From Pseudomonas abieticivorans (GTDB taxonomy: Bacteria; Pseudomonadota; Gammaproteobacteria; Pseudomonadales; Pseudomonadaceae), in contig NZ_CP094975.1 in the NCBI RefSeq assembly GCF_023509015.1, positions 3,651,501 to 3,715,500 of the forward strand: a DNA stretch of 64,000 bases, written 5' to 3'. Position numbers and translations under genes: made by a program. Below the pieces are notes generated by a model. It was not told the DNA's origin and made no database searches. It saw only the letters and a program-made list of their open reading frames with translations. Of the stretch, positions 1-64,000 are shown piece by piece; position 1 is the first letter of the stretch; each line of letters starts with the position of its first letter.

Positions 1-126
1 GCGGTGATGGCCCGTGAAGAAATCACCATCCGCATCGAGTTGGGCCGGGGTGACTGCAGCGAGACTATCTGGACCACCGACCTGTCCCACGAGTACGTGA
101 AAATCAACGCCGAATACCGCACGTAA
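1..126 (+). CDS. argJ: Glutamate N-acetyltransferase / amino-acid acetyltransferase ArgJ, 3' end only
   Basis: Only the last 41 codons are in the window; the reading frame is open from base 1 and stops at TAA 124-126. The tail contains [11 protein letters not shown], then [17 protein letters not shown] at the end, which is the typical conserved C-terminus of ArgJ in proteobacteria. ArgJ moves the acetyl group from N-acetylornithine to glutamate in the cyclic arginine pathway and is a self-cleaving enzyme; the cleavage site lies outside the window. In P. aeruginosa argJ is followed by the same glutathione S-transferase and Nudix genes, which supports the call. Confidence 0.85.
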
Positions 127-142
127 GATCGGCGTCGAATGG

Positions 143-200
143 TTCGCGGATAAATCCGCTCCTACACGGCCCACCCCGTAGGAGCGGATTCATCGGCGAA
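143..200. repeat. REP palindrome (Pseudomonas type)
   Basis: TTCGCGGATAAATCCGCTCC is followed by a short spacer and the near-complementary arm GGAGCGGATTCATCGGCGAA. The two arms can form a long hairpin between argJ and the next gene. The same core returns at 1801, 36836 and 51742, so this belongs to one interspersed REP family. Such elements in Pseudomonas are moved by RayT transposases; none is encoded in this window. Confidence 0.85.
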
Positions 201-224
201 GAGCCCCCTACCAAGGATTCGGAC

Positions 225-848
225 ATGAGCTACCAACTGATCATCGGCGACAAACGCTACTCCTCCTGGTCCCTGCGCGCGGCCCTGGCGCTGGAGCTGA
301 CCGGTGCCCCTTACACCGAGCAGTTGATCAAGCTCAACCAGCCCGATAGCAAGCAGCGCATGCTCGAGCATTCGCCCAGCGGCAAAGTGCCGGTGCTCAA
401 GGGTGAACACGGCGCCATCGCCGACACCCTGGCGATTTTCGAATACCTGGCCGAGCAGTTTCCAAGCCTGCCTTTGTGGCCGGCAGACACCGCCGCCCGT
501 GCCCAGGCCCGTTCGGCCTGTGCGCAGATGCACAGCGGCTTCTTTGCCCTGCGCAACCACCTGTCGATGGATTTGCAGCACGACGCCCCCCTGTCGCCGA
601 TGCCGGCCGATGCTCAGGCCGAGATCGAGCGCATGCTCGCGCTGTGGTCCGAATGCCAGGCCGCAGCCACCGTGAAAGGGCCGTGGCTGTTCGGTGAAAT
701 CAGCCTGGCCGACGCCTTCTTCGCCCCGGTGGCCGTGCGCCTGCGCACCTTTCGGATCGAATTGACTGCACAGGCCAGTGCCTACGTAGAAACCATTTAC
801 CAGTGGCCGGCCTTCCAGGCCTGGCAAAAGGCTGGGCTGGAGGAATAG
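225..848 (+). CDS. Glutathione S-transferase family protein
   Basis: This 207-residue protein has the length and two-domain layout of soluble GSTs. The N-terminal thioredoxin-like domain carries YSSWSLRAALAL (residues about 12-23), whose serines fit the glutathione-activating position of the zeta/beta-like classes, and a SGKVPVL stretch followed by an acidic-Ser/Thr turn (IADTLAIFEYL) that normally binds the glutathione gamma-glutamyl group. An all-helical C-terminal domain follows. AAGGA lies 9 bases before the ATG. The stop overlaps the GTG start of the next gene by one base (TAGTG), so the two are probably cotranscribed. The substrate cannot be told from the sequence. Confidence 0.85.
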   Translation: MSYQLIIGDKRYSSWSLRAALALELTGAPYTEQLIKLNQPDSKQRMLEHSPSGKVPVLKGEHGAIADTLAIFEYLAEQFPSLPLWPADTAARAQARSACAQMHSGFFALRNHLSMDLQHDAPLSPMPADAQAEIERMLALWSECQAAATVKGPWLFGEISLADAFFAPVAVRLRTFRIELTAQASAYVETIYQWPAFQAWQKAGLEE

Positions 849-1795
849 TGAAACGAGTGCATGTGGCGGCCGCGGTGATCCGTGGCGCCGACGGCAAGAT
901 CCTGATCGCCAAGCGCGCCGATAACCAGCACCAGGGTGGCCTGTGGGAGTTCCCCGGCGGCAAGGTGGAGGAGGGCGAGGCCGTGCAGGCCGCGCTGGCC
1001 CGTGAGCTGCGCGAGGAACTGGGTATCGGCGTAAGCGCTGCGCGCCCGCTGATCAAGGTGCAGCACGACTACGCCGACAAGCAGGTATTGCTGGATGTCT
1101 GGGAAGTCAGCGGCTTTACCGGCCAGCCCCACGGGGCCGAAGGCCAACCGCTGGCTTGGGTCACCGCCCGTGAGTTGCCCGACTACGACTTCCCCGAAGC
1201 CAACCAGCCGATCGTCGCGGCGGCGCGTTTGCCCGCCGAGTACCTGATCACGCCAGAAGACCTGGACAACGGCCCCTTGCTGCGCGGCATTCGCAAAGCC
1301 GTGGCCGACGGTGCCAAGCTGATCCAGTTGCGTGCGCCAAACGGCTATGACCCGCAGTACCGCGACCTGGCGGTAGACGCCGTGGGCCTGTGTGCCGGCA
1401 AGGCGCAACTGATGCTCAAGGGCCCCCTGGAATGGCTGGGCGACTTCCCGGCGGCCGGCTGGCACCTCACGGCCGCCCAGTTGCGCAAATATGCCAGCAA
1501 GGGCCGACCGTTCCCGAAAGAGCGCTGGTTGGCGGCCTCGTGCCATAACGCCGAGGAGCTGGCACTGGCCAAACAGATGGGCGTGGATTTCGTCACGCTG
1601 TCGCCGGTGCAGCCCACCCAAACCCATCCCGATGCGCAGCCGCTGGGCTGGGCGCAGGCACAGGGGTTGATCGAAGGGTTCAACCAGCCGGTGTTTCTGC
1701 TGGGTGGGCTGTCGCCCGCCGATCGGCAGCGGGCCTGGGACATGGGGGCGCAAGGTGTCGCCGGGATTCGGGCGTTCTGGCCTGAAATCGAGTAG
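848..1795 (+). CDS. mutT: Nudix hydrolase / thiamine-phosphate synthase-like fusion (MutT/ThiE)
   Basis: The 315-residue protein joins two domains. Residues 1-130 are a MutT-type Nudix domain with the Nudix box at about 38-60 (GGKVEEGE, then RELREELGI), preceded by LWEFPGGK as in 8-oxo-dGTPases. Residues about 130-314 resemble ThiE, with IQLRAP near the start, DFVTLSPVQPTQTHP in the middle and LLGGLSP near the end. The Nudix half probably cleans 8-oxo-dGTP from the nucleotide pool. The fused half is common in pseudomonads, but its reaction is unproven. I take the GTG at 848 because it starts directly at the Nudix fold and overlaps the upstream stop by one base; an upstream ATG at 803 lies inside the GST gene. 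Confidence 0.88.
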   Translation: MKRVHVAAAVIRGADGKILIAKRADNQHQGGLWEFPGGKVEEGEAVQAALARELREELGIGVSAARPLIKVQHDYADKQVLLDVWEVSGFTGQPHGAEGQPLAWVTARELPDYDFPEANQPIVAAARLPAEYLITPEDLDNGPLLRGIRKAVADGAKLIQLRAPNGYDPQYRDLAVDAVGLCAGKAQLMLKGPLEWLGDFPAAGWHLTAAQLRKYASKGRPFPKERWLAASCHNAEELALAKQMGVDFVTLSPVQPTQTHPDAQPLGWAQAQGLIEGFNQPVFLLGGLSPADRQRAWDMGAQGVAGIRAFWPEIE

Positions 1796-1800
1796 GGCTT

Positions 1801-1862
1801 TTCGCGGATAGATCCGCTCCTGCACAGGTTTTGCACCTGTAGGAACAGATTTATCCGCGAAG
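1801..1862. repeat. REP palindrome (Pseudomonas type)
   Basis: TTCGCGGATAGATCCGCTCC opens the element and GATTTATCCGCGAAG closes it. The middle holds a second small palindrome (TGCACAGGTTTTGCACCTGT). It fills the gap between two convergent genes and could act as a bidirectional transcription barrier. Confidence 0.85.
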
Positions 1863-1865
1863 CTC

Positions 1866-2429
1866 TCAGGGCTTCAGAGCCGCCTGCCACAACACCTCGG
1901 CCACCCCCTGCCTGCGCGCAATCACTCGCGCCGCCACAAACAGTAAGTCCGACAGCCGGTTGATATACGCCAGCCCCACGCCCTCCAGCGGCTCCACCGC
2001 ATTCAAATGCTGGCAGCGCCGTTCGGCACTGCGCGCCAGGCTACGGCACACGTGGGCCTGGGCGATCAGGCTGGAGCCGCCCGGCAAAATGAAGTTTTCC
2101 AGCGGGCCCAGCTCTTCGTTCCACACGTCGATGGCCGCTTCCAGGCGCTCCACCTCGGCAGTGTTCAGGGCCTGGTAGGCCGGCATTGCCAATTCGCCGC
2201 CCAGGTCGAACAAGCGGTGCTGGCAGGGCGCCAAGACGTCGATTACCTCTTGCAGGCCGGGCTGCTCGGCGCAACCGGCCAGCAGCAAGCCAAGCTGGCT
2301 GTTGAGGGTGTCGACTTCGCCAATGGCCTCGACCCGCGGGTGGTCCTTGGCCACGCGGCGGCCATCGCCAAGGCCGGTTTCACCTTTGTCGCCAGTGCGT
2401 GTGTAGATCTTCGACAAGCGAAAGCCCAT
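1866..2429 (-). CDS. Cob(I)yrinic acid a,c-diamide adenosyltransferase, PduO type
   Basis: The 187-residue protein starts MGFRLSKIYTRTGDKGET, the signature ATP-binding N-terminus of PduO-type ATP:cobalamin adenosyltransferases. It contains EVDTLNSQLG (about residues 38-47) and the later RSAERRCQHLN and INRLSDLLFVAAR motifs that close the active site at the trimer interface. It transfers the adenosyl group of ATP to cob(I)alamin, making the B12 coenzyme. Its start lies 3 bases after the stop of the sensor kinase gene, so it is the last gene of a leftward operon. The REP element follows its stop. Confidence 0.92.
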   Translation of the reverse strand: MGFRLSKIYTRTGDKGETGLGDGRRVAKDHPRVEAIGEVDTLNSQLGLLLAGCAEQPGLQEVIDVLAPCQHRLFDLGGELAMPAYQALNTAEVERLEAAIDVWNEELGPLENFILPGGSSLIAQAHVCRSLARSAERRCQHLNAVEPLEGVGLAYINRLSDLLFVAARVIARRQGVAEVLWQAALKP

Positions 2430-2432
2430 GTC

Positions 2433-4469
2433 TTACAACTCCGTTGTGGCGGGGGTAGCGGAAGGCAGGTTGCTCTGGGCCAACGGCAGGCGCAGCGTGA
2501 AGCAAGTGCCTTGGCCTGGCGTGGAGTGCACTTCCATCTGCCCCTTGTGGTTGTTGGTGATGATGAAGTACGACACCGACAGCCCAAGGCCGGTGCCCTG
2601 GCCGATTTCCTTGGTGGTGAAAAACGGCTCGAAGGTGCGTTTGCGCACCGACTCGGGCATGCCGATGCCGTTGTCTTCTACCTGGATTTCCGCCCACGGG
2701 GGGTTCAGCCGGGTGCGCAGGGTAATGCGCCCGGGCTCACCACCGTCCGGGCGCTGATGGATGGCTTGGGCGGCGTTTTTCAGCAGGTTGAGCAACACCT
2801 GCTCCAGCTCGTTGGCGGTACCCGGCACCGGGCCCAACTGCGGGTCGAACTGGCGCACGATGGCCTGGCCCTTGAAGTCGAAGCCGTCGATCAGGTCGAA
2901 GTCGTTGCCGGCGATATCCACGGCCTGGTCGATCAGCGCCGGCAGTTCGCATGGCGCCATCTGCCGGTTGCTGCGACGGCTGAAGCTGAGCATGTGGGTG
3001 ACGATTTTCGCCGCCCGTGCGCCGGCCTGCTGGATGCCGTCAAGCAACTGCGGTATCTCGCGGATCTGCAGGTAGCGGTTCACCGTTTGCAGGTCGATGG
3101 CGGCCTCTTGGGCGGCTTCGGCGTTGCGCGGCAGGTCCGGCGACAGGCGCCGGCGAATGTTTTGCACGTTGTGCAGTATCGCGCCCAGGGGGTTGTTGAT
3201 TTCGTGGGCCATGCCCGCGGCCAGGCCACCCACCGAGAGCATTTTCTCGGACTGCACCATCATGTCTTCCAACGACAGGCGCTGGGTGATGTCGTCGATA
3301 CGGATCACCACGCCCCGGCCGGCGCCGCCCATCAGCGGGTAGAAGGTGAGGGCGTAATGGTGGGCGACTTCGTCTTTCACCCAGGTCACGCGCTCGATCT
3401 TAGCCACTACGTGGCGTTCCACGGTCACCTTCAACTGCGGCAGGAACGGCTTGAGCGGCTCGAAGGCGAGGAAAATCGGCTGGTTCAGCGCCTCGTCCAA
3501 TGGCGTGCCGGAAAGCGCACTGGCTTCCTGGTTCCATTGGGTCACGTAAAGCTGCTCGTCCAGGGCAATCAGCGCCGAGGGCATGGAGTCGATGATGCTG
3601 TTGAGGTAGTTCTGAAAGCCGGTGAGCTTTTTCTCGATCTTGCTGCGCACCTGCACCTCCAACTCCAACTTGCGGTTGGTGTGGCGGGTTTCTTCGGCCA
3701 GGCCCTGAGCCTGGTCGTAAGCGGCCTGGGAGTCGTCACGGGCGCGCTTGAGCTGATGCTCGCGGGCTTCGATGCGCGACAGCATGGTGTTGAAGGCTTC
3801 GGCCAGGCTGCCAATTTCATCGTGGTTGCCGGGGCCTGCGCGCAGGGCGTAGTTTTCTTCGCGGGTCACTTGGCGCGACAGTTGTTCCAGGCGGTAGATC
3901 GGCTGGGTGATCAGGCGCTTGATTTGCCGGGCGATGATCAGCCACAGCAGTACGCTGAACACCAGGATGCCCAGGCTCGCGGTCAGGGTGCCGGTGTAAA
4001 ACGCCATCGGCAGCTCGCTGCTGGCCACCAGCAACAAGTGCCCGGACGGCTGGCCAGGGCGCGACAGGGGGATCAGTTGGGTGCTGCGAAACTCTGTTTC
4101 GCGCCATTTTTCCAGGTTGCGAAAGCGCTCGGGGATCTTCAGGCGCTCGCCATGCTGCAATTGCGCGATCAGCTTGCCCTCGCCGTCGTAGACCGCCGCC
4201 GTGCGCAGCGGCGAATAGGTGTTCAACTCGCTGAGCAGCGCCTCGGCGGCCAGCGGCGAGTCCAGTGCCTGGGTGGTCAGGCTGGGGTTGCTGACCAGTC
4301 GGCCAATGGTTTGCAGGGCCTGGGGCGCCATGCTTTCCTGGGAGATCCAGTAGGCGGCGCTGATAAAGGTCAGGTTGGCGACCAGCAGCACGGTGGTCAG
4401 CAGCACTAGGAGGGCGGCGAGCAGCTTTTGCCCGACCGGTAGATTTTCAAGGCGCTGGCGCAATGGCAT
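2433..4469 (-). CDS. Membrane sensor histidine kinase (HAMP-PAS-HisKA-HATPase)
   Basis: A 678-residue hybrid-free sensor kinase. An N-terminal membrane segment (LLAALLVLLTTVLLVANLTF) and a second near residue 180 bracket a periplasmic sensing region. A HAMP linker, coiled coil and PAS domain (SIIDSMPSALIALDEQ) follow. The H-box is MAHEINNPLGAI, and the ATPase part has NLLKNAAQAI (N box), EDNGIGMP (G1), FFTTKEIGQGTGLGLS (F/G2). I choose the ATG at 4469 because AGGA lies 9 bases upstream; a GTG at 4502 is possible but lacks a clear ribosome site. The gene sits between panE and the cobalamin transferase. No paired DNA-binding regulator is adjacent; the signal is unknown. Confidence 0.9.
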   Translation of the reverse strand: MPLRQRLENLPVGQKLLAALLVLLTTVLLVANLTFISAAYWISQESMAPQALQTIGRLVSNPSLTTQALDSPLAAEALLSELNTYSPLRTAAVYDGEGKLIAQLQHGERLKIPERFRNLEKWRETEFRSTQLIPLSRPGQPSGHLLLVASSELPMAFYTGTLTASLGILVFSVLLWLIIARQIKRLITQPIYRLEQLSRQVTREENYALRAGPGNHDEIGSLAEAFNTMLSRIEAREHQLKRARDDSQAAYDQAQGLAEETRHTNRKLELEVQVRSKIEKKLTGFQNYLNSIIDSMPSALIALDEQLYVTQWNQEASALSGTPLDEALNQPIFLAFEPLKPFLPQLKVTVERHVVAKIERVTWVKDEVAHHYALTFYPLMGGAGRGVVIRIDDITQRLSLEDMMVQSEKMLSVGGLAAGMAHEINNPLGAILHNVQNIRRRLSPDLPRNAEAAQEAAIDLQTVNRYLQIREIPQLLDGIQQAGARAAKIVTHMLSFSRRSNRQMAPCELPALIDQAVDIAGNDFDLIDGFDFKGQAIVRQFDPQLGPVPGTANELEQVLLNLLKNAAQAIHQRPDGGEPGRITLRTRLNPPWAEIQVEDNGIGMPESVRKRTFEPFFTTKEIGQGTGLGLSVSYFIITNNHKGQMEVHSTPGQGTCFTLRLPLAQSNLPSATPATTEL

Positions 4470-4514
4470 CGAGAGTCCTGTTGGGGTTGAAAACGGCATC
4501 ACCCACGCAGTGTA

Positions 4515-6385
<1,871 letters not shown>

Positions 6386-6559
6386 GAATGACTCACAGTG
6401 AAGGAGAAACAGGACCCGCGCCGCTCGTGTGCAACTGAACGAGCATGTAGGGCATTTCGCAATGCTGGCAACCGTTATAATGACCCGGCATTTTAACCGT
6501 CAAGCCAGGCGTGCTCCATCGGTATCGAGCCACGCCGCTTTATTTTCTGGAGAATTTAC

Positions 6560-7039
6560 ATGCCCTCGTTCGACGTAGTGTCCGAGCTGGACAAACACGA
6601 AGTCACCAACGCCGTGGAAAACGCGGTCAAGGAACTCGATCGCCGCTACGACTTGAAAGGTAAAGGCAGCTTTGAATTCAAGGAGCTGACCGTCACCCTG
6701 ACTGCCGAAGCCGATTTCCAGCTGGAAGCGATGATCGAAATCCTCAAGCTGTGCCTGGTCAAGCGCAAGATCGACGTGCAGTGCCTGGAAGCCAAGGACG
6801 CCTATGCCTCGGGCAAGCTGATGAAGCAGGAAGCCACCCTGCGCGAAGGCATCGACAAGGAGCTGGCGAAGAAGATCGTCGCCCACATCAAGGACGCCAA
6901 GCTCAAGGTTCAGGCCGCCATCCAGGGCGAGCAGGTGCGTGTCACTGGCAAGAAGCGCGACGACCTGCAAGAAGCCATCGCGGCCTTGCGTGCCAAGGAC
7001 TTCGGCATGCCGCTGCAGTTCAACAACTTCCGCGACTGA
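6560..7039 (+). CDS. yajQ: YajQ family nucleotide-binding protein
   Basis: The 159-residue protein matches YajQ in length and begins [11 protein letters not shown], with [18 protein letters not shown] and a C-terminal [16 protein letters not shown](NNFRD). YajQ-type proteins bind nucleotides, and members in Xanthomonas and Pseudomonas bind cyclic-di-GMP and modulate transcription through partner regulators. A good ribosome site (GGAGAATTT) precedes the ATG. The gene lies alone between two divergent or separately spaced units. Confidence 0.95.
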
Positions 7040-7166
7040 CCCCGGCCGGCTCGCCTGCACGGGGAACCTCTGTTCCCCGCAGGCGTCCGAGGCCCTGTGT
7101 GTGGCTGAAACGTTTTGGCTTCAGCCGCCCTGGACTGCATTCGCCGTTGGGCGTTAGGAGAGCAAT

Positions 7167-8006
7167 ATGGATTTGAACAACGAAGTCGACCACCTGGTGA
7201 AAGCTTCCCAGGCCTGGATCCCGATGATCATGGAATACGGCAGCCGGGTGTTGCTGGCGGTCGCGACCTTGGCCATCGGTTGGTGGCTGATCAACAAGGT
7301 CACTGCCAACATCGCCAAGCTGCTGGCCATGCGCAACGCCGACCTGGCGCTGCAAGGCTTCATCAGCAGCCTGGCCAACGTCATCCTGAAGATTTTACTG
7401 GCCATCAGTGTCGCCTCGATGATCGGTATCGAGACCACCTCCTTCGTTGCCGCCATTGGTGCCGCGAGTTTGGCGGTGGGCCTGGCGTTGCAAGGCAGCC
7501 TGGCGAACTTCGCCGGTGGCGTGCTGATTTTGCTGTTTCGCCCTTTCCGCATCGGCGACTGGATCGAGGCGCAAGGCGTGGCGGGTACCGTGGACAACAT
7601 CATGATCTTCCATACGGTGTTGCGTACGGGTGACAACAAGACCGTGATCATGCCCAACGGCAACCTGTCCAACGGCATCATCACTAACACCAACCGCCAG
7701 CCGACCCGCAAGATTACCTACGACATCGGCGTGGACTACGACGCGGACCTGCAAAAAGCCCGTGGCATCCTGCTGGACCTGGCCAAGGACCCGCGCGTGC
7801 TGGCCACCCCGGCCCCCGAGGCCGTGGTGTCTGCCTTGGGCGACAGCTCGATCACCGTGTCGCTGCGTATCTGGGTGAACACGCCGGACTTTGGCGGCGT
7901 GACCAACATGCTTAACAGCGAAATCCGCGACCGCCTGCGGGCCGAAGGGATCGATATCCCGTTCCCGCAACGTGTCGTAAGGGTTGTGTCTGAAGCGAGC
8001 GCGTGA
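7167..8006 (+). CDS. mscS: Small-conductance mechanosensitive channel MscS
   Basis: The 279-residue protein has the MscS plan: three membrane helices (about 25-120), a pore helix rich in Gly/Ala (AAIGAASLAVGLALQGSLANFAGG, shown here only by its core GLALQGSLANF) and a cytoplasmic vestibule starting PFRIGDWIE. The loop VIMPNGNLSNGIITN is the family signature. MscS opens under membrane tension and protects cells from hypo-osmotic shock. GGAGAGCAAT precedes the ATG. It converges on ampG, with a GC-rich palindrome between the two. Confidence 0.94.
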   Translation: MDLNNEVDHLVKASQAWIPMIMEYGSRVLLAVATLAIGWWLINKVTANIAKLLAMRNADLALQGFISSLANVILKILLAISVASMIGIETTSFVAAIGAASLAVGLALQGSLANFAGGVLILLFRPFRIGDWIEAQGVAGTVDNIMIFHTVLRTGDNKTVIMPNGNLSNGIITNTNRQPTRKITYDIGVDYDADLQKARGILLDLAKDPRVLATPAPEAVVSALGDSSITVSLRIWVNTPDFGGVTNMLNSEIRDRLRAEGIDIPFPQRVVRVVSEASA

Positions 8007-8046
8007 AGTTGGGTGTGCTTGGCCTGAGGATTGAGTAAAGGCCACC

Positions 8047-8068
8047 ACCGGCCGCCCGCGCGGCCGGT
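8047..8068. terminator. GC-rich palindrome between convergent mscS and ampG
   Basis: ACCGGCCG and CGGCCGGT form an 8-bp perfect stem around a six-base loop in the 70-base gap between two convergent genes. No U-run follows on either strand, so it is a weak terminator candidate at best. Confidence 0.35.
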
Positions 8069-8076
8069 TGCCGCCG

Positions 8077-9621
8077 TTACTGGGTCTCTTGCGAAGCGCC
8101 TAAGGCTTCAAGCCTGCCCCGCCGATTCTCCTGATGCCAATGCAAGGCAATCAGCAGCAACGTCGGCACGCCCAGCACCGCGGTAATCAGGAAGAAGTTG
8201 TGGTAGCCGAACTTCTCCACCATCACCCCCGAATACCCGCCAATCAGGCGCGGCAACAGCAGCATGATCGAGCTGAGCAGGGCGTATTGGGTGGCCGAGA
8301 ACTTGAGGTTGGTGAGGCTCGACAGGTAGGCCACGAACGCCGAAGTGGCCATGCCGGAGCTGAAGTTGTCCAGGGAAATGGTCACCACCAGCATCTGGAT
8401 GTTCGGGCCCATGTCGGCCAGCATCAGGAACAACAGATTGGTCGCAGCCGAAGCTACGCCGCCGATGAACAGGATCGGCAGGATGCCGAAACGCACAATC
8501 AGCAGCCCGCCAAAGCCGGCACCGGCCAGGGTCATGATCAGGCCGAAGACCTTGCTCACGCTGGCGATCTGGTCCTTGGTGAAGCCCTGGTCGATGTAGA
8601 ACACGTTGGCCATCACGCCCATCACCGTGTCAGACATCCGGTAGGTGGCGATCAGCCCCAGCAGCAGCAGGGCCTGCCAGCGGTAGCGCACCACGAAATC
8701 GTTGACCGGCGTCAGCACCGGCGCCAGGCCCCGGCGGCCCATGGCCGACAGGCATAGCGCGGTCAGGATGATGTAAAGGATCGCACGCAGGAACGCCCGG
8801 TCGGTCAGCAGCAAGTCCAGCACGCTCTCGCCGTTGAACAACACGGCGGCAAAATCGGTGTTGTACAGCTGGGTGAACATCGCCGGCACTGACACCAACA
8901 GGATGATCAACACGAACACCGACACCAGTTGGTGGGTGAAGGTGTAGCGCCCGGCCGACAGCTGCGTGCGCAGCGGCACGGCCGGTTCACGCATCAACAG
9001 CGTGGTAATCAGCGCCGGGACCATCAGCACGCCGAACAGCAAATAGGTGCCCGCCCAGGCCTTGTGCAGGTAGGCGTAACCGGTGGAGCCAAAGGCCTCG
9101 GCGAAAAACAGCGCGCCGGCGGTGGCCAGTAGGGCTGCCACCCGGTAGCCGGCCATGTAACTGGCAGCCAGGGCCGCCTGGCTATTGTCTTCGGCGATTT
9201 CCAGGCGATAGGCGTCTACAGCGATGTCTTGAGTGGCGGAGGCGAAGGCCACCATCACGGCAATCGCGATCAACCAGGACAGATGCTTTTGCGGGTCGCA
9301 GAAACTCATGCCGATCAGGCCGACGATCACCAACGTCTGTGCCAGTACCAGCCAGGAGCGGCGGCGCCCCAGGCGAGCGAGCACAGGCAGGCGCCACTGG
9401 TCGAGCAATGGTGACCACACCCACTTGAAGGCGTAGGCAAGGCCGATCAGGCTGGCGTAGCCAATGGTCTCGCGAGCGACACCGGCCTCGCGCAACCAGA
9501 CGGAAAGAGTTGAAAATACCAGCATGTACGGCATGCCGGCAGCAAAGCCAAGCAACAGCAGCACAAGCGTCGAGGGGCTGGCATAAGCGGCGAGCGCGGC
9601 GCGCCAGGTTTTACGGGGCAT
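8077..9621 (-). CDS. ampG: Muropeptide permease AmpG (MFS)
   Basis: A 514-residue membrane protein with about 12-14 hydrophobic segments. Family signatures are LLLGFAAGMPYMLV, GLAYAFKWVWSPLLD and SATQDIAVDAYR (about 150-161), which are characteristic of AmpG. It imports GlcNAc-anhydromuropeptides from the periplasm for cell-wall recycling; in Pseudomonas this feeds AmpR-controlled AmpC beta-lactamase induction. The ATG follows TTTTGTTTTCGTAAACTGAGGCAG, where GAGG is the likely ribosome site. Neighbours MscS and the Atl protein are in the usual Pseudomonas order. Confidence 0.94.
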   Translation of the reverse strand: MPRKTWRAALAAYASPSTLVLLLLGFAAGMPYMLVFSTLSVWLREAGVARETIGYASLIGLAYAFKWVWSPLLDQWRLPVLARLGRRRSWLVLAQTLVIVGLIGMSFCDPQKHLSWLIAIAVMVAFASATQDIAVDAYRLEIAEDNSQAALAASYMAGYRVAALLATAGALFFAEAFGSTGYAYLHKAWAGTYLLFGVLMVPALITTLLMREPAVPLRTQLSAGRYTFTHQLVSVFVLIILLVSVPAMFTQLYNTDFAAVLFNGESVLDLLLTDRAFLRAILYIILTALCLSAMGRRGLAPVLTPVNDFVVRYRWQALLLLGLIATYRMSDTVMGVMANVFYIDQGFTKDQIASVSKVFGLIMTLAGAGFGGLLIVRFGILPILFIGGVASAATNLLFLMLADMGPNIQMLVVTISLDNFSSGMATSAFVAYLSSLTNLKFSATQYALLSSIMLLLPRLIGGYSGVMVEKFGYHNFFLITAVLGVPTLLLIALHWHQENRRGRLEALGASQETQ

Positions 9622-9675
9622 GGGCTGGAATCTGCCTCAGTTTACGAAAACAAAGCGCGCACTCTAACCGCATGC

Positions 9676-10044
9676 CTACTCCGGGCGCCAGCCATGGCGA
9701 CCTATATCCACACGATTATTCATGATTCGGATACCTTCGGCGCGCAGCCGGGCGCGTTGTTCCTCGCCGCCAACGGTGCCGGACGCCAAGCTTATCCGAC
9801 CACCGGCAGCAATCACTCGGTGCCAGGGTAGGGTGCTGCCCTCGGGCAACTGGCTCAAGGTACGCCCCACCCAGCGCGCAGCCCGCCCCAGGCCTGCCAT
9901 TTCGGCGATTTGCCCGTAGGTCACCACGTGCCCCTCAGGCACCTGGGCCAGTGCGGTATACAGCGCCGTGCGCCGGCTGGCGGCCGGGTCTTCGGGGCTA
10001 TTGTCACCAAACTGTTGCAATTGAGAGGGGAACTCATCTGGCAT
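9676..10044 (-). CDS. Alkyltransferase-like protein (Atl/YbaZ, MGMT fold without the active cysteine)
   Basis: The 122-residue protein matches the C-terminal DNA-binding domain of O6-alkylguanine-DNA alkyltransferases: VPEGHVVTYGQIAEMAG holds the helix-turn-helix and RWVGRTLSQ follows. The active-site PCHR motif reads PWHRV (73-77), with Trp74 in place of the alkyl-accepting Cys. This is the diagnostic change of ATL proteins, which bind O6-alkylguanine and hand the lesion to nucleotide excision repair instead of repairing it directly. It is transcribed leftwards, upstream of ampG. Confidence 0.92.
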   Translation of the reverse strand: MPDEFPSQLQQFGDNSPEDPAASRRTALYTALAQVPEGHVVTYGQIAEMAGLGRAARWVGRTLSQLPEGSTLPWHRVIAAGGRISLASGTVGGEEQRARLRAEGIRIMNNRVDIGRHGWRPE

Positions 10045-10124
10045 TCGTCGGTCAGTCCTTGCTCAGGTCTTTTCCATCTGGATAATGCCCGATTTTTTTC
10101 GCGAACCGAGCCTTGAATCCGCTT

Positions 10125-11132
10125 ATGTTGTCTAGAACCTTACTGTGCCTTGCTGTTGTCAGCTCATCTTCCGTGGCCCTGGCCGATACCGTCTGGATGA
10201 AAAACGGTGACCGCCTGACCGGCAAGATCACCGTGTTCGATGGCGGCAAGCTGATGCTGGATACCCCCTACGGCGGCTCGATCCCGTTGGACTGGAAGCA
10301 GGTCAAAACCCTGGAAAGCGACCAGGAACTGCTGGTCAAGCAGGATGCCTACAACGGCGAAAAGGCCAAGGCGCTCAAGCCGGCCGATGAGGGCAAGGTT
10401 ACCTTGCAGAACGGCGAGGCACCCAAGACCGTGGAGCTGGCCAGCATCCAGCAGATCATGAAGCCCAAGCCATTGGTGGAAGACTTCACGATCAAGGGCA
10501 ATATTGATGCGGCACTGGACTTCAAGCGCGCCGACACCAATACCGACGACTACAACATCGCCTTCAAGACCACCGCGCGCAACGGCCGCTGGCGCCACAC
10601 GGCAGACGGCGAGTACAACCGCGAAGCCACCGACGACGTGGTGTCGACCAACAACTGGAACGCGCAATACGCCCTGGACCGCTTCCTCACCGACAAGTGG
10701 TTCTGGCAGGGGCGGGTGAGCTACAAGCGCGACTTTGTCGAGGATCTCTCCCGCCAACGCACCCTCGGTACGGGCCCTGGCTACCAGTTCTGGGACGACG
10801 AACTGGGCGCCTTCTCCCTGGGCTCGCTGCTTAACCGCAGTGACTATGAGTTTGCCGACGGCGAGAAGCAGAACTTCTACGCGGTGGCGATGAAATGGTC
10901 CTACAACCGTTTCCTGATCGGCAAGACGGTCGAATTTTTCACCAACGGCGAAGTGGGCAAGCCGCTCAGTGGCGTGGCCGACTACAGCCTGGATTCGGAA
11001 GTGGGCCTGCGCTACAAGGTCACCCAGTGGGCGTCGCTGAACGTGAAGTATGAGAAGGACCTGATCACCGGTACCAATAATCAGGACCTCAATACCAGCC
11101 GCTATACCGCAGGTATTGGCGTCACGTTCTAA
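10125..11132 (+). CDS. DUF481 family outer-membrane-like protein
   Basis: The 335-residue protein begins with a signal peptide (MLSRTLLCLAVVSSSSVALADT, cleavage after ALA). An N-terminal section DTVWMKNGDRLTGKIT is followed by a DUF481 region of alternating aromatic and polar strands ending KVTQWASLNVKYEKDL and a final aromatic residue (GVTF), as in beta-barrel outer-membrane proteins. I prefer the ATG at 10125 over a TTG at 10113 because it opens directly into the signal peptide. The function of the family (YdiY and relatives) is unknown; YdiY is acid-induced in E. coli. Confidence 0.82.
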   Translation: MLSRTLLCLAVVSSSSVALADTVWMKNGDRLTGKITVFDGGKLMLDTPYGGSIPLDWKQVKTLESDQELLVKQDAYNGEKAKALKPADEGKVTLQNGEAPKTVELASIQQIMKPKPLVEDFTIKGNIDAALDFKRADTNTDDYNIAFKTTARNGRWRHTADGEYNREATDDVVSTNNWNAQYALDRFLTDKWFWQGRVSYKRDFVEDLSRQRTLGTGPGYQFWDDELGAFSLGSLLNRSDYEFADGEKQNFYAVAMKWSYNRFLIGKTVEFFTNGEVGKPLSGVADYSLDSEVGLRYKVTQWASLNVKYEKDLITGTNNQDLNTSRYTAGIGVTF

Positions 11133-11237
11133 AAGGCTTTGCAGATGAACCGGGGGCGCCGCTGAACCACGGCTGGCGTCAACCGGCGATAATGATTACC
11201 TTTGTCACTTGACCCCCAGCCTTCCGATGGTGCCCTG

Positions 11238-11969
11238 GTGAGTGACAAACCCTTGCGACAAGCCCGCGAACTCCTGCTCAAGGAGTACCGTGGCGTACTG
11301 TCCACCCATTCCAAGTCGATGCCCGGCTTCCCTTTCGGCTCCGTGGTGCCGTACTGCCTGGACGCCCAGGGCAACCCGCTGATCCTGATCAGCCGTATCG
11401 CCCAGCACACTCATAACCTGCAACGTGACCCCAAGTGCTCCTTGCTGGTGGGCGAACGCGAGGCCGAGGATGTGCAAGCGGTGGGGCGCCTGACCGTGTT
11501 GGCCGAGGCTCGCCCGCTCAGCGATCCCCAGGCTGTCGAGGCAGCAGCCCAGCGCTATTACCGCTTTTTCCCCGATTCGCAGAACTACCACAGTGCCCAC
11601 GACTTTGATTTCTGGGTGCTGGAGCCGGTGCGCCACCGCTATATCGGTGGTTTCGGCGCCATCCACTGGCTGGATGACGTCACCCTGGCAAACCCCTTCG
11701 CAGGCAAGGCCGAGGCGAGCATGGTCGAGCACATGAACGCCGACCACGCCAAGGCCATCGCGCATTACGTGGAGCTGGCGGGTTTGCCCGCCAAGGCGGC
11801 GGCGCAAATGGCCGGTGTGGACAGCGAGGGCCTGCACTTGCGCATTGGCCAGGCGTTATATTGGTTGGCCTTTGAAAAGCCTTGCAACACTCCTGTGCAA
11901 GTGCGCGAGGCCTTGGTTTCACTGGCCCACGCCGACCGATGGCCGACCATCGAGCAAATAGAAGCTTGA
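11238..11969 (+). CDS. HugZ-like heme/FMN-binding split-barrel protein
   Basis: The 243-residue protein has a pyridoxamine-phosphate-oxidase-like split barrel (LSTHSKSMPGFPFGSVVPY, LISRIAQHTHNL) and a C-terminal DUF2470 domain (MVEHMNADHAKAIAHYV). This is the plan of HugZ heme oxygenases and of a wider group of heme-storage proteins. Whether it degrades heme is not shown here. The start is uncertain: GTG 11238 gives the usual family N-terminus, whereas TTG 11202 would add 12 residues; neither has a strong ribosome site. Confidence 0.78.
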   Translation: MSDKPLRQARELLLKEYRGVLSTHSKSMPGFPFGSVVPYCLDAQGNPLILISRIAQHTHNLQRDPKCSLLVGEREAEDVQAVGRLTVLAEARPLSDPQAVEAAAQRYYRFFPDSQNYHSAHDFDFWVLEPVRHRYIGGFGAIHWLDDVTLANPFAGKAEASMVEHMNADHAKAIAHYVELAGLPAKAAAQMAGVDSEGLHLRIGQALYWLAFEKPCNTPVQVREALVSLAHADRWPTIEQIEA

Positions 11970-12034
11970 ATTCACGAAGTGTCGACTTCATCTAAGGTTT
12001 ACTGGAAGGCATTCTTCCGTAGAGGAAACCATTG

Positions 12035-12517
12035 ATGCGCGCTTTTCTATTCCTGTTTCTGCTGTTCCCGGTACTGGAGCTGTATGTGTTTTTCCAGGTC
12101 AGCACCGCGATCGGCTTTTTCCCGGCCTTGTTGTTGATCATCGCCGGTTCCGCCATTGGCGTGCTGGTGGTGCGGGTGGCAGGGCTTGCCACCGCACTCA
12201 GCGCCCGGGCCAGCTTGCAGCGTGGCAAATTGCCGGCCGAGCAGATGTTCCAGGGCCTGATGCTGGCCGTCGGTGGCGGGCTGATGGTATTGCCTGGCTT
12301 TATCAGCGACGTGATCGGCCTGATCTGCCTGTTGCCCGTGACTCGCAAGTTGGTGGCGCGCAAGTTGCGCCAGCGCGCAGAGGAGCAGGCGATTCGTCAA
12401 CGTGCCTTTGCCGACGATTTGCAGGCCCGCCATGCCCAGGCCCAGCCCGGTCGACCGCAAGGCGTGGGGCGCGAGCCCAATGTGATCGAGGGTGAATTCG
12501 AGCATCGCGACTCTTGA
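12035..12517 (+). CDS. fxsA: FxsA family membrane protein
   Basis: The 160-residue protein has FxsA's hydrophobic N-terminal part with LFPVLELYVFFQVS, IIAGSAIGVLVVRVAG and GGLMVLPGFISDVIGL, and a charged cytoplasmic tail. FxsA in E. coli is an inner-membrane protein that affects exclusion of phage T7 by the F plasmid. Its normal job is unknown. AGAGGA lies 8 bases before the ATG at 12035. As in other pseudomonads it lies directly upstream of groES, separated here by a strong terminator. Confidence 0.92.
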   Translation: MRAFLFLFLLFPVLELYVFFQVSTAIGFFPALLLIIAGSAIGVLVVRVAGLATALSARASLQRGKLPAEQMFQGLMLAVGGGLMVLPGFISDVIGLICLLPVTRKLVARKLRQRAEEQAIRQRAFADDLQARHAQAQPGRPQGVGREPNVIEGEFEHRDS

Positions 12518-12532
12518 GTCGCATCCGTCAAG

Positions 12533-12562
12533 AACGCGGCTCTGGTGAGCCGCGTTTTTTTT
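12533..12562 (+). terminator. Rho-independent terminator after fxsA
   Basis: AACGCGGCTC and GAGCCGCGTT pair across a four-base loop, followed by a run of eight T (12555-12562). It insulates groESL from fxsA transcription. Confidence 0.9.
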
Positions 12563-12597
12563 GGCCGGTGTTTTTGCAAAAAAATTAATGCCCCGGC

Positions 12598-12626
12598 CTT
12601 GTAATCGGCCCGCGCGACCTTATGTA
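12598..12626 (+). promoter_or_regulatory. Sigma-32 (RpoH) type heat-shock promoter of groESL
   Basis: CTTGTAA (12598-12604), a 13-base spacer, then CCTTATGTA (12618-12626). The known RpoH consensus is CTTGAAA, 13-15 bases, CCCCATNTA. This puts the transcript start near 12634, giving a leader of about 130 bases to groES. No CIRCE element was seen. Confidence 0.65.
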
Positions 12627-12765
12627 TGGGTCACCGAAAGGTTTCTGGCAATGCTGCCAGACAAAATTCCGCGTCTCGCACTGCGAGCCGCGACCGGCCC
12701 CGCCGGATGAATCAAACTGCCGGTCAGTACCGGCCGCTGAAAACCATAATTAGGAGAGATCGACA

Positions 12766-14749
<1,984 letters not shown>

Positions 14750-14774
14750 GCCAGCCTTACCCCGATGCATGAAG

Positions 14775-14799
14775 AACCCCGCCTAGGCGGGGTTTTTTT
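14775..14799 (+). terminator. Rho-independent terminator after groEL
   Basis: AACCCCGCC and GGCGGGGTT pair across a two-base loop, followed by a seven-T run in total. Confidence 0.92.
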
Positions 14800-15211
14800 A
14801 TGCCTGACGATTTCACACCGCTCTCTAGGATATGTGCTCTTGCTCTTGCGATCGGGCGCATTATCCATTTGCTCGTTGGCCGAACTGGCGGTTCCGGTCT
14901 TACACCGGGTCACTTTTTTCAGTCGGGGGTCGAAAAAAAAGTAACCAAAAATTCTTGCCCCTCCATGGGCCCTGCGCTGCGCTACGGGTTCCCTCGCTCC
15001 GGCCTGGCTGGAAAGGGGCGGTAGATCAAAACAAAAGCAGATCAAAAGCCAGAGCCAGAGCCGAGCAGATCAGAAGCAGTGGGAGTGTTGTGTAGTCCAT
15101 CATGACAAAAATCCAACAACCCCTGTGGCACACTATCCTAGCCCTTGGCCCACGCAGGGCTTAAGCTGCGCCAGCCCAACGGGCCAACACTTGTGGACGG
15201 AGAACGTGCCC
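14800..15211. repeat. Non-coding interval with an interspersed palindromic repeat, upstream of colR
   Basis: No gene is supported in these 412 bases. The core is an inverted repeat at 14908-14946: GGTCACTTTTTT, a short spacer, then AAAAAAAAGTAACC. It is followed by CAAAAATTCTTGCCCC and a GGGCCCTGCGCTGCGCTACG tract, then purine-rich copies of AGAGCC/GCAGATC at about 15025-15080. Similar GGTTACTTTT...AAAAGTAACC units recur in many Pseudomonas genomes, so I read it as an interspersed repeat. Short open frames crossing it have no recognisable features. The colR promoter should lie in the last 100 bases; GGAGAA at 15199-15204 is its ribosome site. Confidence 0.6.
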
Positions 15212-15895
15212 ATGCGAATTCTAGTGGTTGAAGACAACCGCGACATCCTGGCCAACCTGGCCGATTACCTGGGCCTGAAAGGCTACACCGTCGATTGCGC
15301 CCAGGATGGCCTGTCGGGCTTGCACCTGGCGGCTACCGAGCACTATGACCTGATCGTGCTCGACATCATGCTGCCGGGTATCGATGGCTACACCTTGTGC
15401 AAACGCCTGCGCGAAGACGCTCGCCGCGAGACGCCGGTCATCATGCTGACCGCGCGTGACCAGTTGGATGACCGCCTGCAGGGCTTTCGCTCCGGTGCGG
15501 ACGATTACCTGGTCAAGCCCTTCGCATTGTCGGAACTGACCGCGCGTATCGAGGCGGTGTTGCGCCGTGCCCAGGGCGGTGGCCGCCGCGCGTTGCAGGT
15601 GGGCGACCTGAGTTATGACCTGGATACGCTGGAAGTGACCCGCGATGGCAAGCTGCTCAAACTCAACCCCGTGGGCCTCAAGTTGCTGGCCGTGCTGATG
15701 CAGAAAAGCCCTCACGTGCTGCGTCGCGAAGTGCTGGAAGAGGCCTTGTGGGGCGATGACTGCCCCGACAGCGACAGCTTGCGCAGCCATGTTCACCAAT
15801 TGCGCCAAGTGATCGACAAGCCGTTCGACAAGCCCTTGTTGCAGACTGTACACGGTGTCGGCTATCGCCTCGCCGAGGGCCGAGATGGAGTTTAA
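15212..15895 (+). CDS. colR: Response regulator ColR (OmpR/PhoB family)
   Basis: The 227-residue protein has a receiver domain starting MRILVVEDNRDILANL, with the phospho-accepting Asp51 in LIVLDIMLPG and Lys near 100 in YLVKPF. A winged-helix OmpR-type DNA-binding domain ends TVHGVGYRLAEG. ColR controls membrane-homeostasis genes in Pseudomonas in response to zinc or iron sensed by ColS. The ATG at 15212 follows GGAGAACGTGCC. Its last 11 bases overlap the start of colS. The groESL-colRS-inaA order matches what I recall for P. aeruginosa, which supports the name. Confidence 0.9.
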   Translation: MRILVVEDNRDILANLADYLGLKGYTVDCAQDGLSGLHLAATEHYDLIVLDIMLPGIDGYTLCKRLREDARRETPVIMLTARDQLDDRLQGFRSGADDYLVKPFALSELTARIEAVLRRAQGGGRRALQVGDLSYDLDTLEVTRDGKLLKLNPVGLKLLAVLMQKSPHVLRREVLEEALWGDDCPDSDSLRSHVHQLRQVIDKPFDKPLLQTVHGVGYRLAEGRDGV

Positions 15896-17160
15896 GCAAA
15901 GCCTTGCTCAACGCATCATCATCGCGTTTGCATTGATGAGTGCCCTGGTGGCCGGGGCCTTTGCCATCGGGATTGTCGCCACGGTTCACCTGGTCGAAGA
16001 GAAGCTGATTTCCGCAGGCCTTGAGCGGTGACTTGCAGCGCCTGCTGTTGATGGACAGCGTCGAGGACTGGAGCCACCGGCCCGAGCCCGACCAGTTGTT
16101 CTACTACTCCAATGGCCGCGGCGACTACGCCTTGCCCAAAGACCTGCGCCACCTGGACCCAGGTTTTCACGAGGTGTTTCGCGGCGATCTGTCGTACCAC
16201 GCCATGGTCGAAATCGTCGATGGCCGGCGCTATGTGCTGCTGCAGGACCAAAGCGATTTCGAAGAGCGCGAGCGCGTGCTGTTCGCCGTGGTGCTGGTGG
16301 GGTTCGTGCTCAGCCTGGCGCTGGCGGTGTTTTTGGGCTGGGTCTTGGCGCGCAGGGTGATGGCGCCGGTAGTACGGCTGGCTCGCCAGGTGCGTCATCG
16401 CGACCAGTTGCTGGGGCTGGCGCCGCCGTTGGCGCCAGACTATGCGGCCGATGAAGTGGGTGAGTTGGCCGTGGCCTTCGATGCCACGCTGGGGCGACTG
16501 CGTGATGCCTTGACCCGCGAGCGTCTGTTTACCAGCGATGTCAGCCACGAGTTGCGCACACCCTTGATGGTGCTGGCGACTTCGTGCGAGCTGCTGCTGG
16601 ATAACCCTAACCTGGATGCCCGGGCCCATGCCCAGGTCGAGCGTATCGCCCGCGCTTGTGAAGAGATGCGCGAACTGGTGCAGACCTTCCTGATGCTCGC
16701 CCGAGCCCAGCGCAACGACTCGGAAATGACCGCGCAACTGACCTTGAGCCAAGTGGCCGACAGCCTGGTGGGCCTGTGGCGCGATCCGATCGAACAGAAG
16801 GGCCTGGTGCTATCCGTGCACAAGGGCCCGGAAACCGACACGCGCTTCAACGCCACCTTCCTGATGGCGGTGATGGGCAACCTGTTGCGCAATGCCTTGC
16901 ACTACACCGACAGCGGCTTTATCCGCCTGACCCTGGAGCGCGGCGGTTTCAGGGTCGAGGACAGCGGCGTGGGCATCCCTGAAGAGAAGCGCATGGCGGT
17001 GTTTCAGCCATTCGTGCGGGTCAACGAAAAACGCGGCGAGGGCCTGGGCTTGGGCTTGTCGTTGGTTCAGCGGATTTGCGACGACCAGGGCTGGCAAGTC
17101 GACCTCACGTCCATGGAGCCCCATGGTTGCTGCTTCCAGGTGCAACTGGAACGTATCTGA
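15885..17160 (+). pseudogene. colS: Sensor histidine kinase ColS, interrupted by a one-base insertion
   Basis: From the ATG at 15885 the frame gives a membrane helix and HLVEEKLISAG, then hits TGA at 16029-16031. The rest of the kinase continues one frame over. Reading CCTTGAGC at 16019-16026 as CCTGAGC (one T less at 16021/16022) yields a continuous 424-residue protein. In that protein His35, Glu38, Glu126 and Glu129 fall exactly where the metal-sensing residues of P. putida ColS are reported. The downstream part is intact: EERE, a second membrane helix, HAMP, DVSHELRTPLMVL (H-box), GNLLRNALHY, VEDSGVGIPEE and GLGLGLSLVQRI. It is either a sequencing error or a real loss of signal input. A TTG at 16021 could restart the kinase part without the first helix. 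Confidence 0.88.
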
Positions 17161-17261
17161 TCCCTTTCCCCGCGTAGCAGGCCGGTTACCTCATAGTAGG
17201 CGTGACTGGCCCTTTGCTATTGCCGCTATTCTGTAAAAACCTGAAACACATGAAGAAATTT

Positions 17262-17276
17262 CTTACATAATTTTCA
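17262..17276 (+). promoter_or_regulatory. Candidate ColR-binding site upstream of inaA
   Basis: CTTACATAATTTTCA agrees with 13 of 15 positions of the ColR motif as I recall it (YYNASNNYTTTTTSA). It lies about 98 bases before the inaA start, in the AT-rich stretch of this 213-base gap. inaA-type genes beside colRS are known ColR targets in pseudomonads; the assignment here is by inference. Confidence 0.4.
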
Positions 17277-17373
17277 CATTCGTATGACTTGGCGATGACT
17301 AATGCCCTACTAAGGTAGCGGCGCTGGGAGTTATCGCATTCAGTTCCCAAATCTATTCAAGGAGTCGCGCCGG

Positions 17374-18090
17374 ATGGCTGTCGAGATCACGACCGGTTCT
17401 GCTGGTAACACCGAATCACGTTTCGATTACTTTTGGCGCACGCGCGGCGAATGGGTGGAAGAGCCCAATGTCCGTCGTGGCGGCGAAAGTGGCGTGCAAC
17501 GAGTTCATGAAGCTAACGGGCAGTTGGTCTACGTCAAGCGCCAGACCGGTCACATCTATCGCAGCTGGTTGCACCCGTTCGGCCGGCCGACCGTGTTGCG
17601 TGAGCGTGACGCCCTGACGGGGCTAAAGGCGCTGAACGTGCGCGTACCGGAGATGATCTTCTGCGGCGCGCAACCCGACCCGCAATACAAGTGGCGGGCA
17701 CTGCTGGTGACCAAGTCGCTGGACGGTTTCGAAGAGATCGAAAAGTGGGAATTGGCCGGTGGTCGAGCACGCCACGGTGAGGCGTTTTACGAGCAGGTGC
17801 TCAAGGATCTGGCCGAGAACCTGGCGCGCATGCATCGCGGGCGCTGGCAGCACAGCTGCATCTATATCAAGCACGTATTCTTGCGGGTCACCGGCGAGGG
17901 CGCCAATGCTCGCGGTGAGATCGCTTTGCTGGACCTGGAGAAGTGCCGCCGGCGCATGACCGCGCAGCAAGCGGCTCAACACGACATGAAGCAGTTGCGC
18001 CGCCACTCGTCGTTCAGTGAAGCGGATTGGAAGAAACTACTCTACTTTTATAAAACGGCGTTTGGCAGCGTTGTCAAAGGTTTAGAGTAA
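17374..18090 (+). CDS. inaA: InaA-type lipopolysaccharide kinase-like protein
   Basis: The 238-residue protein belongs to the Kdo/WaaP-like protein kinase fold. VYVKRQTGHIYRSWLHPFG carries the nucleotide-binding Lys, and LAENLARMHRGRWQH, IKHVFLRV and IALLDLEKCRRR match the catalytic and metal-binding loops. Such proteins are thought to phosphorylate LPS core sugars or stress-related targets. E. coli InaA is induced by weak acid. It is separated from colS by 213 bases with a possible ColR site, and its stop overlaps the next ATG (TAATG). Confidence 0.87.
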   Translation: MAVEITTGSAGNTESRFDYFWRTRGEWVEEPNVRRGGESGVQRVHEANGQLVYVKRQTGHIYRSWLHPFGRPTVLRERDALTGLKALNVRVPEMIFCGAQPDPQYKWRALLVTKSLDGFEEIEKWELAGGRARHGEAFYEQVLKDLAENLARMHRGRWQHSCIYIKHVFLRVTGEGANARGEIALLDLEKCRRRMTAQQAAQHDMKQLRRHSSFSEADWKKLLYFYKTAFGSVVKGLE

Positions 18091-18314
18091 TGAAACGAGA
18101 AATCGCACGAGGTTTGTTTTTGATCGCTGCCCTGGGGGTCGCCACGATCGCCATGGCGGCGTGGGAGCAACCTCGGCCGGGTGTGCTCAGTGCGGCGAAT
18201 GGGGCTAATTGCCCCCTGCCGCGCATGCCCAAAGCCCAGGTAGCGGTCAAACCCGATCATGATCTGTTGCTGTTCATGTTCGGCATGGCACAAGGTGTGA
18301 GGTCAAACGGTTGA
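18090..18314 (+). CDS. Small secreted or membrane-anchored protein of unknown function
   Basis: The 74-residue protein starts with a signal-like segment (MKREIARGLFLIAALGVATIAMAAW, core LFLIAALGVATIAM), with possible cleavage after AMA. A short Pro-rich region with one Cys (GANCPLPRMP) follows. The ATG shares a base with the inaA stop, so the two are coupled. I recognise no family. A perfect terminator 24 bases downstream marks the operon end. Confidence 0.6.
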   Translation: MKREIARGLFLIAALGVATIAMAAWEQPRPGVLSAANGANCPLPRMPKAQVAVKPDHDLLLFMFGMAQGVRSNG

Positions 18315-18337
18315 AACCCCTCCCTGCAATAACGTGA

Positions 18338-18366
18338 AAGGCCCCGTTTACCAGACGGGGCCTTTT
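18338..18366. terminator. Terminator between inaA operon and mexW (likely bidirectional)
   Basis: AAGGCCCCGT and ACGGGGCCTT form a 10-bp stem around a seven-base loop in the gap between convergent units. The T tract is short (CCTTTT), with A-rich sequence on the other side. Confidence 0.8.
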
Positions 18367-18386
18367 GCATGGTGGCGCAGGTGCGT

Positions 18387-21300
18387 TCAAGCCACCTTGT
18401 CAGGCTTGGCCAGCAAGGTATAAACGCAGGGCAGCACAAACAGGGTAAACAGCGTACCTACCGACATCCCCGTCGCGATCACCGTGCCGATATCAAACCG
18501 GCTCACGGCCCCCGCGCCCGTGGCGAAAATCAACGGCACCATGCCGAACACCATCGCCGCCGTGGTCATCAGCACCGGCCGCAAGCGGATCGCCGCCGCT
18601 TGCTCCACTGCCTCGCGGGCATTCAGGCCCTTGTCGCGGCGCAGTTGGTTGGCGAACTCGACGATCAGAATGCCGTGCTTGCTGATAAGCCCGATCAGCG
18701 TCACCAGCCCCACCTGGGTGTAGATGTTCATGCTCGACAGCCCTAGGAACAGCGGGATCAGCGCGCCGCAAATCGACAATGGCACCGTGACCAGGATCAC
18801 CAATGGGTCGCGGAAGCTTTCGAACTGCGCGGCCAGTACCAGGAAGATGATCGCCAGCGCCAGGCCGAACGTTACCCACAGCGCATTGCCTTCCTGCACG
18901 TACTGACGGGCGCTGCTGGCGTAGTCGAAGCCGAAGCCTGCCGGTGCCTCCTGAGCGGCAATCTGGCGCACGGTTTCCACTGCTTCGCCAATGCTGACGA
19001 TGGGAAAGCCCTGGATGATCGCCGAGTTCAGTTGCTGGAACTGGTTGAGTTGGCGCGGCCTGGCGCGGTCGGTCACGGTGATCAAGGTGGACAATGGCAA
19101 AAGCTCGTTCTGGTTGTTGCGCACGTAGTACTGGTTCAGCCATTCGGGGTTGTCGCGGTAGGCCCGCTCTACCTGGGCAATGACCTTGTAGCTGCGCCCG
19201 TCGATGGTGAAGCGGTTGATCTCCGACTCACCCAGCAGGGTCGCCAGGGTGCCCCCCAGCTCTTGCATCGACACACCCATTTGCGCCGCCTTGGCGCGGT
19301 CGATGTCGACCACCACCTCGGGCTTGTCGAACGCCAGGTCAATGTCCAGGAAGGCGAACTTGCCGCTGGCCTCGGCGCGGGCCTTGATGCGCTGGGCCAC
19401 GTCCAGCAGCGACTCATAGTCGTTGGCGGTGTTGATCACGAAGGCGAACGGCAGTCCTTCACCGGTGCCCGGCAAGGACGGCAGGTTGAAGCCGAAGATT
19501 TGCAGGCCGCTGATTTGCGAAAGCTTGGCCTGCACCTGGGGCAACAACTGCATCTGGGTTTTGCCACGCTCGTCCCAAGGCTTGAGCAGGAAGCCGCCGA
19601 TACCGGTTTGCACACCGTTGAAACCGTTGATCTGGAACGAGGAGTAGTACTCCGGGAACTCCTTGAAGATGTTCTGGAACTCGTCGGTGTAGGCGTTCAT
19701 GTAGTTGAGGTTGGTGGGCTGCGGCGCCGTGGCCATCATGAAAATGATGCCCTGGTCCTCATCGGGCGCCAGCTCCGACTTGGTGAACTTGAGCAGCACC
19801 GGAATCAGGCACAGCACGATCAAGGCGAACACCACCACCACCGGCCGAGTGTTGAGCGTGCCGTGGAGGATTTTCTGATAGCGGCGCTTCAGTCGATCGA
19901 AGATCAGGTCCAGGCGGTGGGCCAGGCCCGAAGGGTTTTGCTCGTGGCGCAAGAGCACCGCGCACATCATCGGCGACAGGGTCAGGGCGACGATGCCGGA
20001 AATGATCACCGCTCCTGCCAGCGTCAGGGCGAACTCCTTGAACAACGCCCCCGTGAGGCCTTCCAGGAAGCCGATAGGCGCGTAAACGGCCGCCAGGGTG
20101 ACGGTCATCGAGATCACTGGCATGGCGATCTCCCGCGCGCCCTCGATGGCTGCGTCGAACGGCGTCTTGCCCTCTTCGATGTGACGGTGGATGTTTTCCA
20201 CCACCACGATGGCATCGTCCACCACCAGGCCGATGGCCAACACCATCGCCAGCAACGTCAGCAGGTTGATCGAGTAGCCCATCAGTTGCATGAAAAACAG
20301 CACGCCGATCATCGACAGCGGGATGGTGATCACCGGGATCAGTACCGAGCGCAGCGCACCGAGGAACAGGAACACCACCACGATCACGATCAGTACCGCT
20401 TCGAACAGCGTCTTGACCACCTCGTTGATCGACGCCTGGATGAATAGCGTTGCGTCGTAGGCGATGGACGCCTTGAGGTTGGGCGGTAGCTGCTCCTCAA
20501 GCTCGGGCATGACCTTGCGTACTTCCTTGATCACGTCCAGCGGGTTGGCACCAGGCGTGCCCTTGATGCCGATATACACCGACGGCGTGCCGTTGAAGGA
20601 GCTGATGGTGTCGTAGTTTTCCGCACCCATCTCCACCCGTGCCACATCGCCCAGCAGCACGCGGCTGTCGCCATCGGTCTTGAGCGGTATGGCGGCAAAG
20701 CCTTCGGCGGACTTCAGCTCCGTGGTGGCGTTGATGCTGGTGACGATGTATTCGCCCTTTACCTCGCCTGCCGCCGAGAGGAAGTTGTAGCGGCGCACCG
20801 CGTCGCTCACGTCGTTGGCGCTCAGGCCGTAGCCGGCCAGCTTGACCGGGTCCAGCCAGAGGCGCATGGCGAACACCTGGTTGCCGAGGATCTCGGCCTG
20901 TGCCATGCCCGGCAGGGTGGCCAGCTTGGGCTGGATCACCCGCGACAGGTAGTCGGTGATCTGCGGGTTGTTCAATTGCTGGCTGTAGAAGCTGATGTAC
21001 ATCAGTGCCGAGGCGTCGGCGGCCTCCTTGCTGAGCACCGGGTCTTCGGCGTCCTGGGGCAGCTGGTTCTTGACCTCGTTGGCCTTGGCCAACAGCTCGG
21101 TGAACAGCCGGTCGCTGTCGGCGCCGATACGCGCGTAGATCGAGATCACCGAGAAGTTCTGCCGGCTGACCGAGGTCATGTAGTCGATGCCTTCGGCGCT
21201 GGCCAGGCTTTGCTGCAAAGGTTGGGTGATGTAGCCCTGGATGGTTTCGGCGTTGGCCCCGGGGTAAGCCGTGGTCACCGTGATCAGGGCGTTTTCCATC

Positions 21301-21416
21301 TGCGGGTATTGGCGGATGGTCAGCTTGCTGTACGCCTGGAACCCCAGCAACACGATCAGCAGGCTGATCACGCAGGCGAGCACCGGTCGGCGGATGAACG
21401 GGTCAGTAAAAGCCAT
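18387..21416 (-). CDS. mexW: RND efflux pump inner-membrane transporter, MexW-like
   Basis: The 1009-residue protein starts MAFTDPFIRRPVLACVISLL, with the 12-helix, two-porter-loop plan of HAE1-type RND pumps. Helix 4 contains VLAIGLVVDDAIVVVENIHR, which holds the paired Asp residues of the proton relay. TGAGAVSRFDIGTVIATGM is the C-terminal-half signature. It exports antibiotics and dyes across both membranes with the adaptor upstream and an outer-membrane channel; none is encoded nearby, so a shared channel such as OprM is likely. The name follows the inaA-mexWV-imelysin gene order recalled from P. aeruginosa. The adaptor stop lies 14 bases before this ATG. Confidence 0.85.
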   Translation of the reverse strand: MAFTDPFIRRPVLACVISLLIVLLGFQAYSKLTIRQYPQMENALITVTTAYPGANAETIQGYITQPLQQSLASAEGIDYMTSVSRQNFSVISIYARIGADSDRLFTELLAKANEVKNQLPQDAEDPVLSKEAADASALMYISFYSQQLNNPQITDYLSRVIQPKLATLPGMAQAEILGNQVFAMRLWLDPVKLAGYGLSANDVSDAVRRYNFLSAAGEVKGEYIVTSINATTELKSAEGFAAIPLKTDGDSRVLLGDVARVEMGAENYDTISSFNGTPSVYIGIKGTPGANPLDVIKEVRKVMPELEEQLPPNLKASIAYDATLFIQASINEVVKTLFEAVLIVIVVVFLFLGALRSVLIPVITIPLSMIGVLFFMQLMGYSINLLTLLAMVLAIGLVVDDAIVVVENIHRHIEEGKTPFDAAIEGAREIAMPVISMTVTLAAVYAPIGFLEGLTGALFKEFALTLAGAVIISGIVALTLSPMMCAVLLRHEQNPSGLAHRLDLIFDRLKRRYQKILHGTLNTRPVVVVFALIVLCLIPVLLKFTKSELAPDEDQGIIFMMATAPQPTNLNYMNAYTDEFQNIFKEFPEYYSSFQINGFNGVQTGIGGFLLKPWDERGKTQMQLLPQVQAKLSQISGLQIFGFNLPSLPGTGEGLPFAFVINTANDYESLLDVAQRIKARAEASGKFAFLDIDLAFDKPEVVVDIDRAKAAQMGVSMQELGGTLATLLGESEINRFTIDGRSYKVIAQVERAYRDNPEWLNQYYVRNNQNELLPLSTLITVTDRARPRQLNQFQQLNSAIIQGFPIVSIGEAVETVRQIAAQEAPAGFGFDYASSARQYVQEGNALWVTFGLALAIIFLVLAAQFESFRDPLVILVTVPLSICGALIPLFLGLSSMNIYTQVGLVTLIGLISKHGILIVEFANQLRRDKGLNAREAVEQAAAIRLRPVLMTTAAMVFGMVPLIFATGAGAVSRFDIGTVIATGMSVGTLFTLFVLPCVYTLLAKPDKVA

Positions 21417-21430
21417 GTTCGTTTCCTTGA

Positions 21431-22579
21431 TCAGTCGGCGTGCGGCGGGCTGGGCTGTTCGTCCTGGGTTTTGTCAGGGCTGATGGCGATGTGGGCGCCG
21501 TTGGTGAGTTTCAGTTGCCCGGCAGTGACCACCTGTTCGTCGGCCTTCAGGCCCTTGCTGATCACCACCACGCCATCGCGGCGCTCGCCGGTTTCAATGA
21601 AGCGGCGCTCGGCAATCAACTTGGGCTGGCCCTGGGCGTCCTTCTCGACGCTGCCATCCTTGGCTTTTTGCTCGCTGGCCACGTACAGCGAATTGCCGTA
21701 CAGGGTGTAGGTAATCGCGCTTTCGGGTACCACCACCTCGACCTTGGGGTTGGGCAGCAGCACTTGCAGGTTAGTGAACATGCCGGGCAGCAGTTTGTTG
21801 TCCGGGTTGGCCAGGGTGGCGCGCACCTGCACATTGCGCGTGGTGTCCTCGACCTTGGGGTTGATCGCGCTGACGCGACCCTGGAAGGTTTCGCCCGGAT
21901 ACGCCGCCACGCTGACCTGCACCGCCTGGCCCAGCGCGATGCGCGGGATGGCTTGCTCGGCCAGGAAGAAGTCGACGTACAGGCCGCTGAGGTCTTGCAG
22001 AGTGGCGATGACCGTGCCGCTGGCCAGGTAGTCGCCGACGTCGACCTTGCGGATGCCGATGGTGCCGTTGAACGGCGCGACGATGGTTTTCTTCGCCAGG
22101 GAGGCCTTGAGTTGCGCGACCACGGCCTTGTTTTTCAGGAACACGGCGTTCAAGCGATCGTATTCGCCCTTGGAAATGGCCTGGCTGCCGATCAGTTGCG
22201 AGCCGCGACCGAAGTCGACCTGGGCCAGGCCCAGGTCGGCCTGGGCGGTGCCCAGAAGCGCGGTCTCGACGTCGCTGTCCAGTTGCAGCAAGACCTGGCC
22301 GGCCTTGACCTTCTGCCCGGATTCAAACTGCAGCGTCTTGACCGTGCCGGCCACTTCCAGGCTCAGGTTGATCCCTTGCAGCGCTTTCAGGCTGCCCACC
22401 GCCGGGATGCGGTTTTGCCAGCTGAGTTCACGCGCCGGCGCCACCGCCACGTTGACGGCAGGCTTGGGGGCGGAAAACATCTGGATTTGCTGGTAGACGG
22501 AATACGCCTTGTAGCCCCCCAGGGCGAGCACGACCAACAGGACAACACCCAACATGATCAGCATGCGGCGGCGCAGCAT
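21431..22579 (-). CDS. mexV: RND efflux periplasmic adaptor (membrane fusion protein), MexV-like
   Basis: The 382-residue protein begins with one membrane helix (MLIMLGVVLLVVLALGGYKAY), then the split lipoyl motif: VGSLKALQGINLSLEVAGTV and VKAGQVLLQLDSD before an alpha-helical hairpin, and IVAPFNGTIGIRKVDVGDY after it. The beta-barrel part contains NVQVRATLANPDNKLLPGM, the family signature. It bridges MexW to the outer-membrane channel. It lacks a lipobox Cys, so the N-terminal helix probably anchors it. It is first in a two-gene leftward operon with mexW. Confidence 0.87.
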   Translation of the reverse strand: MLRRRMLIMLGVVLLVVLALGGYKAYSVYQQIQMFSAPKPAVNVAVAPARELSWQNRIPAVGSLKALQGINLSLEVAGTVKTLQFESGQKVKAGQVLLQLDSDVETALLGTAQADLGLAQVDFGRGSQLIGSQAISKGEYDRLNAVFLKNKAVVAQLKASLAKKTIVAPFNGTIGIRKVDVGDYLASGTVIATLQDLSGLYVDFFLAEQAIPRIALGQAVQVSVAAYPGETFQGRVSAINPKVEDTTRNVQVRATLANPDNKLLPGMFTNLQVLLPNPKVEVVVPESAITYTLYGNSLYVASEQKAKDGSVEKDAQGQPKLIAERRFIETGERRDGVVVISKGLKADEQVVTAGQLKLTNGAHIAISPDKTQDEQPSPPHAD

Positions 22580-22702
22580 ATTCCGGTTCCTTGGAAGTGA
22601 GATGAAAAGCAGGTCAGCACATTATTCCTGCAGCGAAAACGATGCCAATGTGCTGTGTTGCTGGATATTACCCGGTTGTTTTTAAAGTGCCATTAAGCGG
22701 CA

Positions 22703-23782
22703 TCAAATCAGATACAAATGGTTGTCCCACAAGCCCGAGGGCAGGTTCAGCGGCTGGCTGGCCAACGCTGGCTTACGGCAATCATAGTAGCGGCAGCGGC
22801 CTTGCCCTGAGGTCACCACGAAGCCGTCGGCCACCGCACCCACGCCGGCACAATCGGGCATCGACGCATCCAGGCGCACGGCACCGCTGTCCATGTCCCA
22901 GATGAAGAAGCGGTTGGCCCGCGGTGCCGTCAGGGCCACCAGGCGCAGTTCGCTGTGCACGGCAACGCTGGCAGTGTAGTGGGCCATGGACTGCAACTGC
23001 TGTTCGGCCAGCGCAAAGGGTTCGAACGCCTGCCCCGGCCGCTTGATCGCCAGCAACTCGGCGGTTTCATCGCTCGGCCCCATGAATTGCTGGCAGGCCA
23101 GCACGGTGCCGTCGTCGGCGATCGCCAGGTGGCGCACGCTGTTCATCTGCTGGGCGAGGGTTTCCTTGCTCAGCAGGCGACCGTCGCGCTGCATCAGCAC
23201 CAGGCTCGGCTCCATGGCGTTGAGGTTCATCTCCACGCGGCTTTCGGCTTCGGTACGAATCCCGCCGTTGGCCACCACCAGGGTTTCGCCGTCGGGCAAC
23301 CAGGCCAATTCGTGGGGGCCGATGCCGTGGGTGGGTAGCTCATCGGTCCAGGTGAGCTGCTCGCCCTCGAAGCGGTAAACCCCGAGCAGGCCGCGGCCGG
23401 GGTCGCGGGTGTCATTCTCGGTGGCGTACAGCCATTCACCGCTGTGATGAATGACCGCGTGGCCGTAGAAGTGCCGGTTAGGGCGCGAGGCGATGGTTTG
23501 CAGCAAGCGGCCGTCGCGCAGGTCCAGCAGGTAGCTTTCGGTGCCGGGCCGGCGCGCCACGAACAGGGCGATGGCTTGCGTTGGGTGGTGGATGATGGCG
23601 TGGCAGCGCTGGCCGACCTCGGTGGCGAATACCTGCGTGCCGTCTAGCCGGTAGCCGACGGCGTAGTGCCGGCCCTCGGCATCGTCGCGGGCCGAAAGCA
23701 GCAACGGGCTGCGGCCTCGGGCCTTGAACAGGGTCCAGTTGGAAACGTGCAGTGCGCCTAGAAGTCGCTCAGCCCAGCTCAT
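22703..23782 (-). CDS. DUF1513 protein, iron-transport locus accessory protein
   Basis: The 359-residue protein looks like a seven-bladed beta-propeller: repeated blades include HAIIHHPTQAIALFVARRP, GEWLYATEND, and GPHELAWLPDGETLVVANGG (shown in parts). The family is usually encoded next to imelysin and di-heme oxidase-like genes, as here, and is presumed to take part in periplasmic iron handling; no activity is proven. No classical Tat signal is evident at this start (MSWAERLLGALHVSNWTLF). It starts 2 bases after the stop of the upstream imelysin gene, so it is the last gene of that operon. Confidence 0.8.
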   Translation of the reverse strand: MSWAERLLGALHVSNWTLFKARGRSPLLLSARDDAEGRHYAVGYRLDGTQVFATEVGQRCHAIIHHPTQAIALFVARRPGTESYLLDLRDGRLLQTIASRPNRHFYGHAVIHHSGEWLYATENDTRDPGRGLLGVYRFEGEQLTWTDELPTHGIGPHELAWLPDGETLVVANGGIRTEAESRVEMNLNAMEPSLVLMQRDGRLLSKETLAQQMNSVRHLAIADDGTVLACQQFMGPSDETAELLAIKRPGQAFEPFALAEQQLQSMAHYTASVAVHSELRLVALTAPRANRFFIWDMDSGAVRLDASMPDCAGVGAVADGFVVTSGQGRCRYYDCRKPALASQPLNLPSGLWDNHLYLI

Positions 23783-23784
23783 GA

Positions 23785-24849
23785 TCAGTCACCGTCGTTG
23801 GCGTTGAAGCCCAGTTGAATGCCCAGCGCCTTGGCCAGTTCACCCTCGTGCAGGCGGTGCACCACGTTCAGGCTGTCGTACAGGGCGTCCAGTTGTTTGC
23901 GCCCGGCGTCATCGCTCAACAGGTCGGTGAGGGTGCGCTGGTTGGCGGCGAACAGTTTGAGCGAGGCGGCGTAGGCGGCATCGATCTTGTCGGCCAAGGG
24001 CTTCTGACTGCTGGGCAACAGGCCGCGCAGGCCCTTGTTGTCGACGCCATCCCAGACCGCTTCGGCAGCGGTCAGGCTGGCCTCCAGGCTTTTGAGCGAA
24101 CCTTCGCTGCGCCAGGCTTCGGCCTGCAGCGGCTGGGCGATGCCCTTGCTCTGGCGACCCATGGGCGTGCCGAGCTTTTTCTTCAAGGTGTCCAGGGCGG
24201 TGACCTGTGCACGCAGCAGGTCGGCAATGGCCTCGTGGGAATCGGCGTAACGCTGGTTGGGGAACTTGGTCATCTGCGCGAGCATGCCGTCCTGGGTGTT
24301 CCAGGCCTTGAGGATCTCCTCGGCCAGGGTTTTTTGCCGTTCGCCAATGGCGGTCAACAGCGGGCAGTAACGGGCTTTCTGGGTGTCGTCGGCCAGGCCC
24401 ACGCGCTGATCGAACAGGATGTACTCGTAGGCCGACAGGCCTTGCACCACGACGCTGGACTTGGCCAGGGAGGCGGCGTCTACCGGGGTATCGGCACTGA
24501 TCAGTTGCTCGACCTGGCGGCCGACCAGGTTCTTTTTGTCAGGCCAGAACTGCACCTGCCAGGCACGGTTGCCCTCGGCCAGCGGGCCGATCAGCAGCGG
24601 TTGCAGTTCGGCCCAGGCGCGTTGCGCGTGCAGGAAGTCGGCGCGGGCGGTGTCCAGGTCTTCTTTGCCCTGGCAGTAGGCCAGGGCGCTGACCGCCAAC
24701 TGGCGATCGGCTTCAACCCAGCGGCTGTAGGTCGGCAGGATGACTTGCTTGGCGATGGCCGCGCTGGTCACCGCCTGCGGGTCTTGCGGCGAGCAGGCGC
24801 CCAGGGCGAGTGCAGCGAGGCTGGTGAACAGCAACTTGGGACGGAACAT
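23785..24849 (-). CDS. Imelysin family lipoprotein
   Basis: The 354-residue protein has a lipobox (MFRPKLLFTSLAALALGAC, Cys19) and a single imelysin/insulin-peptidase M75 domain. Residues include HAQRAWAELQPLLIGPLAEG, where the HxxE-like motif of canonical imelysins is altered, and LSAYEYILFDQ and DSHEAIADLL. Imelysin-like proteins bind or deliver iron in the periplasm rather than acting as proteases. It sits between the di-heme oxidase-like gene (15 bases upstream) and the DUF1513 gene. Confidence 0.85.
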   Translation of the reverse strand: MFRPKLLFTSLAALALGACSPQDPQAVTSAAIAKQVILPTYSRWVEADRQLAVSALAYCQGKEDLDTARADFLHAQRAWAELQPLLIGPLAEGNRAWQVQFWPDKKNLVGRQVEQLISADTPVDAASLAKSSVVVQGLSAYEYILFDQRVGLADDTQKARYCPLLTAIGERQKTLAEEILKAWNTQDGMLAQMTKFPNQRYADSHEAIADLLRAQVTALDTLKKKLGTPMGRQSKGIAQPLQAEAWRSEGSLKSLEASLTAAEAVWDGVDNKGLRGLLPSSQKPLADKIDAAYAASLKLFAANQRTLTDLLSDDAGRKQLDALYDSLNVVHRLHEGELAKALGIQLGFNANDGD

Positions 24850-24864
24850 GGAGGGCTCCCCGGT

Positions 24865-26292
24865 CTATAAAGAATTCAAAAAGGCCAGCAACGCATTGCG
24901 CTGCTCGGCGTTAAAACTTAGTACCTGTCGTTGTGCCGCCTGGGCTTCGCCGCCGTGCCAGAGCACGGCTTCGAGCAGGTTGCGGGCACGGCCGTCGTGC
25001 AGGAACTGGCTGTGGCCGCTGACGGTTTCGGACAGGCCGATCCCCCACAGCGGCGTGGTGCGCCAGTCCTGGCCACCGGCCTTGAATTCGCTGCGATTAT
25101 CCGCAAGCCCCGGGCCCATGTCATGCAACAACAGGTCGCTGTAGGGGCGAATCAGCTGGTTGGCCAGTTCCGGCTCCGTGCTATTGACGGCGGTGGTGAA
25201 CTGCGGCGTGTGGCACGCCTGGCAACCGGCCTGGTAGAACAGGTTCTTGCCGGCCAGTACTTGCGCTGCGTTCACGTCACGGCGGGCCGGCACGCCCAGG
25301 TTGCGGGTGTAGAAGGTCACCAGGCGCAGGATGTTATCACTGACTTCAGGCTCACCGTTCGGGCCATTGCCGTTGGGGGCCGCCAGGCACGCGGTCTGGG
25401 CGGCGGTGCACTCGTCATGGTCAAGCAGGCTTGTGGTCAGGCCCATGTCACCGGAGAAGGCATGCACGTTCTGCTGGTTGAGGTTCGGTTGCCCGGCTTT
25501 CCAGCCAAAGCGGCCCAGCACTGTTTTGCCTTGGGCGTCGTCCCATACGTAGTTGGGCCGGCCCTGGATACCTGGGAACTGTTTGGCCTGTTGCGCGGCG
25601 TTGGTCAGCAGGTCTGCCTCGGCAATGGCTTCCAGCAGGCCCAGGCCGATCATGGGCGGCGCGACACGGGCGGAAAACCGCGTGTCCGGGTGCATCGGCC
25701 CGTAGCCGAGCTGGGTGATCTGCAAGTGCGGTTGGCGCAGTTGCACCACGGTGCCGTCGTCGAACGTTACCGGCACAGGGGTGTAGTCGACGCGCACCTT
25801 GCCTTCGGGCGCTACGCCGGGGACGGCCATGTCTTGCAACTGCGTGCCATACACAGGCTCCGGTACCACGCCCAGCCGCTCGATTTCCCGGGCATAGGCC
25901 GGCGCATCGGGCAGGGACAGGCGCACCAGCATCGATACCGCATTGTTTGCATCGGCTTCAGGCGGATGACCTCGGCCATCTTTTACGTGGCAGTTCTGGC
26001 ACGCATTGGTATTGAACAGCGGGCCCAGGCCGTCACGCGCGGTGGTGGTGGACGGTGCAATCACCCAGGGGCTGCGGAAAAAGCTGTTGCCCACGCTGAA
26101 GTCCAGCCGGCGCTCGGCCGACAGGTTGGCCGAGGGCAAGGCAAAGGCGTTCTGGTCACTGCGCTTGACCGTCGCGCTGCCGGCACTTTGCGCTTCGCCG
26201 GGTTCGGCCTTGGTAAAGCGCGGAGCCTCGTCGCAGCCTGCCAGGCACGCGGCCAGCAACAGGGCTGTGTAACGGACAGGCGACAAGAGCAT
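24865..26292 (-). CDS. Di-heme oxidoreductase (putative thiol oxidoreductase, DHOR family) lipoprotein
   Basis: The 475-residue protein has a lipobox (LLLAACLAGC) and two heme-attachment sites: NACQNCHVKDG near residue 100 and AGCQACHTPQF near 362. The C-terminal part has DMGPGLADNRSEF and TTPLWGIGLSETV, typical of DHOR-family cytochromes related to MauG and cytochrome c peroxidases. It may oxidise ferrous iron or a thiol in the periplasm to support the imelysins. GATAAT-rich sequence at 26353-26369 upstream resembles half of a Fur site, but the match is weak. It heads the three-gene unit that ends with DUF1513. Confidence 0.86.
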   Translation of the reverse strand: MLLSPVRYTALLLAACLAGCDEAPRFTKAEPGEAQSAGSATVKRSDQNAFALPSANLSAERRLDFSVGNSFFRSPWVIAPSTTTARDGLGPLFNTNACQNCHVKDGRGHPPEADANNAVSMLVRLSLPDAPAYAREIERLGVVPEPVYGTQLQDMAVPGVAPEGKVRVDYTPVPVTFDDGTVVQLRQPHLQITQLGYGPMHPDTRFSARVAPPMIGLGLLEAIAEADLLTNAAQQAKQFPGIQGRPNYVWDDAQGKTVLGRFGWKAGQPNLNQQNVHAFSGDMGLTTSLLDHDECTAAQTACLAAPNGNGPNGEPEVSDNILRLVTFYTRNLGVPARRDVNAAQVLAGKNLFYQAGCQACHTPQFTTAVNSTEPELANQLIRPYSDLLLHDMGPGLADNRSEFKAGGQDWRTTPLWGIGLSETVSGHSQFLHDGRARNLLEAVLWHGGEAQAAQRQVLSFNAEQRNALLAFLNSL

Positions 26293-26434
26293 CGAAGTTC
26301 CCGACAGGCAAGTGAAAACGGGCGTGCAAGCTTATCAGGGGGAGGGGGGTTTGAATAAGAGGAATTATCGTTTGTCACATTTGGTTGCAGTTGGGTGGGG
26401 CGCGGTGTGTTTGTGGAGGGGCAAACGCCTTGGC

Positions 26435-26463
26435 AAAAAAAACGGCCCGAAGGCCGTTTTTTA
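26435..26463 (-). terminator. Rho-independent terminator after the first imelysin gene
   Basis: On the minus strand AACGGCC and GGCCGTT pair around TTCG, then an eight-T run follows. It separates the icmP-like gene from the di-heme oxidase-like operon. Confidence 0.88.
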
Positions 26464-26474
26464 GTACCGATCAA

Positions 26475-27824
26475 TCAGAACTCGTGGTCTGCATTGTCCG
26501 GGTTCAGGTCGGTAATGCCCAGCTTGCCTGCCGCCTGCTCGATCGCACCGGTCTGCTTGACCAGGGAGGCGATGGCGTCACGCACGATCTGGTTGCCTGC
26601 GGTGTTGCCGGCAGCGATCAGTTGGTCGTAGTGCTCGCCTTTGGCGGCATGGTCGACCATGACCTGGATCTTGGCTTCGGTGGCGGCCAGATCAGCCTTC
26701 AGGGTTTCGTCGGTGGCCGGGTCGGCTTTTGCTACCAGCGAGGACAGGCTCGGGCCGGTCATCTTGGTGCCGTCGACGCGGGTGTACTCGCCCAGGTAAA
26801 CGTTGCGGATGCCCTTGGCGTCATAGAAGTGCGAGTTGTGGGTGTTGTCGCTGAAGCAGTCCTGCTCGTCTTCCGGCGAGTTGGCCTCCAACGATACCTT
26901 CATGCGCTCGCCCGCCAGTTCGCCCAGCGACAGGCTGCCCATGCCGAACAGCATCTTGCGCAGGCCGCTGTCCACGGGCTCCGCTTCCAGGGTGGCGCGG
27001 TAGTTGTCGGCCACGTTGGGCTTCCAGTTGCCGACCATCTCTTCCAGGTCGCTGACCAGCAGGTCGGTGACGGCCTTGAGGTAGGCCCGGCGGCGGTCGT
27101 TGTGGCCACCGGTGGCACCGGCGCCTTCGACGTAATCGGATGCTGGGCGGTTGCCGGCGCCTGGGCCGGTACCGTTGAGGTCCTGGCCCCACAGCAGGAA
27201 TTCGATGGCATGGTAACCGGTGGCGACGTTGGCCTCCGAGCCACCCAGTTCATTGAGGCTGGCGAGCTTCTCGGGGGTGATGTCTTTTACGTCGACCTTG
27301 TCTTCGCCGATCTGGATCTGGGTGTTGGCGATGATGTTGGCGCTGGCGCCCGGGTTACCCAGGGCCGGCTCGTAGCTCTTGTCGACGTAGTCGATCAGGC
27401 CTTCGTCCAGAGGCCAGGCGTTCACTTGGCCTTCCCAGTCGTCGATGATGGTGTTGCCGAAGCGGAACACTTCGCTCTGCAGGTACGGCACGCGCGCGGC
27501 AACCCAGGCCTGGCGGGCGGCTTTCAGGGTTTGGTCGTTCGGGTTGGCCAGGAACGTATCGATCGCAGTACGCAGGGTTTTGGCAGTGGATTCGGCATCG
27601 CTGTACACCGCGAATACCATCTCGGCGTAATGCCCGACCACGGCCTTGGCAGCGGTCTGGTCAAGCACGCCGGTGCTCGGGTTGGCGGGGGTTGCAGCGG
27701 CCGCGGCCGCGGGTGCCGGGGTCGGCGCCTGGGCACTGGCCGCCTTGTCCTTGTCATCGCCGCAACCAGCGAGAGAGATGGCAATGGCCAGCAGACTGGC
27801 GGTGGCCAGAGGCATACGAATCAT
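26475..27824 (-). CDS. icmP: Imelysin family lipoprotein, IcmP/IrpA-like
   Basis: The 449-residue protein starts MIRMPLATASLLAIAISLAGCG (lipobox LAGC) and then an Ala/Pro-rich linker. The imelysin domain carries GYHAIEFLLWGQD, the GxHAIEFLL... signature of active imelysin-type iron-binding folds. RQAWVAARVPYLQSEVFRFG and HNSHFYDAKGIRNVYLG fit IrpA/IcmP. The P. aeruginosa relative was described as an insulin-cleaving metalloproteinase, but iron binding is the better supported role. I use ATG 27824, which has GCAGGA upstream and begins the signal; a start 78 bases further upstream would ruin it. A Fur-like operator overlaps its promoter. Confidence 0.85.
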   Translation of the reverse strand: MIRMPLATASLLAIAISLAGCGDDKDKAASAQAPTPAPAAAAAATPANPSTGVLDQTAAKAVVGHYAEMVFAVYSDAESTAKTLRTAIDTFLANPNDQTLKAARQAWVAARVPYLQSEVFRFGNTIIDDWEGQVNAWPLDEGLIDYVDKSYEPALGNPGASANIIANTQIQIGEDKVDVKDITPEKLASLNELGGSEANVATGYHAIEFLLWGQDLNGTGPGAGNRPASDYVEGAGATGGHNDRRRAYLKAVTDLLVSDLEEMVGNWKPNVADNYRATLEAEPVDSGLRKMLFGMGSLSLGELAGERMKVSLEANSPEDEQDCFSDNTHNSHFYDAKGIRNVYLGEYTRVDGTKMTGPSLSSLVAKADPATDETLKADLAATEAKIQVMVDHAAKGEHYDQLIAAGNTAGNQIVRDAIASLVKQTGAIEQAAGKLGITDLNPDNADHEF

Positions 27825-27882
27825 GGCGAAATCCTGCGTCGAGAGGTTGATCAGGCGTGCGTCGTGCACGCAAAGCAGCGAC

Positions 27883-27912
27883 ATAATGCGAAAGATTTGC
27901 ATTTTCTGTAAA
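27883..27912 (-). promoter_or_regulatory. Promoter with overlapping Fur-box-like operator, upstream of the imelysin gene
   Basis: Read on the minus strand: TTTACA (27912-27907), an 18-base spacer, then CATTAT (27888-27883). Between and over these lies the 19-bp imperfect palindrome AATGCAAATCTTTCGCATT (27903-27885), which resembles Pseudomonas Fur sites of the GCAAAT...TCGCATT form. Fur binding here would block the -35/-10 region when iron is plentiful. Confidence 0.55.
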
Positions 27913-27976
27913 GGGAATAGATGAAAAACCTTTCATCTGGGGTTACAAGATGTTTCACGGGGCAAGGCGCGATGGC

Positions 27977-30031
27977 TCAGCCCTGCAGGGTGGCGGCACG
28001 GTTGCGTTGCGCCTGCTTCAGGAAAGCCGTCAACTCTCGCGCTGGCAGCGGTTTGCTGTAGTGGTAACCCTGGCCCTCGTGGCAGCCTTCGGAAATCACG
28101 TACGCCTCTTGCTCGGCGGTTTCCACGCCTTCGGCAATCACCTGCATCCCCAGGCTTTTGCCCAGCTGAATGATCGCCCGCACGATGGTGGCGTCGTCAT
28201 CGTCATCGATCAGGTCCTGCACGAAGCTCTTGTCGATCTTGATCTTGTCCAGGGGCAGGGACTTGAGGTAGCTGAGCGACGAATAACCGGTGCCGAAGTC
28301 GTCGATGGCGATCAGCGCGCCGGAGCGGCGCAGGCTCAGCAGGTGCTGGGCGGCGGTGCTGATGTCTTCCATCAGGCCGGTCTCGGTAACTTCCAGCTCC
28401 AGGCTGCGCGGCGGCAGGCGGTAGATTTGCAGCAGGTTGTTGACCACCCGTGGCAGCTCCGCGTGGTGCAGTTGCACGGTGGACAGGTTGGCCGCCATGC
28501 GCAGGTCGAAGCCTTGGTCGAGCCATTCGCGCAGTTGCTTGCAGGCCTGGTCGAGCACCCATTCGCCAATGGCGATGATGCTGCCATTCTGCTCGGCCAG
28601 GGGGATGAACTGGTCGGGCGGGATCAAGCCGAGTTCCGGGTGCTGCCAGCGGATCAACGCTTCGACGCCGACGATGCGGTGGTCGCGGTAGCTGATCTGC
28701 GGCTGGTACACCAGGAACAGTTGGTCGCGGGCCAAGGCTTCGCGCAGGTCTTTTTCCATCTCGCGGCGCTTGCGCATCTCGCTGTCGACGCTGGCGATGT
28801 AGAACTGGTAGCGATTGCGCGAGCGCGACTTGGCAAGGGTCATGGTCTGTTCGGCTTTTTGCAGCAGCTTCTCGGTGCTGTCGCCGTCTTCGGGGAACAG
28901 GGTGATGCCGATGGTGGCGCGCAGGCGAATCTCGTGGGGGTTCAGATCGAAGGCCGCTTCCAGGTCATCGAGGATGTTTTGCGCCAGTTCCGCCGCCTGG
29001 TAGGGCTGGTCGATGTCGGCCTGCACCAGCGCGAACTGGTCGCCGCCCAGGCGGGCCAGTGCGCCGAGCCGGCCGCTGTGGGCGCGCAGACGGTCGGCCA
29101 GGGCCAGCAGCAACTGGTCGCCGATCTGGTAGCTGAACTGTTCGTTGATGCCTTTGAAGTCGTCCAGCCCCACGCACAACACGGCCACGCGGCGCTGCAG
29201 GCGGCCAGCGTCCACCAGGATCTTGTCCAGTTGCTGCTGCAGTTGCTGACGGTTGGGCAGGCCGGTGAGAAAGTCGTACTGGGCCATGCGCAGCAAGCTG
29301 TTTTCGGCTTCATGACGCAAGTGGGTGTTGCGTTCGATGGATTCGAGCAGTTGGTTGGCGGTGTTGATCCACTGGCCCAGCTCGTTGGTTTCATGGCCCT
29401 TGAGCAGCGGCAGCTTGTGCTGGCTGGGGCGGTCTGGGTTGATCTGAGCCAAATGCTTGATGATCTGCGACAGTGGCTTGGTCAGCAGCCAGTGATAGAC
29501 CAGGTACAACACCAGGCCCATGGCCAAGGCGCGTAGCACCCCGGAGACGAAAATGATCACCGAACTGGTAATGAACGCCTGCCCATAGGTGGCCGTGTCC
29601 AGGGTAATGCTCAGGTCGCCGTAGTATTCGCTGTAGGGGCCGCGGCCCACCAGTTGCGTGGTGAAGCTGCGCTCCTCGCCCAGGATCGGGTCGGTCAGCC
29701 AGCGGGTGGCCAGTTGCAGTGGCTCGCGGGACTTTTCCGCCAGCATGGTTTCGTTGGGGTGGCCGATGGAGGCCATGCGCACGGCGTCGTCCTGAAACAG
29801 GCCTTCGATCACCTGCATGCCCATTTCCCGGTCGAGGCTGTACACCGCCTGTGTAGATGGGTCGCGGAACATGCCAAGGATACGCTCGGCGTCGCTGGAG
29901 ATGGCCTGGCGGGTTTTGTGCACGTCGAAGACGATTTGCGCGCAACTGAGCACGACACCCACAATCAGCGCCGACAACAACACGACCCGCAGCAACTTGA
30001 CCGACAAGCTGTTTTTGAGTTCCAGCTTCAA
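27977..30031 (-). CDS. bifA: Cyclic-di-GMP phosphodiesterase BifA-like (degenerate GGDEF plus EAL)
   Basis: The 684-residue protein has membrane helices at about 11-33 and 153-180 around a periplasmic region, a HAMP-like linker, a GGDEF domain whose active loop reads GGDQF (329-333), and an EAL domain with VEALIRWQHPELG (EAL 457-459), DDFGTGYSSLSYL and DKIKIDKSFV. BifA of P. aeruginosa has the same GGDQF loop and acts as a c-di-GMP phosphodiesterase that restrains biofilm formation and promotes swarming. The neighbouring imelysin and sodB genes match the PA4367 context. The start follows AAGGAATAG weakly; MKLELKNSLS is the natural N-terminus. It is transcribed on its own. Confidence 0.87.
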   Translation of the reverse strand: MKLELKNSLSVKLLRVVLLSALIVGVVLSCAQIVFDVHKTRQAISSDAERILGMFRDPSTQAVYSLDREMGMQVIEGLFQDDAVRMASIGHPNETMLAEKSREPLQLATRWLTDPILGEERSFTTQLVGRGPYSEYYGDLSITLDTATYGQAFITSSVIIFVSGVLRALAMGLVLYLVYHWLLTKPLSQIIKHLAQINPDRPSQHKLPLLKGHETNELGQWINTANQLLESIERNTHLRHEAENSLLRMAQYDFLTGLPNRQQLQQQLDKILVDAGRLQRRVAVLCVGLDDFKGINEQFSYQIGDQLLLALADRLRAHSGRLGALARLGGDQFALVQADIDQPYQAAELAQNILDDLEAAFDLNPHEIRLRATIGITLFPEDGDSTEKLLQKAEQTMTLAKSRSRNRYQFYIASVDSEMRKRREMEKDLREALARDQLFLVYQPQISYRDHRIVGVEALIRWQHPELGLIPPDQFIPLAEQNGSIIAIGEWVLDQACKQLREWLDQGFDLRMAANLSTVQLHHAELPRVVNNLLQIYRLPPRSLELEVTETGLMEDISTAAQHLLSLRRSGALIAIDDFGTGYSSLSYLKSLPLDKIKIDKSFVQDLIDDDDDATIVRAIIQLGKSLGMQVIAEGVETAEQEAYVISEGCHEGQGYHYSKPLPARELTAFLKQAQRNRAATLQG

Positions 30032-30282
30032 AGGGCTATTCCTTGTTCCACAGCGAGCAGTGTCAGTGTGCCACCATTGTTGGCAATCCCGTAACGGCAG
30101 TCAAAGGAAGAATCGAGCTTATCCAGTATGGGTGGTGTAGATGAATACGGTGAAGGTTTTCGCCCATTTACTGTGTCGGTCGTTGACCGCTGAAACTTGA
30201 GCGCAGTGGCGCACTTTTCCCAATCCTTGATCTTAGCGTGCTCTGCGCCGGGGGCAAGAGGGCAAATGCCATCGGGCAGGCG

Positions 30283-30310
30283 AAAAAAAACCCGGCCAGG
30301 CCGGGTTTCT
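30283..30310 (-). terminator. Rho-independent terminator after sodB
   Basis: CCCGGCC and GGCCGGG form a tight stem with a one-base centre (AAACCCGGCCTGGCCGGG on the minus strand), followed by an eight-T run. Confidence 0.88.
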
Positions 30311-30326
30311 TCAGAAACGCTGCAGC

Positions 30327-30923
30327 TTAGGCAGTGAAGGATTTGCCTTCGAATTGCTCAGCCACGAATTTCCAGTTCACCAGGTTCCAGAACGCTTCTA
30401 CATACTTCGGACGCACGTTGCGGTAGTCGATGTAGTAGGCGTGTTCCCAGACGTCGCAGGTCAGCAGCGGGGTGTCGCCGCTGGTCAGCGGGTTGCCGGC
30501 GCCGATGGTGCTGGCCAGGGCCAGGGAGCCGTCGGCCTTTTTCACCAGCCAGCCCCAGCCGGAGCCGAAGGTGCCGATGGAGGTCTTGCTGAACTCTTCC
30601 TTGAACTTGTCGAACGAACCGAACGAGGCGTTGATGGCTTCAGCCAGTGCGCCGGTCGGTTGGCCGCCGGCGTTTGGCGCCAGGCAGTTCCAGTAGAAGG
30701 TGTGGTTCCAGACCTGAGCGGCGTTGTTGAAGATGCCACCCGAGGAAGTCTTGACGATTTCTTCCAGGGTCTTGCCTTCGAACTCGGTGCCTGGCACCAG
30801 GTTGTTCAGGTTCACGACATAGGTGTTGTGGTGCTTGTCGTGGTGAAATTCCAGTGTTTCCTTGGAGATGTGCGGCTGCAGGGCATCGTGTGCGTAGGGC
30901 AGCGGCGGCAATTCGAAAGCCAT
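30327..30923 (-). CDS. sodB: Superoxide dismutase [Fe]
   Basis: The 198-residue protein begins [15 protein letters not shown] and has the metal ligands in [17 protein letters not shown] and [11 protein letters not shown] (DxWEHxYY, the Fe/Mn-SOD signature). [14 protein letters not shown], with Ala-Gln before the helix, and the short length fit the iron type. It disproportionates superoxide in the cytosol. ATTAGGAGAATTACC precedes the ATG at 30923; a frame open further upstream has no such ribosome site. Genes bifA downstream and the LysE-type exporter upstream match the P. aeruginosa order. Confidence 0.97.
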
Positions 30924-31113
30924 GGTAATTCTCCTAATCAGGTCTGTTGCGGTTTGCGCAAGGCCGATCACGGGCGGCCAGATATACGCCGGGGAGTTTG
31001 TACTCTTTGCGGCGCAGGGTTTGGATCATAGCACCGGGGCAGGGCCATAACCACGCAACAACTGTGTGGGAAAGAGGTTCCAGAGCCTTTGCGCTACCCG
31101 GATGAGCGGGCCG

Positions 31114-31713
31114 TCAGCCGCGAATCAGCTGTGCGGCCACGGCAAACATCATCACTGCCACCAGCAGGTCCAACAGCCGCCAGGTGGCCGGCCGCGCCAG
31201 CCAAGGGGCCAGCCAGGCGGCGCCCAGGGCCAGGGTGAAGAACCACAGCAGCGAGGCGCTGGCGGCGCCGGCCACGTAGGCACCGGGCTCGGTTTGCTGG
31301 GCGCCGAGGGAACCGATCAGCAACACCGTGTCCAGGTACACGTGGGGGTTGAGCAAGGTGACCGCCAGTGCGCTCAGCAGCACTGCGCGGCGCGAGCGTT
31401 GGCCGCTGCCATCGCCCTGTTGCAGGCTTTGTTTCGAGCAGGCGCGGCGCAGTGCCTTGCTGCCGTACCACAGCAGGAATATAACGCCACCCCAACGCGC
31501 CACCGCCAGCAAGGTCGGGTTCTGCGCCAGCACGGTGGCCAGGCCGAACACGCCTGCGGCGACCAACAGCGCATCACACAGCACGCATAACAGGGCCACC
31601 GGCAGGTGATGTTCGCGGCGCAGGCTTTGCGCAAGTACGAAGGCGTTCTGGGTGCCGATCGCCATGATCAGCCCGGCGGCCACCAGCAGGCCGTTGAGAT
31701 AGCTTTGCCACAT
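31114..31713 (-). CDS. LysE/ArgO family amino-acid exporter
   Basis: The 199-residue protein has six hydrophobic segments and starts MWQSYLNGLLVAAGLIMAIG, followed by TQNAFVLAQSL, the LysE-family signature near residue 20-30. The conserved ALAVTLLNPHVYLDTVLLIG loop is also present. ArgO-type members export arginine or lysine. The start at 31713 is preceded by AAGGGAGAAACCTGACT. It is divergent from an argP gene 90 bases away, the usual arrangement in which ArgP activates the exporter in response to basic amino acids. Confidence 0.88.
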   Translation of the reverse strand: MWQSYLNGLLVAAGLIMAIGTQNAFVLAQSLRREHHLPVALLCVLCDALLVAAGVFGLATVLAQNPTLLAVARWGGVIFLLWYGSKALRRACSKQSLQQGDGSGQRSRRAVLLSALAVTLLNPHVYLDTVLLIGSLGAQQTEPGAYVAGAASASLLWFFTLALGAAWLAPWLARPATWRLLDLLVAVMMFAVAAQLIRG

Positions 31714-31803
31714 AGTCAGGTTTCTCCCTTGCAATGCTGGGATTGTCAGGCGTGGCGGTGTATAAGAAAAACCAATATTGCTGATCGCTCATTAGGAAAA
31801 TCG

Positions 31804-32724
31804 ATGTTCGATTACAAACTGCTCTCGGCCCTGGCGGCCGTGGTCGAGCAGGCCGGTTTCGAACGGGCTGCCCAGGTGCTTGGGCTGTCGCAGTCGGCGG
31901 TGTCGCAGCGCATCAAGTTGCTGGAGGCGCGGGTCGGCCAACCGGTGCTGGTGCGCGCCACGCCGCCAGAGCCCACCGAGATTGGCCGCCGCCTGCTCAA
32001 CCATGTGCAGCAAGTGCGCCTGTTGGAGGGCGACCTGCAAAGCCAGGTGCCGGCGCTGGACGAGGAGGGCGTACCGCAACGCCTGCGCATTGCCTTGAAT
32101 GCCGATAGCCTGGCCACTTGGTGGGCGTCGTCGGTGGGCCAGTTTTGCGCGCAACGCCAGTTGCTGCTCGATTTGGTGGTAGAGGATCAGGACGTCGGCC
32201 TCAAACGCATGCGCGCCGGTGACGTGGCGGCCTGCCTATGCGCCGCCGAACGGCCGGTGGCCGGTGCGCGCAGCGAGTTGCTGGGGGCTATGCGCTACCG
32301 GGCGCTGGCAAGCCCGGCATTCATGCAGCGCCACTTTGCCGACGGCCAGGTGATCGAACGGCTGGCTCGCACGCCGGCCATCGTCTTTGGCCCGGACGAC
32401 CTGTTGCAGCATCGCTACATGTCGTCGTTGGGCCTGGATGGCGCTTTCCAGCATCATTTATGTCCCTCCTCGGAGGGTTTCATACGTCTCACCGAGGCGG
32501 GTTTGGGCTGGGGCCTGGTGCCGGAGTTGCAGGTGCGCGAGCAACTGGCCCAAGGGCGCCTGGTAGAGCTGTTGCCGGAAAATCCGATTGATGTGCCTTT
32601 GTATTGGCATCATTGGCGCAATGGCGGGCAATTGCTGGGACAATTGACCGAACACCTGGCGGGGCAAGCCCGGCAGTGGCTGGTGCAAGAGCAACTTTTG
32701 GAAACAAGGCGGAGCGGTCAATGA
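31804..32724 (+). CDS. argP: LysR-type regulator ArgP (IciA)
   Basis: The 306-residue protein has the LysR helix-turn-helix (AALAAVVEQAGFERAAQVLG, LSQSAVSQRIKLLE) at residues 8-50 and an effector-binding domain (LNADSLATWW, RYRALASPAFMQRHF, GLGWGLVPELQV). ArgP senses lysine and arginine and activates argO/lysE-type exporters. The ATG at 31804 follows TTAGGAAAATCG. Its stop overlaps the next ATG (ATGA at 32721). The promoter region shared with the exporter (31714-31803) should hold the ArgP site. Confidence 0.9.
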   Translation: MFDYKLLSALAAVVEQAGFERAAQVLGLSQSAVSQRIKLLEARVGQPVLVRATPPEPTEIGRRLLNHVQQVRLLEGDLQSQVPALDEEGVPQRLRIALNADSLATWWASSVGQFCAQRQLLLDLVVEDQDVGLKRMRAGDVAACLCAAERPVAGARSELLGAMRYRALASPAFMQRHFADGQVIERLARTPAIVFGPDDLLQHRYMSSLGLDGAFQHHLCPSSEGFIRLTEAGLGWGLVPELQVREQLAQGRLVELLPENPIDVPLYWHHWRNGGQLLGQLTEHLAGQARQWLVQEQLLETRRSGQ

Positions 32725-33722
32725 AAATTCTGGTCACCGGCGCGAGCGGCTTCATCGGCGGGCGCTTTGCGCGCCATGCCCTGGAGCAAGGGCTTGAGGT
32801 TCGCGTCAACGGGCGCCGCGCCGAAGGTGTCGAACACCTGGTCAAGCGCGGCGCGCAGTTCGTCCAGGGCGACCTGACCGACCCGGACCTGGCGCGCCGC
32901 CTATGCATCGGCGTCGAGGCGGTGGTGCATTGCGCCGGGGCCGTGGGCCAATGGGGGCGTTACCAGGACTTTTATCGGGGTAACGTCGAGGTCACCGAAA
33001 ACGTGGTCGAGGCGTGCCTCAAGGAGCATGTGCGACGCCTGGTGCACCTGTCCTCGCCGTCGATTTATTTCGATGGCCGGTCGCACCTGGGGATTCGTGA
33101 GGAACAAGTGCCCAAGCGCTTTTTCGATCACTACAGCAAGACCAAATTCATGGCCGAGCAAAAAGTGTTCGGCGCCGCCGAATTCGGCCTGCAAGTGCTG
33201 GCGCTGCGCCCGCGCATGGTCACCGGTGCCGGTGACATGAGCATTTTCCCGAGGCTGTTGAAAATGCAGCACAAAAATCGCCTGGCCATCATCGGCAACG
33301 GTTTGAACAAGGTCGACTTCACCAGCATCCAGAACCTCAACGATGCCCTGGTCAGCGCCCTGCACGTGGGCGAGGCCGCCTTGGGCAAAGCCTACAACAT
33401 CAGCAACGGTGCACCGGTGCCGGTGTGGGACGTGGTCAACTACGTGATGCGCCAGGTGCACCTGCCCCAGGTCACGCGTTATCGTTCCTTTGGCCTGGGC
33501 TACAGCGCCGCCGCGTTGAACGAGTTCGCCTGCTTGCTGTGGCCCGGCCGGCCGCAACCGACCCTGTCGCGCCTGGGGATGCATATCATGAACAAGGATT
33601 TCACGTTGGACATCGCCCGCGCCAGGCATCATTTGGATTACGCTCCCACGGTCAGCCTGTGGGCGGCATTGGATGAGTTCTGCGGCTGGTGGAAGGCGCA
33701 AGAGCACCGCGGCCGCCAATGA
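32721..33722 (+). CDS. NAD(P)-dependent epimerase/dehydratase family oxidoreductase (extended SDR)
   Basis: The 333-residue protein starts MKILVTGASGFIGGRFARHAL (GxxGxxG), has HLSSPSIYFDGR and the catalytic pair in YSKTKFMAE (YxxxK), and shows the 3-beta-hydroxysteroid dehydrogenase-like middle RPRMVTGAGDMSIFPRLL. The substrate is unknown. It overlaps the argP stop by 4 bases, which suggests coupling, although no functional tie to arginine is evident. Confidence 0.85.
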   Translation: MKILVTGASGFIGGRFARHALEQGLEVRVNGRRAEGVEHLVKRGAQFVQGDLTDPDLARRLCIGVEAVVHCAGAVGQWGRYQDFYRGNVEVTENVVEACLKEHVRRLVHLSSPSIYFDGRSHLGIREEQVPKRFFDHYSKTKFMAEQKVFGAAEFGLQVLALRPRMVTGAGDMSIFPRLLKMQHKNRLAIIGNGLNKVDFTSIQNLNDALVSALHVGEAALGKAYNISNGAPVPVWDVVNYVMRQVHLPQVTRYRSFGLGYSAAALNEFACLLWPGRPQPTLSRLGMHIMNKDFTLDIARARHHLDYAPTVSLWAALDEFCGWWKAQEHRGRQ

Positions 33723-33786
33723 GTGAACCGAGGCGCGATTGGGCACTCTATTTGGCCATTATTTCTGATTCATAAGGGTTCAGTTC

Positions 33787-34629
33787 ATGCGTAACGATGC
33801 TCGTGACGATGATTTCGAGAATGTCCCCAGCCTGACCGCCAACGCGCGTGATGACGACGATTTCGAGCCCGCCCCGGCTGCTCGCGAGCGCACCACGGTG
33901 TACTCGCGCACAACCCCTGTGATCAAGGTCAAGGGCCCCAGCACGGGCGGCCTTTGGGCCTTGGTAGGGGCGTTGTTCATCGCATTGGCGGGGTTGGGTT
34001 GGTGGAGCTTCCAGCAGATCTCGCTGATGGAGCAGCAATTGGTCGCCACCCAGGAGAGCTTTGCGCGCATCAGCGAAGAAGCGGCGGGGCGCCTGCAAGC
34101 GATCACTGGCAAGGTCACGGCCACCGAGTCCAGCGCCACCAGTGGCAGCGAAGAGCTCAAGCAGCAGATCAAACAATTGCAGGGGCAATTGCTGGATCAG
34201 ACCAAGCAACAGGAGCAAGGCGTGGCCGGCATTCAAAGCGGCCTGGAAAAACGCATCGAGCAAGCACTGGCGCAATCGGCCGCCCAGCAGGCCACCAATG
34301 AACAGCTGCAAGCTCAGGTCAAAAGCCTGACGGCCGACCTCGCTGCCTTGAAAGGTGACCAGGCGGACAAGGGCAAGCTGGATGCCCAGCTCAAGGCCAT
34401 GGACGCCGATATCGCGGCGCTGAAGAAACAGGGGAACCCGGGGGTGCGCCTGGAAAGCATCGAACAGGATTTGGTGGTGCTCAAAAGCGAAGTGGAAAAC
34501 CGCCCGGCAACGCCCAATGGCACCAATACAGCCGAGTTCGATTCGTTTCGCGGGCAGACCACGCGCAACTTGAACACCCTGCAGAGCCAGATTCAGAATT
34601 TGCAGCAGCAGATCAATACGCGTCGCTAG
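33787..34629 (+). CDS. Membrane-anchored coiled-coil protein of unknown function
   Basis: The 280-residue protein has an acidic, Asp-rich N-terminal part (two repeats of ARDDD and DDFE), one membrane helix (GLWALVGALFIALAGLGWW, about 56-74) and a long periplasmic coiled coil (QQLVATQESF to IQNLQQQINTRR) rich in Gln. The layout resembles cell-envelope scaffolds, but I recognise no domain. A bidirectional terminator follows directly. Confidence 0.75.
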   Translation: MRNDARDDDFENVPSLTANARDDDDFEPAPAARERTTVYSRTTPVIKVKGPSTGGLWALVGALFIALAGLGWWSFQQISLMEQQLVATQESFARISEEAAGRLQAITGKVTATESSATSGSEELKQQIKQLQGQLLDQTKQQEQGVAGIQSGLEKRIEQALAQSAAQQATNEQLQAQVKSLTADLAALKGDQADKGKLDAQLKAMDADIAALKKQGNPGVRLESIEQDLVVLKSEVENRPATPNGTNTAEFDSFRGQTTRNLNTLQSQIQNLQQQINTRR

Positions 34630-34645
34630 CCGATGGCCCCAACGC

Positions 34646-34675
34646 AAAAGCCCCGGCTGTCAGGCCGGGGCTTTT
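34646..34675. terminator. Bidirectional terminator between the coiled-coil gene and xenB
   Basis: AAAAGCCCCGGC and GCCGGGGCTTTT form a 12-bp stem around TGTCAG. T tracts occur on both strands. It serves the two convergent genes. Confidence 0.9.
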
Positions 34676-34678
34676 CAT

Positions 34679-35728
34679 TTACAGCGTCGGGTAATCCAGG
34701 TAACCCACTGGCCCCGAACCGTAGAACGTTTCTGGGTGCGGTTCATTGAGCGGTGCATCGGCTGCCAAACGTGCTGGCAAATCAGGGTTGGCGATAAACG
34801 GAATACCAAACGCCACCGCGTCGGCGTTGCCGCTGGCCAGCAGTGCGTTGGCGCTTTGCTTGGTGAAGCGTTCGTTAGCGATATAGACGCCGCCGAAAGC
34901 TGCCTTGAGCGCCGCGCCGATGCTGTCGTCGGCCTGTTTTTCACGGGCGCAGATATACGCCACGCCACGCTTGCCCAATTCGCTGGCCACGTAGCTGAAA
35001 GTTTCCAGGCGGTTGGCGTCGCCCATGTCGTGGGAGTCGGCGCGCGGTGCCAGGTGCATGCCCACGCGGTCGGCGCCCCACACCTGGATCACGGCATCGG
35101 TCACTTCCAGCATCAACCGCGCACGGTTTTCCAGTGAACCACCGTATTGGTCGGTGCGCTGGTTGGTGCTGCTCTGCAGGAACTGGTCGAGCAGGTAGCC
35201 GTTGGCGCCGTGCACTTCAACGCCATCGAAGCCTGCGACCTTGGCGTTCTCGGCGCCCTGGCGATAGGCCTCAACGATGTCGGCGATTTCAGCGGTTTCC
35301 AGGGCGCGTGGCGTCGGGAACTCGGTGATCGGGCGCACCAGGCTGACGTGGCCGGCCGGCTTGATGGCGCTTGGCGCGACCGGGGTTTCGCCGTTCAGGT
35401 AGCTTTCATGGGAGATGCGCCCCACGTGCCACAGTTGCAAGGCGATGCGGCCCCCTGCGGCGTGCACGGCCTTGGTGATGTTGGTCCAGCCACGCACCTG
35501 GTCGTTGGACCAGATGCCCGGGGTGTCGGGGTAGCCCACGCCCATCGGGGTGACCGAGGTGGCTTCGGTAAGGATCAGGCCGGCACTGGCGCGTTGCACG
35601 TAGTACTCGGCCATCAGTGCGTTGGGCACGCGGCCTTCGTCGGCGCGGCAGCGGGTCAGCGGGGCCATGATGATGCGGTTGGGCAGTTGCAGCGCGCCAA
35701 GCTTGATCGGGTCGAAAATCGTGGTCAT
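34679..35728 (-). CDS. xenB: Old-yellow-enzyme family xenobiotic reductase XenB-like
   Basis: The 349-residue FMN enzyme starts MTTIFDPIKLGALQLPNRI and contains APLTRCRAD, LQLWHVGRISHESY, GFDGVEVHGANGYLLDQFL with the substrate-binding HGAN, and TDQYGGSLENRARL. It closely follows XenB of P. fluorescens I-C from memory. Such enzymes reduce nitroesters, nitroaromatics and alpha,beta-unsaturated carbonyls with NADPH. The ATG at 35728 is preferred to the GTG one codon earlier. An ArsR-type regulator lies 72 bases upstream in the same direction. Confidence 0.9.
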   Translation of the reverse strand: MTTIFDPIKLGALQLPNRIIMAPLTRCRADEGRVPNALMAEYYVQRASAGLILTEATSVTPMGVGYPDTPGIWSNDQVRGWTNITKAVHAAGGRIALQLWHVGRISHESYLNGETPVAPSAIKPAGHVSLVRPITEFPTPRALETAEIADIVEAYRQGAENAKVAGFDGVEVHGANGYLLDQFLQSSTNQRTDQYGGSLENRARLMLEVTDAVIQVWGADRVGMHLAPRADSHDMGDANRLETFSYVASELGKRGVAYICAREKQADDSIGAALKAAFGGVYIANERFTKQSANALLASGNADAVAFGIPFIANPDLPARLAADAPLNEPHPETFYGSGPVGYLDYPTL

Positions 35729-35800
35729 CACGTAAATCCTCGTCAGTTCAGTAAGCAGGGGGGGCCAGGGCGAGGCTATTGCCGCCCTGGTTGAACATGT

Positions 35801-36103
35801 TCAGAGCTCATGGCTCATGTGCTTGAGAAAGGCTTGGATGGCCTCTTCGTTGCGTTTGAAAAAGTGCCATTGGCCCACCTTGCGGCTGCTGATCAGCCCG
35901 GCCCGTTGCAGGGTGGCCAGGTGTGCCGATACGGTGGACTGCGACAGGCCGCAGCGTTGGTCGATCTGCCCGGCACACACGCCGTGCTCGCTGCTGTGCA
36001 ACTGGTCGGGGAATTCAACCGCGGGGTTTTTCAACCAGTTGAGGATTTCTCGCCGTACTGGGTGGGCCAGGGCTTTTATTATTTCGTCGAGATCAGGGGG
36101 CAT
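35801..36103 (-). CDS. ArsR-family winged-helix repressor beside xenB
   Basis: The 100-residue protein has an ArsR fold: KALAHPVRREILNWL, a recognition helix CGLSQSTVSAHLATLQRAG and the wing ISSRKVGQWHFFKRNE. Cys residues lie at CAGQ and RCGLS but no CVC metal motif is present, so it may sense an electrophile rather than a metal. It is the likely repressor of xenB, because it is in the same direction directly upstream. Palindromes in the AT-rich gap before its start are candidate operators. Confidence 0.85.
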   Translation of the reverse strand: MPPDLDEIIKALAHPVRREILNWLKNPAVEFPDQLHSSEHGVCAGQIDQRCGLSQSTVSAHLATLQRAGLISSRKVGQWHFFKRNEEAIQAFLKHMSHEL

Positions 36104-36131
36104 GGGGCAATGCTCGGTCAGGTATAACGCT

Positions 36132-36218
36132 ATATCGCGATGGAGCGAAATATATATCTGAAAATCGCGATATACAAATATGATTGCGTGCTAAGTAAAT
36201 TAAAAATCGATATATCGA
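36132..36218. promoter_or_regulatory. Operator-like palindromes between the ArsR-xenB unit and acpH
   Basis: ATATCGCGAT (36132-36141) and its exact complement ATCGCGATAT (36164-36173), and a third palindrome TCGATATATCGA (36207-36218), lie in a sharply AT-rich gap between divergent genes. The first two sit where the ArsR-xenB promoter should be. Three copies of a TATCG...CGATA theme suggest binding sites for the adjacent regulator. Confidence 0.5.
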
Positions 36219-36256
36219 GTTATAACGATATTGTTGCCAAGTGTTAAGCTGCGCTC

Positions 36257-36835
36257 ATGAACTATCTCGCGCACCTCCACCTGGGTGGTCAACAACCCGA
36301 GCAATTGCTGGGCAGCCTGTACGGCGATTTCGTCAAAGGGCGCCTGGAAGGGCGTTACGCGCCTGCTTTGCAGGCGGCCATCCAACTGCATCGGCGCATC
36401 GACGTTTACACCGACAGCCACCCGCTGGTGCTGGGCGCGCTGGCGCGCTTCCCGGCTGAACGCAGACGCTACGCGGGGATTATCGTCGATGTGTTTTTCG
36501 ACCATTGCCTGGCGCGGCATTGGCAGGACTACTGCGACCAGCCCCTGGGGCATTTCACCGGGCGGGTCTACCAGGCGCTGCGCGAGGAGCCCGAGTTGCC
36601 AGGGCGCCTGGCGCGGATAGCGCCGTACATGATTGCCGATGACTGGCTGGGCTCTTATCAGGATTTCGAGATTCTGGAGCAGGTGTTCAACGGCATCGCC
36701 CGGCGCTTGTCCAAACCCGAAGGCATGGCCGGGGCGATGGATGAGGTACGGGCGCTGTATCAGCCGTTGACCGAAGACTTTCGCGCGTTTTACCCCATCC
36801 TCCAAACCTTCGCCCACTCCCAACTGCGTCTGTAG
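36257..36835 (+). CDS. acpH: Acyl-carrier-protein phosphodiesterase AcpH-like
   Basis: The 192-residue protein begins MNYLAHLHLG and carries an HD-like metal site: GDFVKG, LHRRIDVYTDSHP and IIVDVFFDHCLARHW. E. coli AcpH has 193 residues and removes the 4'-phosphopantetheine arm from ACP. Length and motifs agree. The gene is divergent from the ArsR-type gene and ends one base before a REP cluster. Confidence 0.9.
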   Translation: MNYLAHLHLGGQQPEQLLGSLYGDFVKGRLEGRYAPALQAAIQLHRRIDVYTDSHPLVLGALARFPAERRRYAGIIVDVFFDHCLARHWQDYCDQPLGHFTGRVYQALREEPELPGRLARIAPYMIADDWLGSYQDFEILEQVFNGIARRLSKPEGMAGAMDEVRALYQPLTEDFRAFYPILQTFAHSQLRL

Positions 36836-36924
36836 TCGCGGATTTATCCGCGAAAAAGCCGCCGCGGTTTATCTGCAAGCTCAGCGGTATATGCTTCGCG
36901 GATAAATTCGCGCCTACGCGGCGG
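36836..36924. repeat. REP cluster, two palindromes
   Basis: TCGCGGATTTATCCGCGA (36836-36853) is a tight palindrome. A second copy TTCGCGGATAAATTCGCG (36895-36912) follows after about 41 bases, and GCCGCCGCGG... pairs with the closing CGCGGCGGC. The right copy overlaps the 3' end of the olsA-like gene, whose last codons (HRAAA) are encoded by repeat sequence. Confidence 0.85.
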
Positions 36925-37684
36925 CTCTGTGTGCCGGCTCGGCGCCGAACAAGGTTTCCTGAATCGCTTGCTGGGCCTGATACGCCAGCGCCGCGCGCTC
37001 TTGCCCGGCCGTGGCGATGGGCGCGAGCAGGTGGATTTCCACCTCACCCACGTTATTGGCAAACAAGCGCAGCAAATGCGACAACAGGTCGTCGTCGCCA
37101 ATAAAAGGCGCCAACGGGTCGGGTTTGCCATCGCGCAGGTAGCGAATCGCCACCGGCTGCAAAGGGACCTGTGCCTCGACCGCACTGGCCAGCAGGCGGC
37201 CGTGAAAGGTGCGCAGGGCGCGGCCATCGGTGGTGGTGCCTTCGGGAAAGATCAGCAGCGAGCAGTCATGGCTAAGGTGCTGGGTCATTTGCTTGCGGAT
37301 CAACTGGCTGTCGCCCGAGCCCCGACGGATGAACAGGGTGCCGGCCTTCAGCGCCAGCCAGCCGGCGACCGGCCAGGTGCGTACCTCGGCCTTGGACAAA
37401 AACGACAGCGGGCTGAGCATGCCCAGCAGCGGGATGTCGGTCCAGGACACGTGGTTGCTCACCCACAGTGTCGGTTGCGTCGGTAGCGCGCCATGCACGC
37501 TGACCTTGAACGGCAGGGCCGCGCTCAACTGGGCCATGAAAAACCGTGACCAACGCTGCCGGCGAGCCATGCTGTGGCGAACGCGCAGGCGCTCGTACAG
37601 GGTAAACAGCGCTGCCATGCCCAAGCCCAGGCCGACCACCAGCAGCACCCGGGCGATGCGTGCGTACACGCGCCCGCGCCTCAT
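36914..37684 (-). CDS. olsA: Lyso-ornithine lipid / 1-acylglycerol-phosphate acyltransferase (OlsA-like)
   Basis: The 256-residue protein has one N-terminal membrane helix and the PlsC motifs: VSNHVSWTDIPLLG (HX4D), LLIFPEGTTTDGRALRTF (EGT) and VPLQPVAIRY. As the partner of the upstream OlsB-like gene it probably adds the second fatty acid to lyso-ornithine lipid. Its ATG overlaps the olsB stop (TGATG). A longer frame upstream runs inside olsB and is not used. The C-terminal end is inside a REP element. Confidence 0.88.
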   Translation of the reverse strand: MRRGRVYARIARVLLVVGLGLGMAALFTLYERLRVRHSMARRQRWSRFFMAQLSAALPFKVSVHGALPTQPTLWVSNHVSWTDIPLLGMLSPLSFLSKAEVRTWPVAGWLALKAGTLFIRRGSGDSQLIRKQMTQHLSHDCSLLIFPEGTTTDGRALRTFHGRLLASAVEAQVPLQPVAIRYLRDGKPDPLAPFIGDDDLLSHLLRLFANNVGEVEIHLLAPIATAGQERAALAYQAQQAIQETLFGAEPAHRAAA

Positions 37685-38439
37685 CACACGGCCGCCTTGA
37701 AGTGGCGGGCGTAGCGCGGGCACAGGTCGTCGCGCTTGAGCAGGATGAACACGTCGGCCACCTGGAAGTCTTCGTCCCAGCAGGGTTCGCCGCAGATCTT
37801 CGCGCCCAGGCGCATGTAGGCCTTGAGCAACGGCGGCATTTCGGCGATCACATTGCCGGGCAGGTCCAGCACCGGCAGCGGGTTTTTCGGTTCGGCGCGC
37901 AGGTGCTGGTTGCACAGGTAGCGCTCGCGCAGGCGCTGCATGATCGCGTGGGCCTGGATGCCACCGTCCTGCATGGGGATGCTGGCGCAGCCCATCAGGT
38001 AGCTGTAGCCGCCTTCGTTGAGCACTTCGGCCAATTCCCCCCACAGCACGGCGATGGTGCCGCCGTTGCGGTAGGCAGGGGCGACGCAAGTGCGACCGAT
38101 TTCCAGGATTGGGCCCTGCAAGTGGCCCAGGCCATGCAGGCTGAATTCTTCTTCACTGTAGAAGCGCCCAAGGCCACGGGCGGCCTGGTGGTCGAGCAGG
38201 CGGGTGGTGGCGACCAATTCGCCGCTGGCCAGGTCGCGTACGCCGATGTGGCGGCAGTGTGAGTCGTAGTCGTCCATGTCCAGGCCGAACTCGGCGCCTT
38301 TGAGCTTGGCGTTGAATTCACCGCTGAACACACTGAAGCGCAGCATCTGGGCTTCGCGCAGGGCCTGTGGCCCCATCAGGCGTTCGGCTTGCAGGCGACG
38401 ATCGGTGCGTGTGTCGCAAGTTACGGCGATCTGAGTCAT
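37684..38439 (-). CDS. olsB: L-ornithine N-alpha-acyltransferase OlsB-like (GNAT/hemolysin-like)
   Basis: The 251-residue protein has [48 protein letters not shown] and [12 protein letters not shown], the marks of the OlsB family. It transfers a 3-hydroxy fatty acid from ACP to ornithine, the first step of ornithine-lipid synthesis, which in pseudomonads becomes important under phosphate limitation. The ATG at 38439 has GGAGACTCGCA before it. olsB-olsA form an operon with one-base overlap. Confidence 0.9.
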
Positions 38440-38571
38440 TGCGAGTCTCCAAAAGCCAGCCATGGGGTTGCGGCCGGTCGACTTTGTTGTGCAATCTCAG
38501 CCTAGGTAGCCCCAGTGTCATCACCGTTACGCTTCGGTGATGCTTGTATGACAGCCCTGAAGGAGTGCCCC

Positions 38572-39462
38572 ATGTCTTGGCTCAAGATGCTGAATGCGCA
38601 TGATCGACTGCCGGTGGCGCCGTCCCTGGCGGACAGTTACACGGCCTTGCTGGAGCAATTGGGCACGGTCAGCCCGTTCGAATTGGCGGTGCTGGGCGGG
38701 CGCCAGGTGGCCACCCCGGGGCTGGCCTTTTTGGTCGGTTACCAGGCGGCGTTGCGGGTGTTGTGGCCCAGCGCACCCGCAAGCCTGGGGGCGATTTGTG
38801 CCACCGAGCAGCGCAGCCTGCGCCCGGCGGACCTGCAGACGCGCCTGCACGACTTGCGCCTGACCGGGCGCAAGGATTTCGTCACGGCGGGGGATGCCGC
38901 CGATTGGCTGCTGGTGGCGGCACGCAGCGAAACCCCGGGCGAGCCTGCGCGGTTGAGCCTGGTGGTGGTCTACCCCGGTGAGCCAGGGGTCAGCCTGGAA
39001 CCGCTGCCGGCCATCGGCTTGATGCCGGAAATCAGCCATGCCCGGCTGCACTTGGACAATGCCCTGTGCGAGCGCCTGGCCGGCGACGGCTGGGACGCCT
39101 ACGTCAAACCTTTCCGCAGCCTGGAAGACCTGTATGTGCTCAGTGCGCTGGGTGCCTGGCTGTACGGCGTTGGCCAGGACCATGGCTGGCCGCAAGGCCT
39201 GCAGTTGCGCTTGGTCAGCATGCTCGCGGCCTGTGCCGAAGCCACCCGCCAATGCCCCGATGCTGCCCCCAGCCATGTGCTGCTGGGCGGGTTGTTCGAG
39301 CAGTTCAAGGCGCTGGGCAACGACCTGGACAATGCCTTTGCGAGCACGCCCTCGGACTTGATGCAACTGTGGCAGCGCGACCGTGGGTTGCTGGCGATGG
39401 CCGGTGGTGCCCGCGACAAGCGGTTGGAAAAGGCCTGGGCGACGCTGGCCAGGACCTCGTAG
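38572..39462 (+). CDS. Acyl-CoA dehydrogenase-like protein, probably inactive
   Basis: The 296-residue protein has a stretch LRLTGRKDFVTAGDAADWLLVAAR that matches the middle beta-domain of acyl-CoA dehydrogenases, followed by a helical C-terminal part. It is much shorter than true family members (about 380 residues) and lacks an obvious FAD-binding TQWITNG-like motif and the catalytic Glu region. AAGGAG lies 7 bases before the ATG. I cannot assign a reaction. Confidence 0.65.
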   Translation: MSWLKMLNAHDRLPVAPSLADSYTALLEQLGTVSPFELAVLGGRQVATPGLAFLVGYQAALRVLWPSAPASLGAICATEQRSLRPADLQTRLHDLRLTGRKDFVTAGDAADWLLVAARSETPGEPARLSLVVVYPGEPGVSLEPLPAIGLMPEISHARLHLDNALCERLAGDGWDAYVKPFRSLEDLYVLSALGAWLYGVGQDHGWPQGLQLRLVSMLAACAEATRQCPDAAPSHVLLGGLFEQFKALGNDLDNAFASTPSDLMQLWQRDRGLLAMAGGARDKRLEKAWATLARTS

Positions 39463-39529
39463 CCGGGCACTCACGGAAACTTCATATTGTTGCGTTAAAC
39501 TGCGCCGCTGGTCGCCACGGAACGCTGTC

Positions 39530-40627
39530 ATGCCCGCTCGTTTTATTGCAGTTGTCATCGCCCTGTCGTTCAGTTTCAACGCCTGGGCGCAAGCCTGGCC
39601 CGATCGCGACTGGGCCCAGGCGCCAGCGCCGCGCACCGCAGCGGTCGAGGCGTTGGAGGGCTATGCGTTTCCCGCCCGCAATGACGTGACTCGCCAGGGT
39701 GTGCGCACTGATGCCTTGTTGGTGATAAAAGACGGCCAGATCATTTACGAGCACTACGCTGCGCCGATCACTGCCACCACCGCTCATTCCACGTGGTCGA
39801 TCAGCAAAAGCCTGATGGCCACGGTGCTGGGCGTGGCCTATGGCGAAGGCCGCTTCCAGTTGGATGATCCGGTGGCGCACTACTTTCAGCCCATGAATCA
39901 CCACCCCGAGGTGCGCGTGCAAGACCTGCTGCATTGGGCCTCTGGGCTCGACTGGCAAGAGGACTATGAATACGCGCCGCTCAACTCTTCGGTGGTGGCA
40001 ATGCTCTACACCCGTGGCCGCAATGACATGGCCGGTTTTACCGCCAGCACCCGAAGTTTTGCCGCCCCAGGCCAGGTGTTCCGGTACTCCAGCGGCGACA
40101 GCAATCTGCTTTCCGCGGCCCTGGAAAACATGGTCGGGCCCCACGATTACCATGACTATCCGTGGCGGGTCTTGTTCGCCCCCCTGGGTATCGACAGCGC
40201 AGTGTGGGAAACCGACACCAGCGGGGTGTTCGTCGCCTCGTCCTACGCTTACATGACCGCTCGCGACCTGGGCCGTGTCGGCCTGTTGATGCAGCGCGGC
40301 GGGCGCTGGCAAGACCGGCAGCTGCTGCCCAAGGCCTGGGTCGACTTCAACCTCAGGCCGTTCGAACACGCAGTCGCCGCCCCTGGCGAAGCCACCGCAG
40401 GTGGCCAATGGTGGCTCAATGTGCCCGTGGGTCCGGCACCCAGGCCCTGGCCCGCTGCACCGGCTGACACCTTCGCCGCCCTGGGCCATTGGGGCCAGGC
40501 GTTGTATGTGCTGCCGGGGCAGAAGCTGGTGGTCGTGCGCTATGGCGATGACCGCGACGCCAGCTACCAGCACAACGAACTGCTCAAGCGCGTTTTGGCA
40601 GCCTTCGGCGGGGAGGGCGCGCCATGA
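39530..40627 (+). CDS. Serine hydrolase, beta-lactamase / class C penicillin-binding protein family
   Basis: The 365-residue protein has a signal peptide (MPARFIAVVIALSFSFNAWAQA), the SxxK motif in WSISKSLMA (Ser-Ile-Ser-Lys) and a YSSGDSN motif equivalent to Tyr-x-Asn. The third motif, usually HxG/KTG, is probably LGHWGQALYV. Members include esterases and D-amino-acid peptidases, and few are true beta-lactamases. Its stop overlaps the next ATG by 4 bases. Confidence 0.83.
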   Translation: MPARFIAVVIALSFSFNAWAQAWPDRDWAQAPAPRTAAVEALEGYAFPARNDVTRQGVRTDALLVIKDGQIIYEHYAAPITATTAHSTWSISKSLMATVLGVAYGEGRFQLDDPVAHYFQPMNHHPEVRVQDLLHWASGLDWQEDYEYAPLNSSVVAMLYTRGRNDMAGFTASTRSFAAPGQVFRYSSGDSNLLSAALENMVGPHDYHDYPWRVLFAPLGIDSAVWETDTSGVFVASSYAYMTARDLGRVGLLMQRGGRWQDRQLLPKAWVDFNLRPFEHAVAAPGEATAGGQWWLNVPVGPAPRPWPAAPADTFAALGHWGQALYVLPGQKLVVVRYGDDRDASYQHNELLKRVLAAFGGEGAP

Positions 40628-40944
40628 TTCGCAACCACCCCTGGCGCAGCCTATTGCTGCTCGTGTTGTTGTCAGCCCTGGCCTGGACGTGGGCAGAGCG
40701 CCGTGAGTTGCAGGCCTTCCCTGGCATCCTCAGCGCCTACAGCGCCAAGGAGTTCTGCTCGTGCCGGTACGTGATGGAGCAGTCCGATGGGTACTGCCGC
40801 AGTTATGTGAAGCAGTATCTGCCGTTGAGCGAACTGCGCGACGATCCCGCTCGCGCCCGGGTAGTGGCTCGGGGCTTGGGGCAAACGCGTACGGCGGTCT
40901 GGATTGGCCCGCGCCAGGGCTGTCGGTTAATCTCGGGCGGCTAA
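40624..40944 (+). CDS. Small membrane-anchored Cys-rich protein of unknown function
   Basis: The 106-residue protein has one N-terminal membrane helix (SLLLLVLLSALAWTWA) and then a short soluble part with four Cys residues (FCSCRY, GYCRSY, GCRL), which may form periplasmic disulfides. It overlaps the serine hydrolase gene by 4 bases (ATGA) and is probably cotranslated with it. No family is recognised. Confidence 0.7.
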   Translation: MIRNHPWRSLLLLVLLSALAWTWAERRELQAFPGILSAYSAKEFCSCRYVMEQSDGYCRSYVKQYLPLSELRDDPARARVVARGLGQTRTAVWIGPRQGCRLISGG

Positions 40945-41016
40945 CAAAAGGCCTGCCGATTTGCCTGCCACTGCCACACCCGCTATGGTTGCCGCAAATA
41001 CGTAACGGGGAATTAC

Positions 41017-41598
41017 ATGCGCTGCTTGATGCGCCTCTTACTGTCGCTGGCCGCCATCGCTGCACTGCCGGCCCAGGCAGCGTGGCACCTGGACAACGAA
41101 TCTTCACGGCTGTCGTTCGTCAGCACCAAGAACGGCGAGATCGCCGAAGTGCATCGCTTCCTGGTGTTGCACGGCAAGGTCGACGACCAGGGCGTGGCCG
41201 AGTTGCAGGTCGAGATGGACTCGCTCAACAGCGGCATACCCTTGCGCGACGAGCGCATGCGCAACGCACTGTTCCAGGTGGCGCAGTACCCCGACGCATT
41301 GATTCGCGCGCAACTGGACATGCGCCCCATCCATGACCTGGCCCCCGGGGCCCAGGTAGAAATGCGCCTGCCGCTGAACGTTGCGCTGCACGGCAAGGAG
41401 CACAGCTACAACGCCGAGTTGTTGGTGACCCGCCTGGACGACCGGCGCTTTCAGGTGGTGACCCTGGAGCCACTGGTGGTGCACGCCGAGGATTTCGACC
41501 TGCTGCCCGGAATCGCCAGCCTGCGTACACTCGCGGGCCTTGAAAACATCAGCCTTGCCGTGCCGGTAGGCGCGGTGCTGATCTTTGCGGCGCGCTGA
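41017..41598 (+). CDS. YceI family periplasmic protein
   Basis: The 193-residue protein has a signal peptide (MRCLMRLLLSLAAIAALPAQAA) and a YceI lipocalin-like beta-barrel that binds isoprenoid lipids in related proteins: WHLDNESSRLSFVSTKNGEI, VEMDSLNSGIPLRDERM, LPLNVALHGKEHSY. It is one base short of the following cardiolipin synthase gene, and the two are probably cotranscribed. Confidence 0.9.
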   Translation: MRCLMRLLLSLAAIAALPAQAAWHLDNESSRLSFVSTKNGEIAEVHRFLVLHGKVDDQGVAELQVEMDSLNSGIPLRDERMRNALFQVAQYPDALIRAQLDMRPIHDLAPGAQVEMRLPLNVALHGKEHSYNAELLVTRLDDRRFQVVTLEPLVVHAEDFDLLPGIASLRTLAGLENISLAVPVGAVLIFAAR

Positions 41599-41599
41599 C

Positions 41600-42757
41600 A
41601 TGGCCGGCCCTATTTTCCCGTGGCGCAGCGATAATCAGTTCGAGCTGCTGATCGACGGCCCGGCTTTTTTCCCGCGCATGCTCGCGGCCATCGATGCGGC
41701 CGAGCAGCAGGTCGATCTTGAACTCTATCTGGTCGAGGCCGGTGCCTGCGCCGAGGCGATGGTGGTGACCCTGGTGCGCGCCGCGCAGCGAGGGGTCAGC
41801 GTGCGCTGTTTGTTCGACGCCTTCGGTTCGGCGGCTTTCACCCTGAGCTTACGCAAGCGGCTGATCGATGCTGGCGTGGAGCTGCGCCTGTATAACGTGA
41901 TCCGCTGGCGCCGGGGGGTGCGTAACCTTTACCGCGACCACCGCAAGGTCCTGCTGGTGGATCAACAGTGGGGCGCGGTGGGCGGCACCGGGGTCACCGA
42001 TGAATTCTGGCGGCCCGGCGAAGACAGCAGTGAATGGCACGAAGTGATGGTGCAGATCCAGGGCCCACTGATCGCCGATTGGCAGATGCTGTTCGACCGC
42101 CAATGGCGCGCCAACCTGCGCCGCACGGCTTGGCGCCCGGCCACCCATTTTGGCCTGCCGCACCTGCCGCCGGTACCGGTGAGCGGTGAGGGCCTGGGCC
42201 GAGTGGCGTACGCCGACGCTCGCCAGCACCGCGACATCCTGCAATCGCTGGTGCGTGCCCTGAACAGCGGCCAGCAACGCATCTGGCTGGCCACACCGTA
42301 CTTTCTGCCGACCTGGAAGGTTCGCCGGTCGTTGCGCCGCGCGGCTGCCCGAGGGGTCGACGTGCGCCTGCTGCTGACCGGCCCGCGTACCGATCACCCT
42401 TCGGTGCGCTATGCCGGCCACCGCTACTACCCGCGCCTGCTCAAGGGCGGGGTGAAAATCTTCGAATACCAGCCGTGCTTCCTGCACCTGAAAATGGTGC
42501 TGATCGACGACTGGGTCAGCATCGGCTCGTGCAACTTCGACCACTGGAATTTGCGTTTCAACCTGGAAGCCAACCTTGAAGCGCTGGACCCACGGCTGAC
42601 CGGCCAAGTGGAGCAGAGCTTCACCCGTGACTTTTTGCAGAGCGCCGAGGTAGGCCTTAGCGAATGGCAGGCCCGGCCGCTGTGGCGCAGGGTCCAGCAG
42701 CGCATCTGGGGCTGGGTGGATCGCCTGGTGGTCAACGCACTGGACCGGCGCGGCTGA
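41600..42757 (+). CDS. clsB: Cardiolipin synthase B-like phospholipase D family protein
   Basis: The 385-residue protein has two HKD motifs: YRDHRKVLLVDQQWG (residues about 113-127) and CFLHLKMVLIDDWVSIGS (about 293-310). This is the mark of PLD-type cardiolipin synthases. It lacks the N-terminal membrane helices of ClsA and fits ClsB in length (about 400). It would join two phosphatidylglycerol, or PG and another lipid, into cardiolipin. ATG 41600 lies directly after the yceI stop (TGACATG). Confidence 0.87.
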   Translation: MAGPIFPWRSDNQFELLIDGPAFFPRMLAAIDAAEQQVDLELYLVEAGACAEAMVVTLVRAAQRGVSVRCLFDAFGSAAFTLSLRKRLIDAGVELRLYNVIRWRRGVRNLYRDHRKVLLVDQQWGAVGGTGVTDEFWRPGEDSSEWHEVMVQIQGPLIADWQMLFDRQWRANLRRTAWRPATHFGLPHLPPVPVSGEGLGRVAYADARQHRDILQSLVRALNSGQQRIWLATPYFLPTWKVRRSLRRAAARGVDVRLLLTGPRTDHPSVRYAGHRYYPRLLKGGVKIFEYQPCFLHLKMVLIDDWVSIGSCNFDHWNLRFNLEANLEALDPRLTGQVEQSFTRDFLQSAEVGLSEWQARPLWRRVQQRIWGWVDRLVVNALDRRG

Positions 42758-42855
42758 GTGCGCGGCGGTCGGGAAGTAGTAGCTGACTATTACCCGCCGC
42801 GCACTACAAGGTCTACTTTGTACATTGCGCAGTTCATGTACTCAGGAGAAGCAAA

Positions 42856-43437
42856 GTGGCCGCGAAAAAGATCCTCATGCTGGTCGGCGATTACGTCGAA
42901 GACTACGAAGTGATGGTGCCGTTCCAGGCACTGCAGATGATCGGTCACACCGTGCACGCGGTGTGCCCGGACAAGGCCGCCGGGCAGAGCGTGCGCACGG
43001 CCATCCATGACTTCGAAGGCGACCAGACCTACAGCGAGAAACCCGGGCACAATTTTGCCTTGAACTTCGATTTCGCCAAGGTGCAGGCAGGTGACTACGA
43101 CGCCTTGGTGGTTCCCGGTGGCCGAGCCCCGGAATACCTGCGTTTGAACGCCAAGGTGCTGGAACTGGTGCAGGCCTTCGACCAGGCGGGCAAGCCGATC
43201 GCCGCGGTGTGCCATGGCGCGCAACTGCTGGCAGCCGCCGGTGTGCTGGAGGGGCGCGAGTGCAGCGCCTACCCAGCTTGCGCACCGGAAGTGCGTTTGG
43301 CGGGTGGCACGTTCATCGACATCGAGGTCACCCAGGCCCATGTCCAGGGTAACCTCGCCACGGCCCCCGCCTGGCCGGCACACCCCGCGTGGCTGGCGGC
43401 GTTCCTGGGCCTGCTGGGCACCACAATCACTTTGTGA
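42856..43437 (+). CDS. DJ-1/PfpI family protein
   Basis: The 193-residue protein has the family nucleophile elbow [14 protein letters not shown] (Cys-His) and the acid residue in [14 protein letters not shown]. Members act as glyoxalase III, deglycases or chaperones. The GTG start follows AGGAGAAGCAAA. The RHH protein follows after 10 bases. Confidence 0.88.
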
Positions 43438-43447
43438 GGTTGCAACC

Positions 43448-43747
43448 ATGTGCGAGCTTTATGTAAAGGCCGATCCCATCCTCTACGAATCGCGCTCGCG
43501 CTCGTTGCGCATCTGTGGCGTGGTCACGACCTTGCGGCTGGAGAACCAGTTCTGGGACATCCTGGCGCAAATCGCCGAGGACGACGGCATGACGACCAAC
43601 CAGTTGATCACCAAGTTGTACGAAGAGGTGATGAACCACTGTGGCGAGGTGGTTAATTTCGCCTCGTTCTTGCGGGTCAGTTGCACCCGCTACCTGAGTC
43701 AGCGGCGCAACCATGCGCCGTTGACGTTGGTGGAGCGTTCGGCCTGA
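43448..43747 (+). CDS. Ribbon-helix-helix domain protein
   Basis: The 99-residue protein has the RHH fold: RICGVVTTLRLENQFWDILA forms the strand and first helix, and DDGMTTNQLITKLYEEV forms the second. It belongs to the family annotated as RHH_4. It probably binds DNA, but no target is known. It follows the DJ-1/PfpI gene and converges on the delta-60 repeat gene with 6 bases between stops. Confidence 0.8.
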   Translation: MCELYVKADPILYESRSRSLRICGVVTTLRLENQFWDILAQIAEDDGMTTNQLITKLYEEVMNHCGEVVNFASFLRVSCTRYLSQRRNHAPLTLVERSA

Positions 43748-43753
43748 ACGAAA

Positions 43754-45022
43754 TCAGCCATCGATGCCAAAGCGTTGCACCCAGGCATGATAGGCGTCAT
43801 CGACGTAATAGCCGGCGGTGACGATGGCCTGCGGTTCGATCAGCAAATCGTAGTACTCGGAGCGAATGTCGGCGATGCGGTAGCCATGGCCGCCAGCGAA
43901 GGTGCCGTCCAGTTGCCCGTTGGGCAGCAGGCGCAGCAACACGCCCTTGCGCTGGAACGGACCGCTGCGCAGCGAGCCTGTGCCGGCCACCACCAGCGAG
44001 CGGTTGTGGGCGCGCATGGCGTACAACTGATCCACATCGAACCCTTCACCATCAAGCTCTGGCAGTGCGAAGGCCAGGGCAGTGCCGCCGTTGAAGTCCG
44101 GGTCGGTAGCGCCCTCGGGCAAGCGCTTGGCCATGAGCACCTGGGCACCTTGGTTACCGACGGCAACCAAAGTGTCGTCTTCGTCGATCAACAGCGAATT
44201 GAAGCGTGCTACCTGGCCCTCGATGCCTACGGCGACGAAGCCCGAGTCGTTGAAGCTTGTGTCCAGGTGACCGCTGGCGTCATAGCGAGCGATCAGCGCA
44301 TAGCCAGTACTGTCGACCGGTTGCGTGCCGCCGAACACCAACAGTTTTTGGCCTTGGGTAAGCACGCCCTTGGGGTTTATCCCGCGTTCGTTAAAGGTGA
44401 CGTGCACCACGCCGCTGCCATTTAGGCTGTCATCCAGACTACCGTTGGCATTCAGGCGGATCAGCAGGGCGCTGCCGTCCGGGTTGGTATCGCGGACCTC
44501 CAGGAAAAACAGCAGAATCTTGCCGTCGTCCAGGGTCTGCGGGCTGCCAACCGGTGTGAGGCTACTGCGCAGGCGCTTGCGATTCTTACCGGTGCTGTCC
44601 GGCAGTTCGACAACCACTTTGCCATGGTCGCCGAAGCTCAGGTCGGGTTCGCCTTCCAAGGTATAGCTGGCCAGCGCCGGGCGGTCGATCCAGTCGAAAA
44701 AGTCAAATTGCGCAGCGGTTACCAATAAGGTCTCCCCCCGCAGCGCAAGGTGAGTGACCGCTGCAAAGCCGAAGGCGTGATCGTTGAAATCATCCTCGAA
44801 GTAACCCACCTCCTGGAAGCTGGTATCCAGTTGCAGGTCGGCGGTGAGGCGGGCAATGCAGAAGCTGCCGTCCAGGTTGATGCCCAGCATCAGCTTGCCG
44901 TCTGGCAGTGCAAGCAGTGCAACTACCTCGCCATCCAGGTCTTCGAGTTGATTGATTTGGGCGTTGCCGGCCAGGTGGTTCCGGCGCAGCTTGGCGATGG
45001 TTTTGCTCAGTGCTAAGTTCAT
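43754..45022 (-). CDS. Delta-60 repeat (beta-propeller-like) protein
   Basis: The 422-residue protein is made of repeats ending in the pattern LDTSFNDSG or DPDFNGG, separated by 50-60 residues (LDTSFQEVG, PDLSFGDHG, LDDSLNGSG, LDTSFNDSG, TDPDFNGG, LDGTFAGG). This is the delta-60 repeat. There is no signal peptide. ATG 45022 follows AAGGATATGGAAC. These proteins are often surface or binding scaffolds; the ligand is unknown. Codon use matches the core genome. Confidence 0.8.
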   Translation of the reverse strand: MNLALSKTIAKLRRNHLAGNAQINQLEDLDGEVVALLALPDGKLMLGINLDGSFCIARLTADLQLDTSFQEVGYFEDDFNDHAFGFAAVTHLALRGETLLVTAAQFDFFDWIDRPALASYTLEGEPDLSFGDHGKVVVELPDSTGKNRKRLRSSLTPVGSPQTLDDGKILLFFLEVRDTNPDGSALLIRLNANGSLDDSLNGSGVVHVTFNERGINPKGVLTQGQKLLVFGGTQPVDSTGYALIARYDASGHLDTSFNDSGFVAVGIEGQVARFNSLLIDEDDTLVAVGNQGAQVLMAKRLPEGATDPDFNGGTALAFALPELDGEGFDVDQLYAMRAHNRSLVVAGTGSLRSGPFQRKGVLLRLLPNGQLDGTFAGGHGYRIADIRSEYYDLLIEPQAIVTAGYYVDDAYHAWVQRFGIDG

Positions 45023-45143
45023 GTTCCATATCCTTATTTGAACAGGCCGTGATGGGTCGCGGCGTGAAGGTGTCTGGACATTAAGCAACTGAGCAGGCGG
45101 TCGCGATACTGGCAGAAATACCAGTTCTGACGAACAGAAGATG

Positions 45144-45171
45144 TAAAAAAGCCCGGCACAAAGGCCGGGCT
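45144..45171 (-). terminator. Rho-independent terminator after fumarase
   Basis: On the minus strand GCCCGGC and GCCGGGC pair around CTTTGT, followed by six T. Confidence 0.9.
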
Positions 45172-45190
45172 CCTTACCAACAGTCGAGGC

Positions 45191-46714
45191 TTACTTGATC
45201 TCGACCGCCAGGCTTTCAGCGATCTTCTGCTGCCAGATCGCGGGGCCGGTGATGTGCACCGACTCGCCTTTGCTGTCTACGGCCACGGTGACCGGCATGT
45301 CCTTGACCTCGAACTCGTAGATCGCCTCCATGCCCAGCTCTTCGAAGGCCACAACGCGGGACTTCTTGATGGCTTGCGCCACCAGGTAGGCGGCGCCGCC
45401 CACGGCCATCAGGTACACGGCCTTGTAGTCCTTGATCGCTTCGATAGCGATCGGGCCACGCTCGGATTTGCCGATCATGCCCAAAAGGCCGGTTTGATCG
45501 AGGATCTGGCGGGTGAACTTGTCCATGCGCGTGGCGGTGGTCGGGCCGGCTGGGCCAACCACTTCCTCGCGAACCGGGTCGACCGGGCCGACGTAGTAGA
45601 TGAAGCGACCTTTGAGGTCCACTGGCAGGGTTTCACCGCGGTTGAGCATCTCGACCATGCGCTTGTGCGCGGCGTCGCGGCCGGTCAGCATCTTGCCGTT
45701 GAGCAGCACGGTTTCGCCCGGCGCCCAGCTTTGCACGTCTTCCGGGGTCAGGGTGTCCAGGTTCACGCGGCGCGCCGACGGGCCGGCTTCCCAGACGATT
45801 TCCGGGTAGGCGTCAAGGTCCGGTGCCTCCAACTCTGCCGGGCCCGAACCGTCGAGCACGAAGTGCGCGTGGCGGGTGGCGGCGCAGTTGGGGATCATGC
45901 ACACCGGCAAGGAGGCGGCATGGGTCGGGTAGTCCATGATCTTCACGTCGAGCACGGTGGTCAGGCCACCCAGGCCCTGGGCGCCGATGCCCAGTTGGTT
46001 GACCTTGTCGAACAGCTCCAGGCGGATCTCTTCGATGCGGTTCTGAGGGCCACGGGCCTTGAGCTCGTGAATGTCGATGGACTCCATCAACACTTCCTTG
46101 GCCATGACCGCGGCTTTTTCGGCGGTGCCGCCGATGCCGATGCCCAGCATGCCCGGTGGGCACCAGCCGGCGCCCATGGTCGGCACGGTTTTCAGCACCC
46201 AGTCGACGATCGAGTCGGACGGGTTGAGCATGGCCATCTTCGATTTGTTCTCAGAGCCGCCGCCCTTGGCCGCCACGTCCACTTCTACGGTGTTACCGGG
46301 CACGATGGAGTAGTGGATGACCGCCGGGGTGTTGTCCTTGGTGTTCTTGCGAGCACCTGCCGGGTCGGCCAGGATCGAGGCGCGCAGCACGTTCTCTGGC
46401 AGGTTGTAGGCGCGGCGCACGCCTTCGTTGATCATGTCGTCCAGGCTCAGGGTCGCGCCGTCCCAGCGCACGTCCATGCCCACGCGCACGAACACGGTGA
46501 CGATGCCGGTGTCCTGGCAGATCGGGCGGTGGCCGGTGGCACACATGCGCGAGTTGATCAGGATCTGGGCGATGGAGTCACGGGCTGCCGGCGACTCTTC
46601 GCGCAGGTAGGCTTCGTGCATGGCCTGGATAAAATCAACGGGGTGGTAGTAGGAAATGAACTGCAGGGCATCGGCGACGCTCTGAATCAGGTCGTCTTGC
46701 TTGATCACGGTCAT
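45191..46714 (-). CDS. fumA: Fumarate hydratase class I (iron-sulfur)
   Basis: The 507-residue protein is full length for the class I, [4Fe-4S] type. Cluster ligand segments are CATGHRPICQDTGI (about residues 58-71), IPNCAATRHAHF and the nearby glycine-rich AKGGGSENKSKM. It hydrates fumarate to malate in the TCA cycle, and being iron-dependent it is oxygen- and superoxide-sensitive, unlike FumC. GAGGAG lies before the ATG. From memory PA4333 is the corresponding gene. Confidence 0.95.
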   Translation of the reverse strand: MTVIKQDDLIQSVADALQFISYYHPVDFIQAMHEAYLREESPAARDSIAQILINSRMCATGHRPICQDTGIVTVFVRVGMDVRWDGATLSLDDMINEGVRRAYNLPENVLRASILADPAGARKNTKDNTPAVIHYSIVPGNTVEVDVAAKGGGSENKSKMAMLNPSDSIVDWVLKTVPTMGAGWCPPGMLGIGIGGTAEKAAVMAKEVLMESIDIHELKARGPQNRIEEIRLELFDKVNQLGIGAQGLGGLTTVLDVKIMDYPTHAASLPVCMIPNCAATRHAHFVLDGSGPAELEAPDLDAYPEIVWEAGPSARRVNLDTLTPEDVQSWAPGETVLLNGKMLTGRDAAHKRMVEMLNRGETLPVDLKGRFIYYVGPVDPVREEVVGPAGPTTATRMDKFTRQILDQTGLLGMIGKSERGPIAIEAIKDYKAVYLMAVGGAAYLVAQAIKKSRVVAFEELGMEAIYEFEVKDMPVTVAVDSKGESVHITGPAIWQQKIAESLAVEIK

Positions 46715-47028
46715 GCGGCGCGCTCCTCTTTAAGACGGGAACATTCGTTAAGGTATTTTGACAGGTCGGGGCGACCGCCAAAACGACCTTTCAAGGCGCG
46801 CCGACGCAATTGGCCGACGCAAAAAAGGCGCGGCAGTATACCGCACCCAAGGCGTGCGTATACGCGCCAAAAGTCAAAGGCGGGCGGTAATCGACAGGCC
46901 GGTCGTGGTTCCGGTGTCGTAGAAAACTTATACAAGACTTGTAGATTTGATTAGGTAAAATGCCGGGGCGCCTCTAGAGTGGCATCTGGCCATAGCGCCC
47001 TTCGGTGCCACACGGGAAGGAATCCCTT
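46715..47028. other. 314-base divergent promoter region between fumarase and the diguanylate cyclase
   Basis: No gene is supported. The left half holds the fumarase leader. The right half is AT-rich at 46921-46964 and then has a hairpin, GTGGCA (46979-46984) pairing with TGCCAC (47006-47011), directly before the GGGAAGGA ribosome site of the next gene. That hairpin could affect its translation. Confidence 0.4.
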
Positions 47029-48156
47029 TTGAGCACGGTGAGTCAACGAGTGACCGAGAAAGCCTTACAAAAGTTGTTGGTGAAGCGCTTTATCCTCGCC
47101 GCCAGCACCTATCTACTGGTGTTGGCGCTGACTTGGGTGGCGATCCTCAGCGATTATTTCCATGCGCCCCTGCACACTGCCATCGTCAGTAGCGGGTTGG
47201 TCGTGGTGTGCCAGTTGGTTTTGCTGGGGGTTTTTCTCAAAGGTTGGAACCAGCTTTTCGCCGACCCCAGCCTCACCGAGTTCCAGGTGCTGCTGGCGCT
47301 GGGCTGGCAAACCTGGCTGGTGGCCCACCTTAACGGGGCGCGTGGCACGTTTTTGGTGATGTACGTGCTGATCCTGCTGTTTGGCCTGTTCCACCTCAGC
47401 CGCCGGGCCTTTGTTCGCTGTGCGATGCTGGTGTTCTGCAGTTTTGCCGGGCTGAACCTGTGGGAGGGCTACTACATGCAACTGCCCGACCCGGGGCTTG
47501 CGGCGATCCAGGTGTGCGCGTTATTCGTGGTGCTGGTGTGGCTGTGCCTGTATGCCAGCTATGTGCAGGCTTCGCGCCACCGCATGCGCCAGCGCCGCTT
47601 CGCCTTGCAAGCGCACCAGGACACGCTGCGCGGCATGATGCGCCAACTTGAAGACCTGGTGGCCACCGATGAACTCACGGGGCTGTTCAACCGCCGTCAT
47701 TTCCTGCGCCTGGCCTCGCGCGAGCTCAACGAAATGGGCGCCCAGGTCTGTCACGGGCTGGCCCTGATCGACCTGGACCACTTCAAACGGATCAACGACG
47801 TGCATGGCCACGCGGCCGGTGACCAGGTGCTGCAAGCATTCGCCGCAGTCGCCGGTGCGTGCCTGCGTGACGGTGACGTATTGGCCCGCTATGGCGGTGA
47901 AGAATTCGTGTTGTTGCTGCCAGACTGCAACCCCGACCGCCTCAGCGCCTGCTGCGAGCGCCTGCGCCTGGCCTTCGCCAATGCCGAGCCGCTGGGCTTG
48001 AGCGTCGCCAACCTGAGCCTCTCGGCCGGCATGACCCTGCTGCATGAAGGTGACGACCTGGACGATGCCCTGCATCGCGCCGATCAGGCACTGTATCGGG
48101 CCAAGCGAAGTGGGCGTAACCGCTGCGCTGCAGCCTGGGAAAGCACTGATGCCTGA
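47029..48156 (+). CDS. sadC: Diguanylate cyclase with N-terminal membrane domain, SadC-like
   Basis: The 375-residue protein has six predicted membrane helices (about 20-178) and a GGDEF domain: DELTGLFNRRHFLRL, IDLDHFKRINDVHGHAAGD, and an active loop GGEEF (289-293) preceded at five residues by RDGD (280-283), an intact inhibitory I-site. It should make c-di-GMP from two GTP. P. aeruginosa sadC lies between fumarase and the same ferredoxin reductase; that protein is longer as I recall (about 487). TTG 47029 is chosen because AAGGA lies 8 bases before it; GTG 47005 is the alternative. Its end overlaps the next gene by 8 bases. Confidence 0.85.
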   Translation: MSTVSQRVTEKALQKLLVKRFILAASTYLLVLALTWVAILSDYFHAPLHTAIVSSGLVVVCQLVLLGVFLKGWNQLFADPSLTEFQVLLALGWQTWLVAHLNGARGTFLVMYVLILLFGLFHLSRRAFVRCAMLVFCSFAGLNLWEGYYMQLPDPGLAAIQVCALFVVLVWLCLYASYVQASRHRMRQRRFALQAHQDTLRGMMRQLEDLVATDELTGLFNRRHFLRLASRELNEMGAQVCHGLALIDLDHFKRINDVHGHAAGDQVLQAFAAVAGACLRDGDVLARYGGEEFVLLLPDCNPDRLSACCERLRLAFANAEPLGLSVANLSLSAGMTLLHEGDDLDDALHRADQALYRAKRSGRNRCAAAWESTDA

Positions 48157-49078
48157 ATTGATCGTCGCTGGCCAGCGCTGGTCGGTGGCCGCGCAGACCA
48201 ACCTGCTCGATGCCTTGAATGCCCAGGGGCTGGCCGTGCCTTACAGCTGCCGGGCGGGCAGTTGCCATGCCTGCCTGGTACAGTGCCTGCAAGGCGAGCC
48301 GGAGGATTTCAACCCCACCGCGCTGGAGCCGGCTAAACGCGAACAGGGCTGGCGCCTGGCCTGCCAGTGCCGGGTGGTGGCTGACCTGGCCGTGGCGGTG
48401 TTCGACCCGCGCAAGGATGGCGTCGGCGCCCAGGTGCTGGGCTGTGACTGGCTCAGCCCAGGGGTATTGCGCCTGCGCCTGGCCAGTGAGCGGCCGCTGC
48501 GCTATCAGGTCGGGCAGCACCTGGTGCTATGGACCGCCAGTGGCGTGGCCAGGCCCTACTCGTTGGCGAGCCTGCCCCAGGAGGATGAGTTTCTCGAGTT
48601 CCACCTGGACTGCCGGCAGCCCGGGGCGTTCAGCGACGTGGCCCGCCAGTTGACGGTCGGCAGCCCGCTGCGCCTGGGTGAATTGAGTGGTGGGGCCTTG
48701 CACTATGATCCCGACTGGCAACAACGGCCACTGTGGCTACTGGCTGCCGGCACCGGCCTGGCGCCTTTGTGGGGGGTGTTGCGCGAGGCCCTGCGCCAAG
48801 CGCATCAAGGGCCGATCCAGGTGGTCCATGTGGCTCACGAGCACTACCTGGCCGAACCGCTGCGAGCATTGGCGGCGTGCCACCCACAGATACACGTCCA
48901 GCTGTTGAGCCCCGAACAAGCGCCCTCGGCGCTGGCCACCTGGCGCTTGCAGTCGCGCCAAACCATTGCCCAGGTGTGCGGCTCGCCCGCCAGCGTCGAA
49001 CATTTCAGCCGGCGCTTGTACCTGATGGGGCTGCCGCGTAACCAGCTGTTGGCGGATATGTTTGTAGAACGCCGTTAG
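48149..49078 (+). CDS. 2Fe-2S ferredoxin / FAD-NAD(P) oxidoreductase
   Basis: The 309-residue protein has an N-terminal plant-type ferredoxin domain with VPYSCRAGSCHACLVQC (Cys34, 39, 42, with the fourth at CQC about 76), a FAD-binding part (ARPYSLAS, RxYS) and a NAD-binding part (LLAAGTGLAPL). It probably transfers electrons from NAD(P)H to an unknown oxygenase or reductase. The ATG lies inside the last codons of the diguanylate cyclase gene, so translation is coupled. Confidence 0.85.
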   Translation: MPELIVAGQRWSVAAQTNLLDALNAQGLAVPYSCRAGSCHACLVQCLQGEPEDFNPTALEPAKREQGWRLACQCRVVADLAVAVFDPRKDGVGAQVLGCDWLSPGVLRLRLASERPLRYQVGQHLVLWTASGVARPYSLASLPQEDEFLEFHLDCRQPGAFSDVARQLTVGSPLRLGELSGGALHYDPDWQQRPLWLLAAGTGLAPLWGVLREALRQAHQGPIQVVHVAHEHYLAEPLRALAACHPQIHVQLLSPEQAPSALATWRLQSRQTIAQVCGSPASVEHFSRRLYLMGLPRNQLLADMFVERR

Positions 49079-49188
49079 GGTGCCGGTATCGCCAAGCCTT
49101 TGGCGATGAATGAGACGCTAGCCTGGTCGACCCGTTCCACACGTCGCCGGGCTAAGGCCTGTTGGCAATCGGGCGATACGCCATGAAA

Positions 49189-49218
49189 AAAGCCCCGCCG
49201 TTTTCACGGCGGGGCTTT
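49189..49218. terminator. Bidirectional terminator between ferredoxin reductase and pyruvate kinase
   Basis: AAAGCCCCGCCG and CGGCGGGGCTTT form a 12-bp stem around TTTTCA. An A-run precedes it on the plus strand, giving a T-run for the leftward pyruvate kinase. Confidence 0.9.
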
Positions 49219-49237
49219 TGGTTACAGCAAGCGCGGC

Positions 49238-50692
49238 TTAGCCGACCAGCGGGTCACCGACATGCAAGATCTTCATGCCGTTGGTACCACCGATGGTGTG
49301 GTAGCTGTCGCCCTTGGTCAGGATGACCCAGTCGCCTTGCTGAACCACGCCAAGCTTGAGCAGCTCGTCGACGGCGGCCTGGCTGACCTGGTCGGCCGGC
49401 AAGGATGCCGGGTCGAACGCCACCGGGTACACGCCGCGGAACATCGCGGCGCGGGCCTGGGTTTCGCGGTGCGGGCTGAACGCGTAGATCGGCACCGAGG
49501 AGCGCAGGCGCGACATGATCAGCGGGGTGTAGCCGCTTTCGGTCAGCGCGATGATCGCCTTCACACCAGGGAAGTGGTTGGCGGTGTACATCGCCGCCAG
49601 GGCGATGCTTTCGTCGCAGCGGTCGAAGGTGGTGTGCAGGCGGTGGCTCGACTTTTTGGTCGTCGGGTGCTTTTCGGCGCCCAGGCAGATGCGGGCCATG
49701 GCCTGTACAGCTTCGATCGGATAAGCACCGGCGGCACTTTCAGCCGACAGCATGACGGCGTCGGTGTAGTCCAGCACGGCGTTGGCGACGTCGGAAACCT
49801 CTGCACGGGTTGGCATCGGGTTCTGAATCATCGACTCCATCATCTGGGTCGCCACGATCACGGCCTTGTTGTTGCGGCGTGCGTGCTGGATGATTTTTTT
49901 CTGGATGCCGATCAGCTCGGCGTCGCCGATTTCCACACCCAGGTCACCCCGGGCAACCATGACGGCATCGCTGGCGCGGATCAGGCCGTCCAGGGTTTCG
50001 TCATTGGCCACGGCTTCGGCGCGCTCGATCTTGGCGACCAGCCAGGCGGTACCACCGGCTTCGTCACGCAGGCGACGGGCGTATTCCATGTCGGCGGCAT
50101 CACGTGGGAACGAAACGGCCAGGTAGTCCAGGTCCATTTCGGCGGCCAGCTTGATGTCAGCCTTGTCTTTTTCGGTCAGGGCTGGCGCAGTCAGGCCACC
50201 GCCGCGGCGGTTGATGCCTTTATGGTCCGACAACGGGCCACCGATCAGCACGGAGCAGTGCAGGGCGTCTGCGGTTGCCGTTTCGACGCGCATGACCACG
50301 CGGCCGTCGTCAAGCAGCAACTCGTCGCCCACGCCGCAGTCCTTGACCAGGTCCGGGTAATCGATACCAACGATTTCCTGGGTGCCTTCGGTCAGCGGGT
50401 GGCTGGTGGAGAAGGTGAAGCGGTCACCGACATTGAGCTCGATGCGCTTGTTGGCGAATTTCGCGATGCGGATCTTCGGCCCTTGCAGGTCGCCCAGCAG
50501 CGCGACGTGTCGGCCGTTTTTCGCGGCGATGTCACGGATCAGCTTGGCGCGAGCCTTGTGCTCATCGGGCGTCCCGTGGGAGAAGTTCAGGCGAGCCACA
50601 TCCAGGCCGGCCAGAATCAGTTGTTCAATGACTTCCGGCGAGTTGCTGGCAGGGCCAAGGGTGGCGACGATTTTAGTACGGCGAACGGACAT
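49238..50692 (-). CDS. pykA: Pyruvate kinase
   Basis: The 484-residue protein has the full fold: RTKIVATLGPASNSP at the start, RLNFSHGTPDEH, LLGDLQGPKIR, VAKIERAEAV (catalytic Lys), MVARGDLGVEIG and the C-terminal domain with the allosteric loop (LTKGDSYHTIGGTNGMKIL). It makes pyruvate and ATP from phosphoenolpyruvate. The name pykA follows the PA4329 context. The start follows TAAGGAGTCAGTGC. A strong terminator lies after the stop. Confidence 0.95.
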   Translation of the reverse strand: MSVRRTKIVATLGPASNSPEVIEQLILAGLDVARLNFSHGTPDEHKARAKLIRDIAAKNGRHVALLGDLQGPKIRIAKFANKRIELNVGDRFTFSTSHPLTEGTQEIVGIDYPDLVKDCGVGDELLLDDGRVVMRVETATADALHCSVLIGGPLSDHKGINRRGGGLTAPALTEKDKADIKLAAEMDLDYLAVSFPRDAADMEYARRLRDEAGGTAWLVAKIERAEAVANDETLDGLIRASDAVMVARGDLGVEIGDAELIGIQKKIIQHARRNNKAVIVATQMMESMIQNPMPTRAEVSDVANAVLDYTDAVMLSAESAAGAYPIEAVQAMARICLGAEKHPTTKKSSHRLHTTFDRCDESIALAAMYTANHFPGVKAIIALTESGYTPLIMSRLRSSVPIYAFSPHRETQARAAMFRGVYPVAFDPASLPADQVSQAAVDELLKLGVVQQGDWVILTKGDSYHTIGGTNGMKILHVGDPLVG

Positions 50693-50873
50693 GCACTGAC
50701 TCCTTAATTGAAGCGCAGCGAAAGGCTACTCCTGAAAAGCGCTGTAGTCATTGTTCCTCTGCACTACCTTGAAAGGAGTTGCTTGCACAATACTCACGGG
50801 CAGGCCCGATTGTCGCAGCCGATTGAAGAAATCCCAAGGTGGGTCGATACAGGGCACAGGACAGGAGAACCCC

Positions 50874-51248
50874 ATGCGCATCCTATTTGTTTTGGCCCTG
50901 GCGGCCAGTGTCGTCGGCTGCACCCGCTATACGATGGACCACCATTTGAACAACGCCTACCTGGCCTACGACCAGGGCGACTGTGACCGGGTGATATTGG
51001 AATTGTCCCGGGCCGACCGCCAGGCCCGTGCACGGCCCTACATCCAGCCGGAAACCTCGATGCTGCGCGGCCAGTGCCTGGAGCGCCAGAAGCTGTTTCT
51101 GGACGCGGCCCAGACGTATGAGTTCATTATCGCCCAGTACCCTTACAGCGAGTACGCCTACCGTGCCCGCGCGCGGCTGCAAACGCTGCAGCAATTGGGG
51201 CACTACCGCGGGGCGGACGCCGCCCAGCCACGGCCTGCACCGTTGTGA
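50874..51248 (+). CDS. Small TPR-type lipoprotein
   Basis: The 124-residue protein has a lipobox (MRILFVLALAASVVGC, Cys16). AYLAYDQGDCDRVILELSRAD and AQTYEFIIAQYPYSEYAYRARARL form helix pairs as in tetratricopeptide repeats. The ATG at 50874 follows AGGAGAACCCC. It may help assemble an outer-membrane or cell-wall complex. Function is unknown. Confidence 0.78.
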   Translation: MRILFVLALAASVVGCTRYTMDHHLNNAYLAYDQGDCDRVILELSRADRQARARPYIQPETSMLRGQCLERQKLFLDAAQTYEFIIAQYPYSEYAYRARARLQTLQQLGHYRGADAAQPRPAPL

Positions 51249-51368
51249 GGCGCCTGAGCTAATGTTCATGGGCTGTTCGTCGGCTACCGGCTAAACTGAC
51301 CGGAAGGCTCTTTGAGTCCGGCAGCACTAGTGCGACCATACTTAATGGTCTTTTCAAGCGATGTGAGC

Positions 51369-51728
51369 ATGTATACCGAACGCCGTATCGAGCGTCACCA
51401 GTTGCCGTACTACCTGAAACTGTTCAACCGTTACACCGGCCAGCCCATGGGCTACCTGGGCAATATCTGCGAAGAGGGGCTGATGCTGATCAGCGACCTG
51501 CCGCTATTGGTGGGCGCCGATTTCGAGTTGCAACTCAAGATCCCGGGCAGCGAAGGTGGCGTCCATCACGTGAACCTGACCGCGACGTGCCTGTGGTGCC
51601 ACGAAGACGTGACGCCTTCGCATTACGATTCCGGGTTCATGCTGCTCAAGGCCCCGGCCGAGTTCGGCGGGATGGTGGATGCGTTGCGCCATTACTTCAG
51701 CTTCTACCCGTTGAGTGCTTCGGCCTGA
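51369..51728 (+). CDS. PilZ domain protein
   Basis: The 119-residue protein has RRIERH near the start, a possible RxxxR c-di-GMP motif with altered spacing, and GNICEEGLMLIS, which fits the D/NxSxxG motif with Cys instead of Ser. The rest forms a PilZ beta-barrel. It may bind c-di-GMP weakly or not at all. ATG 51369 begins MYTERRIERHQ; an ATG at 51345 is an alternative. It is separated from the DUF58 gene by a REP element. Confidence 0.78.
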   Translation: MYTERRIERHQLPYYLKLFNRYTGQPMGYLGNICEEGLMLISDLPLLVGADFELQLKIPGSEGGVHHVNLTATCLWCHEDVTPSHYDSGFMLLKAPAEFGGMVDALRHYFSFYPLSASA

Positions 51729-51741
51729 TGGGCCGTGGCGT

Positions 51742-51807
51742 CTGCTTCGCGGATGCCCCTACATAGCGTTAGACGTCGCCTGCAGTAGCAGATTTATCCG
51801 CGAAGCA
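51742..51807. repeat. REP palindrome (diverged)
   Basis: TGCTTCGCGGAT (51742-51753) pairs with ATTTATCCGCGAAGCA (51792-51807) across a 38-base centre. It lies between two convergent genes. Confidence 0.85.
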
Positions 51808-51819
51808 GGCGCCGCATAC

Positions 51820-53154
51820 TCAAATAACCCCCGCCTTCTTCCAGCCCAGGTAGCGCGACACCAGCTCTGCACCCAGCTCACCCGGCCGGGCGTCGAGCAC
51901 CGGCACACCGTGGGCATCGAGTTTTTCGTGCAGGCTGTTGCGCGCGTTCAGGTAGTCGATGCTGCCGCAGTATGTCAGCGCGTCCTGCCAGGTGTGCACC
52001 GGCGCCTGGCGCAGGGTGTCGAGCACTTCCTCGCGCAGGCTGGCCACCAGCACTCGGTGCCGGGTGGACAACTGGCGCACCGCGCTGAGGAGTTCTTCGT
52101 CGTCTTCATCGCGCAAGTTGGTCACCAGCACCACCAGGGCGCGACGTTTCTGCCGGGCCAGTAACAGCCGGGCCGCCGCGGTGTAGTCGGCCGGGCGCTG
52201 GCTGGTGTCCAGGTCGTACACGGCATTGAGCAGCGCGTTGAGCTGTGGGTTGCCTTTTACCGGTGCAAGAAAGCGCGTTTGCTTGCCAGCGAAGGTCGCC
52301 AGGCCCACCGCGTCGCCTTGGCGCAGGGCCACGTAGCTGAGCAGCAGGCAGGCATTGAGCGCATGGTCGAAATGTGCCAGCTCGCCGTCCTGGCTGCGCA
52401 TGCGGCGCCCGCAATCGAGCAGGAAGATGATTTGCTGGTCGCGCTCGTCCTGGTACTCACGGGCGATGGGCATGCGTTGCCGGGCGGTGGCTTTCCAGTC
52501 GATCTGGCGCAGGCTGTCGCCTTCGCGAAATTCGCGCAGTTGATTGAACTCCAGGCCCTGGCCACGGCGTTGACGCTGGCGAATGCCCAGTTGGCTGAGC
52601 CAGTTGTCCACGGCCAGCAGTTGGGCACCGTGCAGGCGGGCGAAGTCGGGGTACACCCGGGTGGCGCTGTGCACCGCCAGGTAGCGGCGCTGCTGCCAAA
52701 GCCCCAGCGGGCTGGGCAACTGCACTTCGCAGCGGTTGAATGCATAGTGGCCGCGGCGCACCGGTTGCAGCCGGTAGCCCAACTGGCTGAGCTGGCCGGG
52801 TTGCAGGGCGATGGCCTGGGGCAGGCTGTCCAGGTTCAGGCCGTCCGGGACATGGTCGAACACGCGCAGGGTCAGCGGGTTGCGCAGGGCATGGCTGACC
52901 TCCAGGCGCACCTCGCTCCAGCGGCCCAGGGCCAGGCTGCCGGGCAATTGCCGGGTGACTTGCGGCGAGGGCAGGCGGCTGACCAGCCAGCCGTCGAGCA
53001 GGCAGACCGCGACCAGCGCCAGCAGCATGCCGTAGGCAATTGCGTCCAGGCTGGCCGGCACCGCAAGCCCCAGGGCCTTGCAACTGCCCAGCACGATGCA
53101 CAGCGCCAGCAGTGCGCCGAGCCAGCCGAGCAACAGCCGCGATGGTTTGATCAC
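51820..53154 (-). CDS. DUF58 domain protein
   Basis: The 444-residue protein has two N-terminal membrane helices and a DUF58 region: LEFNQLREFREGDSLRQIDW, ATARQRMPIAREYQDERDQQ and a VWA-like IIFLLDCGRRM (metal-site DxG, last Ser replaced). DUF58 proteins are partners of MoxR ATPases. GTG 53154 overlaps the moxR stop by four bases (GTGA). A longer frame upstream lies wholly in moxR. Confidence 0.85.
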   Translation of the reverse strand: MIKPSRLLLGWLGALLALCIVLGSCKALGLAVPASLDAIAYGMLLALVAVCLLDGWLVSRLPSPQVTRQLPGSLALGRWSEVRLEVSHALRNPLTLRVFDHVPDGLNLDSLPQAIALQPGQLSQLGYRLQPVRRGHYAFNRCEVQLPSPLGLWQQRRYLAVHSATRVYPDFARLHGAQLLAVDNWLSQLGIRQRQRRGQGLEFNQLREFREGDSLRQIDWKATARQRMPIAREYQDERDQQIIFLLDCGRRMRSQDGELAHFDHALNACLLLSYVALRQGDAVGLATFAGKQTRFLAPVKGNPQLNALLNAVYDLDTSQRPADYTAAARLLLARQKRRALVVLVTNLRDEDDEELLSAVRQLSTRHRVLVASLREEVLDTLRQAPVHTWQDALTYCGSIDYLNARNSLHEKLDAHGVPVLDARPGELGAELVSRYLGWKKAGVI

Positions 53155-54227
53155 AGGCGCGGCGCCGCGACCTGGTCGAGCAGTTGCCGCAGCACCTGGT
53201 CGACCGACAGCCCCTCGATGTCCAGCTCCGGTGACAACCGCACCCGGTGGCGCAGCACGGCCAGGGCGCAACCCTTGATGTCGTCGGGCAGCACGAACTC
53301 GCCGCCACGCAGCAACGCCCGTGCGCGACCGCCGCGCACCAGGGCGATCGAAGCCCGAGGCCCGGCCCCCAGCGCCAGGCCCGGCCAGGTGCGGGTGGCA
53401 CGGGCCAGGCGCACGGCGTAGTCGAGCACCTGTTCGTCAATCGGCAGGTCACTGGCGATGCGTTGCAGGGCGACCACGTCCTTGGCCTGCAGCAGGGTGC
53501 GCAGCGGTTGCACGTCGAGCATGTCGGCGCGGGTCGAGCGGCTGACCTGGCGCACCATGTTCAGTTCCTGGTCGGCGTCGGGGTAGTCCATGCGCAACTT
53601 GAGCATGAACCGGTCAAGCTCGGCCTCGGGCAGCGGGTAAGTACCCTCCTGCTCCAGCGGGTTTTGCGTGGCCAGCACCATGAACGGCGGGGCGATGGGC
53701 AGGGCGCGACCTTCCAGGGTGACCTGGCGTTCTTGCATGGCTTCCAGCAGCGCGGCCTGGGTCTTGGCTGGCGCCCGGTTGATTTCGTCGGCCAGCAGCA
53801 GGTGGGTGAACAGCGGCCCCTTGCGCAGCTTGAACTGCTCGGTCTGCAGGTCGTACACCGCATGCCCGGTGACATCGCTGGGCATCAGGTCAGGAGTGAA
53901 CTGGATGCGCGCGAAGTCCCCGCCAAAGCACCGGGCCAGGGCCCGCACCAGCAAGGTCTTGCCCAGGCCTGGCACGCCTTCGAGCAGCACGTGGCCGCCG
54001 GCGATCAGCGCCGTGAGCACGTCGTCGATGACGTTGACCTGGCCGATCAAGGCCTTTTGCAGCTCCTGGCGCAAGGCCTGGGCCAGTTGGCTTGCGCGAT
54101 GGCGCTGCTGGGCAATGTGTTCGGCCGAGGGGGCGCTGGCCGCCGGGGCGTCACCGGGGATGTCATGGGAAGAGTCGCTCGTATGTTCCGGAGCCTTGCT
54201 AACTGTTAAAAGCGTTTTATCTTCCAT
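53151..54227 (-). CDS. MoxR family AAA+ ATPase
   Basis: The 358-residue ATPase has Walker A GVPGLGKTLLVRALA, Walker B LLLADEINRAPAKTQAAL and sensor ATQNPLEQEGTYPLPEAELD. MoxR proteins work as chaperones that insert cofactors or mature complexes, usually with a VWA/DUF58 partner as here. It is the last gene of the core region; lower-GC accessory genes begin beyond its start. Confidence 0.92.
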   Translation of the reverse strand: MEDKTLLTVSKAPEHTSDSSHDIPGDAPAASAPSAEHIAQQRHRASQLAQALRQELQKALIGQVNVIDDVLTALIAGGHVLLEGVPGLGKTLLVRALARCFGGDFARIQFTPDLMPSDVTGHAVYDLQTEQFKLRKGPLFTHLLLADEINRAPAKTQAALLEAMQERQVTLEGRALPIAPPFMVLATQNPLEQEGTYPLPEAELDRFMLKLRMDYPDADQELNMVRQVSRSTRADMLDVQPLRTLLQAKDVVALQRIASDLPIDEQVLDYAVRLARATRTWPGLALGAGPRASIALVRGGRARALLRGGEFVLPDDIKGCALAVLRHRVRLSPELDIEGLSVDQVLRQLLDQVAAPRL

Positions 54228-54318
54228 AAATCAACCACTTACCTAATCTAATCTTTTTTTGAGGTTTTTGAGGCGCGGCATCGCTTAGTACCATGGTTAT
54301 CTGCACGTGTGAGCTCTC

Positions 54319-54498
54319 ATGTACTTCGGCGACTTCATGGAAAAATCATGGATCTTTAGGCTGCTACAGATTGAACCGGGAGCACCTTACAGGGCTTCAG
54401 AGTGCCATTGCTGCGACAAGTATTACGAGGTCACCATAGCCCTTGGAAGCTTGGCCCGTCAGATTTTGGAGGTTGGGTGGGACGCCCGATCTGAATAG
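54319..54498 (+). CDS. Possible small Cys-containing protein (low confidence)
   Basis: A 59-codon frame from ATG 54319 contains ECHCCDKYY and ends in the 3' end of herA, on the opposite strand. GTGAGCTCTC is a poor ribosome site. The cysteine cluster may be chance. It lies in the first non-core sequence after moxR. Confidence 0.2.
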   Translation: MYFGDFMEKSWIFRLLQIEPGAPYRASECHCCDKYYEVTIALGSLARQILEVGWDARSE

Positions 54499-56137
54499 TC
54501 ACCGGAATTGGGAAATCTACACCTACCAATGCCACCTCACCTTGCTTCAGATTGGGCAAGAAAGCGGCGGCTGAACGATCCAGCTCTCCGCAGGCACGTT
54601 CGACCACTTCTCGGTCACGGTCATTGGTCAGCCGATGCACCAGCAACGTACCCATCTGACTCAGCACTCCTTCTGTGATGTCTCGCGGTCGTTGGGTAAC
54701 CAGGCAGATGTTGAGTCCGTACTTTCGTCCTTCTTTCGCGATGAGTTCGAACGCGTCCAAGTTCTGAACGTCGTCCTCACTCCCCAAGGTTTTTCCTAGG
54801 AAATTGTGAGCCTCGTCCAAGATGACGATCAACGGGCGCTGCCTGAAAGACTCGTTACGTGCTCGAACCAACAACAGTCTGCCGATGGCGTTGGCGATGA
54901 CTTCTCTCGCGTTGAATTCATAGCCGACCGAGCTGAGGCATATTCTGAATAGCCGCTTCTCCCCAGCAATAAATTCATCAAGATGTTCAACCAGGCTCGG
55001 AAGGCCTTCTGCTGGGCGAAATATACTGCTCAGCGAAGGAGAATCCATAACGCTCATGATTCGTGTCATGAGGGAGGAGCAGTAGGATAGCTCTGTACTG
55101 GCAGCGCCCCATCTACTCATGTCGTTGTTATGCCCCGTCGGGAAGCAGCATTCCTCGACAATTTGCCGAACCAGCATCCCTGGATCAAAGGGAAGATTCG
55201 GATTACCTACCCGGTTGGCGTTGTCGTCCCTATTCATCGCTCGACGAAAATCAGCTTTGAGTTGGCCTACTTTCGGAACGTACCCTCCCGTGAAGATATC
55301 TGGAGCCAATGCCGCAAGCCTCAGGCTTTTGATGGCTTCTCTGAGTTTCGGGCCCTGCGTTTTACCTGAAGGCTGAAAGAGGGCTATGAAATCCGTCTCA
55401 TTAAAGCATGTGGGCGGAATGGCCACCTCAAGGGAGGCAGGAGTCCGATGTAGTGGGTTTCCGAGATGGTGATGTGTTGTGTCTTCCCCTTCCAGTGACC
55501 GGTATTCCCCGGTAGCGTCCACAAGCACGATCTTGCAGGCATATCGACGACACTCCTGGATGAGCTTTGAAGTCGTCCAGCTTTTCCCACCGCCAGTTGA
55601 GCCCAAGATCGCGCAGTGGCGCCCAAAGATTTTTTCTGGTGTTACAGCAATCGCGAAACCGCCGTCCCCAGAGACGTGTCCAAGATCGAGCGCTACGCGA
55701 GGGGGCTCTCCATTTACCCCGCTCGAAATCAGGGTCGGGATTTTGGAGATAAACGAACCAGGTGCAGAGTAGACCCGGTCGCCCAGTCGTGGGTAGGAGC
55801 TCACGCCCGCAGTAACTTTCAAGGTGTGTGGGTGAACAGACCCCAGCAGTCGGATAAAGCCGATCGCGTCAATAGCATGCGTGCCAGCAAAGTCTTGGGA
55901 AATCTCGGTACGCTCGCGATCAGGTAGGTTCACCTCGGTGATGCGTCCTAAGAGCACCGCCTGCTGACCCTCGATGAGCACCAGTTCCCCTACCTCGCCC
56001 TTGCCGTAGCGATTTTGACCGAGATATCGACCGCTGTTCTCTCCAGCATGTGCCAAGTTGATTTTGATCAACTGCGCAGCCACGCTGGTGACCACCCCGA
56101 TTTTAAGCGTGCTAAGGAGTATTCCTTCTGGGGACAT
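54431..56137 (-). CDS. HerA-like ATPase of a SIR2-HerA anti-phage system
   Basis: The 568-residue protein matches the HerA/FtsK-type translocases: an N-terminal HAS-barrel-like region (to about 130), Walker A AILGSTGGGKSWTTSK (179-186), Walker B LIVILDEAHNF (436-445) and a TQRPRD segment (481-486). HerA forms a hexameric ATPase; with a SIR2 partner it builds a large NADase complex that depletes NAD when phage infects. It starts 2 bases after the sir2 stop, which fits a two-gene operon. Base composition is lower in GC than in the core genes. Confidence 0.88.
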   Translation of the reverse strand: MSPEGILLSTLKIGVVTSVAAQLIKINLAHAGENSGRYLGQNRYGKGEVGELVLIEGQQAVLLGRITEVNLPDRERTEISQDFAGTHAIDAIGFIRLLGSVHPHTLKVTAGVSSYPRLGDRVYSAPGSFISKIPTLISSGVNGEPPRVALDLGHVSGDGGFAIAVTPEKIFGRHCAILGSTGGGKSWTTSKLIQECRRYACKIVLVDATGEYRSLEGEDTTHHHLGNPLHRTPASLEVAIPPTCFNETDFIALFQPSGKTQGPKLREAIKSLRLAALAPDIFTGGYVPKVGQLKADFRRAMNRDDNANRVGNPNLPFDPGMLVRQIVEECCFPTGHNNDMSRWGAASTELSYCSSLMTRIMSVMDSPSLSSIFRPAEGLPSLVEHLDEFIAGEKRLFRICLSSVGYEFNAREVIANAIGRLLLVRARNESFRQRPLIVILDEAHNFLGKTLGSEDDVQNLDAFELIAKEGRKYGLNICLVTQRPRDITEGVLSQMGTLLVHRLTNDRDREVVERACGELDRSAAAFLPNLKQGEVALVGVDFPIPVTIQIGRPTQPPKSDGPSFQGLW

Positions 56138-56139
56138 GA

Positions 56140-57405
56140 TTACCTACCGATCCGTTTGACTGCGTTCGCCAAATTCTCAGCTGGCGAAGCCGTGCGTAGG
56201 TGGGGGATATGCGCGGCCAGATCGCTGAATGAACCACTAACAAAATGGACGTCGAAACCACGCTGAGCGAGATCGCGGAATTTTCCCCAGTAGGCGCTCG
56301 ATCCATTATCCCCACGATTGTGGACATGGCTGATGCCACTGTAGTCGCAAAGAATCAGCTTCAGGCTAGGGTTGGATTGCAAGGCAGAATAGATCGGTTC
56401 TGAAAGGTGGTCATCGTTAAACCCGAATCCTGACACAACCAGACAGCTGTTTGGTTGACGTAAAAACTCCAGAAATCTTGAAAGCAGCTCCAAGTGGGGT
56501 TGAAGAAACGCTTGCTGGTATTTTCCTTTTGCGGGATATATCAGGCACGCGTTTTCCGGCGTCGGTCGGCTGTCCTCATAGATTTCATGACCATCACGGC
56601 TCCAGCTGACTGATCCGTGTAGCTTCAGCAGTTGAAAAATGCCTTCGGCAAACTCGTGGCTGTCTGCCTCCCGGCGCACGATGTCGTACGTGAAATGTTT
56701 GCCGTCAAACCGGCGTCTGCGGGTGTAGGAAAATCCGTCAATAATGACCATACCCAGTTCCGACGCTGCCGTTTCAAAACACATGTCATAGTTTGTCGTA
56801 AACACCTTCAGGCGCGGGTCACGAACCCTTCTCCTAGCCAGCTTCTGGAGGAGTTCACGATATGCCGATATGTCTGAAGTGGGCAGAGTAATGAACGTTG
56901 AGCAAGCGTGTAGGATTTGCTCCTTCACGCGTGCGACAAACTCTTCGACGACTGGGTCGTCATTGAACGCCAGGTAGGCGTCGCACTGTGATAAGAAATG
57001 CTCAATGTTCGGATTATCGCGCTCGGCGTAACGGACACGCTCAGTAACCTGCTGGCCGGCAGCTGTCAGCGCATGGGTCTGCGGGTCACACATCGAGTCT
57101 TGCCATAGCTTCCACATGCTAGGCCCGCCTGGGTTACCTAGAGATGTACCGCTTCCAGCAAAAAAACCTAAGTTAGGTACCTGAAGAGCAGACGAAAACA
57201 TCTCGCTAAGCCTATTCCTGTTCGAGCTGATCACATTTTCATCATCAGGCTCGACGCCCTTCAGGACTTGATAAGCCTCAGCTGTCAGCGGCATCCACTC
57301 ACTAGCACCTGGTGGAAGGTATGCCTGCTGCCCTTGGTACGTGGGTGGAAGAGGAATTACAGGCAGTCGTGGTGGAGGGACAAATGGAGGTGCATCGACT
57401 GGCAT
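56140..57405 (-). CDS. SIR2-domain protein of a SIR2-HerA anti-phage system
   Basis: The 421-residue protein has a Pro-rich N-terminus (1-35), then the SIR2 fold: FFAGSGTSLG (82-90, NAD-binding GxGTS), TTNYD (203-207, with catalytic-type Asn205), LHGS (262-265, catalytic-type His263) and SGFGFNDDHL (325-334). SIR2 of this kind hydrolyses NAD. It is the first gene, and HerA follows after 2 bases. Both genes are AT-richer than their left neighbours. This arrangement matches the SIR2-HerA defence family described in recent literature. No other defence gene is part of the operon. Confidence 0.88.
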   Translation of the reverse strand: MPVDAPPFVPPPRLPVIPLPPTYQGQQAYLPPGASEWMPLTAEAYQVLKGVEPDDENVISSNRNRLSEMFSSALQVPNLGFFAGSGTSLGNPGGPSMWKLWQDSMCDPQTHALTAAGQQVTERVRYAERDNPNIEHFLSQCDAYLAFNDDPVVEEFVARVKEQILHACSTFITLPTSDISAYRELLQKLARRRVRDPRLKVFTTNYDMCFETAASELGMVIIDGFSYTRRRRFDGKHFTYDIVRREADSHEFAEGIFQLLKLHGSVSWSRDGHEIYEDSRPTPENACLIYPAKGKYQQAFLQPHLELLSRFLEFLRQPNSCLVVSGFGFNDDHLSEPIYSALQSNPSLKLILCDYSGISHVHNRGDNGSSAYWGKFRDLAQRGFDVHFVSGSFSDLAAHIPHLRTASPAENLANAVKRIGR

Positions 57406-57761
57406 AGAACACGTTCCTGTGTTGTGAAATAAAAGCCATACAGCCCCGGCCTTTCAACCGTTCCCAAGCTGCCTGCTTGATATCTGCTTGGCATCATATC
57501 GCAAGCGGACTTAGCGACGTATGGCAGATCGCCTACACCGGAGCCGAGTCAGATGGGGAGTCCATGGGGAATCAACTAGGCCCCAAATCGTCGATCACAT
57601 GCAAGCTGGCGAGTGCTGATCTCGCGGTATCGCTGCCTTTGGAGTGAACCTCAACCTCCGATACCTAGCTCATCAAGTCCAGTCGCTAGTCATTTGTGAA
57701 AGCGAACTGAATGTGTTTATATCTGTATATTCGGTTATCCACATATCTAGGTCGATTGCTT
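57406..57761. promoter_or_regulatory. 356-base divergent region between sir2-herA and arsR
   Basis: No gene is supported. GCTTGATATCTGC... pairs with ATATCGCAAGC (57475-57506) around a 10-base centre, a possible operator or hairpin. The arsR promoter is expected at 57717-57750, where ATATCTGTATATTCGGTTAT and ACATAT form an AT-rich ArsR-like site. The sir2-herA promoter lies on the left side. Confidence 0.35.
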
Positions 57762-58112
57762 ATGAACCTTGCACCACACACCTTCTTCAAGTGCCTGGGA
57801 GACGAAACCCGCGCTCGGATCATGCTCATGCTGTCCGCAGAGGGTGAGCTGTGCGTGTGCGAGTTGATCTGGGCACTGGACGATAACCAGTCGAAGGTTT
57901 CCAGGCACCTTGCACAGTTGCGTGCTTGCGGGTTACTCGCGGATCGCAGGCAAGGTCAGTGGGTTTACTACCGGCTGCATCCCGAGCTGGAACAATGGGC
58001 GCTGGATGTTTTGAACGTCACTACGCAGGCCCACCTGTCTTGGGTTAACGATCATCAAGGACGGCTGGCTTCCATGGAAGACCGGCCCGTACGCCAGGCC
58101 TCCTGCTGCTGA
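57762..58112 (+). CDS. arsR: Arsenical resistance repressor ArsR
   Basis: The 116-residue protein has the metal motif ELCVCEL (Cys31-x-Cys33), a winged helix with [16 protein letters not shown] and a C-terminal SCC. ArsR binds As(III) and leaves the operator, so the operon is turned on. ATG 57762 is chosen; a longer frame upstream has no ribosome site. It is first in arsRBCHN. Confidence 0.95.
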
Positions 58113-58134
58113 CCTCCTGATCTGGAACATACTC

Positions 58135-59424
58135 ATGCTCATCGCTGCGTCGATATTCGTAGTTACGCTCGTCCTTGTTATCTGGCAACCCAAGGGGTTA
58201 GGTGTCGGTTGGAGCGCGGCAGTGGGTGCCGTTCTGGCACTACTGACTGGCGTCGTGAGTCTGGGGGATGTGCCGGTGGTGTGGCACATCGTCTGGAACG
58301 CTACCGCGACTTTCATCGCCGTAATCATCATCAGTTTGCTGCTTGATGAAGCGGGCTTCTTCAAATGGGCAGCGCTTCATGTCGCCCGCTGGGGCGGTGG
58401 GAAAGGCGGGCGCCTGTTTGCTTTGATGATCTTGCTCGGGGCAGCCGTCTCGGCGCTTTTCGCCAACGACGGCGCAGCACTGATCCTCACTCCCATCGTT
58501 ATAGCGATGCTCACGGCGTTGCGCTTTAGGCCTGCATCGACCCTGGCGTTCGTGATGGCCGCAGGCTTTATCGCCGATACCGCCAGTCTGCCCATGGTGG
58601 TGTCGAACCTGGTCAACATCGTTTCGGCTGACTTTTTCAGCGTAGGTTTCGGGGAGTACGCTTCAGTCATGTGGCCAGTGAACCTAGTGGCAGTGGCCGC
58701 GACGCTGTTCATGCTCTGGATGTTTTATCGAAAGGACATTCCCGCCCACTACGACGCGAATCAGCTTGAGGCGCCAGAGGCTGTGATTCGTGACCGGGCG
58801 ACTTTCATTGCTGGCTGGTGGGTGCTTGGCCTATTACTGGTTGGCCTGTTCGCACTGGAACCGCTAGGCATCCCCATCAGCGCCGTCGCTGCTGTGTGTG
58901 CGGTGATCCTGCTGGTCATCGCAGGGAAAGGCCACATCATCTCGACGAGGAAAGTCATCAAGCACGCACCCTGGCAGATCGTAGTGTTCTCGTTGGGCAT
59001 GTATCTGGTGGTCTACGGCCTGCGCAATGCTGGTCTGACTGACTCCCTCTCGGGGTTGCTTAACACGTTCGCCGAGCATGGACTGTGGGCCGCTACCTTG
59101 GGCACGGGCATCACCGCTGCGCTGCTGTCCTCGATCATGAACAACATGCCGAGTGTGCTTATCGGCGCTCTGTCCATTCAGGGTAGCGACGCCACCGGAT
59201 TGGTGCGTGAGGCCATGATCTACGCAAATGTCATCGGTTGCGATCTCGGCCCAAAAATTACGCCAATCGGAAGTCTGGCCACGCTGCTGTGGCTGCATGT
59301 CCTGGCGCAGAAAAATATCCGTATCACCTGGGGCTACTACTTCAAAGTCGGAAGCATCCTCACCCTCCCTATCTTGCTGCTAACGCTTGCGGCACTGGCG
59401 TTGCGGCTGAGCATTCCCGTCTAG
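58135..59424 (+). CDS. arsB: Arsenite efflux pump ArsB
   Basis: The 429-residue protein has 11-12 membrane helices and starts [37 protein letters not shown] and [17 protein letters not shown] are the ArsB signatures. It exports As(III) by the membrane potential or with ArsA; no arsA gene is present. Confidence 0.96.
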
Positions 59425-59433
59425 GAGATACCC

Positions 59434-59904
59434 ATGAAAGTACTGTTTATGTGCACGGCCAACAGCTGTCGGAGCGTTCTCTCGGAGGGGCTGTTCAACC
59501 ACTCGGCCCCGAATGGTTTTACTGCCGTTAGTTCAGGTAGCTTCCCTAGTGGACAACTGAATCCCCGCGCTGTGAGCACGCTACAAGCGCTGGCCATCGA
59601 CACCACAGATCTCTACAGCAAAGGCTCAGAGGTCTTTTCGGAGTCACCACCGGATGTGGTTATCACCGTCTGTGACAAGGCCGGGGGCGAGCCATGCCCG
59701 GTCTATTTTGGGCCTGCTGTCAAAAGCCACTGGGGCCTTGCCGACCCTTCCGATGTTGAAGGAACGGACAGCGACATACAGGCCGCATTTGACTCGACCG
59801 TCGTCCAGATCAGAAAGCGTTTCGAAGCGTTCTTCAGTCTGAATCATTCGACGCTTACGCCGCAGGAACTGAAGCGCGAGCTAGATCGTATAGGTGAGCT
59901 GTGA
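59434..59904 (+). CDS. arsC: Arsenate reductase ArsC, thioredoxin-linked (LMW-PTP type)
   Basis: The 156-residue protein has the P-loop MCTANSCRS (CX5R, Cys7-Arg13) and a second pair in [14 protein letters not shown]. It reduces arsenate to arsenite with thioredoxin. AGGAGATACCC precedes the ATG. Its stop overlaps the arsH start (TGATG). Confidence 0.95.
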
Positions 59905-60638
59905 TGGACGAATTTTCCTCGGAGAGCAGTCCGGATCTTCCAAATCTGGATCTTTCACTGGTTGATATCCCCACACTGGATCTGCTGCAGGGCCACGATC
60001 AACCGGCCCACAAGCCGCGTATTTTGTTGTTGTATGGTTCAACCCGTGAGCGCTCTTTCAGCAGGCTGTTGACTCAGGAGGCCGCACGCATCCTGACTCT
60101 AATAGGAGCCGAGGCCGTGATCTTCGACCCATCAGGTCTGCCTCTCCCTGATGACGCTCCGGAAGACCATCCAAAGGTAAAAGAGCTGCGGGATCTGGTT
60201 CTATGGTCGGAGGGACAGGTTTGGTGTTCGCCAGAGCGTCACGGTGCAATGTCTGCTGTGTTCAAAGCCCAAATCGACTGGATTCCTCTCACGATGGGGG
60301 CTGTGCGACCTAGTCAGGGTAAAACCCTTGCCGTAATGCAGGTCTGCGGTGGATCACAGTCCTTTAACACGGTAAACCAGCTGCGGATCCTCGGGCGCTG
60401 GATGCGGATGATCACCATCCCAAACCAGTCGTCAGTACCCAAGGCCTTCCTGGAGTTCGACGACGTAGGGCGTATGAAGCCATCTGCCTACTACGACCGT
60501 GTGGTGGATGTGATGGAGGAACTGATGAAGTTCACGCTGATGGTTCGGGGCCGGGAAACGTATCTGGTAGACCGCTACTCCGAGCGTAAGGAAAGCGCTG
60601 AGGCACTCTCGAAACGGGTCAACCAAAGATCGATTTGA
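59904..60638 (+). CDS. arsH: ArsH, NADPH-dependent FMN reductase / organoarsenical oxidase
   Basis: The 244-residue flavoprotein contains [20 protein letters not shown] (FMN site), [19 protein letters not shown] and [11 protein letters not shown]. ArsH oxidises trivalent aromatic and methyl arsenicals. ATG 59904 overlaps the arsC stop; GTG 59901 is an alternative. Confidence 0.94.
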
Positions 60639-60657
60639 GCCACCAAGGGGATAAAGG

Positions 60658-61212
60658 ATGAGCAACATCACCACAGTCAGGATTGCGCAGCTTTCGGACG
60701 CGCAAGCCATCCAGGCAATCTACGCACCGATGGTCGAGCGTACCGCGATTTCGTTCGAGCTAGAGCCCCCTCCAGTCGAAGAGATGGCCAAGCGGATTGA
60801 ATCGACTTTGCCGACTTACCCCTACCTCGTAGCGGAGCGAGACGGCCAGGTTATCGGCTATGCATACGCCAGTCAGCATCGTGCTCGTGAGGCCTATCGC
60901 TGGTCGGTCGACGTCACGGTCTATATAGCGCCAAACGCACACCGTAGCGGCGTTGGCCGGGCTCTCTATGACGTATTGCTGCCGACACTGGAGAGGCAAG
61001 GCTTTCACGCAGCCTATGCCGGGATCGCGCTACCCAACGATGGCAGCGTGGGGCTACACGAAGCACTTGGCTTCGCTCACATCGGTACGTATCCAGAAGT
61101 TGGATTCAAGCACGGCGTCTGGCATGACGTCGGGTATTGGCGAATTGCGCTGAATGTCACGAATCCGCCAAAACCGCCCGTGCCTTTCAGTGAGAGCAGC
61201 CCGAAACTTTAG
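60658..61212 (+). CDS. arsN1: GNAT N-acetyltransferase, ArsN1-like (arsinothricin resistance)
   Basis: The 184-residue protein has a GNAT fold of the phosphinothricin acetyltransferase type: YAPMVERTAISFELEPP, VDVTVYIAPNAHRSGVGRAL (acetyl-CoA binding) and GFKHGVWHDVGYW. In P. putida KT2440 an arsN1 gene beside arsRBCH acetylates arsinothricin, an arsenic-containing antibiotic. The context and sequence fit. AAGGGGATAAAGG precedes the ATG. Confidence 0.85.
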   Translation: MSNITTVRIAQLSDAQAIQAIYAPMVERTAISFELEPPPVEEMAKRIESTLPTYPYLVAERDGQVIGYAYASQHRAREAYRWSVDVTVYIAPNAHRSGVGRALYDVLLPTLERQGFHAAYAGIALPNDGSVGLHEALGFAHIGTYPEVGFKHGVWHDVGYWRIALNVTNPPKPPVPFSESSPKL

Positions 61213-61555
61213 ATGGTCGCACTCCAGGTCGGCAACTGACTTGGTCGTAATGAGTTGAACAGAATCCAATTTGACCCCGTATTCTTATCAAGACCTTGCC
61301 TGAGGTTGCTATTAGATTTCATTTTTCCGAGATGCTCAGCTTGCTATGAGCACGGGCTTGACTTGGGTACTGAGGATTTGAGTATGGGAAAGTGGTCAGG
61401 TCGAATGAAATTGGGTGGTCAAGTCGAATAGAATCAGGCAGGTCTAGTGAGTGTAATTAAACATGCAGGCCTTGGCAGAGTGGGCGATCCACTCAAAAAA
61501 AGCGCCCACAAAATGGCTTTGTGACAAGCCGATGTATGAATGGATGGATTCTTGA
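61213..61555. repeat. 343-base non-coding gap with degenerate direct repeats
   Basis: No gene is supported. GGTCAGGTCGAATGAAAT and GGTCAAGTCGAATAGAAT stand 23 bases apart at about 61395 and 61418. A third, weaker unit (GAACAGAATCCAATTTGACCC) is near 61258. Repeats of this kind are found at the ends of IS21-like elements, so this may be a decayed insertion end. No transposase remains here. Confidence 0.4.
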
Positions 61556-62080
61556 ATGTCGGATTCTTTGGCTATCTCCAACGAGATGCTGTCCAACCCT
61601 GTGGGCGTCAGTGCGCTCATCATTTCTCTTGCGTCCCTATTCATGACGGTCAATTTGTGGAAGCGAGCGAACCGTCCCATCTTGACGGCCAGAGTCACTA
61701 CCCACTCCGGAGGCTCTGAAGGGATTGCGCTGAACCTATTGATTGAGAACACTGGAAATCGCCCGGCCTGCGAAGTGAGGCTCAGAGCCAGGGAGCGGGA
61801 CGTCCTGGCTGCATTAGTCGATCCGACATCCACGCAATTGCCCAGCGATGCCAGGAGGTGTTTTTTTTCGAACATAATCATTCCTGTGCTAGCTAACGGA
61901 AAGACTGCATCCAATGCATTTGGCGTGCTCGGCGGGGAAAAGGCTACGTGGAGGAGCGGTGCCAAATTTTCTGTTCAAATACGGTATCGGGGCTTAGATG
62001 GAGGGACGTACCGAAGCAAAATGATCTTGGTCTTGTCCGATGACGCAGGATTTGCCCAGAGCTTCTGGGATGCTGAGTAG
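61556..62080 (+). CDS. Membrane-anchored protein of unknown function in the island
   Basis: The 174-residue protein has one N-terminal membrane helix (GVSALIISLASLFMTVNLW, about 17-35) and then a beta-rich region with NLLIENTGNRPACEVRLRAR, which resembles an immunoglobulin-like domain. No family is recognised. There is no clear ribosome site before the ATG. It lies between the ars genes and the KAP NTPase, in the same direction as both. Confidence 0.65.
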   Translation: MSDSLAISNEMLSNPVGVSALIISLASLFMTVNLWKRANRPILTARVTTHSGGSEGIALNLLIENTGNRPACEVRLRARERDVLAALVDPTSTQLPSDARRCFFSNIIIPVLANGKTASNAFGVLGGEKATWRSGAKFSVQIRYRGLDGGTYRSKMILVLSDDAGFAQSFWDAE

Positions 62081-62246
62081 TGCTGTTGGGTGCTGACCAG
62101 GAAGGTTCCCTGACCGACGTTGTATAGCGTCTCTCCCCATTCTGAGATACTGTCGATTTGACACCGTCAACTTTGATCAGTCCTGCTGTGCTTTCTGAGG
62201 CAGCATGGAGGTCATTTTGGCACTGTGAGATTCCAAGGAGGGAAAT

Positions 62247-64000
62247 ATGTGGGTTGATAATGAAACAGAAACGGATTTTCTAAACTTCTCCGGAGTGGCC
62301 GACACCGTCGCCGAAATCATCTATCAGGCGGATGGTCGGCCAATCTCAATCGGTGTCTCAGGGGCTTGGGGCGCCGGTAAGTCCTCGATGATCAAACTGA
62401 TCCAATCGTCGCTTCGAACCCCGCCTGAGCCGAAAGAGAAACCATCAAAAGATTTCGTATTCGTTGAGTTCAATGCATGGCTCTACCAAGGCTACGATGA
62501 CGCCAGGGCTGCGCTCATGGACGTTATTGCGACCCGCCTTGAGGAGGAAGCGCTAAAGCGTCAAACAGGTTTGGAGAAAGCCGGCGAGCTGATCGCACGA
62601 GTCAATTGGCTTCGTGCGGCCAAAATGGTTGGTGGAGCAGCATTCGCGTTGGCCAGCGGCGTACCTCCTCCTGGATTTATGGGTGAAGTTTTCAGTTTGG
62701 CAGGCCGAGTCTGGTCAGGTGGGGTCGATCAAGCAGTAGTTTCCGACATTCACGATAAGGCCGAAGATGCTGCAAAGCTCGCCAAGGATCTTGTCCGGGA
62801 AAAGCCACCGCGATCATCGCCGCCACGGGAAATTCAAGCTCTAAGAGACAATTTCGAATCCATTCTCGACGAGCTAGGTGTGACGCTGGTCGTGCTGATC
62901 GACGATCTGGATCGCTGTCTCCCAGAAACGACGATTTCGACGCTTGAGGCCATCCGACTGTTCCTTTTCCTGCGTAATACCGCATTCGTCATCGCCGCTG
63001 ATAACGAGATGATCAAGCACGCAGTTCGCCGGCATTTCAGTGGTGTCCCTGACGACGTCTTGGTCACCAGCTATTTTGACAAACTGATCCAAGTTCCCAT
63101 CCGTGTTCCTCCTCTCGGTACGCAGGAAGTAAGGGCTTACATGATGATGCTGTTTTTGGAGAACAGTACTTTGGATAAGCCAACTGTTGAGCAGATACGC
63201 ATCCGGGTTCGAGATCAGCTCAGGACGACATGGCAAGGTAACCGTGTCGACAGAGCCTTCATGCAGGGGCTTTACGATTCTTACCCAACTGAGTTGATCG
63301 GCAAGTTCGATACCGCCGAACGTTTGGCGGCTGTGATGACCTCGGCCTCCGGAATCCAAGGTAACCCACGGTTGATCAAGCGCTTCCTGAACGCTCTCGC
63401 CATCCGCATGACCATCTCGCGTGCTCAAGGTGTTGGAGTCGATGAGGCTGTGCTCGTCAAGTTGATGCTCTTTGAACGTAGTGGTAATCCCAAAGCCTAT
63501 GAGGAGTTGATGAAAGCGGTCGCCTCTCACAAGCAGGGCAAGCCAGCAATGCTTCAGGAATGGGAGGAGAGCTTGAAGCAGGGCAAAGCGCTTACGCTTC
63601 CCCAACCGTGGGAGCACCCTTTCGTTAAGGATTGGTTGGCGTTACCTCCGGCGTTAGCCGATAAGGATCTGCGAGGCGCCATTTACGTAAGTCGCGAGCA
63701 CGCGCCGATTATCACTGATGAGGATCGCCTCTCCTCAGAGGCTGCCGAGTTACTGGCGGCATTACTTGAAATGCCCGATATGGCCTACCAGCTCAGAGAG
63801 AGACTTGCGACCATCGCGCCGCTCGAAATCACAGTTTTGATGGATCGTCTCTTGGACAGGGCTAGCACTGAACAGGAGTGGGGGGTGCCAGCCATTCTTG
63901 AGGCTCTCCTTGTTGTCGCGAAGCTAGATGGACAACAAGGACTTCGCCTTGCTGCGTTTCTGAAAGAGCGTCCGCCGGCGCAGATTCAAGCTGGCATCGT
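62247..64000 (+). CDS. KAP family P-loop NTPase, QatA-like (partial, runs off the window)
   Basis: The frame is open from ATG 62247 to the last base (at least 584 residues). AAGGAGGG is an excellent ribosome site. It starts MWVDNETETDFLNFSGVAD, with Walker A GVSGAWGAGKSSMIKL (37-52), FNAWLYQGYDDAR (75-87), a hydrophobic insert (about 123-152) and Walker B VVLIDDLDRCLPET (215-228). This is the KAP NTPase family, named after Kidins220/ARMS and PifA; QatA of the QatABCD anti-phage system belongs to it. The other Qat genes (QatB, QueC-like QatC, TatD-like QatD) would lie beyond 64000. Without them the Qat call is only likely. Confidence 0.8.
   Translation, partial: MWVDNETETDFLNFSGVADTVAEIIYQADGRPISIGVSGAWGAGKSSMIKLIQSSLRTPPEPKEKPSKDFVFVEFNAWLYQGYDDARAALMDVIATRLEEEALKRQTGLEKAGELIARVNWLRAAKMVGGAAFALASGVPPPGFMGEVFSLAGRVWSGGVDQAVVSDIHDKAEDAAKLAKDLVREKPPRSSPPREIQALRDNFESILDELGVTLVVLIDDLDRCLPETTISTLEAIRLFLFLRNTAFVIAADNEMIKHAVRRHFSGVPDDVLVTSYFDKLIQVPIRVPPLGTQEVRAYMMMLFLENSTLDKPTVEQIRIRVRDQLRTTWQGNRVDRAFMQGLYDSYPTELIGKFDTAERLAAVMTSASGIQGNPRLIKRFLNALAIRMTISRAQGVGVDEAVLVKLMLFERSGNPKAYEELMKAVASHKQGKPAMLQEWEESLKQGKALTLPQPWEHPFVKDWLALPPALADKDLRGAIYVSREHAPIITDEDRLSSEAAELLAALLEMPDMAYQLRERLATIAPLEITVLMDRLLDRASTEQEWGVPAILEALLVVAKLDGQQGLRLAAFLKERPPAQIQAGI

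Follow-up and report, generated by a model that had tools for sequence, protein, structure and literature searches.

The window analysed here, a 64,000-nucleotide stretch of the Pseudomonas abieticivorans contig NZ_CP094975.1, very likely carries an intact SIR2-HerA ('Nezha') anti-phage operon, which forms the 3′-terminal cargo of a GInt-type island inserted between the DUF4350 and moxR genes. The SIR2-HerA pair is an ordinary newcomer to an already known type of system. The more novel part of the locus is a putative translation-start cassette at the 3′ end of the island; repair of a 5′ gene end by an inserted element has precedents in SXT and in dusA islands.

The sir2-herA gene pair and its relatives

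The sir2 gene (56140-57405, minus strand) starts with an ATG and encodes a predicted SIR2-like NADase of 421 amino acids, and herA (54431-56137, minus strand), also with an ATG start, encodes a HerA/FtsK-type ATPase of 568 amino acids. The initial annotation had described two genes running in the same direction, 2 bases apart, with all key residues in place, and our inspection agrees: a TC separates the sir2 stop codon from the herA ATG, GSGTS occupies SIR2 residues 84-88, N205 lies in FTTNYD and H263 in KLHGS, and in HerA the Walker A (residues 179-186) and Walker B (436-445) motifs read GSTGGGKS and LIVILDEAHN. When we aligned 72 SIR2 sequences, the window copy included, G84, S85, G86, S88, N205 and H263 were invariant and T87 was kept in 67. 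The corresponding alignment of 59 HerA sequences, again including the window copy, showed invariant G179, T181-S186 and D441-H444, with S180 in 49 sequences, N445 in 57 and variable hydrophobic residues at 436-440.

The comparison with the nearest named relative (L006, P. psychrophila) gave a dN/dS of 0.097 for SIR2 and 0.038 for HerA, low values that rule out a chance pair of ORFs. Both genes are intact, under purifying selection and co-inherited; the co-inheritance test omitted L015, L016 and L026, where frames are broken, as well as L079 and L080, which by length and identity are the same contigs as L007 and L012. Those first three, out of 21 relatives, have a broken herA or an internal deletion, indicating that loss is tolerated. 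No terminator was found in a scan of 54100-57760, for which shuffles give 3.4, and an Rfam scan of 54000-64000 returned no match at gathering.

SIR2 begins with a proline-rich tail (12 prolines in residues 1-35) that precedes a clade-wide extension. As read from the sequence, an AGGA located 9 nt 5′ of the ATG (57415-57418, minus strand) is the likely ribosome-binding site of sir2, and a motif conserved in SIR2 relatives, GxxAYLxPGxxxWxPL, starts at about residue 25, so that the tail is very probably translated. A later start at M38 was rejected, since the motif starts upstream of it. The tail had been called unusual; it is real, but it is not peculiar to this protein. In a regex-based survey of 120 SIR2 relatives (3 of them without the conserved motif), at least 20% proline was measured before the motif in 29 of the 50 closest relatives and in 9 of the 67 measurable further ones, and we dropped the idea of a unique tail because it is common among the 50 nearest relatives.

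PADLOC HMMs, PDB relatives and predicted folds all back the proposal of a complete two-gene SIR2-HerA module. Indeed, the PADLOC defence models cover both proteins nearly end to end (PDLC04103 for HerA, E=9.4e-157; PDLC04075 for SIR2, E=9.6e-76), neither protein was placed outside the SIR2 or HerA defence families, and HerA contains DUF87 and HerA_C domains. The predicted single-chain folds of the two proteins match SIR2-HerA entries, which top both structural comparisons, above HerA-NurA-type and deacylase alternatives, the Z gap being wide for SIR2; for HerA, the HerA of other systems follow close behind, starting at row 17, and its fold alone is thus not decisive. When scored against the NCBIfam equivalogs SIR2_antiphage (NF042942) and HerA_antiphage (NF042943), the proteins reached 134.5 and 155.1 bits, far under the cut-offs of 500 and 800. 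We therefore file the pair as another branch, outside those equivalogs, in which trigger and assembly may differ. No experimentally tested member of this branch was found in the literature.

The E. coli SIR2-HerA supramolecular complex is a 12:6 assembly. This system (Nezha; 8j4u, 8su9, 8sub, 8uae) has the same pair, folds and motif residues as the one described here, but the identity is low (20-23% in structural alignment), the SIR2 N-terminus is longer here (chain residue 2 pairs with residue 28 of the model) and bears the proline-rich tail, and our pair falls under the equivalog cut-offs. In the accessible text of PMC11559045, the Nezha of classical-biotype Vibrio cholerae is likewise a sir2-herA pair on a genomic island, there beside Gabija, and its N168 and H227 correspond, by motif and spacing alone, to N205 and H263; the island and the host are different, and an N at position 168 implies a shorter N-terminus.

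A phage origin of the pair was considered and rejected, as 3 of 50,697 phage records matched at E<=1e-10 and none of them spanned 80% of the query. We also searched for a third conserved gene among ORFs of at least 150 amino acids: six neighbour clusters were shared by two or more of 16 loci and none by all, and the most widespread, made up of homologues of the L002 HTH gene (2798-3265), was present in 4. When 58 of the 149 flanking ORFs in these loci were scanned, drawn from 10 of the 16, we obtained 2 Phage_integrase matches in Pfam and 26 matching PADLOC families at E<=1e-15, the 25 listed each occurring in one member. The context of the relatives is thus mixed, and the idea that their neighbours form a defence island was abandoned.

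A GInt-type island between DUF4350 and moxR

The pair had been noted as lying next to core moxR, where lower-GC sequence starts. The compositional step was recovered (0.68-0.69 GC at 52-54 kb, 0.52-0.58 from 54 kb on) and the adjacency is right, but it understates the setting, since the pair occupies the 3′ extremity of a GInt-type island flanked by DUF4350 and moxR. The low-GC stretch is this island, about 20.7 kb long and extending beyond the window end, which contains ginABCD, ars genes and QatABC, with sir2-herA as the last cargo. The ars region (57711-61212, plus strand) encodes arsR, arsB, a low-molecular-weight phosphatase-fold protein, an FMN-reductase-fold protein and a GNAT acetyltransferase; from the operon context we take the phosphatase-fold protein to be arsC-like and the FMN-reductase-fold protein to be arsH-like. 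Further cargo is qatA (62247-64000, plus strand; PADLOC QatA, E=1.3e-141), which runs beyond the window, with qatB and qatC downstream (L002 99-1001 and 998-2266), both above NCBIfam cut-offs and recognized by PADLOC. A scan of five ORFs in the interval from qatC to ginD gave no match to QatD (TatD-like nuclease), and we therefore use the name QatABC and not that of a complete Qat system.

The ginABCD-like operon lies, in this order, at L002 9587-10732, 7908-9587, 6028-7911 and 5603-6031 on the minus strand and encodes proteins of 381, 559, 627 and 142 amino acids. Beside DUF4350, four gin homologues in the same order occur in five of six other gin loci (L084, L086-L089), and the sixth, L090, has GinA-C only. 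GinA strongly matches tyrosine-recombinase (integrase) models (Pfam 1.5e-20, PHROG 1.6e-30), and the integrase match of GinC is weak (Pfam below cut-off, PHROG 1.4e-10). For GinB, searches of Pfam, NCBIfam, PHROGs and PDB gave no match, which counts against an integrase label; its R236, R372 and Y405 are invariant across seven operons and stand in integrase-like settings.

The GInt 3′ end lies between the herA stop codon and the leader ATG (54228-54430, minus strand; 45.8% GC), and its portion 54228-54290 is AT-rich, with 38.1% GC versus 54.0% in the element and about 63% in the flanks. By eye, TATGA/TACGA and a pair of 8-bp inverted arms are common to both island ends: GCTCCGGA (54187-54194, minus strand), which may be the 3′ arm of the recombination site, matches in reverse complement the TCCGGAGC located at the ginA end (L002 10867-10874). 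The norm for GInts is imperfect direct repeats of 10-17 nt; our repeat search covered each end separately. The empty site was found in 28 of 29 relatives, the best-scoring 29 of 77 matching genomes, where the 3′ end of DUF4350 is directly followed by moxR; the remaining one, L053, has no DUF4350 match. In six other moxR-site regions, 60 of 157 ORFs were scanned. No tRNA was found as an island target in the window or in L002-L005.

GInts have been classed as Tn6571-family transposons and reported to carry E. coli defence systems (PMC10121019). Those described by Bardaji in 2017 (PMC5385486, accessible text) have in common with our island a gin-like operon of four genes at one extremity, cargo that follows ginD, a short AT-rich 3′ end and an empty site in relatives, a likeness drawn from operon layout rather than from gin protein sequences. 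In contrast, we found in that text neither a DUF4350/moxR target nor a 3′ start codon with a leader.

A candidate start cassette fused to moxR

This Pseudomonas GInt family probably carries a portable 3′ translation-start cassette that restarts several unrelated targets, mostly moxR, in frame as chimeric proteins. In the window, the island-encoded cassette (54186-54227, minus strand) consists of an ATG and a leader, 14 codons in all, MEDKTLLTVSKAPE, and is in frame with moxR, which with the island-supplied start extends over 53151-54227 (minus strand); when compared with island-free relatives, the position of the native moxR ATG is an ACG here. The 3′ end of the island has a conserved AGGTAAG, an ATG and the 14-codon leader MEDKxxxTVSKAPE. 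Among the best 30 of 37 places in 35 genomes, the window locus included, the cassette is in frame with moxR in 22 loci and with genes of three other kinds in 4 further ones, and its substitution pattern is coding-like in a test that ignores relatedness.

Several observations from the same loci count against the cassette. The AGGTAAG stands about 14 nt (from AGG) before the leader ATG, beyond the usual distance of a ribosome-binding site, and four of the best 30 cassettes open into frames of merely 21-72 codons. A Met at codon 16 is retained in 12 of the 22 moxR fusions, where the native start could thus still serve.

In the mechanism that we propose, the leader would overlap the recombination arm, the crossover would destroy or endanger the start codon native to the target, and that gene would be restarted in frame from the cassette, giving a chimeric protein. 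With one cassette for several unrelated targets, a defence-carrying island could enter an operon or a gene start without silencing it. As described in the accessible portion of PMC8409611, SXT in prfC and IMEVchUSA3 in dusA supply the disrupted target with a new 5′ coding end and a promoter, so that there, as would hold for the island here, the target gene gains a new N-terminus. However, the new end in dusA replaces the native N-terminus at equal length, whereas here a single short leader would be placed in front of several genes unrelated to one another. In the literature searched, mostly papers outside subscription, we found no GInt with a start cassette and none with a moxR target.

Proposed function and alternative readings

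From what relatives do, NAD depletion and phage protection would be expected of the pair: SIR2 and HerA would co-assemble, in cells infected by phage HerA would open or activate the active site of SIR2, which would cleave NAD+ via N205 and H263, and the infected cell would cease to support phage growth. According to the part of the review PMC12198126 available to us, Sir2-HerA breaks down phage genes, so the effect may go beyond NAD loss, and some published accounts, as far as accessible, also ascribe nuclease activity to the complex. That protection comes mainly from degradation or translocation of DNA rather than from NAD depletion nevertheless seems unlikely, as single changes in the V. cholerae SIR2 active site abolish immunity, with the same cited for homologous systems (PMC11559045, accessible text), and this branch keeps N205 and H263 without exception. 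The pair could also target mainly competing mobile elements, or stabilise the island, rather than act on lytic phages. Indeed, it travels on a mobile-type island with QatABC, and its branch is rare and patchily distributed, being present at 74% identity or more in 4 of 398 Pseudomonas genomes, its own included. Of 72,556 plasmid records, 46 contain relatives at E<=1e-20, and 17 of these plasmids are predicted to be conjugative. However, the tested SIR2-HerA relatives named in the literature, so far as its text was available, act on phages, and no gene of at least 150 amino acids lies beside the pair in all 16 loci; we consider such a role improbable.

The patchy, non-core distribution also speaks against a HerA that is a HerA-NurA-type DNA-repair translocase and a SIR2 acting as a protein deacylase, neither of them serving in defence. 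To this we give almost no credence, given the moxR and ars neighbours, the nearly end-to-end fit of the PADLOC models and the higher rank of SIR2-HerA entries in both structural comparisons, with the wide Z gap for SIR2. A module recently inactivated or silent in this strain would agree with the result that no sigma-70-like promoter was found in a scan of 54100-57760, a weak consensus test in which shuffles average 2.6; but reading frames, start signals and catalytic residues all remain undamaged, with low dN/dS, which makes silencing or inactivation very doubtful. We thus favour an intact anti-phage operon.

The pair represents, in intact form and with an N-terminal extension, a SIR2-HerA branch for which we found no tested member, and the locus illustrates a route by which a SIR2-HerA module travels. 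If functional, the start cassette shows an island inserting at a gene start and yet keeping that gene on, and MEDKxxxTVSKAPE at N-termini would offer a signature for locating such islands and for vetting annotated protein starts.

The sir2-herA pair and its family

On the minus strand of the window, a 421-aa sir2 ORF (56140-57405) is followed after 2 bp by a 568-aa herA ORF (54431-56137). Read from the sequence, an AGGA lies 9 nt 5′ of the sir2 ATG, and the AGG of herA is located within the 3′ end of sir2. The initial annotation had called this pair a complete anti-phage module, and a sequence check found every SIR2 and HerA residue it named in place. Across the alignments, SIR2 G84, S85, G86, S88, N205 and H263 were unchanged in 72 of 72 sequences, and HerA G179, T181-S186 and D441-H444 in 59 of 59. 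HerA S180 and 436-440 were variable. Pfam assigned SIR2_2 and DUF87/HerA_C domains, and the top PADLOC models were PDLC04075 for SIR2 (E=9.6e-76, residues 55-419) and PDLC04103 for HerA (E=9.4e-157, residues 10-568). SIR2 matched three PDB sequences (8w9l, 8j4u and 8yhx), each a SIR2-HerA-type SIR2 chain, and HerA matched ten, which include 8wiv and 8j4u as well as HerA chains from other systems and from archaea. The NCBIfam equivalog scores were far below their cut-offs (134.5 of 500 bits for SIR2, 155.1 of 800 for HerA), indicating that the pair lies on a different branch from the one for which those equivalogs were cut; a literature search found no tested member of its branch. That the pair is a further example of a known module type is well supported.

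At E≤1e-3 we found 2446 SIR2 homologues and, among the 7996 best candidates scored, 3963 HerA homologues; the best 120 were listed for each protein. The species-genome scan gave 21 loci, and herA sequence adjoins sir2 in all of them, including two where herA is broken (L015 and L016) and one with an internal deletion (L026). At this last locus, in P. fluorescens PS691, the remnant at 8001-8542 joins SIR2 residues 22-105 to HerA residues 472-568. Distances for the two proteins were correlated across 21 pairs (r=0.969, a value reached in none of 5000 permutations), and dN/dS against P. psychrophila was 0.097 for SIR2 and 0.038 for HerA, synonymous sites being saturated for most other relatives. 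No neighbour of at least 150 aa was common to all 16 sir2-herA loci, so the module consists of two genes. Matches at E≤1e-20 occurred in 11 of 398 Pseudomonas genomes (four at ≥74% identity, own genome counted) and in 46 of 72,556 plasmid records, eight of them from Klebsiella at about 54% identity; three of 50,697 phage records matched at E≤1e-10.

The proline-rich SIR2 tail is real, although it is not unusual as had been proposed. An N-terminal stretch of 67-136 residues precedes GxGxS in 117 of the 120 SIR2 homologues listed; its alignment consensus is GxxAYLxPGxxxWxPL, and the part before this motif varies in length. Among the matches listed, proline reaches at least 20% ahead of the motif in 29 of the 50 closest relatives and in 9 of 67 others measured; the tail is a trait of the lineage. 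Proline-rich starts occur in two island proteins, SIR2 (window 57300-57405) and QatB (99-300 in L002, the continuation past the window end).

Proposed action

By analogy with relatives, SIR2 and HerA would assemble as one complex in which SIR2 would cleave NAD+. According to the available portion of PMC11559045, the complex comprises 12 SIR2 and 6 HerA, immunity in V. cholerae is abolished by N168A or H227A and lost on herA deletion, and helicase and nuclease activities are also listed for the E. coli complex. The part of PMC12198126 available to us cites HerA binding as opening the NAD+ pocket, and also has the SIR2-HerA complex degrading phage genes, with one step tabulated as unclear. Since these accounts allow a DNA-directed effect, our confidence in the NADase anti-phage explanation is slightly lowered; we still regard it as very probable.

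The island and its insertion site

Starting at the 5′ end of moxR, a stretch of lower GC (54.0%, against about 63% outside) extends to around 74.87 kb, in window coordinates continued into L002. Its order is start cassette, herA, sir2, ars genes, a 174-aa unknown, qatA, qatB, qatC, small ORFs, a metallophosphoesterase, ginD, ginC, ginB and ginA, then DUF4350, a layout corresponding to the tripartite GInt plan in the portion of PMC5385486 available. The integrase assignment is clear for GinA and weak for GinC; GinB had no match in any library searched, and its integrase-like invariant residues are kept across seven operons. Defence systems on E. coli GInts have already been reported, as far as the accessible text of PMC10121019 goes. 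PADLOC identified QatABC (qatA at window 62247-64000, the set running on to L002 99-2266), and QatB and QatC also passed the NCBIfam cut-offs; no QatD was recognised among the five ORFs scanned between qatC and ginD, and the set may be incomplete or variant. The 174-aa protein ahead of qatA (61556-62080) matched nothing in Pfam, PADLOC or NCBIfam. The metallophosphoesterase (weak PADLOC PDC-S10 match) and an HTH protein (L002 2798-4199) may form another defence or regulatory pair; homologues of both lie close to sir2-herA in two other named Pseudomonas loci (L006 4963-7239, L010 12387-14996).

In 28 of 29 relatives read, moxR directly follows the DUF4350 3′ end, and in 26 of these 28 the DUF4350 frame closes with ATGA, with which the start codon of moxR, if ATG, would overlap. 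In the window genome the DUF4350 end is intact and ACG stands at the native moxR ATG position. ginA adjoins DUF4350 in five of six other gin loci read, and the island 3′ end is present in 35 of 398 genomes (E≤0.01), two via very short matches. From six other moxR-site island regions, 60 of 157 ORFs were scanned with PADLOC and Pfam. These gave up to three GajA/OLD-type matches, one BrxC-like and one PDC-S53 protein, beside efflux, pyocin and metabolic genes, and one island (G150) again carries an ars set. Cargo at this site is mixed, and defence genes recur in it.

A putative start cassette at the island 3′ end

Immediately 5′ of moxR, on the minus strand (54186-54243), the island reads AGGTAAG, ATG and MEDKTLLTVSKAPE, in a frame continuous with moxR; the corresponding leader, MEDKxxxTVSKAPE, is also found at L092-L120, the other loci read. 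Among the 30 loci read (own counted), the leader is in frame with MoxR in 22 and with other genes in four (a Glycos_trans_3N protein, a RibD_C-like one that scores under the Pfam cut-off and two YchJ-like proteins, one of them Pfam-tested), and in the remaining four it opens a frame of only 21-72 codons. All 30 have an AGGTAAG-like site ahead of the leader. At codon 16, the presumed native start, 12 of the 22 moxR fusions have Met. Over 30 distinct leaders there is no in-frame stop, whereas the shifted frames have stops in 29 and 30 of them; third codon positions are the most variable, and pN/pS is 0.50 in frame, compared with 1.05 and 1.42 for the other two.

According to the available portion of PMC5385486, a GInt inserted at a 5′ end would be expected to block expression, were it not for an outward promoter of the gin operon; that portion makes no mention of a start codon supplied by the GInt. 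Precedents for a new N-terminus, SXT/prfC and IMEVchUSA3/dusA, appear in the accessible part of PMC8409611. It is this start cassette that deserves follow-up.
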